In this document: positions 1 to 64,000 of the stretch, in pieces
Layout: every line of letters starts with the position of its first letter
Position numbering within the stretch: position 1 is the first letter of the stretch
Source of the DNA: Datnioides undecimradiatus
Taxonomy: Eukaryota; Chordata; Actinopteri; Lobotiformes; Datnioididae
NCBI GenBank assembly: GCA_008933995.1
Contig: WARS01002753.1
Coordinates: 620,001 to 684,000 of the forward strand
DNA: 64,000 bases
Direction of reading: 5' to 3'
Translations under genes and position numbers: made by a program
The notes under the pieces: model-generated
What the model saw: the letters and a program-made list of their open reading frames with translations, nothing else
Told to the model about the DNA's origin: nothing
The model's database searches: none

Positions 1-659
1 TAGGTGACCACTGTGTGGTTAAATGTGAAAACGTCACAGTTCAGTTGATGAATACATCTGACTTACCAACAATCATCAGGATACATCCTCTGGGGAGCAG
101 GAGTGTCTGTACCACATATCATTGGAGTGTAGTTTGCAATGATCTCGTTCTGCACATCAGCATCAGTGGTCCACACTGCAAGCGGTTAAAAACAGTCCTT
201 CATATAACAGAGAAGCTATTGATTCATTCACCAGGGCTGCTGTTTCCTTAAAAATAAGCAATTTTGACCAACCTTTACCCATTTTCTTAGGACATTTACA
301 TCCCTCCCACAGTATTGACTTGGAGGTTTTGTATGCGGTCACTCATATGTTAAACTGAGCTATACTGAGGTTAGACAGAGGTGAGGGTGTGTGTTTAGAG
401 CGCTGCTAAGCTGTTTGAGTCAGCAGTATGGGAGTAACCTACAGTAGCTGCCAACAGTGAGCTGAAGAGAGTCAACAGGTGGCCTGAGCTTTCCCCAATG
501 CATCCACAGTGACGTTAGCAACTATGCTGTATCTGCTTTTTTATGACAAAAGTTAACTTAAATTCATGGATTTTCCTGAAATGTTTTGAATAAGACAATA
601 AAAACTGATCAACTGAAATGAATATTTGATATTTAATGTACTTTTTCTATTCTCCACAG
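1..659 (+). other. trdn: trdn intron 1 or upstream sequence
   Basis: No coding sequence could be supported here. A short first coding exon of triadin (in human it encodes only a few residues) should lie upstream and end in phase 1. No ATG in this stretch is followed by an open phase-1 exon with a credible donor. The segment ends with a pyrimidine-rich tract and CAG acceptor at 657-659. Confidence 0.6.
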
Positions 660-878
660 CGAGGTCGTTGACCACCACCACCACCACCATGGTCATCGAC
701 CATAAGAATGGAGATGCTGGTTCACCATCTGTGCGGGGCTCCAAGAAGACTTTCACAGATGACCTCTACTCCACCTTCAGCTCCCCACTGGCTTGGATCT
801 TGGTTCTGGCTCTCATCATTACGTGGTCTTGTGTTTTTGTCATCATGTTTGATCTAATGGACTATAAGACTGTTTCCG
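660..878 (+). CDS. trdn: trdn coding exon 2: cytosolic N-terminus and transmembrane helix
   Basis: 219 bp, phase 1 at both ends. The acceptor is a pyrimidine tract plus CAG and the donor is G|GTAAGC. It encodes a Thr run, then VIDHKNGDAGSP, a basic stretch, FSSPLAW, and a hydrophobic segment (WILVLALIITW and CVFVIMF) that forms the single membrane span, then the conserved DYK. This matches the human exon order and boundary (DYKNFS in human, DYKTVS here). An extra Met sits inside the Thr/Val junction at 689-691 in a near-ideal Kozak context (CCACCATGG), so it could serve as a start for transcripts with another first exon. Confidence 0.95.
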
Positions 879-3800
879 GTAAGCATCTTGGTGCCTACAC
901 AGGAATATGTTTTTGGTTCTTTGTGACTGAAATTTGGAAATTTAAATAACAAAACTCCAAGATGGAGTTCATAAATATACATTTTCACACCGGTTAGAGC
1001 CAGTTCTGACTCAGCCAGCCAAGTTAGACAGATTGTGACTAAGTGTTAGCATGCCAGGCTCTGTTCTGGCACCAGAGAGCCAAATGTGGGCTGACTCTGG
1101 CTCACATGTGGCAGCTTGGCTGTTTAGATTTAGACTTTCGATGCATTTGGAGTGAGATTCAGCCCCAGTTAGCTGCACTCAAACCGGTTTTTGGGCTGTT
1201 TGGGTTGTTTTTGCTGCAAATACAGCTTTACAAGTTGATGTGACGAATCATTTATACTTGTTTAAAGGATAATGAAACTAAAAATGAAACTAAAAAGTCA
1301 CCACAAAGGGAGATAGGGTTGTATATATTGTTATTTATATTATTGTTTTAACATAAATTTAGTTTCTTTTCTTCATTTTAACTGTGATATTTTATCCTAA
1401 ATCTAATTTCAACAGGAAGTTGAACTGCAACAGTATTAAATGTACTAATTTCACTAGTTTGTGTGCATCTCTGTAAGTGTCACACAACTAAATCGCAAGC
1501 CCCCAGTTCCACTTCTCCTCCGACAAAACAACCAATGCCTCCAAAACATCATTAATTTGTGTCGTGTTCAACTCTCTACTCGATTATCTAACCCTAACAT
1601 GAGCATCTCCCTGTACTGTCTCTTCATTTCCTCACTTTCTACACTGGATTATCACTTTGAACCATAACAAAGTCATGCAAAAAAACAGAATAACCCATAA
1701 AAACCAAAACATTACAGTTGTTATATTCTTGAATACTTGCTAATCTAAATTTGAGAAAACATTCAAGTCTGAATTAATATGAACATCAACTTTTATTTGG
1801 TTCTGCACAACAATAATTAATACTGATGTTTCCTGACAGTGTGACAGGCATTAGCCTTTGTGTTTCATCTTCATCACCATCATCACACCATCATTCTTTG
1901 ATCTAACAGTAACTCTGCTCCTTTCCTCCCTCTCTCTTCTTCTTGCTGCACAGCTGTGCTAAAACTGTCTTTGCTTATTGAAGCTGTGTCTCTCATCCAA
2001 CCAGGTCGTCCACCTCCTGCCGTCAGGAAGGTTTTAAAGGATTCAGGGCGTAGAGGCAAGGCACCCTATCTGCTACTAACTCCTCGGACAAGCAGCTCTT
2101 TTCTAAACTCTAATTGATAAAAACCTACTAATTTCCTAACATTGACCGCTAATATTAGCTATCAATGTTAGAACCCAGTCTGCAGAGTACGGTTCAAACC
2201 TCTCTACATCTGCCAGGCTACTACATCCATGCTTGATATTGATAATAATAGTATTTTTTCATATATATTATCACAACTTTACAAGTAATTTGCAGTTTAG
2301 TTTGTGCTGAAGAGATATTTCTGCAGTTTTCTTTAGTGGGTTCACATTTTTATTATGTGTGCTGTGCGTGAAGCAAATAAGGTTTCAACCAGTGGAAAAA
2401 TAGAACATTTTTAATATTTTAAAGGTTCAATCTGTAAGAATGGTGGTTTGGTTTAAAACAAATAAAATCCAACAGGTGGCCAGTTCTTACATATGGAACC
2501 TTTAAAATGATTTCAGATGAGATTGAATTAGTGGTTTTCCTCTAGATTATGCTGCAAAAAATCAATCTCATGCGAAATCTCTGCTTCTTTTATTGCTGTA
2601 TTTTGCTGCTGTATTGTTTTCTTAAATGTTTATATTTATCTTTTTTGCCTTTTGTTATGCAAATCAGGTTGCATTCAGGGCTCAGGCAATGGTGAAATAT
2701 GCAAAACTGTTCTCTGTAGATAACAAAGTTTAGGTTAAGTAATGAAAAATGCACCGATTAGAGATAGCAAGATAGTGATAGAGATAGACCAGACAGAGAT
2801 ACCAGATATCAAGTAATGTCCAAATAAGGCAAAAAACAACAAATATTTGGCTTTTTAAACCTTTTTTCTAGTTATTGTTGTTGTTTCTGTGGGATTCAGG
2901 TTTGTTTCCAAATGAATGATACTTTAAAAGTGTTTTAACATTGGTCCTCCCTCATCAAACTGTCTTCAAGCATTAGGAAATGTCTCAGTCTGCTTTGATT
3001 CGCAGCAAAATTCCCATTGTCTAACTTAACTGTGTAGCTTAATATTCAAACATAAATGTGATGAGAACAATCAATATTCTGAAATATTTTAAAAACAAAT
3101 GGAAACACAATGAATAATACGTTGATGAAAGAGGATTTTTCAAAAGCTTTTTGTACAATGATACGTTACGTAAAGGCCTTTTGCAATGGTTAAACTGGAT
3201 GGTTGGTGATCACTGCTCGTCATACAATATTGTTTTATCCCTGAAATCCAGATTTCGGCTCCTGGTGCCCCATCACAGTTTAACCTTTCCGCTCTGGACT
3301 TTATGTTTACGAACATTTTTTCAGCGCATCCAACAAGAGAATTTGTCTGCACTGAGAAAATGTGAGAGTAAGAGTTCAGAAACTCTTATTACTGGAATTG
3401 GATGTTCGTCAGTGGAAAACAGCTTCATTCAAAAAATAAATGAGTTGCTAAATCACCTGGTGTGTTCATGTTCCTCTGCTCCAACAGGAGGCCTCAGCAA
3501 GATCGGCTCAGACCCCATGAAAGTGGTGAACGACGTCGTGGAGGAATCATCAAACGTGATCACCTTAGCTTTCAAGTTCGCTGCCAACCTGATCGCTCCT
3601 GAAGACGACGAAGGTACAGTCACGATGCAACAGCGACACAGAGCCTTGGATTGTTTGAACATAATAATGTGTTAAATACAAATTTGCATTGCTTGCTGAT
3701 TTTACGACTACTCCAATACATTTCAGATAAAAGCTTCTTTGCAAATTAAGATTTATGCGACCAAAAAAGATTACACACATAAGTATATTACCAGAAGAAA

Positions 3801-6800
3801 ATACATATGACAAATTTTAAAATAATGCATTGTTATAATTTTAACCACAGAAGAGTCTGAGCAAGTAATAATACTAATATAATAATTTAAAAAATGCGCT
3901 TTTCATGCAAGATTTGCAGTTTAATGTGCTTAATTGCAGCCGAAATAATGTCCAAAACTCAATTACTTTAATTAATTGTGTTTATTAATTATATATACAA
4001 AAATGTCTTTGTTTACAAATGTAAGAATTTGCTGTTTTTTCCTTCTAAATATCTTAATAATTTTCTTGTACTTCTGAGGTTTGGACTGTCAGTTGCACCA
4101 AAACAAAATCTATATTTTCAAAGGTTTTAAAAATTAAGCAATCGATTAGTCAGTAGTAGTAGTCAGTAGAAAAAATAATAACTAGTTAAAGTTTTGCATG
4201 AAATGAGCCAGAAACTCAACCATAATAATGATGTGAAGGACGTGTTCCTGATTACACTGACATACTTTTACTTGATTACTTTTTCAATGTAGGACTTTTA
4301 CTTATAAGACAGTGGTTTTTAGCAAAGTTTACTTTTTAAGTATCATAATAAGTAATCCATTACTTTGTTTACTCCTTTCTTTCTCCTCTTCTGTAGGAAA
4401 TCTATATGCAGTGAGAAAAAAAGGTTTGTATTGATGCTTTTTGATGTTTTTCCTGTTGCAACCATCTCTCTGCTGCATATAAACAGATGAAAGCTCGCTG
4501 CTGTGAATGTCTTGTTCAAGCTGCACTGCATTACACGTGCTGTTCTTTACGTCACTTTGCTTCACTCAGAAATATATTTGACACAGTTAAAGTCTGTTTT
4601 TATTGATAACTGTTGATGTTTTGATGCAAAACCTCAATGTTCAATACACATTACAGTTGCATTGTTTTGCTAAAAGCCCCCAGAAGTAGATGAAATGTGT
4701 GACTGGGGGACTGTAGCAACACAAACATGGATCTAGGTGACGACATTTGCCACAGCACTTGATTGTTATTACGATGAAAGTATCAAGCTGACTCCATCTA
4801 TGAACGATCTCAAAGATTCAAGATGGTTGGAGGTGGAGGAGGAGGAGGAGGAGGAAGTGGAGGTGAAGATTAAGAAAGCCAAAGGTATTTTGTGATCACT
4901 ACTTTTCCATGAACGTGTAGGTTAACTCGTAGATGGATGTAATGGATCCCTCCTTCCCCCTTTTAACAGTAGAGTAACCGTGGCAACAACAGTAAATAAG
5001 TATACTAGCATCAGGTATGTGTTGTGTCTGTCTCCGCTTCCCTGTTAACTTGTGTGTTTGTTGCTAACTTCCTGTGATAACTGCTTCCAATAAGCTGTTA
5101 AACTCCTGCGAACACTAACAATGCACATTATGTGTACTGGCATCCAAGCACTAACAAGCTTGATCCAGTTGAATCTGTAGATTTTTGTGTTGCTTTGTGG
5201 CTGATTTCTGTTATTCTCTCCATGTTGCAGGTGAATTCCTACCATCCCGAAGTAAAGGTCTGTACCTCTTTGTTAGCACGGTCACCACATTCTCGCTGCC
5301 ATCACAGACGAACTCTTTGTTTGAACGCATTTGAGACCCATTTGGTGTCATTTGTCGTCGACATGCAGGACGGTCATGACAGACAACATGAGAGCTTGGT
5401 TAAGTTAAAGCACCAAAACAGTCTGTCAACGGCAAACAAGCTGCAAATGCAGAAAAAGATGCAAACTCAAAACCAAACTAAACCCTTAAAAACCTGAATG
5501 CATAACAAAGCTGCTGCGTGCATCTTGTGCAGATGTTAGTTTTCCTGGTGTCCAGGGGCAGCACAAGGTGGAACAGCTTGATTTTTGACCCGAGAGAGTG
5601 AGAGAGAGGACGAATTAGTGGATTTTCATATGCGCTTTTGAATCAGCGCAGTATCTGAAGGTGCAGCAGTTTAATGGACATGGTAGTTGAAAGAGGCGAT
5701 TAGCTCTATGATTAAATGGAGATTAGCATCCATCTTTGTTTTTTATTTATTTAGTTTGATTTGTTTTATTGATATTCACCAAAAACACTGATAAAGAGAT
5801 AATTAGATTAACTTTCATATGTTTTTTTTTTGCAGTCATAGGGATGCAAGCAAAGACGAAACCGCCAGCAATCGAAGTCGTGGAGGAGGAAGAAGAGGTG
5901 GGAGAGGAGGAGGGAGACCAAGTGGAGGCTGCTGGGGAGGAGGAAGAGGAGGAAGAAGAGGAGGAAGAACTAGAGGAGGGAGAGGAGTATTACGAGGAGG
6001 AGGAAGAGGAGTATTACGAGGAGGAGGAAGAGGAGTATTACGAGGATGAAGAAGAATATTATGAGGAGGAGGAAGAAGAATATGAGGAGGAGGAGGGAGA
6101 AGAAGCTGTGGAGGAGGAAGAGGAGGAGGACGAGGTGGAAGAGGAGGCAGAAGCTGTGGAGGAAGAGGAGGATGAAGAGGGAAAGGCTGATGAAGAAGAG
6201 GAGGAAGAGGAGGAGGGAGAAGAAGAGGAAGAAGGAGCTGAAGTAGCTGCTCAAGAAGAGGAGGAGGAGGAGGAGGGGGAAGAGGAGGAGGAGCAAGAGG
6301 AAGAGGAGGTAGCTGCTGAGGTGGAGCAGGAGGATGAGGATGAAGAGGAGGAAGATGAGAAGGAGACTGAAGCAGCTGCGCCTGAGATCGATGAAGATGA
6401 AACAGAGAAAGAAGCAGCAGGAGAAGAAGAGGCCGATGAAGCTGACGATGATGAGGAAGAGGAAGAGGAGGAGAAGGCAGATGCTGCTGAGGAAGATGAT
6501 GAGGAGGAGGAGGAGGAAGAAGAGGAAGTTTCTCCCAAACCCATCTCCACTTCTGAGGATGAAGAGTCGGCTGTGTCTACCGATTCTGAGTCTGATGTCC
6601 CCGTTGGCGTCAAAGACAGCGACGAAGATGTTGCTCTGCCTGATGAAGATGACGAAAAAGATGAAGATGACACCAGCGACGAGGCGTTCACTGACACCTC
6701 AGACATCAGTGAATCTGCCCTTCTATCCAGTGAGGAAGAGGGGGAGCAGGATGATGATGAAGATGACGATGAAGATGACAGATTAGCAGAAGGTGTTGTG

Positions 6801-9800
6801 ACATCTGATAGCGATGATATCATTGCAGAGGACAGCGCCGATGACCTGGAGCTTGACCTTCCTCCTGTTCCTGCTGTCAGCGAGGATGATGAAGATGAAG
6901 ACCATAAACTCCCTGAAGAGGAAGATCTTCCTCCTCTGCCTGTTGATGATGATGAAGATGAACACCTGGAGGAAGACGTCAAAGTGGTTAAAGACACTGA
7001 TGAAGATGATGATGATGATGATCTGGACCAGTTGGACGAAGACATCTCCATTGCCTCCTCTGAGCACTTTGCAGATGATGAAGATGACGAGGAAGACGAC
7101 TCTGACCTTGACAAAGATGTCCACGTTGACTTCGATGATGTTGAAGATGATCATGACAAACCTGATGATGTCACTGAAGAGGACATCTATGACGATGATG
7201 ATAAAGAGGAAGAGGAAGAGCAGGAGGACGTTCCTCCTTCTGAGCAGACAGACAGTGGAGTCTTAGGAGACGATGATGATGATGAAGATGAGGAGGAGGA
7301 GGAGGAGATGAGAACAGACGAGGAATCTGTTGGGGAGACTCCGCCGAGTGACGACGCCTCCTATGACACGACTGATGAAGATGACAATGAGGACGATGAC
7401 GATATCGACACCAGCTCGCTCGAGTTCACCTTCGATCAGGAAGATGAGAAAGAGGTCGCTGAGACGTTTGTCAACGCCAAAAAAGACGAAGAAGAAACCA
7501 CATCAGAGGCTTTAACAACTGAGGATGAAGAAGATGAAGAAGATGATGAAGATAAGGAAGATGATGATGATGATGTGGATGATGTCATACTTGCAGGTAG
7601 AGTCCAGTAGTATTGATTATTATTACAATAAAGAGGAAATGATTGTTTCTGATTGGCTGGCAGCCATCCATTCAAATTAACTTCATTGGCAACAAACATT
7701 AATTGAAAAATGTTAAAAAATTACACCTTTTTAAATCAGAATTATATTAATTTAAACAACATACTAAAGCAGTAATACACAGTAAAATAATGTAAAGGTA
7801 AATGTGGATTAGTTTTGAGGGTTTTTTTCTACATATTTTTATTTTTATACTTTAAAAGGTTTTTTTTAAAAAACATAAGGGTACACAAAATTGAAAAATT
7901 TGTTTAAAAAAACTACAATAATAATTATGAAAAAGTAGTAAAGCATGAATTACTTACAATTAAATAAAATTGTTTTTTATCATAAATCTGAATTTTTAGA
8001 CATTATTGCATTTTATTCATATATATTTCATTTATTCATTAAATTGTTTTTATTTTAATGTGATTATTTCTTTTTTTTCAGTTTGTAATTGGCTGGCAGC
8101 CTTTCATTCAAATTAACTTTATTGATAAACAGAAACTGTTTTAATTAAATTATATGAATATTAATAACATATATTAAAGCAGTAATACAATGTAAATGTG
8201 GATTAATTTGGTGTTTTTATTCTAATTTTAGTTTTTTTTTAAACAAAAGCACTAAAAATGAATTTAAAACTATTACAACTATTATAAAATAAAACACACA
8301 CTGATGAAATAATGTGTAAAATAAAACAAAATAATAAAAGATAAAATACTTTATCCAGATAACTCATAATTTTTAGACATATTTATACATTTTATTTCAT
8401 ATATATTTCATTTATTCATGGAATTTCACTCTCTTTATTCATTTTTGTTTTGATTTTAACATGATTTTGCCTCCACAAACTTTCCAACTCACAAATTATG
8501 ATAATACATAGATAAAGTAATGATTTCTGTGCAGCTACAGTGTGTGGTTATACTTGTCTGTTTCAGCTGCCACTGCAGCTGCTTTCACCGTCCAGGAGGT
8601 GGCAGCAGCGCCTGAAGGAGACACAGATGAGGAGGAGGACGATGTCAAACAGGCTGCTGATGAGGACGAATCTGAGGAGGCTGAAGCTGGTGAGAGTCAA
8701 ACAGACGTCAACTTACACACTGTTAATTAAAACAAGCTTATCAGAACTAATTTAAAACGTCTTTAAACTGCTTCTTTAGTTGTAAAACTGTTGAAATTTA
8801 AAGGCAGGGAGGTCATACAGTATAGAAACATGATGAGCTTCATGACTGAACAGCTGCAAAACAACTGCTAAAAACCAAAATAGACAGGGGAAATTCACGT
8901 ATATATACACAGAATTCAGGCAAATCCAATCTAATGTGTCAGTATCAGTTTCACATTTAAACTCAGTCTGCCAGCTGCAGTTCATTGCAGCTCACAGAAC
9001 AAAATAACTCCATAAAACTAATTTTGGTGCAAATAAATACATAAATACAATAATATATAAAACTGAACAGGTTATGATGAGCCCTTAATATTTAACATGT
9101 ATTTTTCATCATATTTACAATACATTGTCATTTTCCCCCTTATATTTGTGTAAAATAGACAAAAACTGTCCAACTTAATTTTCAGACTGATTTTTTAAAA
9201 AGACACATAAGTTCATCGTTGTGGCTGCGATGTTCTGTAATGTAGTGCAACTCAGCACTCTGTATCCTAAATATGTAAAAATGTTGAGAAATAAATAAAG
9301 TCAGGCTGTGATTTGCCGTCAAAAACTTTGCATTGCATTTAGGTTTCAGTGATTGGGATGACGAGGACTTCTGTTCTGGAGTCATTACTATTTGCTACTA
9401 TGGCGACTGATCACACATGAACACTGTTGGTCGGTTGAGTATCAGACTTTAAGGTAGACCCAATTTATGCACTTCCAAGACTGTTTAAAGACCCGAGCAT
9501 GCAGAAATATTCAAAAACACACATTTTTAGGGTGAGAAAAGAAGCAAAAGCAGAATTTAAAGCAAAAATAATGCATTTGTATTGTGTGCATGGCCCAAAA
9601 CAACATTAGATTAACATAAAATGGATGTGAGGATCAAAAAAAAAAAAATTATTTGTAAAATTGTGTTACTGCCTTTTCATTAAGCAACATTTCAGGTTTT
9701 ATTTATCAGATTACCCAATCAGGAAGCAGATATGCAAGTCAACCAGCTGGCTGACCTGCCAATTTAGGGTAATTTTGGGCATTAAGTGTAAGTCAACTGG

Positions 9801-12800
9801 CTGGTGCCTGCTACTACGCCCATAAAATGTGTGACAGTCTATTATTCCTGAAAAATAATAAAAAACAAACATTATGGTTAATATTACATTACTGAAGCAG
9901 TACAACAATAATACCTCTCTTTACAGATGTTCATAGGAGTTACCTAAATTCACCTGTCTAGCTAGCTTTGAGTAGTTGTGTGAGTGTGTGTAAGGCAACC
10001 TGCGTATTACAAACTGAGTATTTTGACATATCATTATCAAAATGTTCCCGCAATTGTTCAGATTCATACAAAAATGAATCAGGATTCATATGTGTAATGT
10101 GCTCACAAATAGGCGAACATTTTGATATAATTATGTCCGTGTAGCTTACAAACTGAATGACTAGCAATGGTTAGAAAACGGGTACGAAATGAGGAAATTA
10201 GCGATTTGAGCTAGGCTGCTAACACTGACTGCTTACACTGGCAACTCAACCGAGCGGTCGACCTTGTTTTCCGAAGCGTCATAGATATGTCTGATTTATT
10301 CCCTTCAACTAAAATACGATCGTTGTAGTGTCTAGAAATAATATATAAAACATTTTTTTTCTTACCTCAACTTTCACTCGTACTCCTTGTCAATTTTGAC
10401 GAGCTGCGCGGCGCCGAGTCACTTCCGGTTTTTTCAGACGATATTTCTACACATCAGCGCCACCCAGTGGACACAATCGGCGTTACATACACTACTCAAT
10501 GGGGTGAATGGGGATAAACAGCCACGGGTAGGTTTTCAGAGTTTTTACTACAGCAATATGGCGGCAAGAAAAGTGATCTAACTGACGAGCTAGCATAACA
10601 CACTAGGTACCAATAGATCGGTTATGTCCTTAAGTTTCATATGATATCAGCTTTTATAGCCTGCGACAGTAAAGTCACAATCACTGACTGCTTTCACCCT
10701 CAGTTATCAGTCCGCCTGCTGCCCTCGACGAGGACGAGGATGAGGGAGGGGACGAAGAAGAGCCGACGGCCCAACTAAAGAAAACCGTGGATGAGCCCGA
10801 AGATAAGAAGGAGGACTACGACGAGGACGACGAGGAGCAGAAGGCGACGGTGGATGTGATCAAACCTGTGCCTGAACCTGAGGGGGAGGCGCCGAAGGCT
10901 GAACACGCAGGTGAGAGGGCGACGACGACGGCGGCGGCGGCGGTTACTGTGTCCCGTTCAGCCTTACTGTGACTTCACCTTCACGCTTTGTGATTTCAGT
11001 GTGTCCGTGCATGTCCTCTACAAAGGCCAAAGAGTCTGTCACCAAGACTACTGACAAAAAAGGTTTGTATTCATTTATTAGGTTATTTTAACAACACATG
11101 CCTCAAATTAACCCACATATTAAAACTGAACATAACTATGTCACTGAACTTGTCAATTAAGTACATTGATGTGACTAAAAAAGCTTTTTCTGCCTGGATT
11201 GATTAAAAACCTAAATATTCATCATCACAACTCAAAGTTGGGTTAGGAAAGGCAGGTAAAATCACATTTTAATCAATTCAGTTCTCCTTTGCAGTGTTAA
11301 ATCATGTTAATTTAATCTGCAGACATAAGTGTTGACATGAGACTAATAGCACAGATTTGATATTAGCATCAGGATCAAATGAGAAGTGAGTTTTAGCTTA
11401 ATCAGTGTAACTAAAACCCCAGCAAACAACAGCTCAGGCTGCAGATGGCATCTTCATTCATCGTAACCTGTTTTAGTTTTGCACATGTTGCATGTTTATT
11501 CATTAGCGAAGGGAAACTGGTGGCTTTTAGTTTGATTTCTTGCAGTGAATTTGTGTTTCTGACAGCTATGATAGCATAAATGTTGCTGTGATAAATGCAG
11601 ATTTGCGGAGCTGCAGCAGAAGAGCATTGCTGTGAAAAGCTCAGAGTTTAAATAATTCACTTTTGCAGCTTTAAGTCTGTGATCTTGTGCTTTCAGACGC
11701 TCCAAGGAGGGTTTCAGCTGTCAGGAGGAAAAAAGGTACAGATGTGAATTAAAGAGATTCCCACTGAAGCCACCAACAAAACACACTGACCAGAAAATAT
11801 TATCTGAGTCCAAAAACAAACAATTTATGTGTTTCTCAGCAATAAGCCTCTGTACGATAAGTTTGTAATTGATTGATTTCTAATTTTTAAGAGCATGAAG
11901 CTGTGACGATGGACGAAAAGCCCAAAAGGAAAGGTAACATTAAAAAATGCATTCATGTCTCATTTATACCAACCTCTAACTGGAAAACCTCAACTGCATC
12001 TTAGAGTTAATAATTCTGTGCATGTGGTTTATGCAGCTCTGCCCAGAATTTCAGGTCTGGGTCCAAAAATCAGGAGGATCAGGAGAATTCCCACAATCCT
12101 CAGAGGTAAAAAGAGTTAATATGGATTTGCATATTAATAGTAATATGATTATAAATCAGATTAGGATTGCGTTTAAAGGAATAGGTCGATGTTTTGGGAA
12201 ATATTTATTTGGCATGAAGCTGAAACTGAGAATCAAGACGGGAAAGAAGGTGAAACAGCAACAGTGGCCACAATTTCTGTCAGGGTGTTGTCACGACTTT
12301 AATTAACTGGATGTTTTTTCCTTTTAAAATCTGATAAAAAGCAAAGACAGCCGAAAAGACCAAGACTTCCAAACCAGGTACGTGAACGAGTCAGGATAAC
12401 ACACTGTCACACTCGCAGCTGATTTATGAAATTGTGGGTTTAGTGAAGTTAATTTTATTTATGTAGCTCAGTATCACAGATTACACCCCTGCCTAAGTCT
12501 TTTGACCCCTTGACCAAGTTAATGAAAAAACATTACCGAGGGACTAACTGTCAGGAAGAGCAACGTAGGACAGAATATACCTCCAGAATAAAATAACAGT
12601 ATAAAGAGAAGAAGATGCGCAACAGACGCTGAGAGCGATGTTGTCTTTTACTTTTACAGAGACGGAGACCAAAAAACAAGAAGAGGTCACACAGTCTGAG
12701 CAAGAAGGTATTACAGCCATCACTAGGCAATATAATATAAAAAAGGTTTTATAAAATGAAAATATTTAATATCAGTGATGAAAGTTTAATTGACAAAAAG

Positions 12801-15800
12801 TAGCAAATAAATACAAATAGATGTCCTGCATTCAAATTCTTTAAAGTATTAGCATTTAATTATACTGAAAGTACCAAATGTTAAAGTTCTCCTTATGCAG
12901 ATTCAAATACCAGAGTATTATAGGTGACATGATGCATTCAAGTGTTCATCACTTAACACTGTAGCTGGTAAATGTGGAGCTAAATGTGATTATGTTGCAT
13001 ATTAAAATAAAGTTTAGCAGTAAAGTATAGTAAAATATGTCTATTTGTGACGATTCATTATGATAGCTTTTAAATATTATGTATATGTTTGTTATTTATG
13101 CTGAAATTATAATCTAGATATGCAAAGTGTACTATTTTATATATTATTATATTTAAGTATTGGTTAAAACAAATGTTGAAGTATAAAGTAGCACAGAATA
13201 AAAATGCTCAAATAGAGTACAAGTATGTGAAAATTGTACTTAATTACAATATTTAAGTAAGTGCTTATGCATTTCAGTCGGCCCTTGCAGACCTGCACCC
13301 GTTTACTGCCCGTCTCCACCTGGCTGGTACGGTAAGTATTCAAAAACTGTTTTTAAATTTAGAATCAGTTAATAAATATCTGATTTTATAACTCTGATGA
13401 TGTCGGTCTGTTTTAGATATTCAAATCTTCAAAATTACCAAATGTTAATTTAAAGCTTTATGTTCTAGTTCACCACGTTGTCACAGACAACCCGTACCCT
13501 CCTCCAACCATGTCAGGTATGTTGTCAGATTGACTATAAGTGAAATAATATCAGTAAAAGACTTGTTTTAATATGTTTTCCCCATGTTTTCGGTCTCTTC
13601 TGCTTCAGCTCCGTCTGCTCCCGTTCTGACCGCTCACCCCGTCCACCCTGGAGCTCCACCCCTGCAGCATCTTTATCAGCAACAGCTGCTGCAGCCGCTT
13701 TATGCACAGTATCAGCCCTATCAACCTCCTGTGCAGCCGCTGCAGCCGGTCCCACCAGCTGAACCAGTGCAGCCGGCGGCCACAGAACAAGAGGCCCCTT
13801 CTCAGCCTGAGATCCAGACTCCACCCGCTGAAGCTCTGCCCGCTGTAGCGCCGGTTCAGGGTGAGGTCAAAGGTAAAAAGTCACTGTGTCACAAAACATG
13901 ATTCTGCCAATTCAGGATCATTCTGAGGTCATCCCTTCAAATTTGGCTCAAGCATTCAGATCAATTTGAGGATGAACTAAGGTCAAAGATTTTGCCTAAT
14001 TAGTAATAAACATCTTTTTTTGAATGATGCAACAGTTAATATATTTGCTCATAAAAGAGTAAATAACTGAAAAAGTGTTTAAATTTCATGACCTACCTAA
14101 ACTTTTCTCTCTGAAAGAACCAGAGACTGTTGAGGAAGAAGTGAAGGCTGCCTCTACCAAGAAAGGTACAAACTATTATTTAAACTCACATAATTATTTT
14201 TCTGTTATTCACTGCGGTGAACAATAATTTGTATGTGATATTTTCCAGCTGCAAAGACGAAAACCAAGGCTGACGATTCAGAAAAAGGTACTGTATGCTT
14301 CTCCAGATCCCCCTGAATGCTTAATTTGTCAATAATCTGGTGTATTTTCTGTAACAAACCACAGCTGCAGCATTAAACAGTGATGCACAATGACACAATG
14401 TATGAATGCATTCATTATGGAAAATTAACTCTGCGTGGCCATTTCACTCCATTTATCCCCTCAGAGTCAGCAGCGGGCAAGGAGAAAACCAAGAAAGGTA
14501 ATTTATGTTTACAGCTCAGTAATTTGCTGTTTTCTTTGGAGTACAGTGTCGCTACGAACGGTACAGACGACAAACAGTGTTTAGCTGTAAATATACAGAC
14601 ACATTTTAAAAAGATGCAAATGACATAATTTAGCATGTTTTGCCAATTCCAGGTGACGCTGTTTCAAAAGATAAAACCAAAGCAAAAAAAGGTGAGTAAA
14701 CACTGAGGGAATATTCATATTAATTTAAAATACAGTGACCTTATAGAGTGTGTTGTGTTACAGAGCCAACGGCAAGAAAAGAGAAACCCAAACGTCCTGC
14801 AGTTGCCAAAAAAGGTAATGAATATATCCAGTCTGTGAAATTTCTAATGAAGGAATCTCCCAAACACTAATGCAATATAATATGAACCATAAACTACATC
14901 TGTAGACATGTCTCAACTAAAATATGTTGTTACAGAGGTGTCTTGTGTCTTGTTTGTGTATTTTTAACAGCACAGATGCAACTTAATGTTCATTAAGAAC
15001 ATTATGAGAATACAGGCAGCAGTGTGTCTCTATGATCCTCTCATGACGTCTGTGACTACATGTTGTTGCTTGTGGTGACTCTGTGATGAAGCTGACTCTA
15101 CAGTACATAGGCTGAATGATGGTTTTGAATTATACATTTCTTTATTATAAGAATACTAAAGGCAGTAGTGTGTCTCTATCATCCTCTCACGTCTCCTGTA
15201 TATGCGCTAAATAATGTATTGTATAATGATGTGTTGTATATAGTATATAGAGAATATTATAGCCATACTACAGGCAGCAGTGGGTCTCTATGATCCTCTG
15301 ACTCCTCTACGACTACATGTTGCTACTTGTCACTTTAATTGTGAAGTTGACTCTGGTCAATAAAGTACAAAGGTTATAATATAGTATAGAATTAAATGTT
15401 TATAGCATATAGTTTAGAGAATATTATAGGAATATTGCAGGTAGCAGTGTGTCTCTATGATCCTTTCACTCACACATGACTTCATGGTTTAGTTTAGAGA
15501 ACATTATAGCAGTCAAGAATCAGAATCTGTCAGACTGCGACTAGTGGATGAAGATGGGGGATGGCAGATTAACAAAGGGGGATGCATGTTGGTCATTTTG
15601 CTAATGAGCAGGGTTATGTCTGTCATTTGTTTTAACAGAACCAGCTGTGCAGGAGAAAACCAAAAGTGCAGCAGCTGCTAAGAAAGGTAACACATCTTTA
15701 GGAGAGGGTGCTCTGGATATTTGTAAAGTTCAAAAATGATGATAAACTAACCCAGGGTACCTCCCTCCTTCATGTGAGGGAGCTGCTAATATTTCACAAA

Positions 15801-18800
15801 GAAAACAAATTATTCAGGCCACTAATCGTGTCTTTTTCCTCATTACACCAGAGCCTGCAGCTGTACGACAGAAGAGGAAATCAGCCTCTGAAAAGACAGG
15901 TGATTACACACACCAACGTTCATTTATTCGCGTCAAGTCAATCATTGTTCATGTCAGCGTCATGAAAGATGATTGGAAACTAATTGTTTCTGCTCTTCTC
16001 AGAAGCTTCGCCTGCCAAGAGCAAAGCCAAAGCATCTGCCGCCAAGAAAGGTAAAACTTAAAATTCTGCATTTGTTTTGCCGTCCAGTTTCTGACTTGCA
16101 TCATCTTTTGTGTTGTTTGTGCAGGGATGTAAACACAAATCTGATTTGTCTCGATCCAGATCTGGCACCAGAACCGAGACCACAGCCGATCAGACTGAGA
16201 ATGAGAGCAGAAACCATGAGGGGAGCGAATGTAACCTCTCAGGCAAAGCAGGAAAAACCTGCCAGACCTTCGTCTGAAGCAGGTAACAAGTCAAAAGTGT
16301 TGCCTTTCAGTTTATTTCAATTAAATGATCTTGTCACGCGTGCGCAAACAGAGTAACAGGAGAACAAGAGGTGGGACCCATATGCAGACACTTGAGGCAG
16401 AGCTTAAGCAGTTCAATGATTTCATTAACATAAAAATCAAACGGTATAAAAAAGGCTTATGGGATGGTGGCAGGCGAAGGTCAGAACCAAAGAAAGCAGT
16501 CCAGGCGGGCGAATAAATCCACTGTGGATAAGGTGAGAATCAAAAACCACAAGAGTGACTCTGGGAAAACAGAGCAGAGATCCAAAAACAGGCTGGAAGT
16601 CTTTGCACAAGGCACAAAGACAAAGTGGCAAACTGAGGAGGCTAAACACTCAAAAACTAAAAACACCTGGGAGGGAATAAACTAACGAGGAACAGGTGGA
16701 AGTAAAGGCGGGACGGACAATCACACAGGTGAGGAAAACACAAATTAACAGGAAGTGGAAACATCTCAAATGAGGAGAGAGATGGACTACAGAATAAAAC
16801 AGAAAGCAATGCAAACAGGCCCGGATTTCAGGGTTGAGCAAAACAGACCTGAAACCTGCAGTTTTTTATTGTTATTTCCGTTTATTTTCAGCCAAGACGA
16901 AACCAAAATTACTGGCTGAGAAGAAAAGTAAGTGTGCATTTATCATATTGCATTGTATATACAGTATGTACTCTTGTATTTGTTTGTTTATTTGTGGCTT
17001 CAATCAATAATTTTGCAGACAAAAGATGTCAACAGCCACAGACGTTTGAAGCTACAGGCTGTAATTATCAGTGTACAGTTCAGAGACAGGCTGTAGATAT
17101 GGTATAGATTGAAACTGGAGGTATTTATGCCGATAAACCACTGTGATGCTCCATAAACATCCGATCCGGGAAACACAAGGGCAAGCCACCTGAAACGAGA
17201 GGGAAGTTAGTACTTTCAAAATAAAACAGGAAGGCACGAGACAACATAGACAAGACAAGGGACTAAATGTGGCTGACCTGACCAGACATGACACTTTTTA
17301 AGCATTCTTTGTTCTTCATATATGATACTGAAATGCAGCAAACACAAAAAAACATTCATTCAGTCTTCCATTCAGTTGCCCGCAATTAAAATAAAAACTG
17401 TTGATGTAAATGTGATAGTTAAACCTTCATGATGTATTTAAATGATGAGAGTATAGATGTTTGCAACACAAAGTGTCTCCCAGATATGATATTTCCGTTG
17501 ATGCTGCTGAACAACAAAGTCTGGTCTGGAGCTCCACCTCAAGTCATTGGGATCAGTTTCCTTGTGACGCTGACTCCTCGACAGCAGAGAAACACTTTCT
17601 ACAAAGCGTTTTTTTTGACCCTGGAGGAAAGAAACAGAGGAATTAATGTGAAATAGTCAAGCAGTGGAAGAGCAGCCAGGGTTGATTTTCTCTCAAAACA
17701 TCTGAGATGTGGTGATGTTACGTCTCCGCAGACATCTTTCAGGACAAATGACACTTGTTGGAAACATAGTCGCAGATTATGAGATTAAATGGGCTGTTTC
17801 ATGCATGATGAAACTCTAATTAGGGACGTGTCAGGCTGAATTACACTGAGAGGGGAATAATATCGCAGGAATATTAAATGTACACCGCAATTACGGAGAG
17901 TTATTTGGCAGGCTGTAATGGGGCTGTCGCTTCTCCTCGCAGGCAAAGCCGAGAAGGCTGAAAAGAAATCTGTCAAAGAGGCTCAAGGTATGGATTCACA
18001 ATCAGGAAGTGAAGTTGAATCTCTAAACGCTCTGGACGTTTCATCACTTTCTCCTTTTTTACCGCTTTTCACATTTCAGACAAAGAGAAACAACCGGCGC
18101 AAACTAGTGAGTACTGCAAAACAGCATCCGGTCACCATAAAGATACTAACACTAACCCAAACGTGATGTTTTGTTGCTGTTACATTTAAAAGCAGCTTCA
18201 TCTACAGTGGCCCTGAGGGCTCAACGTGCATGCAAATAGGGAAACATTAAGGACATGTCTTCAGCAATTTAATCAATTCCACCGATAATCTTAAAAACAG
18301 ATGAGTATCACAAAAAATGTTTTATCTGCAAGCGCTCGCACAAATCCTCACTTTCTGATTGGACGATGCCTTTTTGCTGCTTGCTGCCTGCCTGTAGCGA
18401 TTAGCTTACCATGCTCCATTAACGCATTAGTAAATTTAAACACCTACTAATTCTAAAAGATTGATTTCTAATGACTTATTAAAAAACACAAACTCATTTT
18501 GGGAGCCTTTCACATAATTCTGTGCTCATTTTAGCCCCATGTGCAGTGAATAAATGTGACGTTTACATATTTTTATAATTGCTGGTTTATTAAATTGAAG
18601 TTTGACTGCGTAAAACTTGGCACGGCATTAAACCGAAGACCTCAAAAACATACGCAAAGAAGGACTCGGTCACATATTCTCAGCCAAGATGAATAAACAC
18701 GAAGTTCATGCTCTGTTTGGACTGAAATTAGACTAAAATTAAAAGTTCTACTGATTAAATGTGAACTAAAATGACGAGTTAATATTGTAAAGCATGATTT

Positions 18801-21558
18801 CCACACACCCCTGTGGAGACATCCCACATTGAAAACACCTGCGTGGATGGATGTTTAGTGTTAAGGAGCTTTAAGATGATGCCTGATGGTTGCGCGTGAA
18901 CGTATCTGATTGGAGATGTGGACGATAGAGGTGATAACTCATAGAAACAAGCCTGAAGCCATACATGGACCTGCTAACCATGCTTTCGCCTGGATGACTG
19001 AGAATCGACACATTAATTCATATTTGTTTACTGTGACGCTTGTTGTTCGTAGACAATGGAAACAGAGCTTCCCGTAAAGCCTAAGGTACTCATTTCATTT
19101 CCACCATCTCTCCACTGGTTGGCTCAATACGAGTAGACGTCTGCTTTTAATGTCATTAGGAGCCAAAGTCATCAGCCTTTAATTAGATTGAGACCAGATT
19201 ACTGGAATTTTGAGTCATTGGAAGATATTATGGCCGCTGATGAATAAGACAACAGTAATACTCAGCTGGATTGATTAAAACCATGAACCAAAACCCATTA
19301 AATTGGGGTTTTAGTGCTCTGCTCTTATTGAGACGTCCAGTGGAGTATCAGCACTCCTTCCCCTCCCAGAGTGACTCCACAGTTTCCTCACATTAACGTC
19401 TGTCGTTCTTGTTTCTCGGGGTCTGATCGGAGTCGTTAAAGGGTCCAGAGGGGAGACAAACATGTACGTGTTTGTAAAGATGTGTTTTCATTTTTCAGAT
19501 TTCACTAATTGAATATTAAAATAAGCTGAATATCAAAATGACTTGTTTTATGAATCTGCTCACTGTTTGTGACATTTACGAGATATTTTTCTAACACTTG
19601 GAAAGTGAAAGCTACTCAAGGTTGCTAATGTAAATCCAAAGATTATGAGACAGTAAGCCACTGAGCACAGTTCAGTATGTGTATGTATGTATGTGTCAGT
19701 CCTGCCTCTCTTTGTGGTAGTGTGGTGTCTTTGTGTAGTTAACTTATGTCTGTTTGTGGTACTTTAATATGTCCCAGTAGTCGATTATTTGTTCCGTTGT
19801 GGTTGATTTGCATCTTTTTGTGCTTGTTTTATCACCTCTTTGTGGCATTTTTGAGTCTCTGGTAGAGTTGTGTCTATTTGTTGTAGTTTTGTATTTTTGT
19901 GGTACATTTGTATTTTTTCGTGGTATTATTGTGTCTCAGCGGGTGTTTAGTTTATTTTTGTGGTTGTTTTGTATCTCTTTGTTGTAGTTTTGTATCTCTT
20001 TGTTGTAAGTTTACAACTCTTTGTTGTAGTTTTATATCTCTTTGTTGTAGTTTTGTATCTCTTTGTTGTAAGTTTACATCTCTTTGTTGTAGTTTCATAT
20101 CTCTTTGTTGTAGTTTTGTATCTCTTTGTTGTAAGTTTACAAGTCTTTGTTGTAGTTTTGTATCTCTGTGGTGCAGTTTTGTATCTCTTTGTTGTACATT
20201 TGCATCTCTTCGTGATACTCTTGCATCTGTTTTTGGTAATTTTGTGAGTATTTGTAGTCGTGTGATTGACATTAGCACAAAAATGTTGACAGTCAGTTTA
20301 AACAGATGTTGTTGGGCCCCTGCGCCTGCTCAGTCATCCATCCATGTCACTGAATCCCTGTAGTTTTTCCTCTTCATGCATGTTATCACAACATCTGGTG
20401 AACATTCATGCTCCTGTGGGAGAACATCAAACCAGTGAATGACGTCATTATAGAAAAATAGCTCAATAGACGAAGGTACACCAGTCAAACCAGGTATGAA
20501 GGTGATAAACGTGTGTTGATTTGATGGATTTCAGCAGAAGAATGAAAACACAAAAGAAGATCACAGCGTGTTCTTGAAATAAAACCCCTTCTCTCCTGTT
20601 TCCAGGCTGTCTGTCCTCCAACTTTCCCCACTCACATGCATGGAAACACTCGTTCTTTGTCTTCTTCTCTCTCACAACGACGCACACACTCACATGTCAA
20701 CAATACATCAATGTACTTTATCTGATTTCTTGCAGAAGAGCCTCAAACTGAAGACAATACCACAGATAAGAAGAAACCAGGTATGAGGTGCAAGCATTTT
20801 TAGAAAGTTTCAGCCGTATTTTCTTTGTCTGTCCATTTTTAATAGGTAGTTAATAGAAAAACAGGGACAGGGAATTAGGAAAGAGACACAGAAGTGGGAA
20901 TAATGTGCAGAATCACAAAATCTTGACATACCTGATTAGAGAACAAGCAAGACAATAAACACAAAACAAAACAACAGCAAAGTCATCTTAAAAAACGGAA
21001 ATCAAATGCAAGGCAAGTTTATTTATATAGCACCATTCAGACATTAAATTAAAAGAAATTAAAAGAAGTCATGTGATTTAAATGAGCTGACCTCAGGAAG
21101 CTTGATCCACAGGTGAGAAGCAGTTTGGTTTTCATCCTGGGAACGCTGAGTAACCCTGTCCCAGTCTGGATGCTCCATGCATTGAGGCCTAAGTCCATTT
21201 AGCGCTTTATACAAGTAGCTTTTCTGTATCTTGTTTACACTGAAATCCTTTAATTGCTGCTCTGGTTCATTAATATATGAGAAAGTGTTTACAACCTCTG
21301 AACAAACCTGTTTTTTGAGGTCATTCCTTCATCTGCATATGTTCATTTTATGTGAAACCACCCTGTTTTTCAATCATCTATCCACCCCACGCTGCTGTCC
21401 CCACAGGTCAGAGATACTTCCAGTGCATCTACGTCCCCGGTAAAAACGCGCAGTACCCGTTGCGACCTTTCACCCCAGCCATGTCCCCCACCATGATGTC
21501 CCCTGCACTCCGGTCCATGCTGGAGCAGCAGAGAGCAGCGAGGATGTCAGGGCAATAG
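660..21558 (+). CDS. trdn: Triadin gene (trdn), 31 coding exons, 5' end missing
   Basis: Triadin is a single-pass protein of the junctional sarcoplasmic reticulum. It binds calsequestrin in the lumen and the ryanodine receptor, and shapes calcium release in muscle. Identification rests on four matches to human triadin: the Thr-run and VID.KNG start of the second exon followed by FSSP.AW and one membrane helix; the KIGSDP motif just after it; the NVT sequon followed by EKPAR; and the last exon with FQC and PFTP. All exon junctions placed are phase 1, as expected for this gene. The listed exons total 4004 bp, about 1334 residues. Of these, 587 come from one acidic exon, so the rest (about 747) is close to the human length of 729. 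Exon 1 is not seen and probably lies upstream of the window. Small exons were predicted from splice signals and reading frame only, so some may be alternative. Confidence 0.95.
1954..2004 (+). CDS. trdn: Possible alternative or cryptic trdn exon
   Basis: A long pyrimidine tract and CACAG precede a 51-bp segment that is open in the triadin phase (starts AVLKLSLLIEA) and ends before a poor donor, CCAG|GTCGTC. If the donor is ignored, the frame stays open to a TGA at about 2116 and gives a short basic tail, as a short-isoform terminal exon would. Human triadin has no counterpart at this place that I know of. Phase and openness can arise by chance, so this is only a candidate. Confidence 0.15.
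2418..2506. mobile_element. Short inverted-repeat element (MITE-like), copy 1
   Basis: The ends are 23-nt inverted repeats (2418-2440 and 2484-2506) that match at 21 positions and begin TTTAAAGGTTC. The 43-bp interior has no coding capacity. The ends resemble those of the larger element at 31575-31902, which suggests one non-autonomous DNA transposon family with this copy internally deleted. Confidence 0.6.
3488..3613 (+). CDS. trdn: trdn coding exon 3: juxtamembrane luminal region
   Basis: 126 bp, phase 1-1. The acceptor is CCAACAG and the donor G|GTACAG. It encodes LSKIGSDPMKVVNDVVEESS and ends in an acidic EDDE. Human triadin has the same block just inside the SR lumen (IAKIGSDPLKLVRDAMEE). 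This is a strong homology match. The acidic end in human (a short Asp/Glu run) is the place where this fish gene has inserted far more acidic sequence downstream. Confidence 0.95.
4397..4423 (+). CDS. trdn: trdn coding exon 4 (27-bp microexon, predicted)
   Basis: A long pyrimidine tract and GTAG precede 27 bp that read NLYAVRKK in the triadin phase. The segment ends AAAAAG|GTTTGT, the same Lys-Lys-Gly junction as most later triadin exons. There are no stops. Only splice signals, frame and the recurrent end motif support it. Confidence 0.6.
4816..4884 (+). CDS. trdn: trdn coding exon 5: Glu run and Lys tail (predicted)
   Basis: 69 bp, phase 1-1. It encodes SRWLEVEE, a run of Glu, then VEVKIKKAK, and ends AAAG|GTATTT. 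The acceptor (CTCAAAG) has a weak pyrimidine tract, so the exact start is less sure than the end. The acidic-then-basic composition fits its position just after the membrane-proximal exon. Confidence 0.55.
5231..5257 (+). CDS. trdn: trdn coding exon 6 (27-bp microexon, predicted)
   Basis: A good acceptor (pyrimidine tract, TTGCAG) and donor (AAAG|GTCTGT) bound 27 bp that read EFLPSRSK in the triadin phase. It has the same length and phase as exon 4. The donor is less ideal at position +3. Confidence 0.55.
5836..7596 (+). CDS. trdn: trdn coding exon 7: giant acidic exon, 587 codons
   Basis: 1761 bp in one open reading frame. A run of T plus TGCAG marks the acceptor and GCAG|GTAGAG the donor, phase 1-1, so it is included or skipped without changing the frame. 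After a short lead (KTKPPAIEVVEE) the first part is dominated by Glu, with a repeat of Glu runs broken by Tyr pairs at about 5986-6085. Later parts shift to Asp mixed with Ser/Thr in acidic contexts that resemble casein kinase 2 sites, plus two LPP.P motifs (around 6860 and 6930). By eye roughly two thirds of residues are Asp or Glu. The likely role is low-affinity, high-capacity calcium binding in the SR lumen; this is inference from composition and location. I know of no human triadin exon like it. Serine- and arginine-rich frames over the same bases are shadows of the GAG/GAT codons. Confidence 0.85.
7645..8468. repeat. Tandem duplication of about 0.4 kb in trdn intron 7
   Basis: Two AT-rich copies lie head to tail. 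Copy 1 is about 7645-8080 and copy 2 about 8081-8468. Both begin with the segment ATTGGCTGGCAGCC, then share CATTCAAATTAAC, a block around 'taaagcagtaatacaa', and an end with 'tcatatatatttcatttattcat'-type sequence. The copies have diverged by substitutions and small indels. Confidence 0.8.
8567..8689 (+). CDS. trdn: trdn coding exon 8: Ala-rich then acidic
   Basis: 123 bp, 41 codons, phase 1-1. The acceptor is TGTTTCAG and the donor GCTG|GTGAGA. The sequence begins AATAAAFTVQEVAAAPEGD and continues as a mixed Asp/Glu/Ala stretch. It continues the acidic luminal region started by exon 7. Confidence 0.85.
8690..10703 (+). other. trdn: trdn intron 8 with a promoter-like CpG-richer patch
   Basis: A 2.0-kb intron. 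Up to about 9900 it is plain AT-rich sequence. From about 10200 to 10640 CpG frequency rises and promoter-type motifs appear on the minus strand (listed separately). Short open frames on the minus strand (9711-10167) look like no protein family that I recognise. Confidence 0.6.
10360..10590 (-). promoter_or_regulatory. Possible antisense promoter and first exon inside trdn
   Basis: Read on the minus strand, an ETS-type CCGGAAGTGA site (plus 10423-10432) is followed by a GC-rich stretch and then AAAGTTGAG|GTAAGAAA, a near-perfect splice donor at about 10366. On the plus strand a YY1-like ATGGCGGCAAG lies at 10558-10568 and begins a seven-codon frame. Such clusters are usual at housekeeping promoters. 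No downstream antisense exon was recognised, so this may instead be a fragment of a retroposed or transposed sequence. Confidence 0.3.
10704..10910 (+). CDS. trdn: trdn coding exon 9: acidic, with Lys clusters
   Basis: 207 bp, 69 codons, phase 1-1. The acceptor is CACCCTCAG and the donor GCAG|GTGAGA. It begins VISPPAALDEDEDEGGD and moves to a charged region with LKKTVDEPEDKKEDYDED, then VIKPVPEPEGEAPKAEHA. It is the transition from the acidic block to the KEKE-type exons. Confidence 0.9.
11000..11062 (+). CDS. trdn: trdn coding exon 10: Cys-Pro-Cys exon
   Basis: 63 bp, 21 codons, phase 1-1. The acceptor is TGATTTCAG and the donor AAAAAG|GTTTGT. It encodes VCPCMSSTKAKESVTKTTDK plus Lys. The two Cys, separated by one residue, are in the SR lumen and could form or exchange disulfides. 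Human triadin oligomerises through luminal Cys, but at other sites. Confidence 0.85.
11697..11735 (+). CDS. trdn: trdn coding exon 11: basic
   Basis: 39 bp, phase 1-1, acceptor CTTTCAG, donor AAAAG|GTACAG. It encodes DAPRRVSAVRRKK. It is a short positively charged exon of the triadin luminal tail. Confidence 0.8.
11892..11933 (+). CDS. trdn: trdn coding exon 12
   Basis: 42 bp, phase 1-1. A T-rich tract and TTAAG form the acceptor and AAAG|GTAACA the donor. It encodes EHEAVTMDEKPKRK. Confidence 0.8.
12037..12105 (+). CDS. trdn: trdn coding exon 13: Arg/Ile-rich (predicted)
   Basis: 69 bp, 23 codons, phase 1-1. The acceptor is TTATGCAG and the donor AGAG|GTAAAA. It encodes ALPRISGLGPKIRRIRRIP and continues TILR. 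The alternation of Ile and Arg is unlike the Lys/Ala/Glu exons around it, so either this is a distinctive binding segment or the exon is used only in some isoforms. The splice signals are good. Confidence 0.65.
12342..12377 (+). CDS. trdn: trdn coding exon 14
   Basis: 36 bp, phase 1-1. It encodes AKTAEKTKTSKP, a typical Lys/Ala/Thr triadin repeat. The donor (CCAG|GTACGT) is good. The acceptor (GATAAAAAG) is A-rich just before the AG, with its pyrimidine tract about 15 bases further upstream. Confidence 0.75.
12437..12595. repeat. Degenerate teleost dispersed repeat
   Basis: The block has the form of a very common fish repeat: 'tttatttatgtagctcagta', a block of 'atcacagattac', and later 'aggaagagcaac'. 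It is decayed and assigned from memory of that consensus, without a database match. Confidence 0.4.
12660..12707 (+). CDS. trdn: trdn coding exon 15: KEKE-type
   Basis: 48 bp, 16 codons, phase 1-1. The acceptor is CTTTTACAG and the donor AGAAG|GTATTA. It encodes ETETKKQEEVTQSEQE, mixed Lys/Glu like the calsequestrin-binding KEKE segments of triadin. Confidence 0.85.
12708..13277 (+). other. trdn: trdn intron 15, AT-rich
   Basis: 570 bp of AT-rich sequence with many short TA-rich and poly-A/T runs. No exon or repeat family was recognised. Confidence 0.6.
13278..13331 (+). CDS. trdn: trdn coding exon 16: Cys/Pro-rich
   Basis: 54 bp, 18 codons, phase 1-1. The acceptor is GCATTTCAG and the donor ACG|GTAAGT. 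It encodes VGPCRPAPVYCPSPPGWY. The position, one Cys followed by a Pro-rich region, resembles the human segment with YAFCRYM followed by IPPPLP. Here there are two Cys. Confidence 0.85.
13469..13516 (+). CDS. trdn: trdn coding exon 17
   Basis: 48 bp, phase 1-1. The acceptor is TGTTCTAG and the donor TCAG|GTATGT. It encodes VHHVVTDNPYPPPTMS. It opens the Pro-rich region continued by the next exon. Confidence 0.85.
13609..13872 (+). CDS. trdn: trdn coding exon 18: Pro/Gln-rich, with two possible donors
   Basis: 264 bp, 88 codons, phase 1-1. The acceptor is CTGCTTCAG. It encodes a low-complexity stretch with LYQQQLLQPLYAQYQPYQPP and repeated QP, VQP and PA units, then ATEQEAPSQPE. The human protein has a shorter Pro-rich segment (PAIPPPLPTE) at the equivalent place. 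Two donors lie 12 bp apart, AGG|GTGAGG (exon end 13860) and AAAG|GTAAAA (exon end 13872). Both keep phase 1, so four residues may be optional. Confidence 0.9.
14118..14165 (+). CDS. trdn: trdn coding exon 19
   Basis: 48 bp, phase 1-1. The acceptor is TCTCTGAAAG and the donor AAAG|GTACAA. It encodes EPETVEEEVKAASTKK. It starts a run of exons that all end in Lys-Lys or Glu-Lys before the split Gly codon. Confidence 0.9.
14249..14287 (+). CDS. trdn: trdn coding exon 20
   Basis: 39 bp, phase 1-1. The acceptor is TTTTCCAG and the donor AAAAG|GTACTG. It encodes AAKTKTKADDSEK. Confidence 0.9.
14465..14497 (+). CDS. trdn: trdn coding exon 21
   Basis: 33 bp, phase 1-1. The acceptor is TCCCCTCAG and the donor GAAAG|GTAATT. 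It encodes ESAAGKEKTKK, a KEKE-type unit. Confidence 0.85.
14653..14691 (+). CDS. trdn: trdn coding exon 22
   Basis: 39 bp, phase 1-1. The acceptor is AATTCCAG and the donor AAAAG|GTGAGT. It encodes GDAVSKDKTKAKK. Confidence 0.85.
14764..14814 (+). CDS. trdn: trdn coding exon 23
   Basis: 51 bp, phase 1-1. The acceptor is GTGTTACAG and the donor AAAAG|GTAATG. It encodes EPTAREKPKRPAVAKK. Confidence 0.9.
14815..15638 (+). other. trdn: trdn intron 23, largely made of a degenerate tandem repeat
   Basis: 824 bp. No coding exon was recognised. Most of it is covered by the degenerate tandem repeat listed separately. Confidence 0.7.
14985..15520. repeat. Degenerate tandem repeat, four copies
   Basis: The phrase 'gcagtgtgtctctatgatcc' or a close variant occurs at about 15018, 15162, 15276 and 15443, each preceded by a form of 'agaatactacaggcag' and followed by a 'tcatgacgtc...ctacatgttg' block in the better copies. 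Spacing varies from about 111 to 168 bp because the copies carry deletions. Confidence 0.75.
15639..15686 (+). CDS. trdn: trdn coding exon 24
   Basis: 48 bp, phase 1-1. The acceptor is TTTTAACAG and the donor GAAAG|GTAACA. It encodes EPAVQEKTKSAAAAKK. It is similar in length and layout to exons 23, 25 and 26, which suggests tandem exon duplication. Confidence 0.9.
15852..15899 (+). CDS. trdn: trdn coding exon 25
   Basis: 48 bp, phase 1-1. The acceptor is ACACCAG and the donor ACAG|GTGATT. It encodes EPAAVRQKRKSASEKT, a near relative of exon 24 (EPAV followed by basic residues and Ser/Ala). Confidence 0.85.
16003..16050 (+). CDS. trdn: trdn coding exon 26
   Basis: 48 bp, phase 1-1. The acceptor is CTTCTCAG and the donor GAAAG|GTAAAA. 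It encodes EASPAKSKAKASAAKK. Confidence 0.9.
16160..16282 (+). CDS. trdn: trdn coding exon 27: carries the NVT glycosylation sequon
   Basis: 123 bp, 41 codons, phase 1-1. The acceptor is GTCTCGATCCAG and the donor GCAG|GTAACA. It encodes DLAPEPRPQPIRLRMRAETM, then RGANVTSQAKQEKPARPSSE. The NVT sequon followed shortly by EKPAR matches human triadin (NVTKAEKPARVS), where this Asn is the known luminal N-glycosylation site. That match supports the exon strongly. The exact 5' boundary is less certain because the pyrimidine tract is short. Confidence 0.82.
16331..16850. mobile_element. Decayed non-autonomous DNA transposon (fish family), copy 1
   Basis: Non-coding A/G-rich segment that starts 'tgtcacgcgtgcgcaaac', continues with 'gggacccatatgcagacac', and ends with 'aataaaacagaaag'. 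These phrases recur in the elements at 17050-17293 and 43702-44332. The resemblance to a hAT-like fish repeat is from memory, so the superfamily is uncertain. ORFs over it are chance. Confidence 0.4.
16892..16927 (+). CDS. trdn: trdn coding exon 28
   Basis: 36 bp, phase 1-1. A long pyrimidine tract and TTTTCAG form the acceptor and AAAA|GTAAGT the donor. It encodes AKTKPKLLAEKK. Its last base is A, not G, so the split codon becomes Ser with the next exon. Confidence 0.8.
17050..17293. mobile_element. Fragment of the same decayed DNA transposon family
   Basis: The 3' part ('ttcaaaataaaacaggaag' at about 17215, ending 'catgacac' at 17293) is nearly the same as the segment ending at 44096 ('ttcaaaataaaacaaggaag', 'catgacac'). 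It has no coding capacity. Confidence 0.4.
17294..17942 (+). other. trdn: trdn intron 28 (3' part)
   Basis: No exon or repeat family was recognised in this 650-bp part of the intron between the transposon fragment and exon 29. Confidence 0.5.
17943..17987 (+). CDS. trdn: trdn coding exon 29
   Basis: 45 bp, phase 1-1. The acceptor is CTCCTCGCAG and the donor TCAAG|GTATGG. It encodes SKAEKAEKKSVKEAQ, a KEKE-type unit. Confidence 0.8.
18080..18106 (+). CDS. trdn: trdn coding exon 30 (27-bp microexon, predicted)
   Basis: 27 bp, phase 1-1. The acceptor is CACATTTCAG and the donor ACTA|GTGAGT, a strong donor core. It encodes DKEKQPAQT. Confidence 0.7.
19053..19073 (+). CDS. trdn: Doubtful trdn exon candidate
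   Basis: An acceptor (TTGTTCGTAG) is followed by a Lys/Pro-looking segment, but in the triadin phase it meets a TAA after ten codons. Only a 21-bp exon ending at a weak donor (TCCC|GTAAAG) keeps the frame. Another frame reads ETELPVKPK but would need a different phase. It could be an alternative terminal exon or chance. Confidence 0.2.
19700..20260. repeat. 21-bp minisatellite, T/G-rich
   Basis: About 0.55 kb built from a unit close to 'tctttgttgtagttttgtat' plus one base. Copies are most regular from 19970 to 20200 and more diverged on both sides. Because the unit is a multiple of three, open frames with seven-residue repeats appear on both strands. They are not taken as genes. Confidence 0.9.
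20736..20780 (+). CDS. trdn: trdn coding exon 31
   Basis: 45 bp, phase 1-1. The acceptor is TTTCTTGCAG and the donor CCAG|GTATGA. After the split codon it encodes EPQTEDNTTDKKKP. NTT is a potential N-glycosylation sequon. The exon leads into the conserved C-terminal exon. Confidence 0.85.
21003..21230. repeat. Degenerate teleost dispersed repeat
   Basis: It starts with 'ggcaagtttatttatatagc', a phrase that I recognise as the beginning of a common fish repeat, and ends with 'cgctttatacaagtag'. It lies in the last trdn intron and has no coding capacity. Confidence 0.4.
21407..21558 (+). CDS. trdn: trdn last coding exon: conserved C-terminus
   Basis: 152 bp including the TAG stop. The acceptor is TCCCCACAG. 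It encodes GQRYFQCIYVPGKNAQYPLR, then PFTPAMSP and a Met/Ser/Pro tail ending RAARMSGQ. Human triadin ends with the same order (FFQCVYLDGYNGY, FPFTPADRP). The Cys in FQC corresponds to a human luminal Cys implicated in oligomer formation. Confidence 0.97.
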
Positions 21559-21945
21559 GACGACCTGAAACTCTCAGCTCGTATCTGACCTGAACGCACC
21601 ACCTCTCCCAGTCCAGCAGGGGGAGGTGTTTTGAATCTGTGAAGTCCTTAAATTCTGAGGAAACGCACAGACAGATAAGAGCGGACAGAACTGCTTCGGC
21701 TTTAATTCATTCACGTTTTGTTTTTTTTCTCTCTCCATGTGGTCGAGCTCCTGGGGTTTCTGTCCATAGTTCCCTTTTCCCTCTCAGCTGCTGCTTCACT
21801 TGCTGTCACTGCCACTCCTTGCTTGTGTCTCATGTGAAAACCATCAACATCCAAACAAGGAAGCGTTTGTTTGAATATAATATTCTAATGTACATAATGC
21901 TCATATTTGTAATTTAGGCTGAAATAAACATAAACACCTCTGTTT
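21559..21945 (+). other. trdn: trdn 3' untranslated region
   Basis: About 390 bp between the stop codon and the expected cleavage point. The open frame at 21639-21917 is not supported as a gene. Confidence 0.7.
21923..21928 (+). terminator. trdn: Polyadenylation signal AATAAA of trdn
   Basis: AATAAA lies 365 bp after the stop codon. A TG/T-rich stretch (GTTTGGCATGTTGTTTTT) begins about 15 bp further on, as expected for a downstream cleavage element. Confidence 0.75.
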
Positions 21946-24527
21946 GGCATGTTGTTTTTCAGTTTACTTTTGCAGCTCTGTTTAATATACGCTTTCTTTT
22001 TAATTCAAAATTTTTACTTTAAAGCACTGACAAAGCATTTATGCACAGTTAGAAACACAAGAAGAGGAAAATAGTTTAATAAATACAACACTCATTAACT
22101 TTTTTGAGTATTTTGCATTTGTATTTTTAGGAAATTATGAAAAATTGAGCAAAAACAAACTTGTTCTGGATTTAAATGCTGACTTGAATAGACATGTTGC
22201 ACATTTCACATCGTTTTATCTTTGAGATTTAAATCCTGAGTTGAAACTGAAGAATGCAAACGTTGACAACTTGCATCAACTTTTATTTTTTAAATCATAG
22301 CTTTAAATCAACCTCGTCCTTTGTACCGTAACGAGACCAGTTTTGCTTCGCTGCTTTGCTGCGCCTGCAACAGATTAGCATGCAAATATTAACGGTGGGG
22401 GGAGGGGGTCAAATCCCAGGAGCTCCCACAGTTGATCCAAGCAGCCTCCCTGTCTCCGATCATGAGTGTTAACATCCATCAGCCTCATCAACATGTTACA
22501 TGATAAATAATGATGGGACATTGTCGAATATCAAGCATAAGTCATTTAAATGAAGCGACACAAGACGAACTTTGACATGTTAAATGTAATAACAGGATGT
22601 TTTTTCATTTTAAGGCACTGATGTTTCATTTTAACGTCTGCTTTAAGGAGAAATTGGTCATTTAAAAGTGTCCTTAACGTTCAACAAAGCAAAACAAGAG
22701 CCTGAAGTTACAGTTTACTGTATATGGTCCCCTCATCTAATACTTGAATACTGTAATGTAATGTAACACTTTACACTTTACAATAGGCCTTTTGTTTCTG
22801 TCTCCTATGTGAGTATTTAAACCTCAATGGTCCTTTAAGATGAGTCAGCTTTGCTCTTATGAATGAATGTTTGATCACGAAGGATCTCAAACTCTTTAAA
22901 ATACAGCTGACTTTAACTTTGCATGTTCAGAGACAGGAAGTCTGCACAGGACAACTTTGATGTGACCAACCAATGAGACGCTGTGATGTCTGTATTGCAG
23001 TGGATAAATGTCATTTTTATCGTGTTAATCACCGGCTTTCTTATTAAGCCTGATACATTGTCATATTTTTCATTTACCTCACTGGCTCTGGCTTCGCGTC
23101 GGAGCATTATGGGCGAGTTGCTGTTGTCTTACTGACTGAAAACCTTGACTGAAAAGAACCAATAGCAGGTTTTTAACTCCAGGCTCAGTCAGGATGGGGT
23201 AAGACCCACATCAGTCCAAGTGCCTGCTGTAGTGTTCGGCACTTTGTTCGCACTTCCTAAACACTTGATGACCCGCAAAGTGTCCTAATGTTAATCCCTA
23301 TTTGTTAAAGTTCAGTTTTACCTTTGAGTTACATGGTAACGCTGGGTAAAGCACCAGTACTGTTGTCCAAAACCACAGCTGCCACAGGACGTCTGCCAGC
23401 AGCGCATGATGTCCTGTATTTACATTTACTGATAGGCGACGACCTCTAGTGGCTGTCGCAGCTATGACGGGAGCAAAGGAGGAAGTCAGGCAACAAGTGA
23501 CTTTACTTTAAGTTATGTGACGTAATCAATGCATGAAATTTAAGTACTAATGTACTTACTGTAAACCAAACTTGATCTTTTACCCAACCAAGCGGTTTTA
23601 GTGCCTAAACTTCACCAAAGTGTGACCATTTCACAACGCTAACCATGTGTTTGTCTGGTACATCTGTCACTGGTTATGTCCGATGGTCATTCATTCGTTT
23701 TGGGACTCACCGACCACTGAAACAGAGCAGCCTCCGTGCCTTTACTAGTCATTGTTTTGCAGGTCTGTTCATATCTTTAAAGGAGTGGATGTAAAAATCT
23801 GAAAATCTTCCATCAAAATACCAAAAAGTTTGCACCTGACCTGCAGCTGTGTGACAAAATCGCTGAGATCTGGAGTCCCTGTGCAGTTCGGCATGAGTCT
23901 GACTCTGCTACCACTGAGCAGCTAGCCACTAGAGAGTTTATGATTGGCTGTTTGGGGCCAATCAACAAACGAATGGAAATTTGCTTTAACCTTTACTTAA
24001 AATCACCGGTGGGAATCTGGGTAAGAACCAGAGCAACAGGATGTCCAATCAAATCTCGGGTAGCTTTTTTAGCTGTTAGCATACTTATCATGTCCGAGGC
24101 TCGATGTAAACTCTGGGTTAATGAGTCCAAGTGTGACATGAGGTTAAACTCGCCGTGGGCTTTTTTCTGTCGTCCTGCAGGGTTTTGAGTCAACACACCT
24201 GAGAAATGAGAAGTGTGAGGAGTCCTCATGTTTCATTGGCCAAATGAGCTCTGACGAGCCTTTACAGCAGCAGCCCACTGAGTGTGTGCCGGTGTTTCGG
24301 TGGCATTTAAAACGACACCTGGCGTCAGTGTAAAACCTTTTGTTTGTGGATGAATTTCGTCCAACATGAATCTTATTCCAGCTGCTCTGTGCTGTCTGAA
24401 GGGCCTGAATGAACGATGTTAGACAGTAATCACAGCATACAGCTGGAGCTGTGTGCCTTAATTATGCTTTAAATCTTTCCTAATCTAATCTAATCTCACT
24501 TGACTATGTACAAGCTTTCACAAACAT
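21946..24527. other. Intergenic, no gene recognised
   Basis: 2.6 kb without a credible exon. It includes a G-rich patch (GGTGGGGGGAGGGGG, 22395-22409). At about 23390-23670 there is sequence reminiscent of a common fish repeat ('gcctaaacttcaccaaagtg'). Confidence 0.5.
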
Positions 24528-25219
24528 GAGGTGTGATCAAAAATGGTCAAAAACCATGACGTGATTTGCATGTGACTGTGACTTTCTGTGATAACATCAA
24601 CTCCCAGCGCGCCTGCCAGTCTTCGACCTCTGCCTTGAAGTCCTGTTTACGCAGCAACTGAAGGACCACTGTGTCAAAACGGTGACACTTCAGCTTGAAT
24701 TGCATTTTGGGGAATGAGGAGAAGTCACAGGAAAGCCAAATCTGGCTAATAGATTTATTGAGGAACGACGGTTGTGTTGATGTAGCCAAATAACTTGTGC
24801 ATTCAAGCCAATTGTGCCGAATTTCCCTGTTTAGGTGCCTCAGAGTGGTGCAGCAGAGCTTTGCATGGACAGCCTGACCCTTGAGGACAAATTCAAGCTG
24901 CACAAACCCATGAATGTCAAAATAACCCAACGAGTACAATCATGGTTGCGCTTGACGCGCTTACTTTGGTCTTGGAGATTGTGGGTTCTTCTAGCACAAT
25001 TGAAGCTGTTTGTTCAAAGCTGTAGACCAAACTCTCGTCGTCTGGACTTAAAGTTTGGGTTCCACACAGATTTAAGTGTTTGTGGTCTATTGTAAGTGAT
25101 GTTGGTAGCACAGCGTAATGCTTAATACTAAGTAATGCATGACAGTTACTGCATGCACCAGGTGAATGCAATTGTGCTACATTCATCTGAAACAACTCAA
25201 AACTTTTTGATTGCACCTC
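24528..25219 (-). pseudogene. Decayed, internally deleted mariner transposon
   Basis: The ends are inverted repeats: GAGGTGTGATCAAAAA at 24528-24543 and the complement of GAGGTGCAATCAAAAA at the other end. A TA lies outside the right end. The minus strand between them encodes remnants of a mariner transposase in two frames. One (ending near 24917) has DDESLVYSFE, which resembles the DETWVYGYD region. The other (24547-24939) has YFDIHGFVQLEFVLKGQ, then SCDFSSFPKMQFKL, corresponding to the FFDI.G and CDFFLFPKLK blocks. The DNA-binding N-terminal domain is missing, the catalytic block around HHDNAPAH is lost, and there is a frameshift near 24930. It is inactive. Confidence 0.85.
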
Positions 25220-28200
25220 ATATTTGTGTAGAAAACTGAATATGTTGTTCATGTTTGACGACTAAAAACAGGTACACAAGTTTGTGTAATGCTGTTAAGA
25301 GCAGTTCATTGTTTCCCTGCATGGTGTCACTGTCCTGCAGTGGTTTTAAAGGGTACACTGTTTGCACCTGAAGTATGCTTCACTTGATGTTTTCAGTAGT
25401 TTCACTGAACCACAGCTACACAGAGACCTCGTTATATTTGCTCATCTGTGTCCTTGTCACAGAAACATTTTGGTTTCCCAGTTGTGTTGGTCAGTGACTT
25501 AGTTCCTCTTTGATATCTTGATTTGTTTTATTCACATTTACAGTACCGTCGGATGATCTACAGGTCAATAATTTGATTGGTTTTCAACCTGAATGCTTGG
25601 TTTTAAAGGTTTCTGCTGACTTTGAGTCAGTGTATCATAGCTAACATTAATGGACAATCTGAGCTTGTTTTGCCTGTCACATGATCTGAATTTTTGGCTA
25701 AAAGATTATTTTTTTATAAAAAACAATACAGGCAATGTTTTGTAAAGATGGAGGCTAAAATGCTCTGTAACATCCCTGAATTTTATAAAACTCCAGCTGC
25801 TGGTGGTAAAGCCAGTTAAAATGAAGAAATGCAGCAATAAAAGTGGAGAAAACTTTAAGCTGATGTTAAAAAAGTAGTTTTAAAACCATAAAACCCTGAT
25901 ATTAAACATTAAAAACCACAAGATTAAATATGTTTAACAATCAAAAGCAATCCTTATCAAATTAACTTGACATGAGCATGAGCATCAGATGCAATGTTTC
26001 TGTTATTGTTGTTTCGAGGACAAAGGTCAATTTAGAACCAGTTTAATATGATGTGATAAATAAATTGGATTTGAGCGTGAAGTTTTGCCAAACAATACAT
26101 TTAATTAAGCTGAGACCAACACACTTTTACAGAGCGATAAAACAATGTAAAGTCAACTCATTGCGTTTGCTTCATTAACTCACTACAATGATGAATACAC
26201 TAGAAAGCAGTCATATGGCTCCTGTTTATACAATAGTGCGACAATGATTTACCGGTTCTCCACTGAGGAGGATCCAGGGGGTTTAAAACCAGCTTCCTGT
26301 CACGTTTGAACCCTGGATGAAACTAAATGTTGTTGGACTACTTTGAAGTTTACTTCCTTGGTTTGTTTTCGGGAATGAAATCTACAGTTTTAGTGTAAAT
26401 GTGTTTTTAGATTTAAATATGATTGTGTTGTAATTTCAGCGATAAAAGCAGTTTAATTGCTGTACTGACGGCGTTTTTAAAGCAGCTTTACCCACCGAGC
26501 AAATGCGGTTTGAGGTTGTTTGGCTCTTTTCACTTAATTTGTTAATGATTTCTTATTTAATTTGCATGATGGTGTAATTTAAAGGGAGACAGCAAACTAC
26601 ACTGCATCGCTCTCCAGTGTACCATACAGTCAGATGCTGTACAAAGACTGTAGATAGGAGTTTACTTTATGTGTTGCACGATGGAGACTGATCAACTTGT
26701 TAGGTCTCACAGTGAAATCGATAAATTCAATCAATCAATTTGGTCTTTCTGTCATCACACTGGACCTTTAACTGTTATATAAATGATTCAAACTACCTGT
26801 TGCATGTATAATAAAGCAGATGTGTATGATTTGGTCACACGATGAGGCCAGCTGACGCAATCAGTTTAAAACATTTTAGCAGCCATTTAAATTATGTCAC
26901 AAGTGACATTTCAGGCTGCTAAAATGTTTCCTAATGGACTCTTAATATGCAGAACACAATGACTGAAATGGATTTTGTGAGTCATGATAATTTCAATAAA
27001 TATTTGCAGAAATTTGTGTCTTTCTTCATATTGTTTTATTATTTTACAAGCTGCAATAATTGGCAACGGGCGGTTGCTATGGGGACACATACAACACAAG
27101 GATGTTCATGTTGAATGAATCCACAAACTTTTACTATAATCTAATTTTTGATCTTTATATATACATATATATAGTAAAACAGTGAAGCCTGAAGCAGGAT
27201 TTTAATTCTTAGTATCTGACGTTAAAGCTCCTACTTAACCATCCACCATCCACCTCATTAAACTGATTACTTCCTGATGTGAAACTAAGTGTTGCTGATG
27301 AGCAAACTCTGGACAACATTGTGTTTGCCAGGAACATATTAGCAAGTGCAAATTAGGGTCATTTGAAAGTGTTTGTTGTACAAGTGACAGATTTCTGCAT
27401 GAATTAAAGGGATAGTTTGTTTGTTTTTAAAGTGAGGTAGGAGATGGCAATTGGTATTAAAATCAGTTTAACTGCACATTATATTTTGAATGTTTTCATA
27501 ACTTTACCTTGCTGTCACACACCCCTGAAGCTATTTCTTCGTGCTCTCCAAAGGCACCAGACTCCTTTGACAAAAGCATTAATTTAACTGTGAGGAACAT
27601 GGGAGCTGCTGCATGGATTGGTTAGGTTGTTTGTGTTGTTGTGTGACTTTGATAAATACAAGCTCAAACAAGAAGTCACACAATAACACAAACTCTGAGG
27701 ACGCCGAGGCTGCTGTAGGCCTGCAACTCCTGTTGTCTGTGAGGTAAAATGCCTGTTTTTGTCAGTGGAGTCTGGAAGTCTCGAGGAAGCGCACGAAGCA
27801 AACAGCGTCCTCTCTGCTGGGACACTCAGGGTTTAAGAGTCTGAATTATTTCCACATGTTTAAACAAAAGCTCTTAAGAGTCACATTATGATAATGAAAC
27901 AAAAGAAGAACTCAAACAGCTCTCAACTCATAAAACTAAGTGCCTCTTTTGATTTCAACACGCTCCCACTTTCATTTCACTGACTGAAGTTTTTTTTTTC
28001 AGTTAAGCTGCTAAAATGTTTAGCTCAAAGATCCAAACTGAGTGAGGTGATCTTAGTGAAAGCCTCAATAAGAGTCTGTCAAATGCTGCTTTAATGCCTC
28101 CTCTCATGTCTCCTTTAGCAAAGGATACACTGGAGCATCCTTTAGGAGAGTCCTGAGTCCTCCCTTGCAACTTTCCTTGACGTCAAGGCTTATTAAATGA

Positions 28201-31200
28201 TCGTTACCAAAGAAAAAGTTCTTTCTTATCTATTAAAGTTTAAATTGTGAGGTCTAAATTGTTTTTATTCTCTCTCAGTTTGAGTATTTGATAATTTGCT
28301 TGCACTAAAGCATTGAAACTATTCTAATCTCATAACCACGTCAACTGTTTTCTCCAGTCAGTGCAAATTATTGAAGCGCAGACAGCTCAATACATGAAAT
28401 TACTTTAGGAAACTTGTTTTTCTTGTTTTGTTTCATCCCGTCTTTGACTCCTGCCTTGCTCCCAGCAAACAGGTCACAGTCCTGACTGCCGACTCCCTGC
28501 AGCTGCAGTCGGCATCAGTGCATCTGCGTTACTGTTTGAAGGTTGTAAGTGAAGTGGTGACACAAACTCTGAAAAAAACAGAGAGAAATGTGAGAAAATC
28601 TACGTGTGTCCATATTTATTTTGCTCGTTTTACATAATGCATTTCAGCAAATCGTCTTCGAAAGGACATTTATACATTTAACACCTGCTAACTGAACAGC
28701 TTTTTTGCTCCTATAATATACTGGCTTTCCATAATAACTTCACAATTCAGTCTTGAGTTTGGTCTCCCTACAGCTCCTACTGTTACTATACAATCAGAGA
28801 ACAGTGATGTAAAAATAAATAAATAAATAAAACTAATATATCAACAGCTGAACATTATGCATTCATTTTCAGGAAATTATCAATCATTTTAAAAACCAAA
28901 ACATGTCATTCAATGTATAAACCCTAAAATCCCATAAACATAACAAGAAGCAATACATTTGGGGTGTTTTTAATGTAAAAGGTGGCTTTGGTGGCAGAGA
29001 TTAACCAAACATTAGTCAAAGTCAGTGAGAAATCAATCTTATTAGTCTGATCTACATGGAAATAAATCGCTATAAAGACGGTGGTACATGGACAAAGCAA
29101 AACAAAGGACAAATGATGGAGAGTTTGATTGCACAATGATGCAGTATGGTGAAGAAAAGATCATTAAATTAACCAGATAAACGGTGTAGTAACTGATCTA
29201 TACAGCGCATGTACTGTCATCAGTGCGGTTTAGATGCCTCACAGGGGAAAGCAGAGGACATTCATGTCACTGAAGCCAGACACTGAGTTTTCCCTTTTTA
29301 TACTGTTACATATGAGCCCAGGTGAGCACAAACAGGACGGGCGTGCATGCATCAGCCGACCCAAAGGTCAAACCGGTGCTTTAACGGACAGGGCGACTGC
29401 AGCAGCAGCTGGAAAGATGAACAGTAGGAGCTTTTAATAAAGCCTGTTTACAGCGTGTTGTGCTGCACGTCTCATATTTCCAGATCCAACGCTTGGATCC
29501 CGTTTCTATGAATGACGCCCCTCCATGTTTCAAACCAGGATTCAATCACTACAATTGGCTATTTACCCTGTTTGGCACCATTATGTGAGATCTACTGGAG
29601 AATTACTGTAGTTTACACACCAAATAAAGTGAAATCAAATGTTTTTATGATACTTCAAATGTTTAAACACTGTCATCATGTGTTAAAGAGCATGCATATC
29701 CAAAAACAAATGGAAGAAGTGTAAAGTCACCATGTGCTGTTTTTCTCCTGTACAAAGTGATTTAGTCCCACCGACATGATGTTTAAAGCTGCAGGACAAA
29801 CTTTAGTCTCAAAGTTGTCAAAAAAGTGTGATTGATTTAAAAACCTGCGTGGAAACATTTTAAATCTGAAAAAATAAAGTTTAAATGCTTTGCTGCAACA
29901 GAATTATTGTCATGTTTGCTAAAAAGAGAATGTTTTGAGAATGTTTCTTTCAGAGTTGTGTGTAAATGTGTAAATATGATTTATTAGTGCATTAAGATAC
30001 ATTTTGTTTAATGTTGACAAGATAAGACACCAAAATCTATAATAAATGTATTGAAATTATTGGGAAAACCCTCAAATTCTCTCTCAGAACATTGAAAATT
30101 GAAAATATGTGAAATTAACTTTTTCAATCTTGTTTTGTGGAAAAAAAATATTGTCCATGACTACATAATGAAGCTACAAGAGTTTAAATCACGCTACTGC
30201 GTGTTTGGAGTGTTTGATTGATGAATAGGAGAGCATTGCTAATGGCAAATGGTGACGCAGTCATAGTTCATATTAACCACTTGCATACTGCAGATAAACT
30301 TTAAGGGCGCCCAAGCGTGGCATTTGTTTTAGTGAGACCTTATTTTGCATGGGAGAATAACAGTGCAGGCTCTGTAGTTCCTTACATGTGACCTTATGTG
30401 GAAAATCAACATGTTTATTACAAGATGCAAAGATGAACCAAAAGTTTCCAGTTTAAAGCAGCATGGAGATGAACAGCTTGCAGCCACTTCTGTGAAGGTG
30501 GTTAAATGAAATTTTTATAAAAAAAAACACCCCAGGTGTGGCTTCCTGGGTTGCTTTTAAAATGTGAAAACCATCAATGTGGGTTTAAAAAAACAGGTTT
30601 CTGAAATGTATTCGTCAATACTTCGATCCAAGCACAGCAGGAAAGACATAACAACAACACAGAGAAAGAGAGAGAGAACATTCGAAATGCTGAATTCCTT
30701 AAAAATAAAATCAGTCTAACTTTATAATTCTGTTTAACAATTCATACAACATATACCAATCTGTCACCTGTGTATTAAACAAGGTAGATAGCAATTTTAA
30801 TAAAATACTGACCAAAAAAAAAAAAAATTTCAAAAATCTTAAATGTGTGGTAAAGCACAAAGCATCACCCCATAAAGTATATTTGTAATAAAATTAAAAT
30901 CTTTACTTGTGTGTTACTGTATTTAAGTTCCTCTACTTACAATAAGTTTTACAACTGTACGAATCCGCCTGTGACACGAGCCTCTAATGCTGAAACCTTA
31001 AAAATAACCAGTGGACCTGCAGGACGCTTTGTGTGAGATTCAGTTACTCAGTTTTGCTATATTCAAGCAGTATACAGATGTTTATTTAATGTAAACTTTG
31101 TATCCTAACAACTGGAAGCATCTACAGTGGCGTGTACAGTGTGTGTCTGTCAGTGTGTGTGTGTGTGCGTGTCCCTGTTTATGGTACAAATCTGCAATTT

Positions 31201-31574
31201 CCTTCACTTTTCCTCCCAACTGGCCTTAATGTGTGTTTCAATTGTGGAAAATGCACATCGGATATCTACCGGTGAGCGGAAATCACACAGAAACGCTCGA
31301 TGAACGTTTCTCACTGATGCGCACAAAACTGGCAGTTCTGATTTAATCTGGTACCTCTCATGACCTCTGTAATAATGTACTAAAAGTTGTGTAAAATGGC
31401 TAAAACACAAATAAAATTCAATTCACAAAAATAACCCTAATGTTAATCTTTAGGATGTTTGGTGGAAGCCACACAGGTTTTGTGTACATTTAAAACTAAT
31501 CCTGACATTAGTAACGGTGCTAATAAAGTTTTGGATTGAAGATGTTGTGCGTTTGCTGTCTTTAATGTTTTTAA
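25220..31574. other. Intergenic, no gene recognised
   Basis: 6.4 kb of AT-rich sequence without a credible exon on either strand. It contains simple repeats (for example ATAA-type at 28812-28832 and GT-rich at 31139-31170). Part may belong to a long clvs2 3' untranslated region on the minus strand, but its end cannot be seen from sequence alone. Confidence 0.45.
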
Positions 31575-31902
31575 AAGGTTCAAAATGTAAGACTTGGCCA
31601 CAAAACTCCGAAGAAACAACTGCTGTGAACTGCTGCTAACTGTTTTCTTTACACATCCATGGCTATAGCTGCTGTTAGCTTGTTAGCTAGCTGTGTGCAC
31701 AATGAAGCTATCACCTCTAGTGGTACAAAGTGGAATTACAAGACATGGTGGGCTGACGCTAGCTGGTTAGCATGCTAACTTCAGTCCCTGCGATACAACA
31801 CAGAGACATGTTTGACAGCAATATGGTTGTTTCTTCACATTTGTTGGTAAATTTAGTTAATTTTGTGGTGTTTTAAACTAAAACTCTTACATATTGCACC
31901 TT
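31575..31902. mobile_element. Inverted-repeat element (MITE-like), copy 2
   Basis: The 19-nt ends at 31575-31593 (AAGGTTCAAAATGTAAGAC) and 31884-31902 (complement AAGGTGCAATATGTAAGAG) match at 16 positions and resemble the ends of the short element at 2418-2506. The 290-bp interior has runs of 'gctagc' and 'gttagc', and no coding sequence. Confidence 0.6.
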
Positions 31903-34900
31903 CAGGAAGCTGTTTTACGCATTTTAAAATTGTGTTTGGCAACAAAAACCACTTTAAACTTTAGATTATGTCTTCACTTTTTATCTTTTTACATAAATGG
32001 TACATTGCTCCTTGCATTGACTCTTTAAGTTGTTGCAGAAAGAGTAATTGTTGATATTATTCTACAAAAAATCAAGTGTTTGTGCATTATTTAGTGCCTT
32101 TTTCTAATTAATCTTATGATTTAGTCTTATTTATTGGCTTTCATGCAATAATTAATGGGAACACTTACTGGATGAGAAAGTTAAAAGAAAATTTAGTTTG
32201 TCACAAATCTTTTGCCAAATAAAGGTGAAAATTAGCCTTAATTTTGCAAAATAACTATGTTCTAAATATGAAATATGACTAATTTAAATGTTTAATGATC
32301 TCTTGAGATAGCAGCAACACTTCTAGTGTCAGGAAACAAGTCTCTCAAACCTTTGGCAGAGCAACAAACTGGTTTTCATTGGTGGTCAGGCAGAGCTCAA
32401 TCTGTTTTTGCTTAGGTTTGCGTTGTAATCAATGGATGTGATTTATTTGAGTTCAATAATCATTGTTGTACATTGCAAACATTGTTGTAGAAAATGAGCC
32501 ACTAACAATGAAGCCAAACTCAGCTCAGATCCCCTAAAGTTATATCTTTGCAATATGTGAACACTGGGATACTTTTAAGCTGTCTCTTCACTGTTTCATT
32601 CCAATTTTGTGACTCAGGCTGATGATATATCTGGATTTTATGGATAACAATATCCCCTGGTGAGGTTCAGATAATAACACGGGTGTAATTTTCCATCATT
32701 TGCATCCCTGTTGGCTTTTTATGACAGTGAAACGCTCTCAGTAAGCATTTGTCACCGCTGCATCGAAAACTTTCCTGTGAAGAAAAGGTGCCACTTTTGT
32801 ACAAATACGGCTTAAATTATTTCCTAAAATGACTTTTAATGCTGCAATCATTGGGCTGTATCAGGAGCAATTTGACTCTAACAGAGGTGAACGTGAAGGG
32901 ATGATTGAGCTCAGTGTTTTTCAATGACTTTATCACTGGAAGTCAGTATTACTGTAGGAAATGTTTCTGCAGACGTAAAAAGAGTCGCCAAAGGCAAAAA
33001 GCAAACTGGAGGCAGTGACTTTGCCTGAATCTGTAGTTGTATCTGATTTTGACATATTTATTGAGGGCTTTGGGCTTTTTCCTGGAAACTTACTGCTCTC
33101 TAAACCTGTGCTAACCAGCTCCGACCAGGCTCATCAGGACTGTCAAGCTTTTCATTTCTCCATGTCAACGCCATGTGCTAATAAAAGTACTCATATATAT
33201 ATAAGATCTTGTAGGGTGTTGTCTTTTGTTTTTCAATGATTAAAAGAAAACACGGGCGCAAAAGTGAAATGAAAGGATTAAACTGTGTGTTTAAGCTATG
33301 CAAGCTAACGTTTGCACAGCTAGCTAACTAGCACACAACAAGCTAAGCTAGCTCCTTTCAACACCAAGGAGCATGCCATTGGTAACCACATTGTTTCATG
33401 GGATTACAGGTTACAGATTACAAACATCTCCAATAGTCTTATGTAAAAATGGACCACATGATAGCTAACTGCTAGCTAAAACATCAGGATTGCCTCCTCA
33501 GTGTTGCTGAGTGGAATTAATTATGACTATTTGCCTGGGAGATGTTAGCCATTTTGCACATTATCATGTCTGTCATGTGCATATCTTTATAGGGTTTGCT
33601 AAATCAAATCTGCTACAATCATTTAATGGTTGACAGCGTTAGCATCAACAGGAAGTCATGTCAATGGACAAAATCGGTCACTGGCTGGAAATAAGAAGCC
33701 TGCCATTGTTTGTCCTGTTTAGAAAATGACAACTGTCTTTGATAAGTTAGTCTGTCATCGTTATCTTAGTCGGGCTGCACAACATGAATTCGTCATTCGA
33801 ACAACTTGAATTGTGGTGCAATGGCACTTTAGTGCTCCATCACAACAACACGCTCGCTAGCTGAGTTTTCTGGCTGCACCAACACAATCTTAGGGTGAGT
33901 GCTGAGCGAGTCGCAGGTGGTGCTTTATGCATTTACTAAACTGGATGCCCATGGGGAGATCCAAGTGTGGCAAGAGTGTAGCAGGTGGATTTTCAAAGGG
34001 GACGGCGGAAAAGTTTAAATCAGGTGCGTTTTTACCTATTTCACAGCAAAGTCTCTGAACTTTCTGATTGCACACGTGCTGCAGATACCAGAAAGGTTGA
34101 CAGTAACTAAGAAGGGCATCATTTGGTGATGAGAATTTAAAGTAATGTAATGAGTAACAAGTGAGCTAGCCAACAATCCTAACAGGTTTCCAGACCGACT
34201 GGCTGATCATATGTTACAATAAAAAAAGGACAGTGTCACCGTCAGTGGCGGTGAACCAGACAGATCCCACTGAGAGAGGGAACCACTGAGGCTGCAGTCT
34301 AACTCGACTCTGCGCAGGGTTGAAGCCTCTGAGCTGTTGTAAGCGGGGTTGACATGTCATGTACGCTGGTGTGATAGTTTAGCATTCCAGCTGTCTGCTC
34401 TCGTTGCAGCCGGCCACCTCACGCTTCCTGCCTGCCGGCCTTTCTGTGATCTGCTCGGCTGCGTGCTTCCCAGCCTGACTGGCTTTTTTTTTGCCTCTGC
34501 TGCTCTGACCGTCATCGTCGCAGTTTTCCCGTCCGCCTCCCTAACGTTCGGCTGTCATGCCTTTTGCGCTTCTCATCATGAACCCGGTGTGAGTTGTTGA
34601 TTCGGAAGAGCCTGAAGTATCGTGTGTCAAACACCTTCATCTGATGGCAGCTTCATATGAAAAACTATGTTTGGTAAGTCGGTGAAGCACAGAACCAGTG
34701 AGTAGAATAAACAGAAGTAAATACATACTCTATTGTATCTACACTGCAGCAGTGGCTCGTCTAACTGCATGATTCTAATAATAATAATAATAAAATACTG
34801 TCATTTTAATATGCAAAATAACACTTTTCTCAGATAAAACTGAACATAGACACCTCTGTTTACATTACTGCCAACTTGAATACTGCCTGAGATAGATCGT

Positions 34901-36677
34901 TTATCGCTGTTTCTTCATCAGTCAGCTGAAGATAAAGCCTTGCAGCTGATGAGTTGAAGCTCTGACATTTGAGACTTAAAGGTGCCCTGCAAACAAAAAG
35001 CTGTGTTTACATTCAGAGTTTCAACAAAGCTCATTACCTGCATCCACAAACAAAACTTTTTTGAATATTTTAAATTCTGCATTGCTTATGTCAGCGTTTC
35101 CTAGCTTGCTGCCTTCTTCATGTTGCTTTTGTTAGTGCGTTGCTTTGTGTGATGCCTCCACCAGCTGTCACAAAGAGGAACAGTGTGAAGTTAACGGCTG
35201 AATTTTGATTTAAATCATCTAATACAAACCAAAACAGTGACACACTTGTGAAAACATTGCTCTGTAGTGCAGCTTAGTGGTCATTTGCTCCAGCGGTCAC
35301 CTTTAAGACGACAAACAGCGATCTTATCACACGACGGCACATCGATGCTAAAAATCGTCAATAGATTTGGCAAATTAACAGTTTTGAAGGTGTGATGCAG
35401 CTACAAAGCGAGCTAACAGGTGGACAGAGTTAAGATTATACACTAATACTAATTAATACTTTAATAATTATTAGCTGCGTCGTGAAAACACCAAAAACGT
35501 ACAGAAATAATACAAACAAAATTGATTAAATCGTCTAAAACATGCAAAAAATACCAATGCGGCTCTTTGATGCGTGTTACTCTTCAAATCTCATTATACT
35601 GATGTGGTTAAAGAAACATATGTTGTTAGCATGGTGACAATTGACCGTTTCAGATGTGAGATTATTATTGCCAAAAGCAGGACAAAGTTGCAGGTTAGGG
35701 CTTACAAAACTGAATTGAGGCTTACGCGTTTGTCTGGCTGGACGTCCAAACTATTAGATTCTCAAAATATATATTTCGGTCATCTTCAGCCAAACAAATA
35801 CTTGATGAAGTGAGTCGTTTTTGTGTTTTTCTAGTGGTGGGAGAAATACTGGGTCAGGAAACAGAGAAAATGGGCCAAAGGGAAACACAAATCCCAGAGC
35901 CGACTCTCGTCGTAAAGGGGCGTTTGCTTATTCCCAAGTGCTAACTGGAGCAAGACCGATAGTTGAGATACTGATTTTACAGAAAAGACTCCCATTAACC
36001 CCCCCTCAGTTAACTCTAAGTAAACCCAGTACCTGCCTGTCTGCCAGTTTTGTGTCCCCGGAGGTCAAACAAGCTCATCATTATCACTTCTGCTAATCCT
36101 GAGCCGTGCTTCTCACCCATACGGGGCGTCTTCTTTAAATTTCTGTACAAAGACGAGAAAAAAAACCTCAAAAGATTTGCAGCTCGGGGAACCGTGGCCA
36201 CAAGCCCTCTTTGAAGTGGGATTCCCAGGTTTTAAAATCAAACGGCCACAAACAATACGAATGCAGGAAACCCACATGTAGGTGTTGCCTCCTTCTCTTT
36301 GTGTTTGTTCTCCACACTGAGGGGTTGGATTGTTCAAAGACATTAATTTACAGTTGTAGGAGTTGGCACTTGACAAATAACTAAATAAATATATATAGAA
36401 CAACATCGGTAGCTCTTAGGACGGCCCTTCTCCGTGAGGAAACGTCCTCCTCGCCTCTGGCCGTTTGTCTGCTTCGCATAAGCACATTTCACTTCCAAGT
36501 TCAAACGAATCCAACAACAGTTGCAGCAGCGGCAGCGTTTTTCCGGTTGGGAGGTGTTTTCAGGGTGCACGCGTGTCGCTCACAGCAGGTGCACAGGTAA
36601 GTCAGTGTGTGTTTGCGTGTTTGTTTGTGTGAATATTGATTCGGGTTTGCTTCTGAGCTGTCGATGACTGTGCGGCT
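31903..36677 (-). other. Intergenic and probable clvs2 3' untranslated region
   Basis: No coding exon was recognised. The part next to the clvs2 stop codon must be 3' untranslated sequence on the minus strand. The human gene has a very long one, so much of this stretch may be transcribed. A GC-richer block at about 34230-34620 stands out from its surroundings but has no recognisable product. Confidence 0.45.
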
Positions 36678-36771
36678 TTAGTCCAGCGAGAGCAGCGGCT
36701 GCATGTTGTCTTCTTCGCTCTTGACTTTGTCCGGTCGTTTCAGGACACCTGGTTCCACCACCGACTGGGAC
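36678..36771 (-). CDS. clvs2: clvs2 last coding exon
   Basis: 94 bp including the TAA stop. The acceptor on the minus strand is CTGTTCAG. After a split Arg codon it encodes [20 protein letters not shown] and [10 protein letters not shown]. Human clavesin-2 reads SQSVVDPTVLKRMDKNEEE and NMQPLLSLD, so the frame, length and end agree. Confidence 0.95.
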
Positions 36772-39700
36772 CTGAACAGACACAGAGCACAAGATGAAGA
36801 TCAGCAGACACTTCATAGATTCACCCTGCTTGTCTGTCTAATTCTGCTTATTGATCCGAGTCTTTATTGAATCCTCGTGGCTCAAAACAGTAGGACTGTT
36901 TTATTGTCTCCACGTCCAAGCAGAACTCAAAATAGCAGCTCACAGCCAATCAAGCTGCAGTTAACATCCATGTCTGTCCAGACTCAAACAATACATAATT
37001 AGCATTTTTTACCTAATTTGACGTTTGAATAATAAGAATAAGAATGCCTTTTATTGTCACTGCACACATGTACAATGTACACTATACACATGCACAATGA
37101 GATAAGAGCAACTCGCTCTACAGTGCAGACAAGTAAGAAACATTTACAACATATAGTAAAAAAATAGAAATAAAAATGAATAAATAAGGAAGTATTAGTG
37201 CAAGAGAGGATAATGATAGGAGAGGGGGTGGGGCGAGGTGCACAGATTGAGGAAGTACAGGCGAGGGTGACATAGTGCATTGATTTTCAGGTTAGTGCAT
37301 AGATTTTGTCATAATTAGGCCAAAATTGTGTTTTGTGAGGTCACTCTCACCTTTGACCACCAAAATCTAGCGCAACTGCACATTTGTGCCATATTTGAAG
37401 AGATTGTGCGGAGACGTTCTTGAGATGCTGTGTTCGAGAGGCTAAAAACATGTTTTGCCCTTGACCTTGAACCAGCTGAGTGTAATCAGTTCATTCCTGA
37501 GTCCAAGTGGACGTTTGCGCCAAATCTAAGGGGATATACCAGAGATATTGTGTTCAAGACACCAAAAACACGTTTTGTGAGGTCACAGTGATCTTGACCT
37601 TTGAGCAGAGTCTAATTAGTGGAAAGTGAGCTCCTCGAGGCAGCACAGCACAGAAGATGTTTCAGCATGTTGCTAGAGTCTCAATCCTCTATGTAATTAT
37701 CATTTTACAGGCTTATGAATACTGTTGTCATCTTTCTTTTTGAACCATACTTTGGACTGCTTCGTCATCTCATAACTAAAGTAAATGTAACAGAAACTAA
37801 AAATTGTTTTATGTTTAAAATCTTTGTTTGATAGTAGACTGATAAGGTTTCACATGCACGATCAAATTCTAGCTAATCAATTGTCGATTAAAGGTTATCC
37901 CCTCTAACCTTTAGGATCCATGAAGACCTGTCCTCTCTTGTACAACTGTATGTTTCTGTATCAATGTTTTGAAAGTGTTTACTCTGAAATCTTTGATAAA
38001 ATGCTGAAACGTGCATGAATCATGGATGTTGTGCTTTATAAATTAGTATTTACCTTGTTTTCAAAGTAAAAAGTTGAACTTTTCAAATCTGAAAATCTTG
38101 GCAAGGTTGAGCCTCCATGCATTTGCATTTGTTTCTGATAATACGTTTGCAGCAGCTGCGACTGAATAAACAAGTGAGTTTGGGTTAAAATACAAAGCGC
38201 AATCGATAACCCACGACTGATTTATTGATGGTTGATTGACAGGGCCGTGTTGACACTCTGCTCACATCGTGGTTTGTCCGAACGTATCTGAGTGAGTCAG
38301 TCAGTTGTTGTCGCACAGTGGTCAGATGATTTACTGTCACAGTGAATCACGCTGCATGGTGGCCCGTAGGGCGGGAATGACACTCTGTGAAATGTCAAAC
38401 ACACTCACAAGCAGCACGCCGCCAAAGATGCATCCGTAGTAACAAAGACCTGAAAATACCTCCGCCTTACACCCACCACACAATATGTTTTATTAATATT
38501 GAGTGGGTAGATTTTAAAGGCCAGTAACTGATTTTCTTTTCATTTTTATATTTTAATTATTATTTTGTTGAGTCAGCAGCTTGATAAACTGACTCTGGAT
38601 CAGCTGTAAGACACATTTCTGTGTGTCAGCAGCTTGATAAACTGACTCTGGATCAGCTGTAAGACACATTTCTGTGTGTCAGCAGCTTGATAAACTGACT
38701 CTGGATCAGCTGTAAGACACATTTCTGTGCTCCTCTTTTCAGCCGCTGCTTGTTTTTAACTCTGTATCTGAAGCAGATGAAGGATTTCAGTCGTCGGACG
38801 TCTGGATCTGAAGTTATCAGAGAAACAAGCTGAGCAAACGTTAGCAGCAGCTCAGCTCGCCGCCCCTCCAGGACGTCCCGTGTGCGGCCGACAGCGTGGG
38901 AGAAACAGTGGTTTTTAAGGTGGAACTGCTTTATTCAGTGTTTCTCTGGGTTTGAATCAGCGGCTCTGTTTGTTTTGGAGAGGAGGAGACCTCTGTGGAG
39001 AATTCAGCTCCCAGTAAAAACCTCCTGAACCATCAAAACTGAAGGAATCCCAGCTGACAGGAAGACAACAACTCCCAGCATCCCACGCTGCTGCAGGAGG
39101 TCACATGACTGCAGCTTTTCAGTCAGATGCTTGAGAACGTCACAGTTAGATAAAATCTCTGTCATTATCTCATTTGTTTACACTATTTATGCAATGACAA
39201 CACAATTAGTTTGACCATATATTCATGTTCTGTTGTCACATGGGTGCATGTTGTAGATTTGAACTTAGTTTAACTCATTTTTTATATTTAAATACTTCAT
39301 TTCCTGCGTGATGTGCACCATATTAGTCCAGTTTTTCATGCGCTAGTTGTTTTTTTTTTTTTTTTTTAAAGGTGTCTTGTTCTTTCATGTCATGCAGAGT
39401 TTATAGGTGCATGTGACCATTGGTTCAGATCCCTGCAGCAGTTCGACATAAAGTGAAAATCTGCAGATTCAGTGGAGATGTTAAGTCTCAAGCTGACCTC
39501 TTCATGGTTTTTGGGGACAGGTTCTTCTCCAGGTCTCTCTCCAGGTCTTGTACTGACAGGGTGTAGGACTCCGGGCAGTAGTCGGTCTCCTCGTCGTAGG
39601 CGTGGTCCAGCAGCGTTCGCGCCCACGTGCCCATATCGTACGGCGGCATCATCCCGCCAAGCTCTGACGGCAAGATCTCAGGGTGGATCAGCTGATGGAG

Positions 39701-40539
39701 GCTGTTCAGGTTGTTGCCGTGCATGAAGATCTGCAAAGGGAGAGGATGCAAACAGGATGTTCACAGACTCAACACATCTTCAGATTCAGGTAATTTATGT
39801 TGTTTGCATCAATAATTAAAGCTGCAACATTGAGGTGGAACCTCAATCACTTACGATTAATAAACCATTACTTTAACAGAAAGTAATATCAGTAATTAAA
39901 CTGATAGGATTAATTACAGACATCCCCTAAATGCATCACATGCAGATTGTCAGTAGATGCCAGGATTTACCCATGTTCCTAAACTCCTGCAGCTCTGACA
40001 TCAGTTCATTTGACCACTTTGTTTATTAAAGTTAAAGTAGAAATGCAGAATGAGAGCTTGCCACATCTTTTAGCGACTTTATCATCAACAACACAGTTTT
40101 ACAAACGTTTCAGGCACACTTAGCTTTCCTGTTAGCATTAGCTTCTGAAGCTACGCTGCGTGGGAGATGTCACACTACAGCTGATATCCAGTTTAATCAT
40201 AATTTTTTGCCTCACCTGTAATTTTGAATGAAAAAATCTGCAACTTTCCTCTCAGGAAACCACGAGTAGTTCAAAACAATACAGAGCAAACTAGCAAAGC
40301 ATTAACAGAATTAACAGATTTGAGCAAAATCAGGCTCTAAATGTCTAAATTTTTCAGTTAACCGCTCACTAAATCTGTAAATAAAACCTAAAAATGTTCA
40401 TTATTGGCTGCTGTAAGCTGTATCTTACCCTCTTCCTGGTCTTGTCTTTGAGGAAGGGTCGTATAACGGTGTAGAGAGCGTGGATGTACCACGGCTGGTT
40501 CACGAAGTGGATTCCTCCAAATCTGGCGGGAAAACTGTC
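36678..40539 (-). CDS. clvs2: Clavesin-2 gene (clvs2), last three coding exons
   Basis: Clavesins are neuron-enriched Sec14/CRAL-TRIO lipid-transfer-type proteins. They bind phosphatidylinositol 3,5-bisphosphate, associate with clathrin-coated vesicles and influence late endosomes and lysosomes. Three exons (40429-40539, 39498-39730, 36678-36771) join in frame into the last 145 residues of the protein, which is 327 residues long in human. They cover the end of the CRAL-TRIO domain and the C-terminal tail. The match to human clavesin-2 is nearly continuous over [20 protein letters not shown] and [19 protein letters not shown], and the end is MQPLLSLD. That end and the tail-to-tail triadin neighbour favour clvs2 over clvs1. 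The N-terminal exons must lie beyond base 64000 on this strand, because none was found in the 23.4 kb available. Confidence 0.95.
37022..37300. repeat. Dispersed teleost repeat
   Basis: It begins 'aagaatgccttttattgtca' followed by CA/GT-type words, a form that I recognise from many fish genomes. It has no coding capacity. Confidence 0.45.
37320..37625. repeat. Dispersed teleost repeat with internal sub-repeats
   Basis: It contains 'ttttgtgaggtcac' twice (about 37332 and 37573), 'ctttgaccaccaaaatcta', 'gtccaagtggacgtttg' and 'gccaaatctaaggg', the phrases of a widespread fish repeat in which such units follow each other. Assigned from memory without a database match. Confidence 0.55.
38572..38729. 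repeat. 53-bp tandem repeat, three near-identical copies
   Basis: Copies start at 38572, 38625 and 38678 with GTCAGCAGCTTGATAAACTG and end with CACATTTCTGTG. Few or no differences are seen between copies, so the array is recent or homogenised. The unit is not a multiple of three and lies in an intron. Confidence 0.95.
39498..39730 (-). CDS. clvs2: clvs2 penultimate coding exon
   Basis: 233 bp, entering in phase 0 and leaving in phase 2. On the minus strand the acceptor is CTTTGCAG and the donor AAGAG|GTCAGC. It encodes [40 protein letters not shown], then [16 protein letters not shown] and a tail ending LSPKTMK. Compared with human (EYNVDSYSMPVKEVEKELSPKSMKR) the segment before LSPK is several residues longer here and contains a Cys. 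The +-strand frames over it are shadows. Confidence 0.97.
39731..40428 (-). other. clvs2: clvs2 intron
   Basis: A 698-bp intron, AT-rich, with no repeats or other exon recognised. Confidence 0.8.
40429..40539 (-). CDS. clvs2: clvs2 coding exon: end of the CRAL-TRIO domain
   Basis: 111 bp, 37 codons, phase 0-0. On the minus strand the acceptor is TTCTTAACAG and the donor AGAGG|GTAAGA. It encodes [20 protein letters not shown] then [17 protein letters not shown]. Only one residue (Asp for Glu in LKEK) differs from the human sequence as I recall it. The segment belongs to the lipid-binding fold. Confidence 0.97.
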
Positions 40540-43484
40540 CTGTTAAGAAACAAACAAAGCAAAAACAGGTAAATACGAGTAAATAAGGATAATCCCATCC
40601 TGAGACTTTCTCGTGGGAGGGTCGTTGGCTTTAAAAATAGATGCGGATTCACTTTATACCTCTGTAAACCAGAGGATACTTAATAAAGGGTCCGGTCTTT
40701 AGCGTTCATGAAAACTAAGACACATAATCTCGTTGTGTTTTATCACAAATAACAGAGTCTCAGTCAAGAGACCAGGGAATGAAAAATGACCTCTGTGAGA
40801 TTCCTGTCCCTTCTCATTAGATTAGCTTTAGAAATGGCCTCTAATCTCATCTCAATAGGAAATGGTCCATTTTGGAGTCGCCGCAGCACAACGCTGCAGG
40901 GAAATGAGTCCCTGTTCATACAGGTCAGCGTGTGTAGTCCAGGTCCTGACATGGTGTTTCCTCGAACACTGGACACAATTATGATAATTACACTCCACTG
41001 TATGAGTGTGTGTGAGTCATGATGTGGCTGCGGTTCAGCAGTATGGTGAAATTATATTCTGACATAACAGAGCTGGCTCGCGGCGGACGTTTATATAAAA
41101 ACTGTTAGAGGCGAGTGGGAGAGACCGAGACAGCGAGAGTCTCTGAGGTTGGGCCAGGTTTGGAAATTAAGGTCAGTGCCGGAGGTTGTCCAGTGCTTTG
41201 CTGGATCTGGACATCTACTACTATACATACATGAAATCTACTGTCACCTGTCCCCGAGCAGCACTTTGGACCAGGTCTCTGTCTGTGACATGTCCTGCAG
41301 ATGTTCCCAGACACTAAATCCTCCCTCCATCAGGACAAATCCCCACAGTCTGTCCACAGAGGGACGTGTTTCAGCTGCAGACGTCTTTCTGCCTCACCTC
41401 TCACAAAACAAATGCACACTGTTTGGGTGGAACTGGGGCCAAAAACCATTTTTAATCTCTTCATGTTGATATTCTTCCAACTTTATGGATGTTCCCACAG
41501 GACACTGCAGACGATACAGGCCCTTTTCTATTGTTCAGACACGACAAATTGAACTTCTAGTGTCAATCTCAGGTTCAATATCTAATGGCAATGGTTGAAA
41601 TGACCTACTGACCATTGTTATATTGCCGCATATTCATTGCACACAACTTATTAAAGGTCTGTGGGATTCTTATTTCTATCAGTGTTCAATAAAAGGAAGA
41701 ATGGAAACGCTTATGTGCCGACAGATGTTTGCTGCTCATGTCTCTGACGGCGTTCACATTTAACATATTTGACTATATTTGTCAAAAAAACTTTAAATAA
41801 TTAATGTAATTAAATATTGTTTGTTAGAACAAGGGTATAAAGAAAAAACATTGTTTGCTTTTATTTTTCAAATTGTAACTCAGAGTTTTGTTAAAGTGAT
41901 TTATAAAAACTCAATTATGCCTTTTTTTCTTAATTTTCATTGTTCCTTTGTGCACAATTTGTTCATTTTTTACTGATTTTTACAAAAAATATTCAAAACA
42001 AATTGTCAAAGGAGCAGATTATAGGAAAGAATCTCAAGGTTTTCCTGTTTTTTTTCCTCTTTGGCGGCACCTGTGGTGATTTAAGGTAACTGCAGGGGTG
42101 TTTCTGGAGTCTGTGCCTGGGCCTCGCCTCCCAAACAATCCAAGGGAGTGAAGTCTTCAAAGGAGTCTATTGCGTTAAATTGGCCAAATTTAAATCTACA
42201 TGCAATGCTGGAAGACATATTCAGAGCTTTTAATTAAGTGAAAATAGCAATAACACTGTTTAAATACTCTGTCACATGTAAAAGTCCTATATTCAATATA
42301 TTAACTAAAATAACCCATAAATACCCATAAATCACCTGCTGTGACTGTGTGATGTAACAAGTAACAGGAAACACTGCATTTTATTATGAAGTTTACAAAA
42401 ATCTGATTTCACAGTTTTCTGTTTATTGAGCCCTGCAAACAGACAAATACACCTTTTTCCACCATCACGAAAACATAAATTCAATCTGCTCACTGATTTC
42501 TGGATATTGTTGGAACATATCGAGCATAAGCAGGTTTGTAAACAGTCGGTAATAAAGAGGATTACTGTATTTCAGTCAGACAGCCCCCCCACCCGGCCCT
42601 CCACCTCCCTCAGCTGTCAGATCCCTGTGACTCTGAACCTTTTGGCCTGCCCTCTGCTCTGACAGACGCTTTCACTTTGATGAAGGCACCTGCTGCATTA
42701 TACATGAAACACTGGAAATGGAATATGAGCTGCAGGGGCCTCTGCTGCTCTGGAAGGACAGCGGGAGGAGGAGGAGAAGAAGAAGAAGAAGAAGAAACAG
42801 GAGCTAAAGGTTTGATGTGCTCTGGGCCCAAGTGATGTCTGAAGGAGAGAAACACCACAAAGGAGATCTGAGAGGGGACGTCCAGGAGCAGGAAGGTGAA
42901 GGAGATCTGACAAACGTATAAAATCGATCTTTGCGTGACAACGTTTTGTTGTTTTATTGTGTTCGAAGGACTTTTTGGATGTTTTCCTACTACAACAACA
43001 ACAACAACAGCAGGCCTCATTCATGTTCAGTGAGTCCAGTCAGTATTATATCCTATTAACCCTCCTGAAGGACTTAAGTTTTCTAACATATCACAAACAC
43101 CCAGTGCTTGGTTTTATAACAAAACAACTAATAAAGATAAAAAACATTTATGTACAAATTACACTTTAAAACTGTGCTTTGCATAATTTTGCATGTGTTG
43201 ATCCTTCATATTAACTACACGCCAGAGAAAATCCATGTCAAACACAGGCCTTTCACCCAGGGGACTGCTGACTTAGCATTCAGCTTGAGTCTAAATGTAC
43301 TGAACATAACACAAAATATGATATTTTCTAAAAAAAACCTGCCACTAAACTGTTTCACAACAGTAATGGTTTGGGTTATTCTTTTTGGTTACCATGACAA
43401 TGAAATGAAGGTCAGCTGATGAAATCCACAGACATTTGGCAGTGAAATGGAAACTCAAAGAGCGCTTTTCCAGTCATGTGACCC
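40540..43484 (-). other. clvs2: clvs2 intron, first part
   Basis: No upstream clvs2 exon was recognised; the conserved IIDWSNFTFKQ region of the next exon was looked for and not seen. It contains a GGA/GAA simple repeat at about 42764-42797 and a CAA run at 42992-43010. Confidence 0.6.
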
Positions 43485-43655
43485 CCTCAAAGTGCTTTTA
43501 CAATACGTGCATCCATTCACACTCAGAGAGGAAACTAATAAAATATTCATACACTGATGGGAACCAATTTTGGGGAGCAACCTGGGGTTCAGCGTCTTGC
43601 CCAAGGACACTCCTGCAGCCCAGAGGAGTCGGGGATCAAACTTATCTGGATGCAG
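43485..43655. repeat. SINE-like dispersed teleost repeat
   Basis: It contains 'atccattcacactcagag', 'ttcatacactgatgggaac', then 'aacctggggttcagcgtctt' and 'gcccaaggacact', ending in 'ggggatcaaac'. This order is that of a very common fish repeat that I recognise from memory. Confidence 0.55.
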
Positions 43656-43701
43656 TCAGTTTTGGTTCAGTTTTGTATCTGATGCAGACACTAACAGGGT
43701 T

Positions 43702-44332
43702 TTCTGTTACGTTCGTAACATGGGAAGAAGGGAAACACAGAGGGATGAACCCAACTGCAGGCGGAGAACCAGAGATAGATAAACAGCGTATTGGAAAAAG
43801 GGTTTAGGCTTACTGGTAGTTAAGGCAGGCGGTGTCAAAACTGGGTCTTTAGACCAAAACGTGCAGACAAAACCAAGAGGAGCAGGCAAAAATCCACAAA
43901 ACCACAAGTCCAGAAACAAAAGGGAATACGTGGAAGGTATGTGCATGAATGACGATCCACCAGAGAACAAAGGGAGTGACGCAACATGAAGACTGGGGAG
44001 ACACAGGTGAAACCAGTGAACTAATTAGACACAGGAAACAAGCACTTTTCAAAATAAAACAAGGAAGTAACAAAGAAACTAAAAAACCATGACACTCAGA
44101 CGCAGAAACAGTCCAAATATCCAAACAAAGAACATGAATCCAAAGCTCAAAGAAACGCAGAGAGCACTGGGAACATGAAGCACGTGTGAGAAGATGATCT
44201 GATGGGAAACAAAGGGAGTGAGGAACAATAAAGAGACAAGACCAATCAATGCAGGAATCAGGAAGTAGACAAAGACACACGAAGGAGATAAAACAGGAAA
44301 TAAGAGAGCTCAAACTCGAAACCGTGACATTA
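43702..44332. mobile_element. Decayed non-autonomous DNA transposon copies, nested or adjacent
   Basis: A/G-rich non-coding sequence with 'gggatgaacccaactgcagg' near the left side, one end-like 'ccatgacac' at 44088-44096 and another 'accgtgacat' at about 44321-44330. It shares phrases with the copies in trdn introns at 16331-16850 and 17050-17293. The long minus-strand frames over it (43849-44313) look like no protein family. Confidence 0.45.
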
Positions 44333-47300
44333 TCAGGCTAAAAATCTGACTAATATCATCAAAACATTGCATTTAAAGCGTCAGAAGGTCACACACCGAG
44401 CTGCCGGTACCAGAAACCAGCCCGTCAAAACCACCGGAGGAGATTTAAGTCTGGACGTTTGGCTGCAGGTCACCGCCGCGCGTGTTCGGTTACAGCGACA
44501 AGGTTGAAGAGGATTAAAGGCGACGGGAGAAAAGTGTCAGCACAGACCAGAACAGTCACGCAGAAACACTTATTATTCTTAAAGTCTCCTCTTAAAGCCT
44601 GTGTCGCCTCCCCCTCCTCCCAGGAGCCTCAGTGAGGAGGATAAACACATTAGAAATGATTTTTCTCCCCATCGCTTGGTTTCACTGCAGAAACACGGCG
44701 CCCACCTCCTGCTTTGCAGACAGATCCTCCCTCCTAAATCTGACCCGGAGCCATGGCGTGTAAAATGCAGCGAGGGAGCTGCCAATCTTGTTGGCGATGG
44801 TCTTTTTTATTTTTCCCCCTCTGCAGTAATTACGGCAGTGAGTCAAAATTAATCGTTTTTACCGGTTTAAAACGAGGAGAAGGGGCCAAACTCATTATCT
44901 TTTGTCTTGAAATCCAAAATCAGAGCGGCTTTTCCGCTTTTGAAGCTTGAGGACTCACAGTTTTGCTTCTTCTTCTGGGTTTTTGTTAATATTTTGATCC
45001 CCAGGTATTTGACAACATTAAATAACTCATATTTATGACTTTACTTAAAAAAAACACTAACAACTACGTAGGACGTTTCTGTCCTCTTTTTCAGCAAAGA
45101 AACTGCCGAGTCATCCTGCAGCAAGAAACACAGCAACTTTGTAACGTGCTAAGCTAATATCTTGGTGAAAGTGTGCACCCATTTAACAGTATATGTCAGA
45201 AAATGATTAAAAATGTATATCTTTGCTTTTATGTTTGCTTCAGCCAACCAGTGTTAACCAATATCATCTTGATCAATCAATCTTTAGCTTTTAAGCAGCA
45301 CAGAGCTATGGCTAGCTAGCTAGCAGCACGCTTCATCAGCCTCAGGCCTGATTCAGCTGTTGAACATCTGATAAACACACAACTATAGCTCAATTAAAAT
45401 CATTAAATAAGTGAATTAAACAGTGGCCATCTTGCTGTGTGAAAGAGTTTTTGTCCCAGGTCACCTGAACGCAGCATTGTGGTGCAGTTTCTCATATTTT
45501 GCTACTTAAAAAGCCGCAAAGCCTCACAAACAGACAGACAGACAGACAGACAGGCTGCCACACTGTGGGTTAAACACGTTGACACTCAGCGGTAACGACA
45601 TGTGACTTGTCAAACAAACAAAGTCAGCCAATCGCCAGCAGCCACAGGTGCTTCTCTGCCAACTCATCTGTCGGCCAGGATTAAAAGCGTCACTCTGAAA
45701 ACTCGAGCCGCCCTAAAGGGTCGGCTGTGTGTCCTTTAACAGACGACCGCACACACACACACAAACACACACACTCACACACAGGCTATAAGCTTTGCTC
45801 AGAGCTTCTTTTAAACATTTTGATCCTGGTACGAGCTGCAGAGAATGGAATAAAAGATGTTTCACAACTAAAACTGACTATTTTAATGTTCAAGTGGCTT
45901 TAATTCAATAAAGACATTTGAGCTTCTCAGGTGCTGATTTATGTGACTTTTGTTACCTTTTGACAGGGCCAGGCTAGCTGTTTCCCTCTGTTCCCAGTCT
46001 TTGTGCTAAGCTAAGCTAACCGGCTGCTGGCTTTAGCTTCAAATTCACCATATACAAACATAAAAGTCCAAGTACTCTACATCAGAACATCCCATGTACT
46101 CTTTTATGTGCTTGTTCTGACAGTTCAGCTGCAGCTGTGGTACATTCTCTATTAAATATTTAGACTTCATTTCCCTTTCACGCTGCACCATTATAGATTC
46201 TAGATGTCTCAGGAATCATGTCCCCCATAGATCTTTTGATCTTAAAGGCCTTCGATCTGCGTAAAAACAAACACGAAATCTGTGTTTTGCACATGAAGGC
46301 AGTGGAGCTCACCCAAGGCTAACAACCTATAAGTAATCTGCCTGCTGATGACTGTTGTTATCTTATCACAGACACCTCAGAACCACACATGTTGGAGATT
46401 TTAGTGCAGAAGTGCGTCTTCGTCCACCAAAGAGCACACACAAATGTAAACACCTCACTCGCTTTGCATCTTTGCCACAGTTCTCTAATGTAATGATAAA
46501 AATGCATATTTCTCAAATGTTTGGCATCTAAAGCAGCTTTAAAAACCCAACATCTGTCACGCTCCACAAACCGTGGACACAAACTGAATCCGGCTTTAGT
46601 GCTGGGACTCAGATTTCAGTCACAACAGCTCGTTAAAGTGAAGTGAGTCAGCATCTGATGCACATGCCAAGAGTAGAGTAACTAAATAAATAAATAAATA
46701 AACCTGATTTACACAAATAACCTGACGTAGCCAGAAAAACAACCCTGGTATTGACTCATGTCACCAAATGAGCAATTAAGGGAATAAAACCTGATTTGCG
46801 CCGTAAACACAAGGTAAAGACTGAAACCATTACACGCTGAAATGGATTTCAGGTGAACCTGCAGCAACAGGAAGGAGGAAGACGCCTGTCAGGACGACAG
46901 CAGGGACCATATTTACAACACGGGGGAGACAGGAAGTTGGAAGGAGGCTCGTCTGAGGCGTGTGAAGCGCCTGTTACTGCTGAACCGGCTCGAGCTGCAA
47001 CATCAGGCTGTACAGAGATTCAACCCCGTGAGTCACCGGCTGCTCATTTATTATTTACTTTATCAAATGGGGGCTGTGACAGCAGGTTGGAGGCAGACGA
47101 TGGGAACCAGATCCACATCAGCCCCTCTTCAGCAAGCCTTTAACGACATCCACCCGGCCTGAGATGTGGAGGGTGAAGACTCGGGAAAAACCCACAAACT
47201 CTGCTGATTCAGAGCATCGGCCTGAAATTACTGCACTGATTTAACTCACAGATGTAGTTTGGACATTTCTGTGCGTCAGAGCACGAAATGCACCTGAAAC

Positions 47301-50300
47301 ATGGACGAGACGGAGGCTGCTCGACCTTCGTTTTTCTATTTTTCTGTGCCACACTTCAGCACAAGGGCTGCGCGGTGTCCAGCAGGTCGGCCCGCATGGG
47401 GTCTGGGTGTGACACCAAGCGACCAGCTGTCCTTTTCCTCCTCACTTTCTGCTGCAGGAAGCTTTTTCTGGGCCTTTCTCATCACAACAGACCTGCAGTG
47501 ATCGTCGTGCAGCAAGAACCACGGCAGCGTTTCAGCATGAAGACGTTAAATCTGAGTAAATATCCGTAATGCATGACGTGATTAAAACTATCTTAACTGA
47601 TAACATCATAACATCCAACCGTGCATTAATCTTTTATATATTTCTATATTTTACCTTTAAATCGATAATAACTGTTATTGTGTAAATTAAACTTGATTAA
47701 GGCATTTAAGGTAAAACACGTGACAGTCCCTCCATCACTGCCTTTGTCCCACGTCACCTGAACGCAGCACAGATCTGGACAGATCAACACAGGTTCTGTC
47801 TGCAGCTCATGCAAACCTCAGCAGCGTGGCTCGTCCTCAACCAGTCCAGGTTCTCCCACAATTCATTGCTCCTCTGCACAGTGCGCCAGTAACTCGAATC
47901 AGATTCAGGACCGCGTTACTTGCTGCGAATGTCTCAAGCCCGTCCTACATCCTGGACATGGTCAAAACAGCCTCGAGCACCCTGTCGCTGCCAAACAGTT
48001 TGCTGCTCGCTCGACAGAATAATGACTTCTTTCCCGTCGTAGCTCCACAAAACAGCAGAAAAGACTTTACACCATCAATCTTCCACCGAGAACTCATCCG
48101 TCCAGACCACATCTTGGCCCGTGAAAAACCCCCATCTGTCTCCTTATCCTAATGTTTCTGAACGCAGCTCTTGAAGCAGTTCAGCGTATTAAATGACTTG
48201 CACGATTCTTGCACAACCAACCGAAACAAGGAGCTAGAAGAGGCTAAACAGCAACACTGAGCAGAGCGGCTGATGATTTCACAACTCACCTCAGATCGCA
48301 CACGGTCACTGTCACCACGAATTCACTGGTTACGCAAAGAAATGTTGAAGAGTTGAGCTTTAAACCTGCAGTTTGTACGACTTTACAACGTTGTTGATAC
48401 GTGCACGAGTGTCCGTGTCTTTGCACCAACTCACACGCGCACATTCACATTTGAGATGATTTGTTAATTAACCCACATTCAACACATTTTGATTTGCTGC
48501 TTTACTGTTTTATATTTGATATCTGATCGATTGAAACTCAATATATGTAGTTCCTGTCGTTTATTGATGTGTTGTGTATAAAAAACGAGAAAGTTAATAA
48601 AAAAAAAACAGTTAAATTATTAATTTGTTAATATAAAAAGTGGCAAAACAGCACAGTAACTGCAGACAGCTTAACGGTGGGTGCTTGTAAAAAGTAGAAA
48701 TTACAAAAAAGACCTTGAACGCAGCGAACTGATCCCAGTTTCTGATAAAAAGCTGTTTTTGCTGTTGAGCGTGAGTCTGTCAGCGGCGCTCTGACGTTAC
48801 AACATCTGACACGCTTCGTCCACCGCTCTGTATGTGTCGGCGAGGGGGGCGGGGTGAGGGGGTCTTTGTGGTCATGCATCTTCGCCGTCATGCTTTTTAT
48901 TCCCCAGTCTTTCTCCGGCACCATCATCAGGCTGATGAGCTCCCTCTGTACTGCGCTCTGCTCCTGTCACTTCCCATTCGCAGAGCGATGAGCAGACATG
49001 TCCTCCAGGGAAGAAACGGTGGAAGGGAAAAGAGGCGAGTTCAGATTTTTATTTTAAAAAGGAAAAGAAAAAACATCCGCGTGAGTGCTTTTCTCTGCAG
49101 GACGTAAAGTGTGGCCCGCGGTGACGACACCGCTTCGCTGCCGGCTTGTTCCCTAATAAAACCCAACCTCTCTGAGGCGACCGGAGCTGAAGCTGAGCTC
49201 GCAGTGAAAGGATGGTGGCTCAGCCTCTGCTCACAGAATCCACAAAAACGTCAAACACATTAAATTCAGAGTTCATTTCAGACTTCCACTCTTCTTCTGT
49301 GTTTTATTTATCTGTTTACTCAGCCCTCGTCTTCCTAAGCATCCAACCAATCAGACGCATTCACCTTTACTGTATTCTCTACGCTCATTTATCCAATTTG
49401 TTCCTTCCTGGACTCTCATATGGCTCCAGTCATACCTTTCCCAAACGATCCAACTACCAAACTGTTGACTACTCTGTTATCTTTGTCTGGACCGGAAAAC
49501 AAAACACAGCAATGTGCAATTGTTGTTTGATTGATGCACGATCACACAGCATCTAAATACACACTTTTAATAGACACAGACACACTAAAAAGAGCTAAAA
49601 ACACATTATTTAATCAAGTTGCTATCAAATTCTTGTTTTGATGTTTACATTTTTTTTATTTTACTAGAAATTTTTTAAATATTGACTGATATTCTAGGCT
49701 GATATTCACGTCAGATATGTAAAACAGTTATTTTTCAGGTATTTAAAGCAGAAAGAATTCTTGTGGTAACATACGGGTGCTAATGGTGTCACTACGGAGT
49801 CGTTTAGAGGAAACTGAAGTGAAATCTCTTCCTTATTAAAGTGATTTGTTTGTCATATCGCTGCTAAATCACTGCACACGCCACATAGAAACATTCATCA
49901 CAACAACACTGGCTGCCATAACAATATATGATCTAATCTGAAAATGAATCTGGATGTCAGCTGATATTAGCTAAACCCTCAGCGTGTAAATAAAGTCCTG
50001 GTCTGTTGAATCATGACCTCAGCAGACAGTAAAACACTTCGTAACACGCTGCGGGTTAATGAAAATGACTTGGAGTTCCTACGTCCTGCCGCTCGGCTCG
50101 ACTGTGTGAAGCTGAGCCAAACTTCAGCTCCAGTTCGCCTGTTCACAGCTGCGGCAGGTCCAAACTTCCCTCTCAGGAGCAGCCGAGTGGATTCGAAGAC
50201 ATATTTCCGTGAACGCCTTATATTTCTGGGCCGAGCTCTGTCAGACAAACACGTTTTACTCTCACTGTGACGTCTCAGAGCTGCGATCACATCAGATTCT

Positions 50301-53300
50301 TCTGGCTGCATCTGCACACGACCGACCTATCTGCAGGGGTTGCTATGGTAACGACGAAGGCCTTGCAACACCTCTTTTGAACCATTGGCCACTTGGGATT
50401 TGTGCGTCACATTGCAAGAGATGCAAAAGGTGTAAAGATGCACTTTGAAATGTGATTTGAGCTACATTTCAAACCGCCTTCAGATGAAATCAGATGGATC
50501 TCACTTTATGTTGGATTTGACCCCAGATGTGCCGAAAAACCACAGATCTGAGCTGAAAGTCTGATCTTATATACTCACCGACAACTTCATGGATGTAAAA
50601 CACTGGGATTTAAGCCAAAATGTCTGACTGTGCGTAAACTGCTTCCCAACGTGAGCGAAACACGATCTTTTCAAGTCCACATCGGCCGCAACTTTTCTCT
50701 TTGGAAATGCAGAGAAGCAACAAGCTCAGATGTCTTCAGCTGATGTTTTCCACCAGGACCACCTCATTTGAACAGGTAAACAGCAGCAGGTGCACATAGG
50801 CAGAACAAATCAGAGCTCAGGGCAGATTACAAGGGAAGAGATGCATCAGCACTCAGACTCAAGGAACAGCAGCGTCGGCCGAAATACACTACACCGAGTA
50901 ATTGCTCGTGGGTGGCTCCTGGCTGTCTACGCCAGGAAGCAGCAGGTTCTTCACGCGTAAAGACTCGGTCAAACACAGGAGGACCTGAGGTATGAAAGGT
51001 AGCTTTACAGGTTCACACTGAGAATGGTCACACCAATTAAACCGCAGCTTCTGCAGGTTATTAGTGTACCAGCAACAGTAGCTCTGAAGGAGGAGGAAGG
51101 AGGCAGAGGAAGAAAGTTTCTCCCCGACCGAGGGATCACACGCATACTTAAATGTGTGCGTAGATACATATTTATGTTTTTATCGCAGCTGCCTGTGGAG
51201 ATCTTTCCTCCGTCTGAGCAGGAGTCCACCAAAGCTGAGCTGAAACTGAGCATTCCTGTGTCCTGGAACCCAGCAGCGTATGTTAAATAGTGATTGAGGA
51301 GGTTTTGCCCGTCTGTGCGCAGGATATCTTAAATAAAAGGAGTGAAAATGTCTTTAAAAGATAAACCTCTGGTCAGTTGTTACAGGTTTTCTCAGCGATG
51401 CCGCCCCGCGCCTGTGTGGGTCGACCTGAGGGTCCAGATTCTGGCCTGGAGCTTTGTCGTGCGGCCAAATGCGCCAGGTGAAGCAGCGATGGAGGCCTGA
51501 CCCTGCCGGTTTCATCGCTGCGTCGTCAGTCCTGAATCCCCTGAGCTGAGCGCTTTGTAATTTGTATTTAATTCGTCATTTAGTCTCAAATAAGACTTCT
51601 CCTCGACACAAATGTACAACAATTAGCCTAATTACACTTTTCAGCTAAATGCAAGTGAATCGTGCGCAGCTGCTTTGGTGTTTGGCATCTGCTAAATGTC
51701 TTATTGTCGTCTGGAATGAACCTGCGCCGACTCTACCCAGCATGCACCACTGCAATCACAGATCCTGGTGCAGGAAATGATCAGAGAACTTGTATTTTAA
51801 TTAAATAAATATTCTTATTCGAGCATTTTCTGATTTATTTTGATGCATTTAATCACAAACTATTCATAATTTGTGCATTTTTCATGCATTTGTGCCGATT
51901 TCCTGCTAAATCATTTCAATTATTCCACAACCAGAGGTTTTTTTTTTTTTCTAATTGTCTGAGCAATCGACAGACGCCGTCGTCTTTCTGGTGAAGACAG
52001 TCTCAACAAACAAACCAGCAAACAAACAAACAAACTTCTGAAATGAGCGGATCTCGGATATTGGCAGAGGATATCAGCGGCTGGCAGCTACCTTTTCCAA
52101 ACCAGCTTCAAACGCTCGTATCAGTCAAACCTTGTGTGATCTGTGTTATTGAAGCGGGAGGGAGAGAGACGGCGGCCGTCTTCTCTCCCAGCTGCGCCTT
52201 TAAAGATAAATGGCGGAAAGGAAACAGTTTGAATCAATAGTGCAACGTTTGTTAAGGCAAACAGTGTCAACAAACAGGCTCCATGTCCTGTTTATGGACG
52301 ATCATCAGCGGGCAAACCAGCCGGACGATGGAGGAAATGGACTTGTTGTGTGTTTTCTGTTAGCAGTTGGTTTCAGCGAATAAAATAAAAAGAGATTAAC
52401 ATATAAACCTATTTCCTGTTAACTGATTTCCTCATTTTAAAGCACATAACGAATCCGCCGTCTTAATTATACTGCTTGAGATATTAAAGAAAAGCTAAAT
52501 TATAGGGTGCTTAGAAAGCTTTTATCGTTCATTATACATGATGATGATGAGAGGGAGGAGGATTTTAATTCAGCCGATGTGAATTAATGCTACCAGACAG
52601 CTTCCTTTTTATCAGCGAAGAGATATTTTCCGTGTGATTTCCTCCAAAGAATGAAATAATCTGCAGCCGGAGTCGTTACAGTAGGTCAGACATCCAGCTC
52701 GGGTGTCTCCTGCAGATACTGTTGGCACAGTTTTTTCCTCTGGAGTCCCGGTTATTCTGGAGGTGTCTGCGCGTTACGTAACAATGCTAATGCGGAGTAA
52801 ATCCTCGGAGAGTTCACTGACTGGAACCAGGCTGCTGTTTGTGTTAACGTGATGCAAATATCTGCAGATGCTCAGCCTCCATTAAGACAAATACACTCCC
52901 ACTGAAAGGAAAAGAACTAATGTATTAAAGCGTGTAGGCACAATTTGACTTAAAGTCTACACCAAACCGTTATTTTATGTAAACTGTTGTTATTTAATCT
53001 GCTAATAATGTTTTTAATTAAACAAAAAAATGATTAAGTGCAGAAAATGTCAGAAAATAAATAGATTTCCTGTTTGTTTTGTCTGCAAAACACAAACATA
53101 TTGCATTTAAAATGGCAAACAACAGAAGGAAGGCAGCAATTCATCCCATTTAGCATGTTGTGTTTAACTATGTTTTATGAAAAATGATTTATATAATCAA
53201 ATGATAACTGAAAGTTGTTGTAGATTAAGTCTGCGTTGGTGGGTTAATCACATAATTGATAATCAACTTCTGGATTTAACAGTAATTAACTAATCAAAAG

Positions 53301-53454
53301 CTGATTTTACAGTACATAAAAAGGGTAAATTACACTACATAAAAACTCATTTTGGGCAACAGAACAGGCTGTAAACTTGTTATCAGCTGAAAAACAACAA
53401 AAACACATTACCCATTTACAGTAAAACAGACCAAACACTGTGTAAGCTTTACGG
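44333..53454 (-). other. clvs2: clvs2 intron, middle part
   Basis: 9.1 kb without a credible exon. Simple repeats are a GACA run (45533-45552), a CA-rich run (45750-45784), an AAAT run (46683-46703) and an AAAC run (52013-52035). Several GC-richer patches (46850-47170, 47300-47550, 48770-49200, 50000-50300) have open frames of 60-110 codons that resemble no family I know, and I do not call them genes. Confidence 0.5.
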
Positions 53455-53700
53455 TGCCATTCACAAGTTGTTACCGTGGCGACCGTCGGGCTAGAGACCT
53501 AGCATTCCGTACCCATGGCGACTGCGCTCTCATATCAAAATAAGGTCAACTCTGGCTCCTAAAAAACAAGATGGCGACGGCCGTGTTGTCAAGCTCGAGG
53601 CTTCAAAATGTTTCACCGCGGCTAACGTGCTAACATGCCCGCGATGACGGCTCTAATACGCTGATTTAAAGCAGGTATGATGTTTACCGAAGTTTAGCTT
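53455..53700. repeat. Probable dispersed teleost repeat
   Basis: A GC-rich island inside AT-rich intron sequence with 'acaagatggcgacggc' and 'caagctcgaggcttcaaaat'. Near-identical phrases occur in many fish genomes as a repeat. It has no open frame. The ATGGCGAC word could be mistaken for a YY1 promoter site. Confidence 0.45.
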
Positions 53701-56700
53701 CTTATGTTAGCATGCTGACAGACAACACAGCTTAGGCTGATGGGAATGTCGTTAGTTTTACAGGTTATAGATAAAATAATGCTTATTGATTTACACAGTC
53801 TATGAGAAATACACTGAACAAATTATAGAAAAAATGTTTTATCAAGGATTTAGCATATTAAAAATATGACCTGAAGGTGGCGCTGGAGGAAAAACCAGTA
53901 GATGCACTGAAGAAAGACTGAATTGATTAAAAACTATTAAATATAAAATACTTCACTTTATCTTTGTATTTTATGCATTTTAGCTTTGATTGTTGCACTG
54001 TTTATGCAGCATGTCACACATTTAGACACACATTGTACATTAACAGTACTTTGTGGTGCATTCACTGCCTGGCGGAGAGGCCGGTTGTGAGCATCTTGGA
54101 AGAAGAAGAAGGCGAGCTGAAGAAATGCGTCTACAAACACACACACACGAACACTCAGACGCACAACAAAAGGGAGCCCATCTGGAGGAGAGGGCAGAGC
54201 AGATAGCGCGGCAGTCGGACATGTTGCCGTGGCAACGTGGCGAGGGTGGGATGTAGCAGGAGCAGGAGGGAGCCGGGGAGGAGCGGAGGAGGAGGAGGAG
54301 GGGAGGCAGGTTGATGAAGATGTTGATGCTTCTTAAAGGTTTGAGAGAAAAAGGTGGAAAACAATCCGATTTTTAAGACTTTTGATTTATTTGTGTGATT
54401 ATTTGTTTTAATTTTGGATTTTACTCTGTTTCTTTGGGAATTAATGAGTAATAGTGATCGATCATTTGTGCAAATGTTCTGATTTTGTGTGATTATTGTG
54501 TCAATTTTCAGACAAAAAGCTGCAGATTTGATCTAAAAACTATCCCTGGTGAACAATGATGGAGTGACTGGACTGAGAGAGACGAGGGGGTGAAGAGATA
54601 AGGGGGAAGGGGAGGATGACGATGTTGTCAAAAGAGAGAGGGGGAGGGTGAACAAAACAAAAGTAAAAGGGGCGGAGAGACCAGAGGAGGCAGGGAGGAG
54701 GCAGGGAGGAGGAGGAGGAGGAGGAGGAGGAGGTCTGAACTTCTCTTTTTGTTGGATTTTTAAAAAAGACGACATTGAGGCTATTCTGCAGATTCTATCG
54801 TCATCAAAAATGGCTAAAAGTTCATTTTCTGCACTTTTTGTTAGGAAGTCGTGTTGACGAGCTGCACAACACAGAGCAGATCATTAATAAAGTGGCTCAG
54901 GAAGCAAGAATGCGTCTTATTTTAGAAATAATTCATCATGTTTAGTTTAAATAGTCCCGATATTGGATTGGCAGATGTCAGATAACGTGAATTTGTACCT
55001 GAATTGGTGCAGCCACGCTTAAAGCCACAGGGCCCAGCATGTTTTAGTGCTTCTTTCGAGGTCTTTGCTGGTCTACAACCTGAGATGGATCAGTGGAAAG
55101 CGGGTCAAGTAGCAGCAGTAAACAAGCAGCCTGGGTCACAAGAAGAGCATCAATCTCTCTCTGCTCGCCTGTGAAACTGTTGCTGTCCATCGTGCACCAG
55201 AGCTGATGATGCATCGACACACAAACCTGCGATCCACACACAAAACAACAACAGAGGACTCCATTAGAGTTAATATAATTTGCATCCGACCCCGTCCTGG
55301 TCGGCTCTCTGATCCCAGACGCCACGTCATGTGAAGACTCATAATGCATTTATGTAACCGAGATGCCATCAGCTTTGTTTTGTATTACTGCGACTTGGTT
55401 TCAACCTCATTATCCTCCTGTTTGCAAAAAGCAGAAGCACACGAGACTGAGAATGTTCCTGTGAGACTGCTTTTAACTTTTTAACGCCCACGTTTGATTA
55501 AATTTAAGGTCAATTTAGCAAAAAAACCAAAAAAACCATCTAATGCAGAAACATAAGCATAGTTCTCTGAGTAAACACACATATGCAGCTTTAGGAGGTT
55601 TGTCCATAACCGCCTGAGTCCTAAATCACCAAAACTGAGCCAAGTCCTGTCTTTCAACAGAGACACTGGTCTGGTTCACATCATTATCCGGACATTTAAC
55701 ACTTTAAACGCAGGTTACGCACACGTGGAGCTGCCGTGTTGAGTCGACGGGCTGTCAGCGGCCGGACGCTCGGTTAACCGTCAGTGATTCAGGACGGCTC
55801 ATTCGTTACTGAGTGGCAGGTAGCTGATCTGAGGTCAGTCGGTGTCAGGCTGTGACAGGTCGCATTAACTTCGCATTAGCTTTGCTAATGTTATAAATGC
55901 CTTAATATATAAAAATGTGCATCAGCCACAATGTGTAAATAACTCAATAAACACAAAAAAATCCATATACCTCCATTAAATTTGTAATATTCATAGAATT
56001 TAAATGCGTGGTTACGATCTGCGCCATGTTTATCCATTTCATATGGACTTCTTCGCACTGTTTGTGTGGTTTAAATCTCAGACAACACTGGAATTGACTT
56101 GAGGTTTGGTGTAGACAGTGATGATCTGATCAGCGGACTGTGAAAGACGCTTTGCTTTCCGTACGTATTCATGGACTTTCTCAGTTGTTTGTGAGCCAGT
56201 AAGAGCAGGGGATGATTATATGTAAACAATAATATTGAAATTAATCCACCAGTTCATTTAATCACCACTACAAAGGAGTAATAAAGCCTGTTATGCATTA
56301 AAGGAGGTTCAGGCCTCAGGTATGAGGAGGATAAACCCATTAACCGTCCGCAAGCTCTCGACTCCATCTGCAATCCAAATCTCCTCACAGATGAGCAATT
56401 ATTCATTCAAGTCAGAGGATCAAACCTCCAGTCATTGCCTTTTTTCATCAACTAACACATGACGGACATAATTTATGATTGAATAACGATGAATGATGAT
56501 CTGTGTGATCGTCTGCCACCTCCCTGTGTCTCGTTACCCTTCCCTCCATCAAAGTCAGTTGCCACTTTTGGGTTCAGCCATTGTTTCCTGTTTATATTGG
56601 ACGTGTTGTTCTCGTCTGCCCCGTTACGTTTGTTTGTTGTGTTGCGCTGCTTTCTTGGGTTTGACCCCGACCGCCTCAACCGCCTGTTAGCATTTTGATT

Positions 56701-57996
56701 TCGAGGTTAATTAATAATATTATAACTGCTCCAGGTCTGCTCCTGATCGCTTACAAGGACAGTGAATGTTGTTTGGTACTGGAACAGAACAATAATCACG
56801 CTTTAATGTCTAATTAAAGCTGCATATGTTTCCATTAAACTTGCAATAACCTGATGAGACTTAATTTATTCATGTAAAATACGTTTAAAATGGCAAGACT
56901 TTGTTTTAACAGAGCATTTTCTTAAACATTACCCTGAATCCTCTTTTATAAAAACATTTTTCAAACTTGTTTTGAACTCAAAAGGAGGTTTTTGCAAGAC
57001 TTGAAACTTTAATCCTTGCGTAACATTGTAATCCTGCAGGATTATGACTGGATGGGTTTTGTATCCCACCCTGCACACTGTCTCACCTCCTTAATATAAT
57101 CTCTTTTATGAAAGCACAAAGAAGAAAATGTAAGTGGGGACCGAGATGAAACTCCGTTGACTGCCTCTGTGAGGAATGAGCGCAATAAACCGTCTGTGGC
57201 ACAAACAATCAGGCTGCACGTCGAGAGCGAGTCTGCAGAGACGGTCGACCCGAGGACACGATGCTCTGCTGAGTCGGATACCGGCTCTGCATCTTATCCC
57301 TCAGCGGTCGTTTTTCGCTTCATAAAAAAATGATTTTTCCTTCTGGTCTTTGCTGAACAGCAAATATAAAACTATGTAGTCCAGAGTAGGATGCAAAAAT
57401 AGGCATACATGACACAAGGAGGATGGTTCCTAAAGATGGACGGATGCTACACATCCTGATTTTGATGTTGTTTGACCTGCAGTTCGACGTTACAATTAGC
57501 CGAACAATCAACAACGTGGCGTTTTAAACCACAGAGAGCCTCTTTCAGTCGTCCTGCAGAGGTATTTTACACACGGTGGCTAAAAGTCTGAGACATAAAA
57601 CAGAAACTAAACCTTCCATCCATCTGTTTTTCATGTTTCCCAAATGATGAACCCTCATGTTTTTGTTTTCTCTCTGTGTGTTGTGCTTCTACGTCCGCAA
57701 TTAAGCACATTCACACTCCCCAGAGGATGAACCCATTTCCACTAAAATGTTCTTTGTGGTGCACAAACTGCCTCTTATATTTGTTTATATACTTATATTT
57801 GTTTATATAAGAGGCATGTTTTATATTTTGTTGTACGATCGTGATGTTGAACCTTTATTAGCTAGCATTAGCTTCGGTACGACTGTAACATCATAACTGT
57901 TGAGGCTTAAAGTACAAAATTGGCAATATGTAGTTCATCCTCTATGTTTATCTGTTTATTTATTTGTATGGGACCACAAACATCAACATTCCCACT
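53701..57996 (-). other. clvs2: clvs2 intron, continued
   Basis: No exon was recognised. It contains GGA-rich tracts at about 54252-54306 and 54688-54733, a short CA run at 54139-54149 and a 16-bp perfect palindrome at 57029-57044 (see findings). Confidence 0.5.
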
Positions 57997-58620
57997 GCCT
58001 GTTGTACGAGGGACTAATTTAAGACTTAAATAGCCTGTCACACAAAGCATTATGGGTGAATTACGACGCTTCACAGCAACAGAGCCACTTGTTAGTGATA
58101 GATAAACATATTTTCCTCTTATTTTTAAAGAAATAAAGCACTTTAATCTATTTTATTTATTATATGTTACATAGCTTCCTCTTTTGGTAGTGCTAAAATG
58201 TTAGCTAGCTAGCTAACATTTAAATGTTAGCATATCCAAACAAGTGTCACAAGGCTAAACTCTTTGTTTTTCTTTGGACTAATTGCATCAAACCATCACC
58301 TTGTTGCTGCGTCTGAATGTCCTACTCTCTGGATCACCTCACTGGGTCCTGCTGAAGGCATAAATCACTAAAAATCAGTTTAAAAATATATATTTTTCAA
58401 GTATTTGAAAAGGCTAAATCATTTCCAAAAAACAGCTGGTCAATGTCACCTTAAAGAAATATTACTCAAACAAACTGTTTGGGACTATTTTCAGCAGCGG
58501 ATTGATACACATTCAGTGCAAAAGTGAGTATCTGGGGGCAGCAGGATGGTGTGTGCGTGTTTCTAAAGAAAAGTGTGTCAATTAGTGTCACCCAGTGCAA
58601 CAAAGATGTGTTTTTAATAG
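57997..58620 (+). repeat. Long direct repeat, copy 1
   Basis: 624 bp. It begins 'gcctgttgtacgagggacta' and ends 'aagatgtgtttttaatag'. Most of it can be aligned with 60101-60637 with substitutions and indels, including 'ttaaatagcctgtcacaca' and 'cactaaaaatcagttt'. Confidence 0.85.
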
Positions 58621-60100
58621 CTCCCATGTTGTGCACTGCACCAGAGTTAGCTTGTTGCTAATTATCACATGCAGGTCACAGTAACGGCAGGTTAAGATGC
58701 TCAACACATACAACAACATCCGTGGTTTCAAATCCAGCCTGGGACCTTCGTCTCCATCAATCTCTTCTCATTCTGCCTCTTGACAAGTTAATTAAGTGGC
58801 AAAAAAAGTCCTAAATATAATCCATAAAAGAAAAAACAAGCAAACAAACAAAAACAAACCCCTGCTGAATATTTGCTGGTGTAATAACCGTTGAATCCTC
58901 TAGGGGCCGCTGGCGGGGATCCAGACTAACGAGTCTTCCTCTGCTGCGATCTGCTGCGCAGCCACACTGTGCTACAAATTCAGATCCCACGGCGTGCGGC
59001 CTACATGCTATTTGTACTTGCTCAAAACTAACATTGTCAGGGTTGCCATGGCGACGAGTAAATCACAACTGAGCAGCGTTAACATGGAGGCCGAGACAAA
59101 AGAAGAGCAAGAGGTGACTCAGAAACTGCAAAACTGGGAACTTTGACTCATTATACTGAAAACAAGCGATTTGAGAAAGTAAGATTATTTTATTTCACTA
59201 CATTTGAGGCTGGTTTTCACTGATTAACGACAAACAACGCCGTCAAACACCATTTGAATGTGATTATTAAACTTATTTCAAGGTGACTTATCTTGATTTC
59301 TCACATAAAAGGAACAAATGTGAACAAGAGGACTGAGTGTTGGTCTCATTAAAATCCAAAATAGGCGTTAAAAGACTTATTTTAGAACAACTTGGATAAT
59401 GTTGCATTTAAATGCAAAAATGCAGCGTAATGCTTAATGTTCTGGGCCAATACGAACAAAATATGTAGCTTTGAAGCTGATATTAGCGAGTTTCTCCTGA
59501 TGTTTTATGTGTTTTTAGTTTTTTAAACGCAGCTTGTTATTGGTCATGTTGCTGTCAGTCCATCAGATAATCCAACATTGAAACAAAAGGAATCTGCTGA
59601 TGCACACAGAAGTTTTAACGGCGTGATGCGTTCAGTGTAAATCAGGCATCAAAACGCGTCCAAGCTTCATGCAGAAGAGACTCTGCTGATGCTGATGCGA
59701 CCGCCCTGCAGATGAGTGTGACTCAGCTGCTCCTCAACACTTTACCGGTTCTCGGCTTCTCAAGCAGACCTGCTCAGACCGGAGTGAGTCACCGTGACTG
59801 TTTTAAAATATTTAGATCTCAGCGTGTGCGTGAGGGAGTGATTCAGCGCCACCACTCTCGCGTACAGTACACAGGGTGAAACATACATTATAAACGTGCT
59901 TGCAGTTGAGTTTTATACTTATATTTTAACAGATTCATATTGTTTCACCGGATGATGATGCAATGCAACAAATGGGATGTAAACATTTCTAATTTACAGC
60001 GCGCAACCTGCTTTTCAACTCAGGGGCCATTTACATAAAAAAATAGACATCGTCTTTAATTTAAATATAACTTTAAGTCAGATTTGCGACACTGAAATGT
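58621..60100 (-). other. clvs2: clvs2 intron between the two long direct repeats
   Basis: 1.5 kb without recognised exons or repeat families. Confidence 0.5.
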
Positions 60101-60637
60101 GCCTGTTGCACGAGGGACTAATTTAAGACTTAAATAGCCTGTCACACAATGCATTATGGGTAAACTCACAGCAACAGAGTCACTTGGTGGCAGATAACTG
60201 ACATTTTACCCCGTTTTTAAACAATGAAAGCACTTTAATCTATTTATTTAATATAAGTTAGAGTGTATGTAACTTCCTCTTAGGTTGGCAGTGTTAAAAC
60301 GTTAGCTAGCTCGCTAATGGCTCAATGTTAGCATACCAAACAAGCGTCACAAAGCTAAACTCTTTGTTTTTCTTCTGACTGATTGCACCAAACCATCATC
60401 TTAGCTGCTTCTTGCCATGTTTTCCTCTCAGCCTCTAACCCTCACTGGATCCTGCTGAAGGCATAAATCACTAAAAATGAGTTTGAAAATATTTTTGGGA
60501 CTATTTTCAGCAGCGGATTAATACACATTCAGTGCAAAAGTGAGTATTTTGGGGGCAGCAGGATGGTGTGTGTGTGTTTCTAAAGAATAGTGTGTCAATT
60601 AGTGTCACCCAGTGCAACAAAGATGTGTTTTTAATAG
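60101..60637 (+). repeat. Long direct repeat, copy 2
   Basis: 537 bp. Same orientation as copy 1 and about 2.1 kb away. It begins 'gcctgttgcacgagggacta' and ends 'aagatgtgtttttaatag'. It is shorter because of internal deletions. It could be a local duplication or two insertions of one element. Confidence 0.85.
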
Positions 60638-63600
60638 TGAACAGTGAAGATTTGTGACACTGTGACTGAATTGTTGGTTTTTAATGGGATTTATTGACAA
60701 TAACAAACATGCACATTATATTAAGGGAAAATCAGTCTAAATTTAATGCCACAGCCTTGCTGATTTCAGTTTGTGCTTTTAATTTAAATCAAATCAGCCT
60801 GTTACGCTTGTTTCTTGCTGCTTTCTGCTCAGAGCGACGAGCAGCCATTTGTGTGAGCGGCTGCACAGTTGGGAATGACTCAGGGCGCCGCTAATAGCTC
60901 CCATCAATAATTCAGCCTCTAATCTGTGTCTGGAGAGCCGTCAGAAATGTGTTTTTTATATATTTTATATATATACACACACACAAACTCTTCACAGCGA
61001 TGCACCACCTCGTTCTCTCAGTTTGAGGAGGTTTTACCCCTCCCCAAGGTTCAACCTCAACTCTGTGCTGACGCTGCAGAAAGCATCCTGCTCGTGTAGA
61101 TATATCATATTTATTTAAAATACTTGCTGGGTCATGAGCAGAAGAAGAGAGTATATTGAGTATAAAGTGATTTACATATGTTGCTGTGACTATTTTGATA
61201 GGAATCTTTTATTAAGGCTTCCCTCCTCGTCAGTGAACATGCATCTTTCTCTCTTATTGTGCATTTTGTCCTTTGTTATGAGGTCGTTGCGGGTCCGAAG
61301 AGAACCCAGAGCGATCTGGGTGTCTTTGCAACAGCATCATCAACAATAACACCCCTTGGAAACACTCAAGGAGGGGGGAAAGTCGACAATTTGTTCCCAC
61401 TTTAAAGACCAAACACTCAGAAAAGCTGCAGGATTATAATCGCTATAATCAGCCGCTGGTAACCTCGGGGCTGAGGCTTCCTCCTCTTACATTTGTCGGA
61501 TTTAAAACAAAAATATAGGATGTAAATTAAGTGTAAAATTCAAGGCGAGCAACTTTGACAGTCTGGCATCCATCACGAGCGCATCAGATAATCTTTTCGA
61601 CCGCGCCGCGTCTTACTCAACACTTCCCTCTGGAAACACTTCCCCTTAGATTTCACTTTGACTAATGGAGCCCAACGCAAATTGGCAGATGATTCACAAG
61701 GATGTTGAGAAAGCAATAACAACCCCTCTGTCCCTGTCTCCCTCTCTCTCTCTCACACACACAAACACACACACACTTTGCTTTACTTTGTTCGGTTTTG
61801 GAGACATTACACAGATTTATGCTCAGTTCCTATTAGCCAAGCCTTCAAGAGAAACTTGTATTTGCATTTGCAAACATTGCCAGCAATGATCTTATATAAC
61901 CACAGATATTAAATTATGGCTACAGAGGTATGAACATTTCTGTGTTGATTTGATAGCTGGATGGCAAAACTTTGAGATGCATAAACATAATTCTTGACCA
62001 GATAATTATTTAATTTACATGATATTAAATATTAAATGTTTGATTATGACAAGCAGCTGTACTAGAGCACAGGCTAAAATTGGCAAAATGTGAGTAAATT
62101 CAGAGACTGTCGGGTAAAATAGGGAACTAAATCTGACCAACTAACTCCAACTCTCAATAACTCAACTCTCGCGATACTTCAGAATGAGATTTGAGCCAGA
62201 ACTGGTTACAGGCAGTAAATATCAAGCTGTTCATTTTAAAGGTGACGACAACAAATGTTTTATTTCTTGGTATGGATCCTTTCCATAGTGTTAATTAACA
62301 ACCCGAGCCCGTCAGTAGCAAAAACAAGCACTTTTAATGGATGCACATTGATTATATTGCAGCCTGTTTCATGGCTGCTGGCTGCAGGTCTTTCGCTAAA
62401 TGCTGGACCAATTTCAAAAATTATCGTCCAAATATATACAAAGAAATGGGATAAAATGGTCCCAGGTGATAAAAACTGTGGTAAGGTTCTCAAGTGATGC
62501 AGAATGATTCATCAGAAGCTTCGGTTCAGGATTGTGGATGTTCTCAAATCTGGTATCCATCAACATGTTTGCATCCTCACACTCACTGGTCCATTAACAT
62601 GCACACGTCATGGTGCCTGATGTTGTCACATCTGGTCTGCAGCTGTAGTCCAACAGCCACTGTCAGCCACATGTCAAACATCAAAATGTACCTTTAATCG
62701 AACTCAAACCCTCAAGCAGCAACCCAATGATCAGCTTTTTCCTAATTGGACAAACTGACCCCAATGAAGTGGTCGTTAGTTGACCATGTGTCCCCGAAAG
62801 TCGGCTACGTCACACACTCACACAGTCAAACAGGTCCTGCCCTGTCAGGATTGGCTGGTTACCAGAGGACAGCTGCACTCCGCCCGTGAGCCCTTTCTCC
62901 TGTAACTCATTTCAATAATGACATTAAAGGTGTCCTGGTGACCGAGTGCACTAAAGCCTGTTCATGCCATTACAAAATCCCCAGCACCAAAGACACAAAT
63001 CCACACTCATTCCTCTGATGCACCCCCGCATAAAAGTGAAAATACCAATTCTCATTAGAGAAAGCCAGAACTAAAAAAACCCAGACTGACAACCGCTAAA
63101 AATAAAAAAAAACTGTGTTTCTTGCATCATCTGCCTGCCAAACGAGCCTTGAACCACCCGCCCAGCAGTGTGTAATCAGAATGGAAATGTCATTATTCCT
63201 TCCACTGCTCTTTAAACAACCTCACAGCTTTAACACGGTGCTTGACTCGCTCTTAAGTGGAACATTTCTGACTGCACACGGGCTGACGGGAGCTGCAGGT
63301 TCGTTCTGCTACTGCCAGAAAATGAAAAACGACCCTTTAGAGTCAGAGTCAGACCCCAAGATTTAGCTTTTTCCACGAGCTGAAACAGCTCTGTGAGGCT
63401 CAACACTGCAGATGTTTAGATGCAAAGATAAAATCAAGAAACTGTATAGCATACAGCTGCAACCAACATTGATTTTTAATGCTAATTTTTTATTTTCAAT
63501 TCAGTTTTTAAGTTACGAAAAGGTCAGTAAGTTGACATCTTAAATCTGCTTATTTTAAACAACCAACAATCCAAAAGACATTCACTCTAAAATTAAGTTT

Positions 63601-64000
63601 ACAACCAGAGAAAAGTACCAAATACTAAGATTTGAGAAGCTGGAAACAGCAAATATTTAACGCTTTCATTTAATACAATAATTTGTTGAAAAGCTAATTC
63701 GCCACCAGCTAATCATGCTAACTACAGCATTGTATAAGATAGTACAACAAAAATTCAAAATATGAGAATAAACCTCAATAGAAATTAAAAATATATCGCT
63801 TTATCATTGAATATTTATACTTGAAACATTAAATATAACCTTAAATATGACTGCTATGTGTAAAATGTAAACTAATCAGCCTTTTATATTCTTGCTAGCA
63901 ACTGTTTTACCAGTAAACCTAATTAGCCATTAGCCAACCTAAAAAGCTAATTTGCATGTTTAAGTGATTAAAACTGATTGGTTTGGGTTTGGGAAAGATC
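60638..64000 (-). other. clvs2: clvs2 intron, last part in the window
   Basis: No clvs2 exon was recognised up to the window edge. A TA/CA run lies at 60956-60985 and a CT/CA run at 61736-61776. A segment at about 60825-60950 is GC-richer and holds an AP-1/MAF-type TGACTCAG site at 60877-60884. Confidence 0.5.

Follow-up and report, generated by a model that had tools for sequence, protein, structure and literature searches.

The triadin locus

We analysed a window of 64,000 nt from one species, Datnioides undecimradiatus (assembly GCA_008933995.1, contig WARS01002753.1, positions 620,001-684,000, forward strand), which holds the features given below; published work is cited by PMC number and for excerpted portions of the text.

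660..878, + strand: trdn exon 2, covering the cytosolic end and the membrane anchor (PF05279, 26.6 bits; splice sites)
3488..3613, + strand: trdn exon 3, membrane-proximal luminal, ending in APEDDE (phase 1-1)
4397..4423, + strand: small trdn exon, 27 nt (phase 1-1, acceptor 16.7 bits)
4816..4884, + strand: doubtful small acidic exon (acceptor -1.3 bits), excluded from lengths and charges
5231..5257, + strand: small trdn exon, 27 nt, immediately 5' of the acidic exon (phase 1-1, acceptor 12.4 bits)
5836..7596, + strand: acidic exon, 587 residues, net charge about -315
5838..6512, + strand: E-rich half, codons 1-225 (59% E, Ser absent; partly 24-nt tandem units)
6513..7595, + strand: D-rich half, also containing S and T, codons 226-586 (30% D, 22% E, 8% S, 5.5% T)
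8567..8689, + strand: trdn exon 3' of the acidic exon, acidic, 123 nt (phase 1-1)
10704..10910, + strand: acidic trdn exon, 207 nt (phase 1-1)
11000..20780, + strand: 21 modelled small trdn exons (12342-12377 doubtful), with three KEKE stretches by definition
21407..21558, + strand: terminal trdn exon, encoding FQCIYVPG and carrying the stop codon (gene model)

Judged from its sequence, the gene is trdn, with an anchor, KEKE stretches, its own stop and a possibly clavesin-like neighbour. Indeed, the anchor region matched Pfam PF05279 (Asp-B-Hydro_N) over residues 41-77 at 26.6 bits (cut-off 23), three KEKE stretches were found in the luminal tail by the definition quoted in PMC3427183 (excerpt), and the modelled gene ends in its own stop at 21558. 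On the minus strand, the exon at 39491-39730 displayed a PDB match to retinaldehyde-binding protein 1 (E 3.7e-4) and a CRAL_TRIO score of 13.5 bits, under the cut-off of 22.6. This neighbour may be clavesin 2 (clvs2), which would match the human gene order. An asph (junctin) gene in place of trdn was rejected, the PF05279 matches of both asph genes mapping to C477 and C2. Note that trdn exon 3 matched, at E<=1, only its own locus and the C194 copy described below.

The acidic exon is 1761 nt long, stop-free and of phase 1 at both ends, with 586 whole codons and one codon split with the flanks, giving 587 residues. The initial annotation had described one continuous exon of this length and phase, lying within trdn after the membrane-proximal exons and made of a Glu-rich half and an Asp/Ser/Thr-rich half, and our re-derived limits, frame and codon counts, together with the anchor match, the KEKE stretches and the stop, agree with that description. 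The exon stands in frame between plausible neighbours, and the acidic segment begins on the luminal side, ~71 residues downstream of the anchor (counted on the modelled protein, with the anchor end set by eye). Its splice sites had also been called good, which holds for the acceptor: at 12.6 bits it ranks in the 99.7th percentile of AG dinucleotides of the window. The donor is of moderate strength, at 5.4 bits in the 95th percentile among GT dinucleotides; the other modelled trdn donors range from 4.0 to 12.2 bits. All these scores come from hand-entered matrices. The 586 whole codons comprise 211 E, 125 D, 19 K and 2 R (D+E 336 versus K+R 21).

Coding character of the acidic exon

Across the exon, the true frame contains no stop, versus 9 and 107 in the other plus-strand frames and 13, 7 and 9 in the minus-strand frames. 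None of 2000 dinucleotide shuffles produced the 586-codon frame (the longest reached 206), and none of 2000 shuffles of the E half alone reached 225 codons; for the D half shuffled alone, the longest frame was 149 codons versus 361 needed. It should be noticed that this null is too lenient for the E half, because six GA-rich look-alikes, examined among 61 listed non-self matches in the same genome, are nearly stop-free in all six frames (0 to 4 stops summed). The E half resembles such GA repeats, so its openness proves little, and what counts for this half is that the frame is never lost. None of the 61 listed matches passes exon base 693, that is, at most 16 bases into the D half, in a search that scored 40 of the 353 first-look candidates.

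Stop-free windows of 100 codons contained at most 13 D+E outside the exon (139 sampled in the same 64-kb window) versus 45 to 76 inside it (49 in-frame windows). Codon-position bias amounted to 0.51/0.45/0.06 bits in the D half and 1.21/0.84/0.34 bits in the E half, giving ratios of largest to smallest of 8.5 and 3.6, respectively; the six look-alikes gave just 1.2 to 1.8. Synonymous codons of the E half agree at lag 8 (56/76), which is a sign of tandem growth, while those of the D half agree at lag 2 (49/65), and its silent sites are therefore not fully random. On these sequence properties, the D-rich half appears convincingly coding. A mere microsatellite might account for some of the E half but was rejected for the D half, and an antisense gene was rejected, the open frames of the minus strand (159 to 299 codons) being what GA repeats yield.

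Two alternatives bear on these observations. One is a pseudo-exon, never or hardly ever present in muscle mRNA, which its moderate donor and its length would suit, 1761 nt being very long for an internal exon; set against the intact 586-codon frame, the matching phases, the strong acceptor and the coding-like codon structure, we regard it as very improbable. The other, unlikely but deserving some weight, is a tolerated low-complexity expansion, in which the exon is spliced in but the length of the acidic tract in itself matters little for function. The tandem units of the E half with their lag-8 agreement, the GA-rich look-alikes elsewhere in the genome and the large charged frames likewise present in asph1 and asph2 speak for such an expansion, whereas the D half is absent from the listed look-alikes and keeps its acidity with freer third positions, having 186 D+E codons versus 13 AAR, 2 AAY and 6 GGN among their one-step neighbours.

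Related loci in the same genome

Over 24,000 aligned bases, the C194 copy differs by a single mismatch and a single gap, so that it probably represents the same locus assembled twice; being identical across the acidic exon (2001/2001 around it), it was rejected as an independent test. The second trdn-like gene (C307) displayed no comparable acidic exon within the 80 kb examined. In the same fish, asph1 contains an acidic frame of its own, 942 nt long, and asph2 a 471-codon E/K/R frame with a net charge of +16. Calsequestrin gave 32 exon matches at four places in the genome, and this fish thus does not lack calsequestrin. The HRC profile PF10529 (15 positions) gave no match, but neither did the controls, and this result therefore carries no information on the presence of HRC. 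When viral contigs were scanned with the anchor exon, no relative emerged among the 9 pattern matches.

Comparison with known proteins

Human triadin has an anchor, KEKE stretches, small phase 1-1 exons and an FQCxY-like end, and is not known to carry more than a short acidic run at the corresponding place. The fish gene resembles triadin (Trisk 95/51/32) in its anchor, its KEKE stretches, its numerous small exons of phase 1-1 and its C-terminal FQCxY-like exon, but differs by a single exon that adds 587 mostly acidic residues. No description of an acidic triadin exon in fish appeared among the matches listed in the open PMC literature (titles and abstract starts).

The closest known protein is junctate, the product of the sister gene ASPH, which is nearer than calsequestrin or HRC. 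Unlike the fish protein, it is 33 kDa and does not come from trdn, and it is not known to carry a KEKE tail as well. The likeness lies in the anchor and the negative luminal Ca2+-binding domain (PMC10000884, excerpt), the fish exon being likened by composition only. A calsequestrin- or HRC-like domain had been proposed, which stands for composition and fails for sequence, since searches with the exon gave nothing in Pfam at E<=1 or in the PDB at E<=0.001. HRC is acidic, of low affinity and high capacity, and binds triadin KEKE (PMC6171002, excerpt), a likeness again of composition, but it is soluble and untethered with 13% His, whereas the exon has 5 His in 586 codons and so no HRC-type histidine-rich repeats. 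Calsequestrin has an Asp-rich acidic tail that binds Ca2+ and triadin (PMC4389316, excerpt), but it is folded and polymerising, while AlphaFold2 without alignment gave the acidic domain no confident fold (mean pLDDT 40), consistent with predicted disorder.

Outside muscle, the RPGR exon ORF15 is likewise purine-rich; it belongs to an alternatively spliced gene and encodes an acidic, disordered domain that is long and rich in Glu (PMC4890669, excerpt). However, RPGR is ciliary, its exon is Glu-Gly and terminal, and it has no homology to the trdn exon. AGARP is by origin a biomineral protein. Starmaker-type proteins and AGARP are very acidic disordered chains, AGARP collapsing with Ca2+ (PMC12557392, abstract), but differ as biomineral proteins with no membrane anchor.

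Possible calcium binding and proposed mechanism

Triadin connects the ryanodine receptor with calsequestrin, and how luminal Ca2+ is sensed at this site is a matter of continuing debate. We marginally favour the reading that the acidic exon is an in-frame trdn coding cassette, whose product would be a luminal, Ca2+-responsive polyanion brush competing for triadin KEKE. Counting against it are the moderate donor, the likeness of the E half to common GA repeats, the lag agreement of synonymous codons in both halves and the C307 gene, whose 80 kb showed no exon of this kind. Such a product would be an unfolded, membrane-anchored chain of the junctional SR, lying close to the luminal RyR mouth, and the domain, if the protein is made, probably acts as a calcium-binding brush inside the muscle calcium store. 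It would bind Ca2+ loosely and collapse as Ca2+ fills; as a precedent, an extremely acidic disordered protein undergoes Ca2+-induced collapse without folding (PMC12557392). The KEKE motif binds RyR and calsequestrin (PMC3427183), and HRC is a further KEKE ligand, in competition with RyR2 and calsequestrin for triadin (PMC6171002), as excerpted. The KEKE stretches are kept in the same modelled protein as the acidic domain, and the brush may compete with calsequestrin, HRC and RyR for them, whereby the luminal Ca2+ load would alter which partner triadin holds.

The initial annotation saw here a large low-affinity calcium store, an idea that is plausible and a size that is overstated. At one Ca2+ per pair of acidic residues, as in calsequestrin (PMC4389316), the 336 acidic residues would bind up to 168 Ca2+, a ceiling to be set beside 34 at 1 mM (50-80 at most) for calsequestrin-1 (PMC4389316) and about 21 (Kd 0.217 mM) for junctate (PMC10000884), by the excerpted values. 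This ceiling would favour a bulk store that adds substantial SR Ca2+ capacity, like a tethered calsequestrin or HRC. However, at the mouse EDL amounts excerpted from PMC10038659 (triadin 0.96 and RyR1 tetramer 0.32 umol/kg), which may not be those of the fish, it amounts to some 0.16 mmol Ca2+ per kg, or 504 ions for each channel, hence at most about 500 per RyR tetramer, and calsequestrin genes are present in the genome. We therefore hold a bulk store to be distinctly unlikely, and a local buffer, sensor and organiser appears the more likely role.

A spacer only, in which length and repulsion hold calsequestrin or the KEKE part off the membrane and Ca2+ is incidental, seems barely credible. 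A long disordered polyanion should be expanded, and the asph2 frame suggests that length without net charge also grows in the family; yet at the Ca2+ levels of the SR, a charge of this density should not stay wholly free of the ion, nothing specific otherwise speaking against a spacer.

Returning to the brush, the modelled protein has a net charge of -316 with the acidic exon and -1 without it. We tentatively suggest, as a conceivable though less than probable extension, that the symmetric exon is a charge switch, its inclusion turning a nearly neutral KEKE tether into an anchored polyanion with its own Ca2+-tuned, calsequestrin/HRC-like KEKE ligand, so that a fish fibre could set luminal Ca2+ sensing per release channel by splicing alone. 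If true, a triadin with a large removable polyanion beside KEKE would offer a natural test of acidic ligands setting channel activity, the Ca2+-buffer role could shift from separate proteins into the anchor, and the finding would bear on teleosts as models of triadin knockout syndrome. TRDN is included in a table of RBM20-regulated genes (PMC5793171, excerpt); RBM20 control of this exon was rejected, with one TCTT in the 300 bases upstream and none in the 300 downstream at a window density of 4.9 per kb. The exon also encodes six S-x-E sites, all of them within the D-rich half.

Gene identity and exon model

The gene carrying the acidic exon displays three KEKE stretches (the charged triadin motif that binds RyR and calsequestrin) and its own stop, while its anchor exon matched Pfam PF05279 above the cut-off and, at E ≤ 10, a single PDB entry, AspH (E 0.0011), located at the anchor. 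Over the whole genome (G000; 581 Mb, 497 contigs), PF05279 gave seven matches: one in the window trdn, one in its copy on contig C194, one in a second trdn-like gene on C307, and four in the two genes of the trdn sister asph, two of them on C477 and two on C2. Searches with trdn exon 3 and the last exon recovered, at E ≤ 1, the window locus and C194 only. In addition, a clavesin-like exon lies at 39491-39730 on the minus strand, with retinaldehyde-binding protein 1 as best PDB match and a Pfam CRAL_TRIO match scoring under the cut-off; for comparison, the human gene order is TRDN-CLVS2. The near-identical C194 locus (G000:C194:617001-647000, stretches L008-L010) differs from the window's trdn locus by one mismatch and one gap over 24 kb and lies on a contig of nearly equal length; it probably represents the locus assembled twice or its other haplotype.

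The initial annotation described one continuous exon of 1761 bases, phase 1-1, within trdn, and this is borne out by frame, phase and gene context: the exon holds its own frame without a stop, with both ends in phase 1. The gene model, built by eye from candidate splice sites, places 29 exons in the window between 660 and 20780, each taken to have phase 1 at both ends, followed by a terminal one:

5836-7596, + strand, acidic exon of trdn
21407-21558, + strand, last trdn exon, stop included (gene model)

All lengths and charges disregard two of the 29 modelled exons with poor acceptors, 4816-4884 and 12342-12377. Exon 1 lies upstream of the window: a filtered scan of 10 kb left two candidates there, and the one reading MTEAVE|G, ~2.96 kb upstream, resembles the human triadin start. 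Leaving out exon 1 and the stop, the modelled triadin counts 1258 residues with the acidic exon vs 671 without it. The exon model is hypothetical, yet consistent. Elsewhere in it, Cys residues occur in exons 11000-11062 and 13278-13331 (CPC; two Cys), exon 13609-13872 (264 nt) is Pro/Gln-rich, and an intron carries, from 19797-20000 onward, a 21-base tandem repeat of at least ~10 copies to the end of the scanned stretch, in which several frames are open.

Coding status of the acidic exon

Among the 586 whole codons, 336 encode D or E and 21 encode K or R. A frame of 586 codons occurred in none of 2000 dinucleotide shuffles (longest 206), a null that is weak for the E half (codons 1-225). When the genome was searched at the DNA level, 63 matches emerged, i.e., the exon, the C194 copy and 61 others, all of the latter inside exon bases 38-693, essentially the E half; scoring covered only 40 of the 353 candidates from the first look, and simple repeats were skipped, so that the D half (codons 226-586) may still match elsewhere. 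An open frame is cheap in the E half, because the six look-alikes examined among the 61 (L044-L049) carry only 0 to 4 stops in total over the six frames of the matched stretches. Codon-position bias (largest/smallest) was 1.2- to 1.8-fold in these six, compared irrespective of whether they are coding, vs 3.6-fold for the E half; the D half reached 8.5-fold.

The D half uses GAT/GAC 69 and 39 times and GAA/GAG 41 and 37 times, with codons one step away from D or E being rarer (13 AAR, 2 AAY, 4 GGR, 2 GGY); these counts fit acidity retained while silent sites vary. In the E half, codon agreement at a lag of 8 was 56 of 76 (0.55 expected), and in the D half it was 49 of 65 at a lag of 2; both are marks of tandem growth and count against fully random silent sites. 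These patterns would be explained if the D-rich part were older than the E-rich one, an order that we infer.

Predicted product and calcium capacity

In the model, the acidic exon starts ~71 residues past the membrane anchor, giving a luminal part of 768 residues (net -352) followed by ~428 residues (net +35); without it, 181 residues (net -37) precede the same +35 segment, and the whole model moves from -316 to -1. AlphaFold2, given just the exon product and no alignment, returned a mean pLDDT of 40, none of the 586 residues at 70 or above, and helix at 37-104 and 140-157 only. Six S-x-E sites (the Fam20C motif) are present, and Fam20C phosphorylates mammalian triadin upon co-expression in HEK293 cells, according to one report (PMC6298778).

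Judged by sequence, the exon would make a variant of known triadin that is junctate-like in having an acidic domain, but with a far larger one; its make-up is also reminiscent of RPGR ORF15 (PMC4890669). In zebrafish, a trdn probe is presented as lying in a region common to all trdn isoforms (PMC8471218), and the complement of its reverse primer could read PEEEED, in one of three frames, which offers a hint from another species.

Published work states that the triadin KEKE region activates RyR1 via acidic residues in a RyR1 luminal loop and also contains a calsequestrin site (PMC3427183), that HRC (histidine-rich Ca2+-binding protein) likewise binds KEKE and competes there with RyR2 and calsequestrin (PMC6171002), and that a very acidic disordered protein collapses with Ca2+ but does not fold (PMC12557392). 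An acidic chain within triadin itself would probably be a KEKE competitor at high local concentration, and Ca2+ would probably modulate this competition.

At one Ca2+ per acidic pair, the calculated ceiling is 168 per triadin. With mouse, not fish, EDL amounts from PMC10038659 (triadin 0.96 umol/kg, RyR1 tetramer 0.32 umol/kg), this corresponds to three triadins and at most 504 Ca2+ per channel, or 0.16 mmol per kg; on these amounts, the exon as a store would amount to local buffering. The acidic exon in trdn is confirmed as described, and its interpretation as a tethered calcium store is partly supported, with a capacity that would be local at mouse triadin amounts. Calsequestrin itself is present in the genome, with 32 PF01216 exon matches at four places (C477, C486, C468 and C38; L028-L035).

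Relatives in the same genome

The second trdn-like gene (G000:C307:9734076-9741521; L013, L014) shares 54% identity over 61 residues at the anchor exon and, by direct comparison, a weak exon 3 likeness (34%, E 0.004), whose counterpart was absent from the whole-genome exon 3 search results. Over 80 kb, this gene showed no stop-free 60-codon window holding at least 24 D+E, and no KEKE series or C-terminal exon was recognised there. The first asph gene (asph1) carries an acidic frame of 942 bases (G000:C477:1826019-1826960, minus strand; L021) encoding 314 residues, 130 of them D or E, for a net charge of -122. This frame can be taken as an exon of phase 0-0; its acceptor scored under 4 bits, and an alternative donor is possible. 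The second (asph2) carries a 471-codon E/K/R repeat frame closing in a stop (net +16; G000:C2:3270244-3271656, minus strand; L026), possibly a giant junctin-type last exon. Charged luminal expansions therefore appear, from these frames, in three genes of the family within one fish, and we infer that they arose separately.
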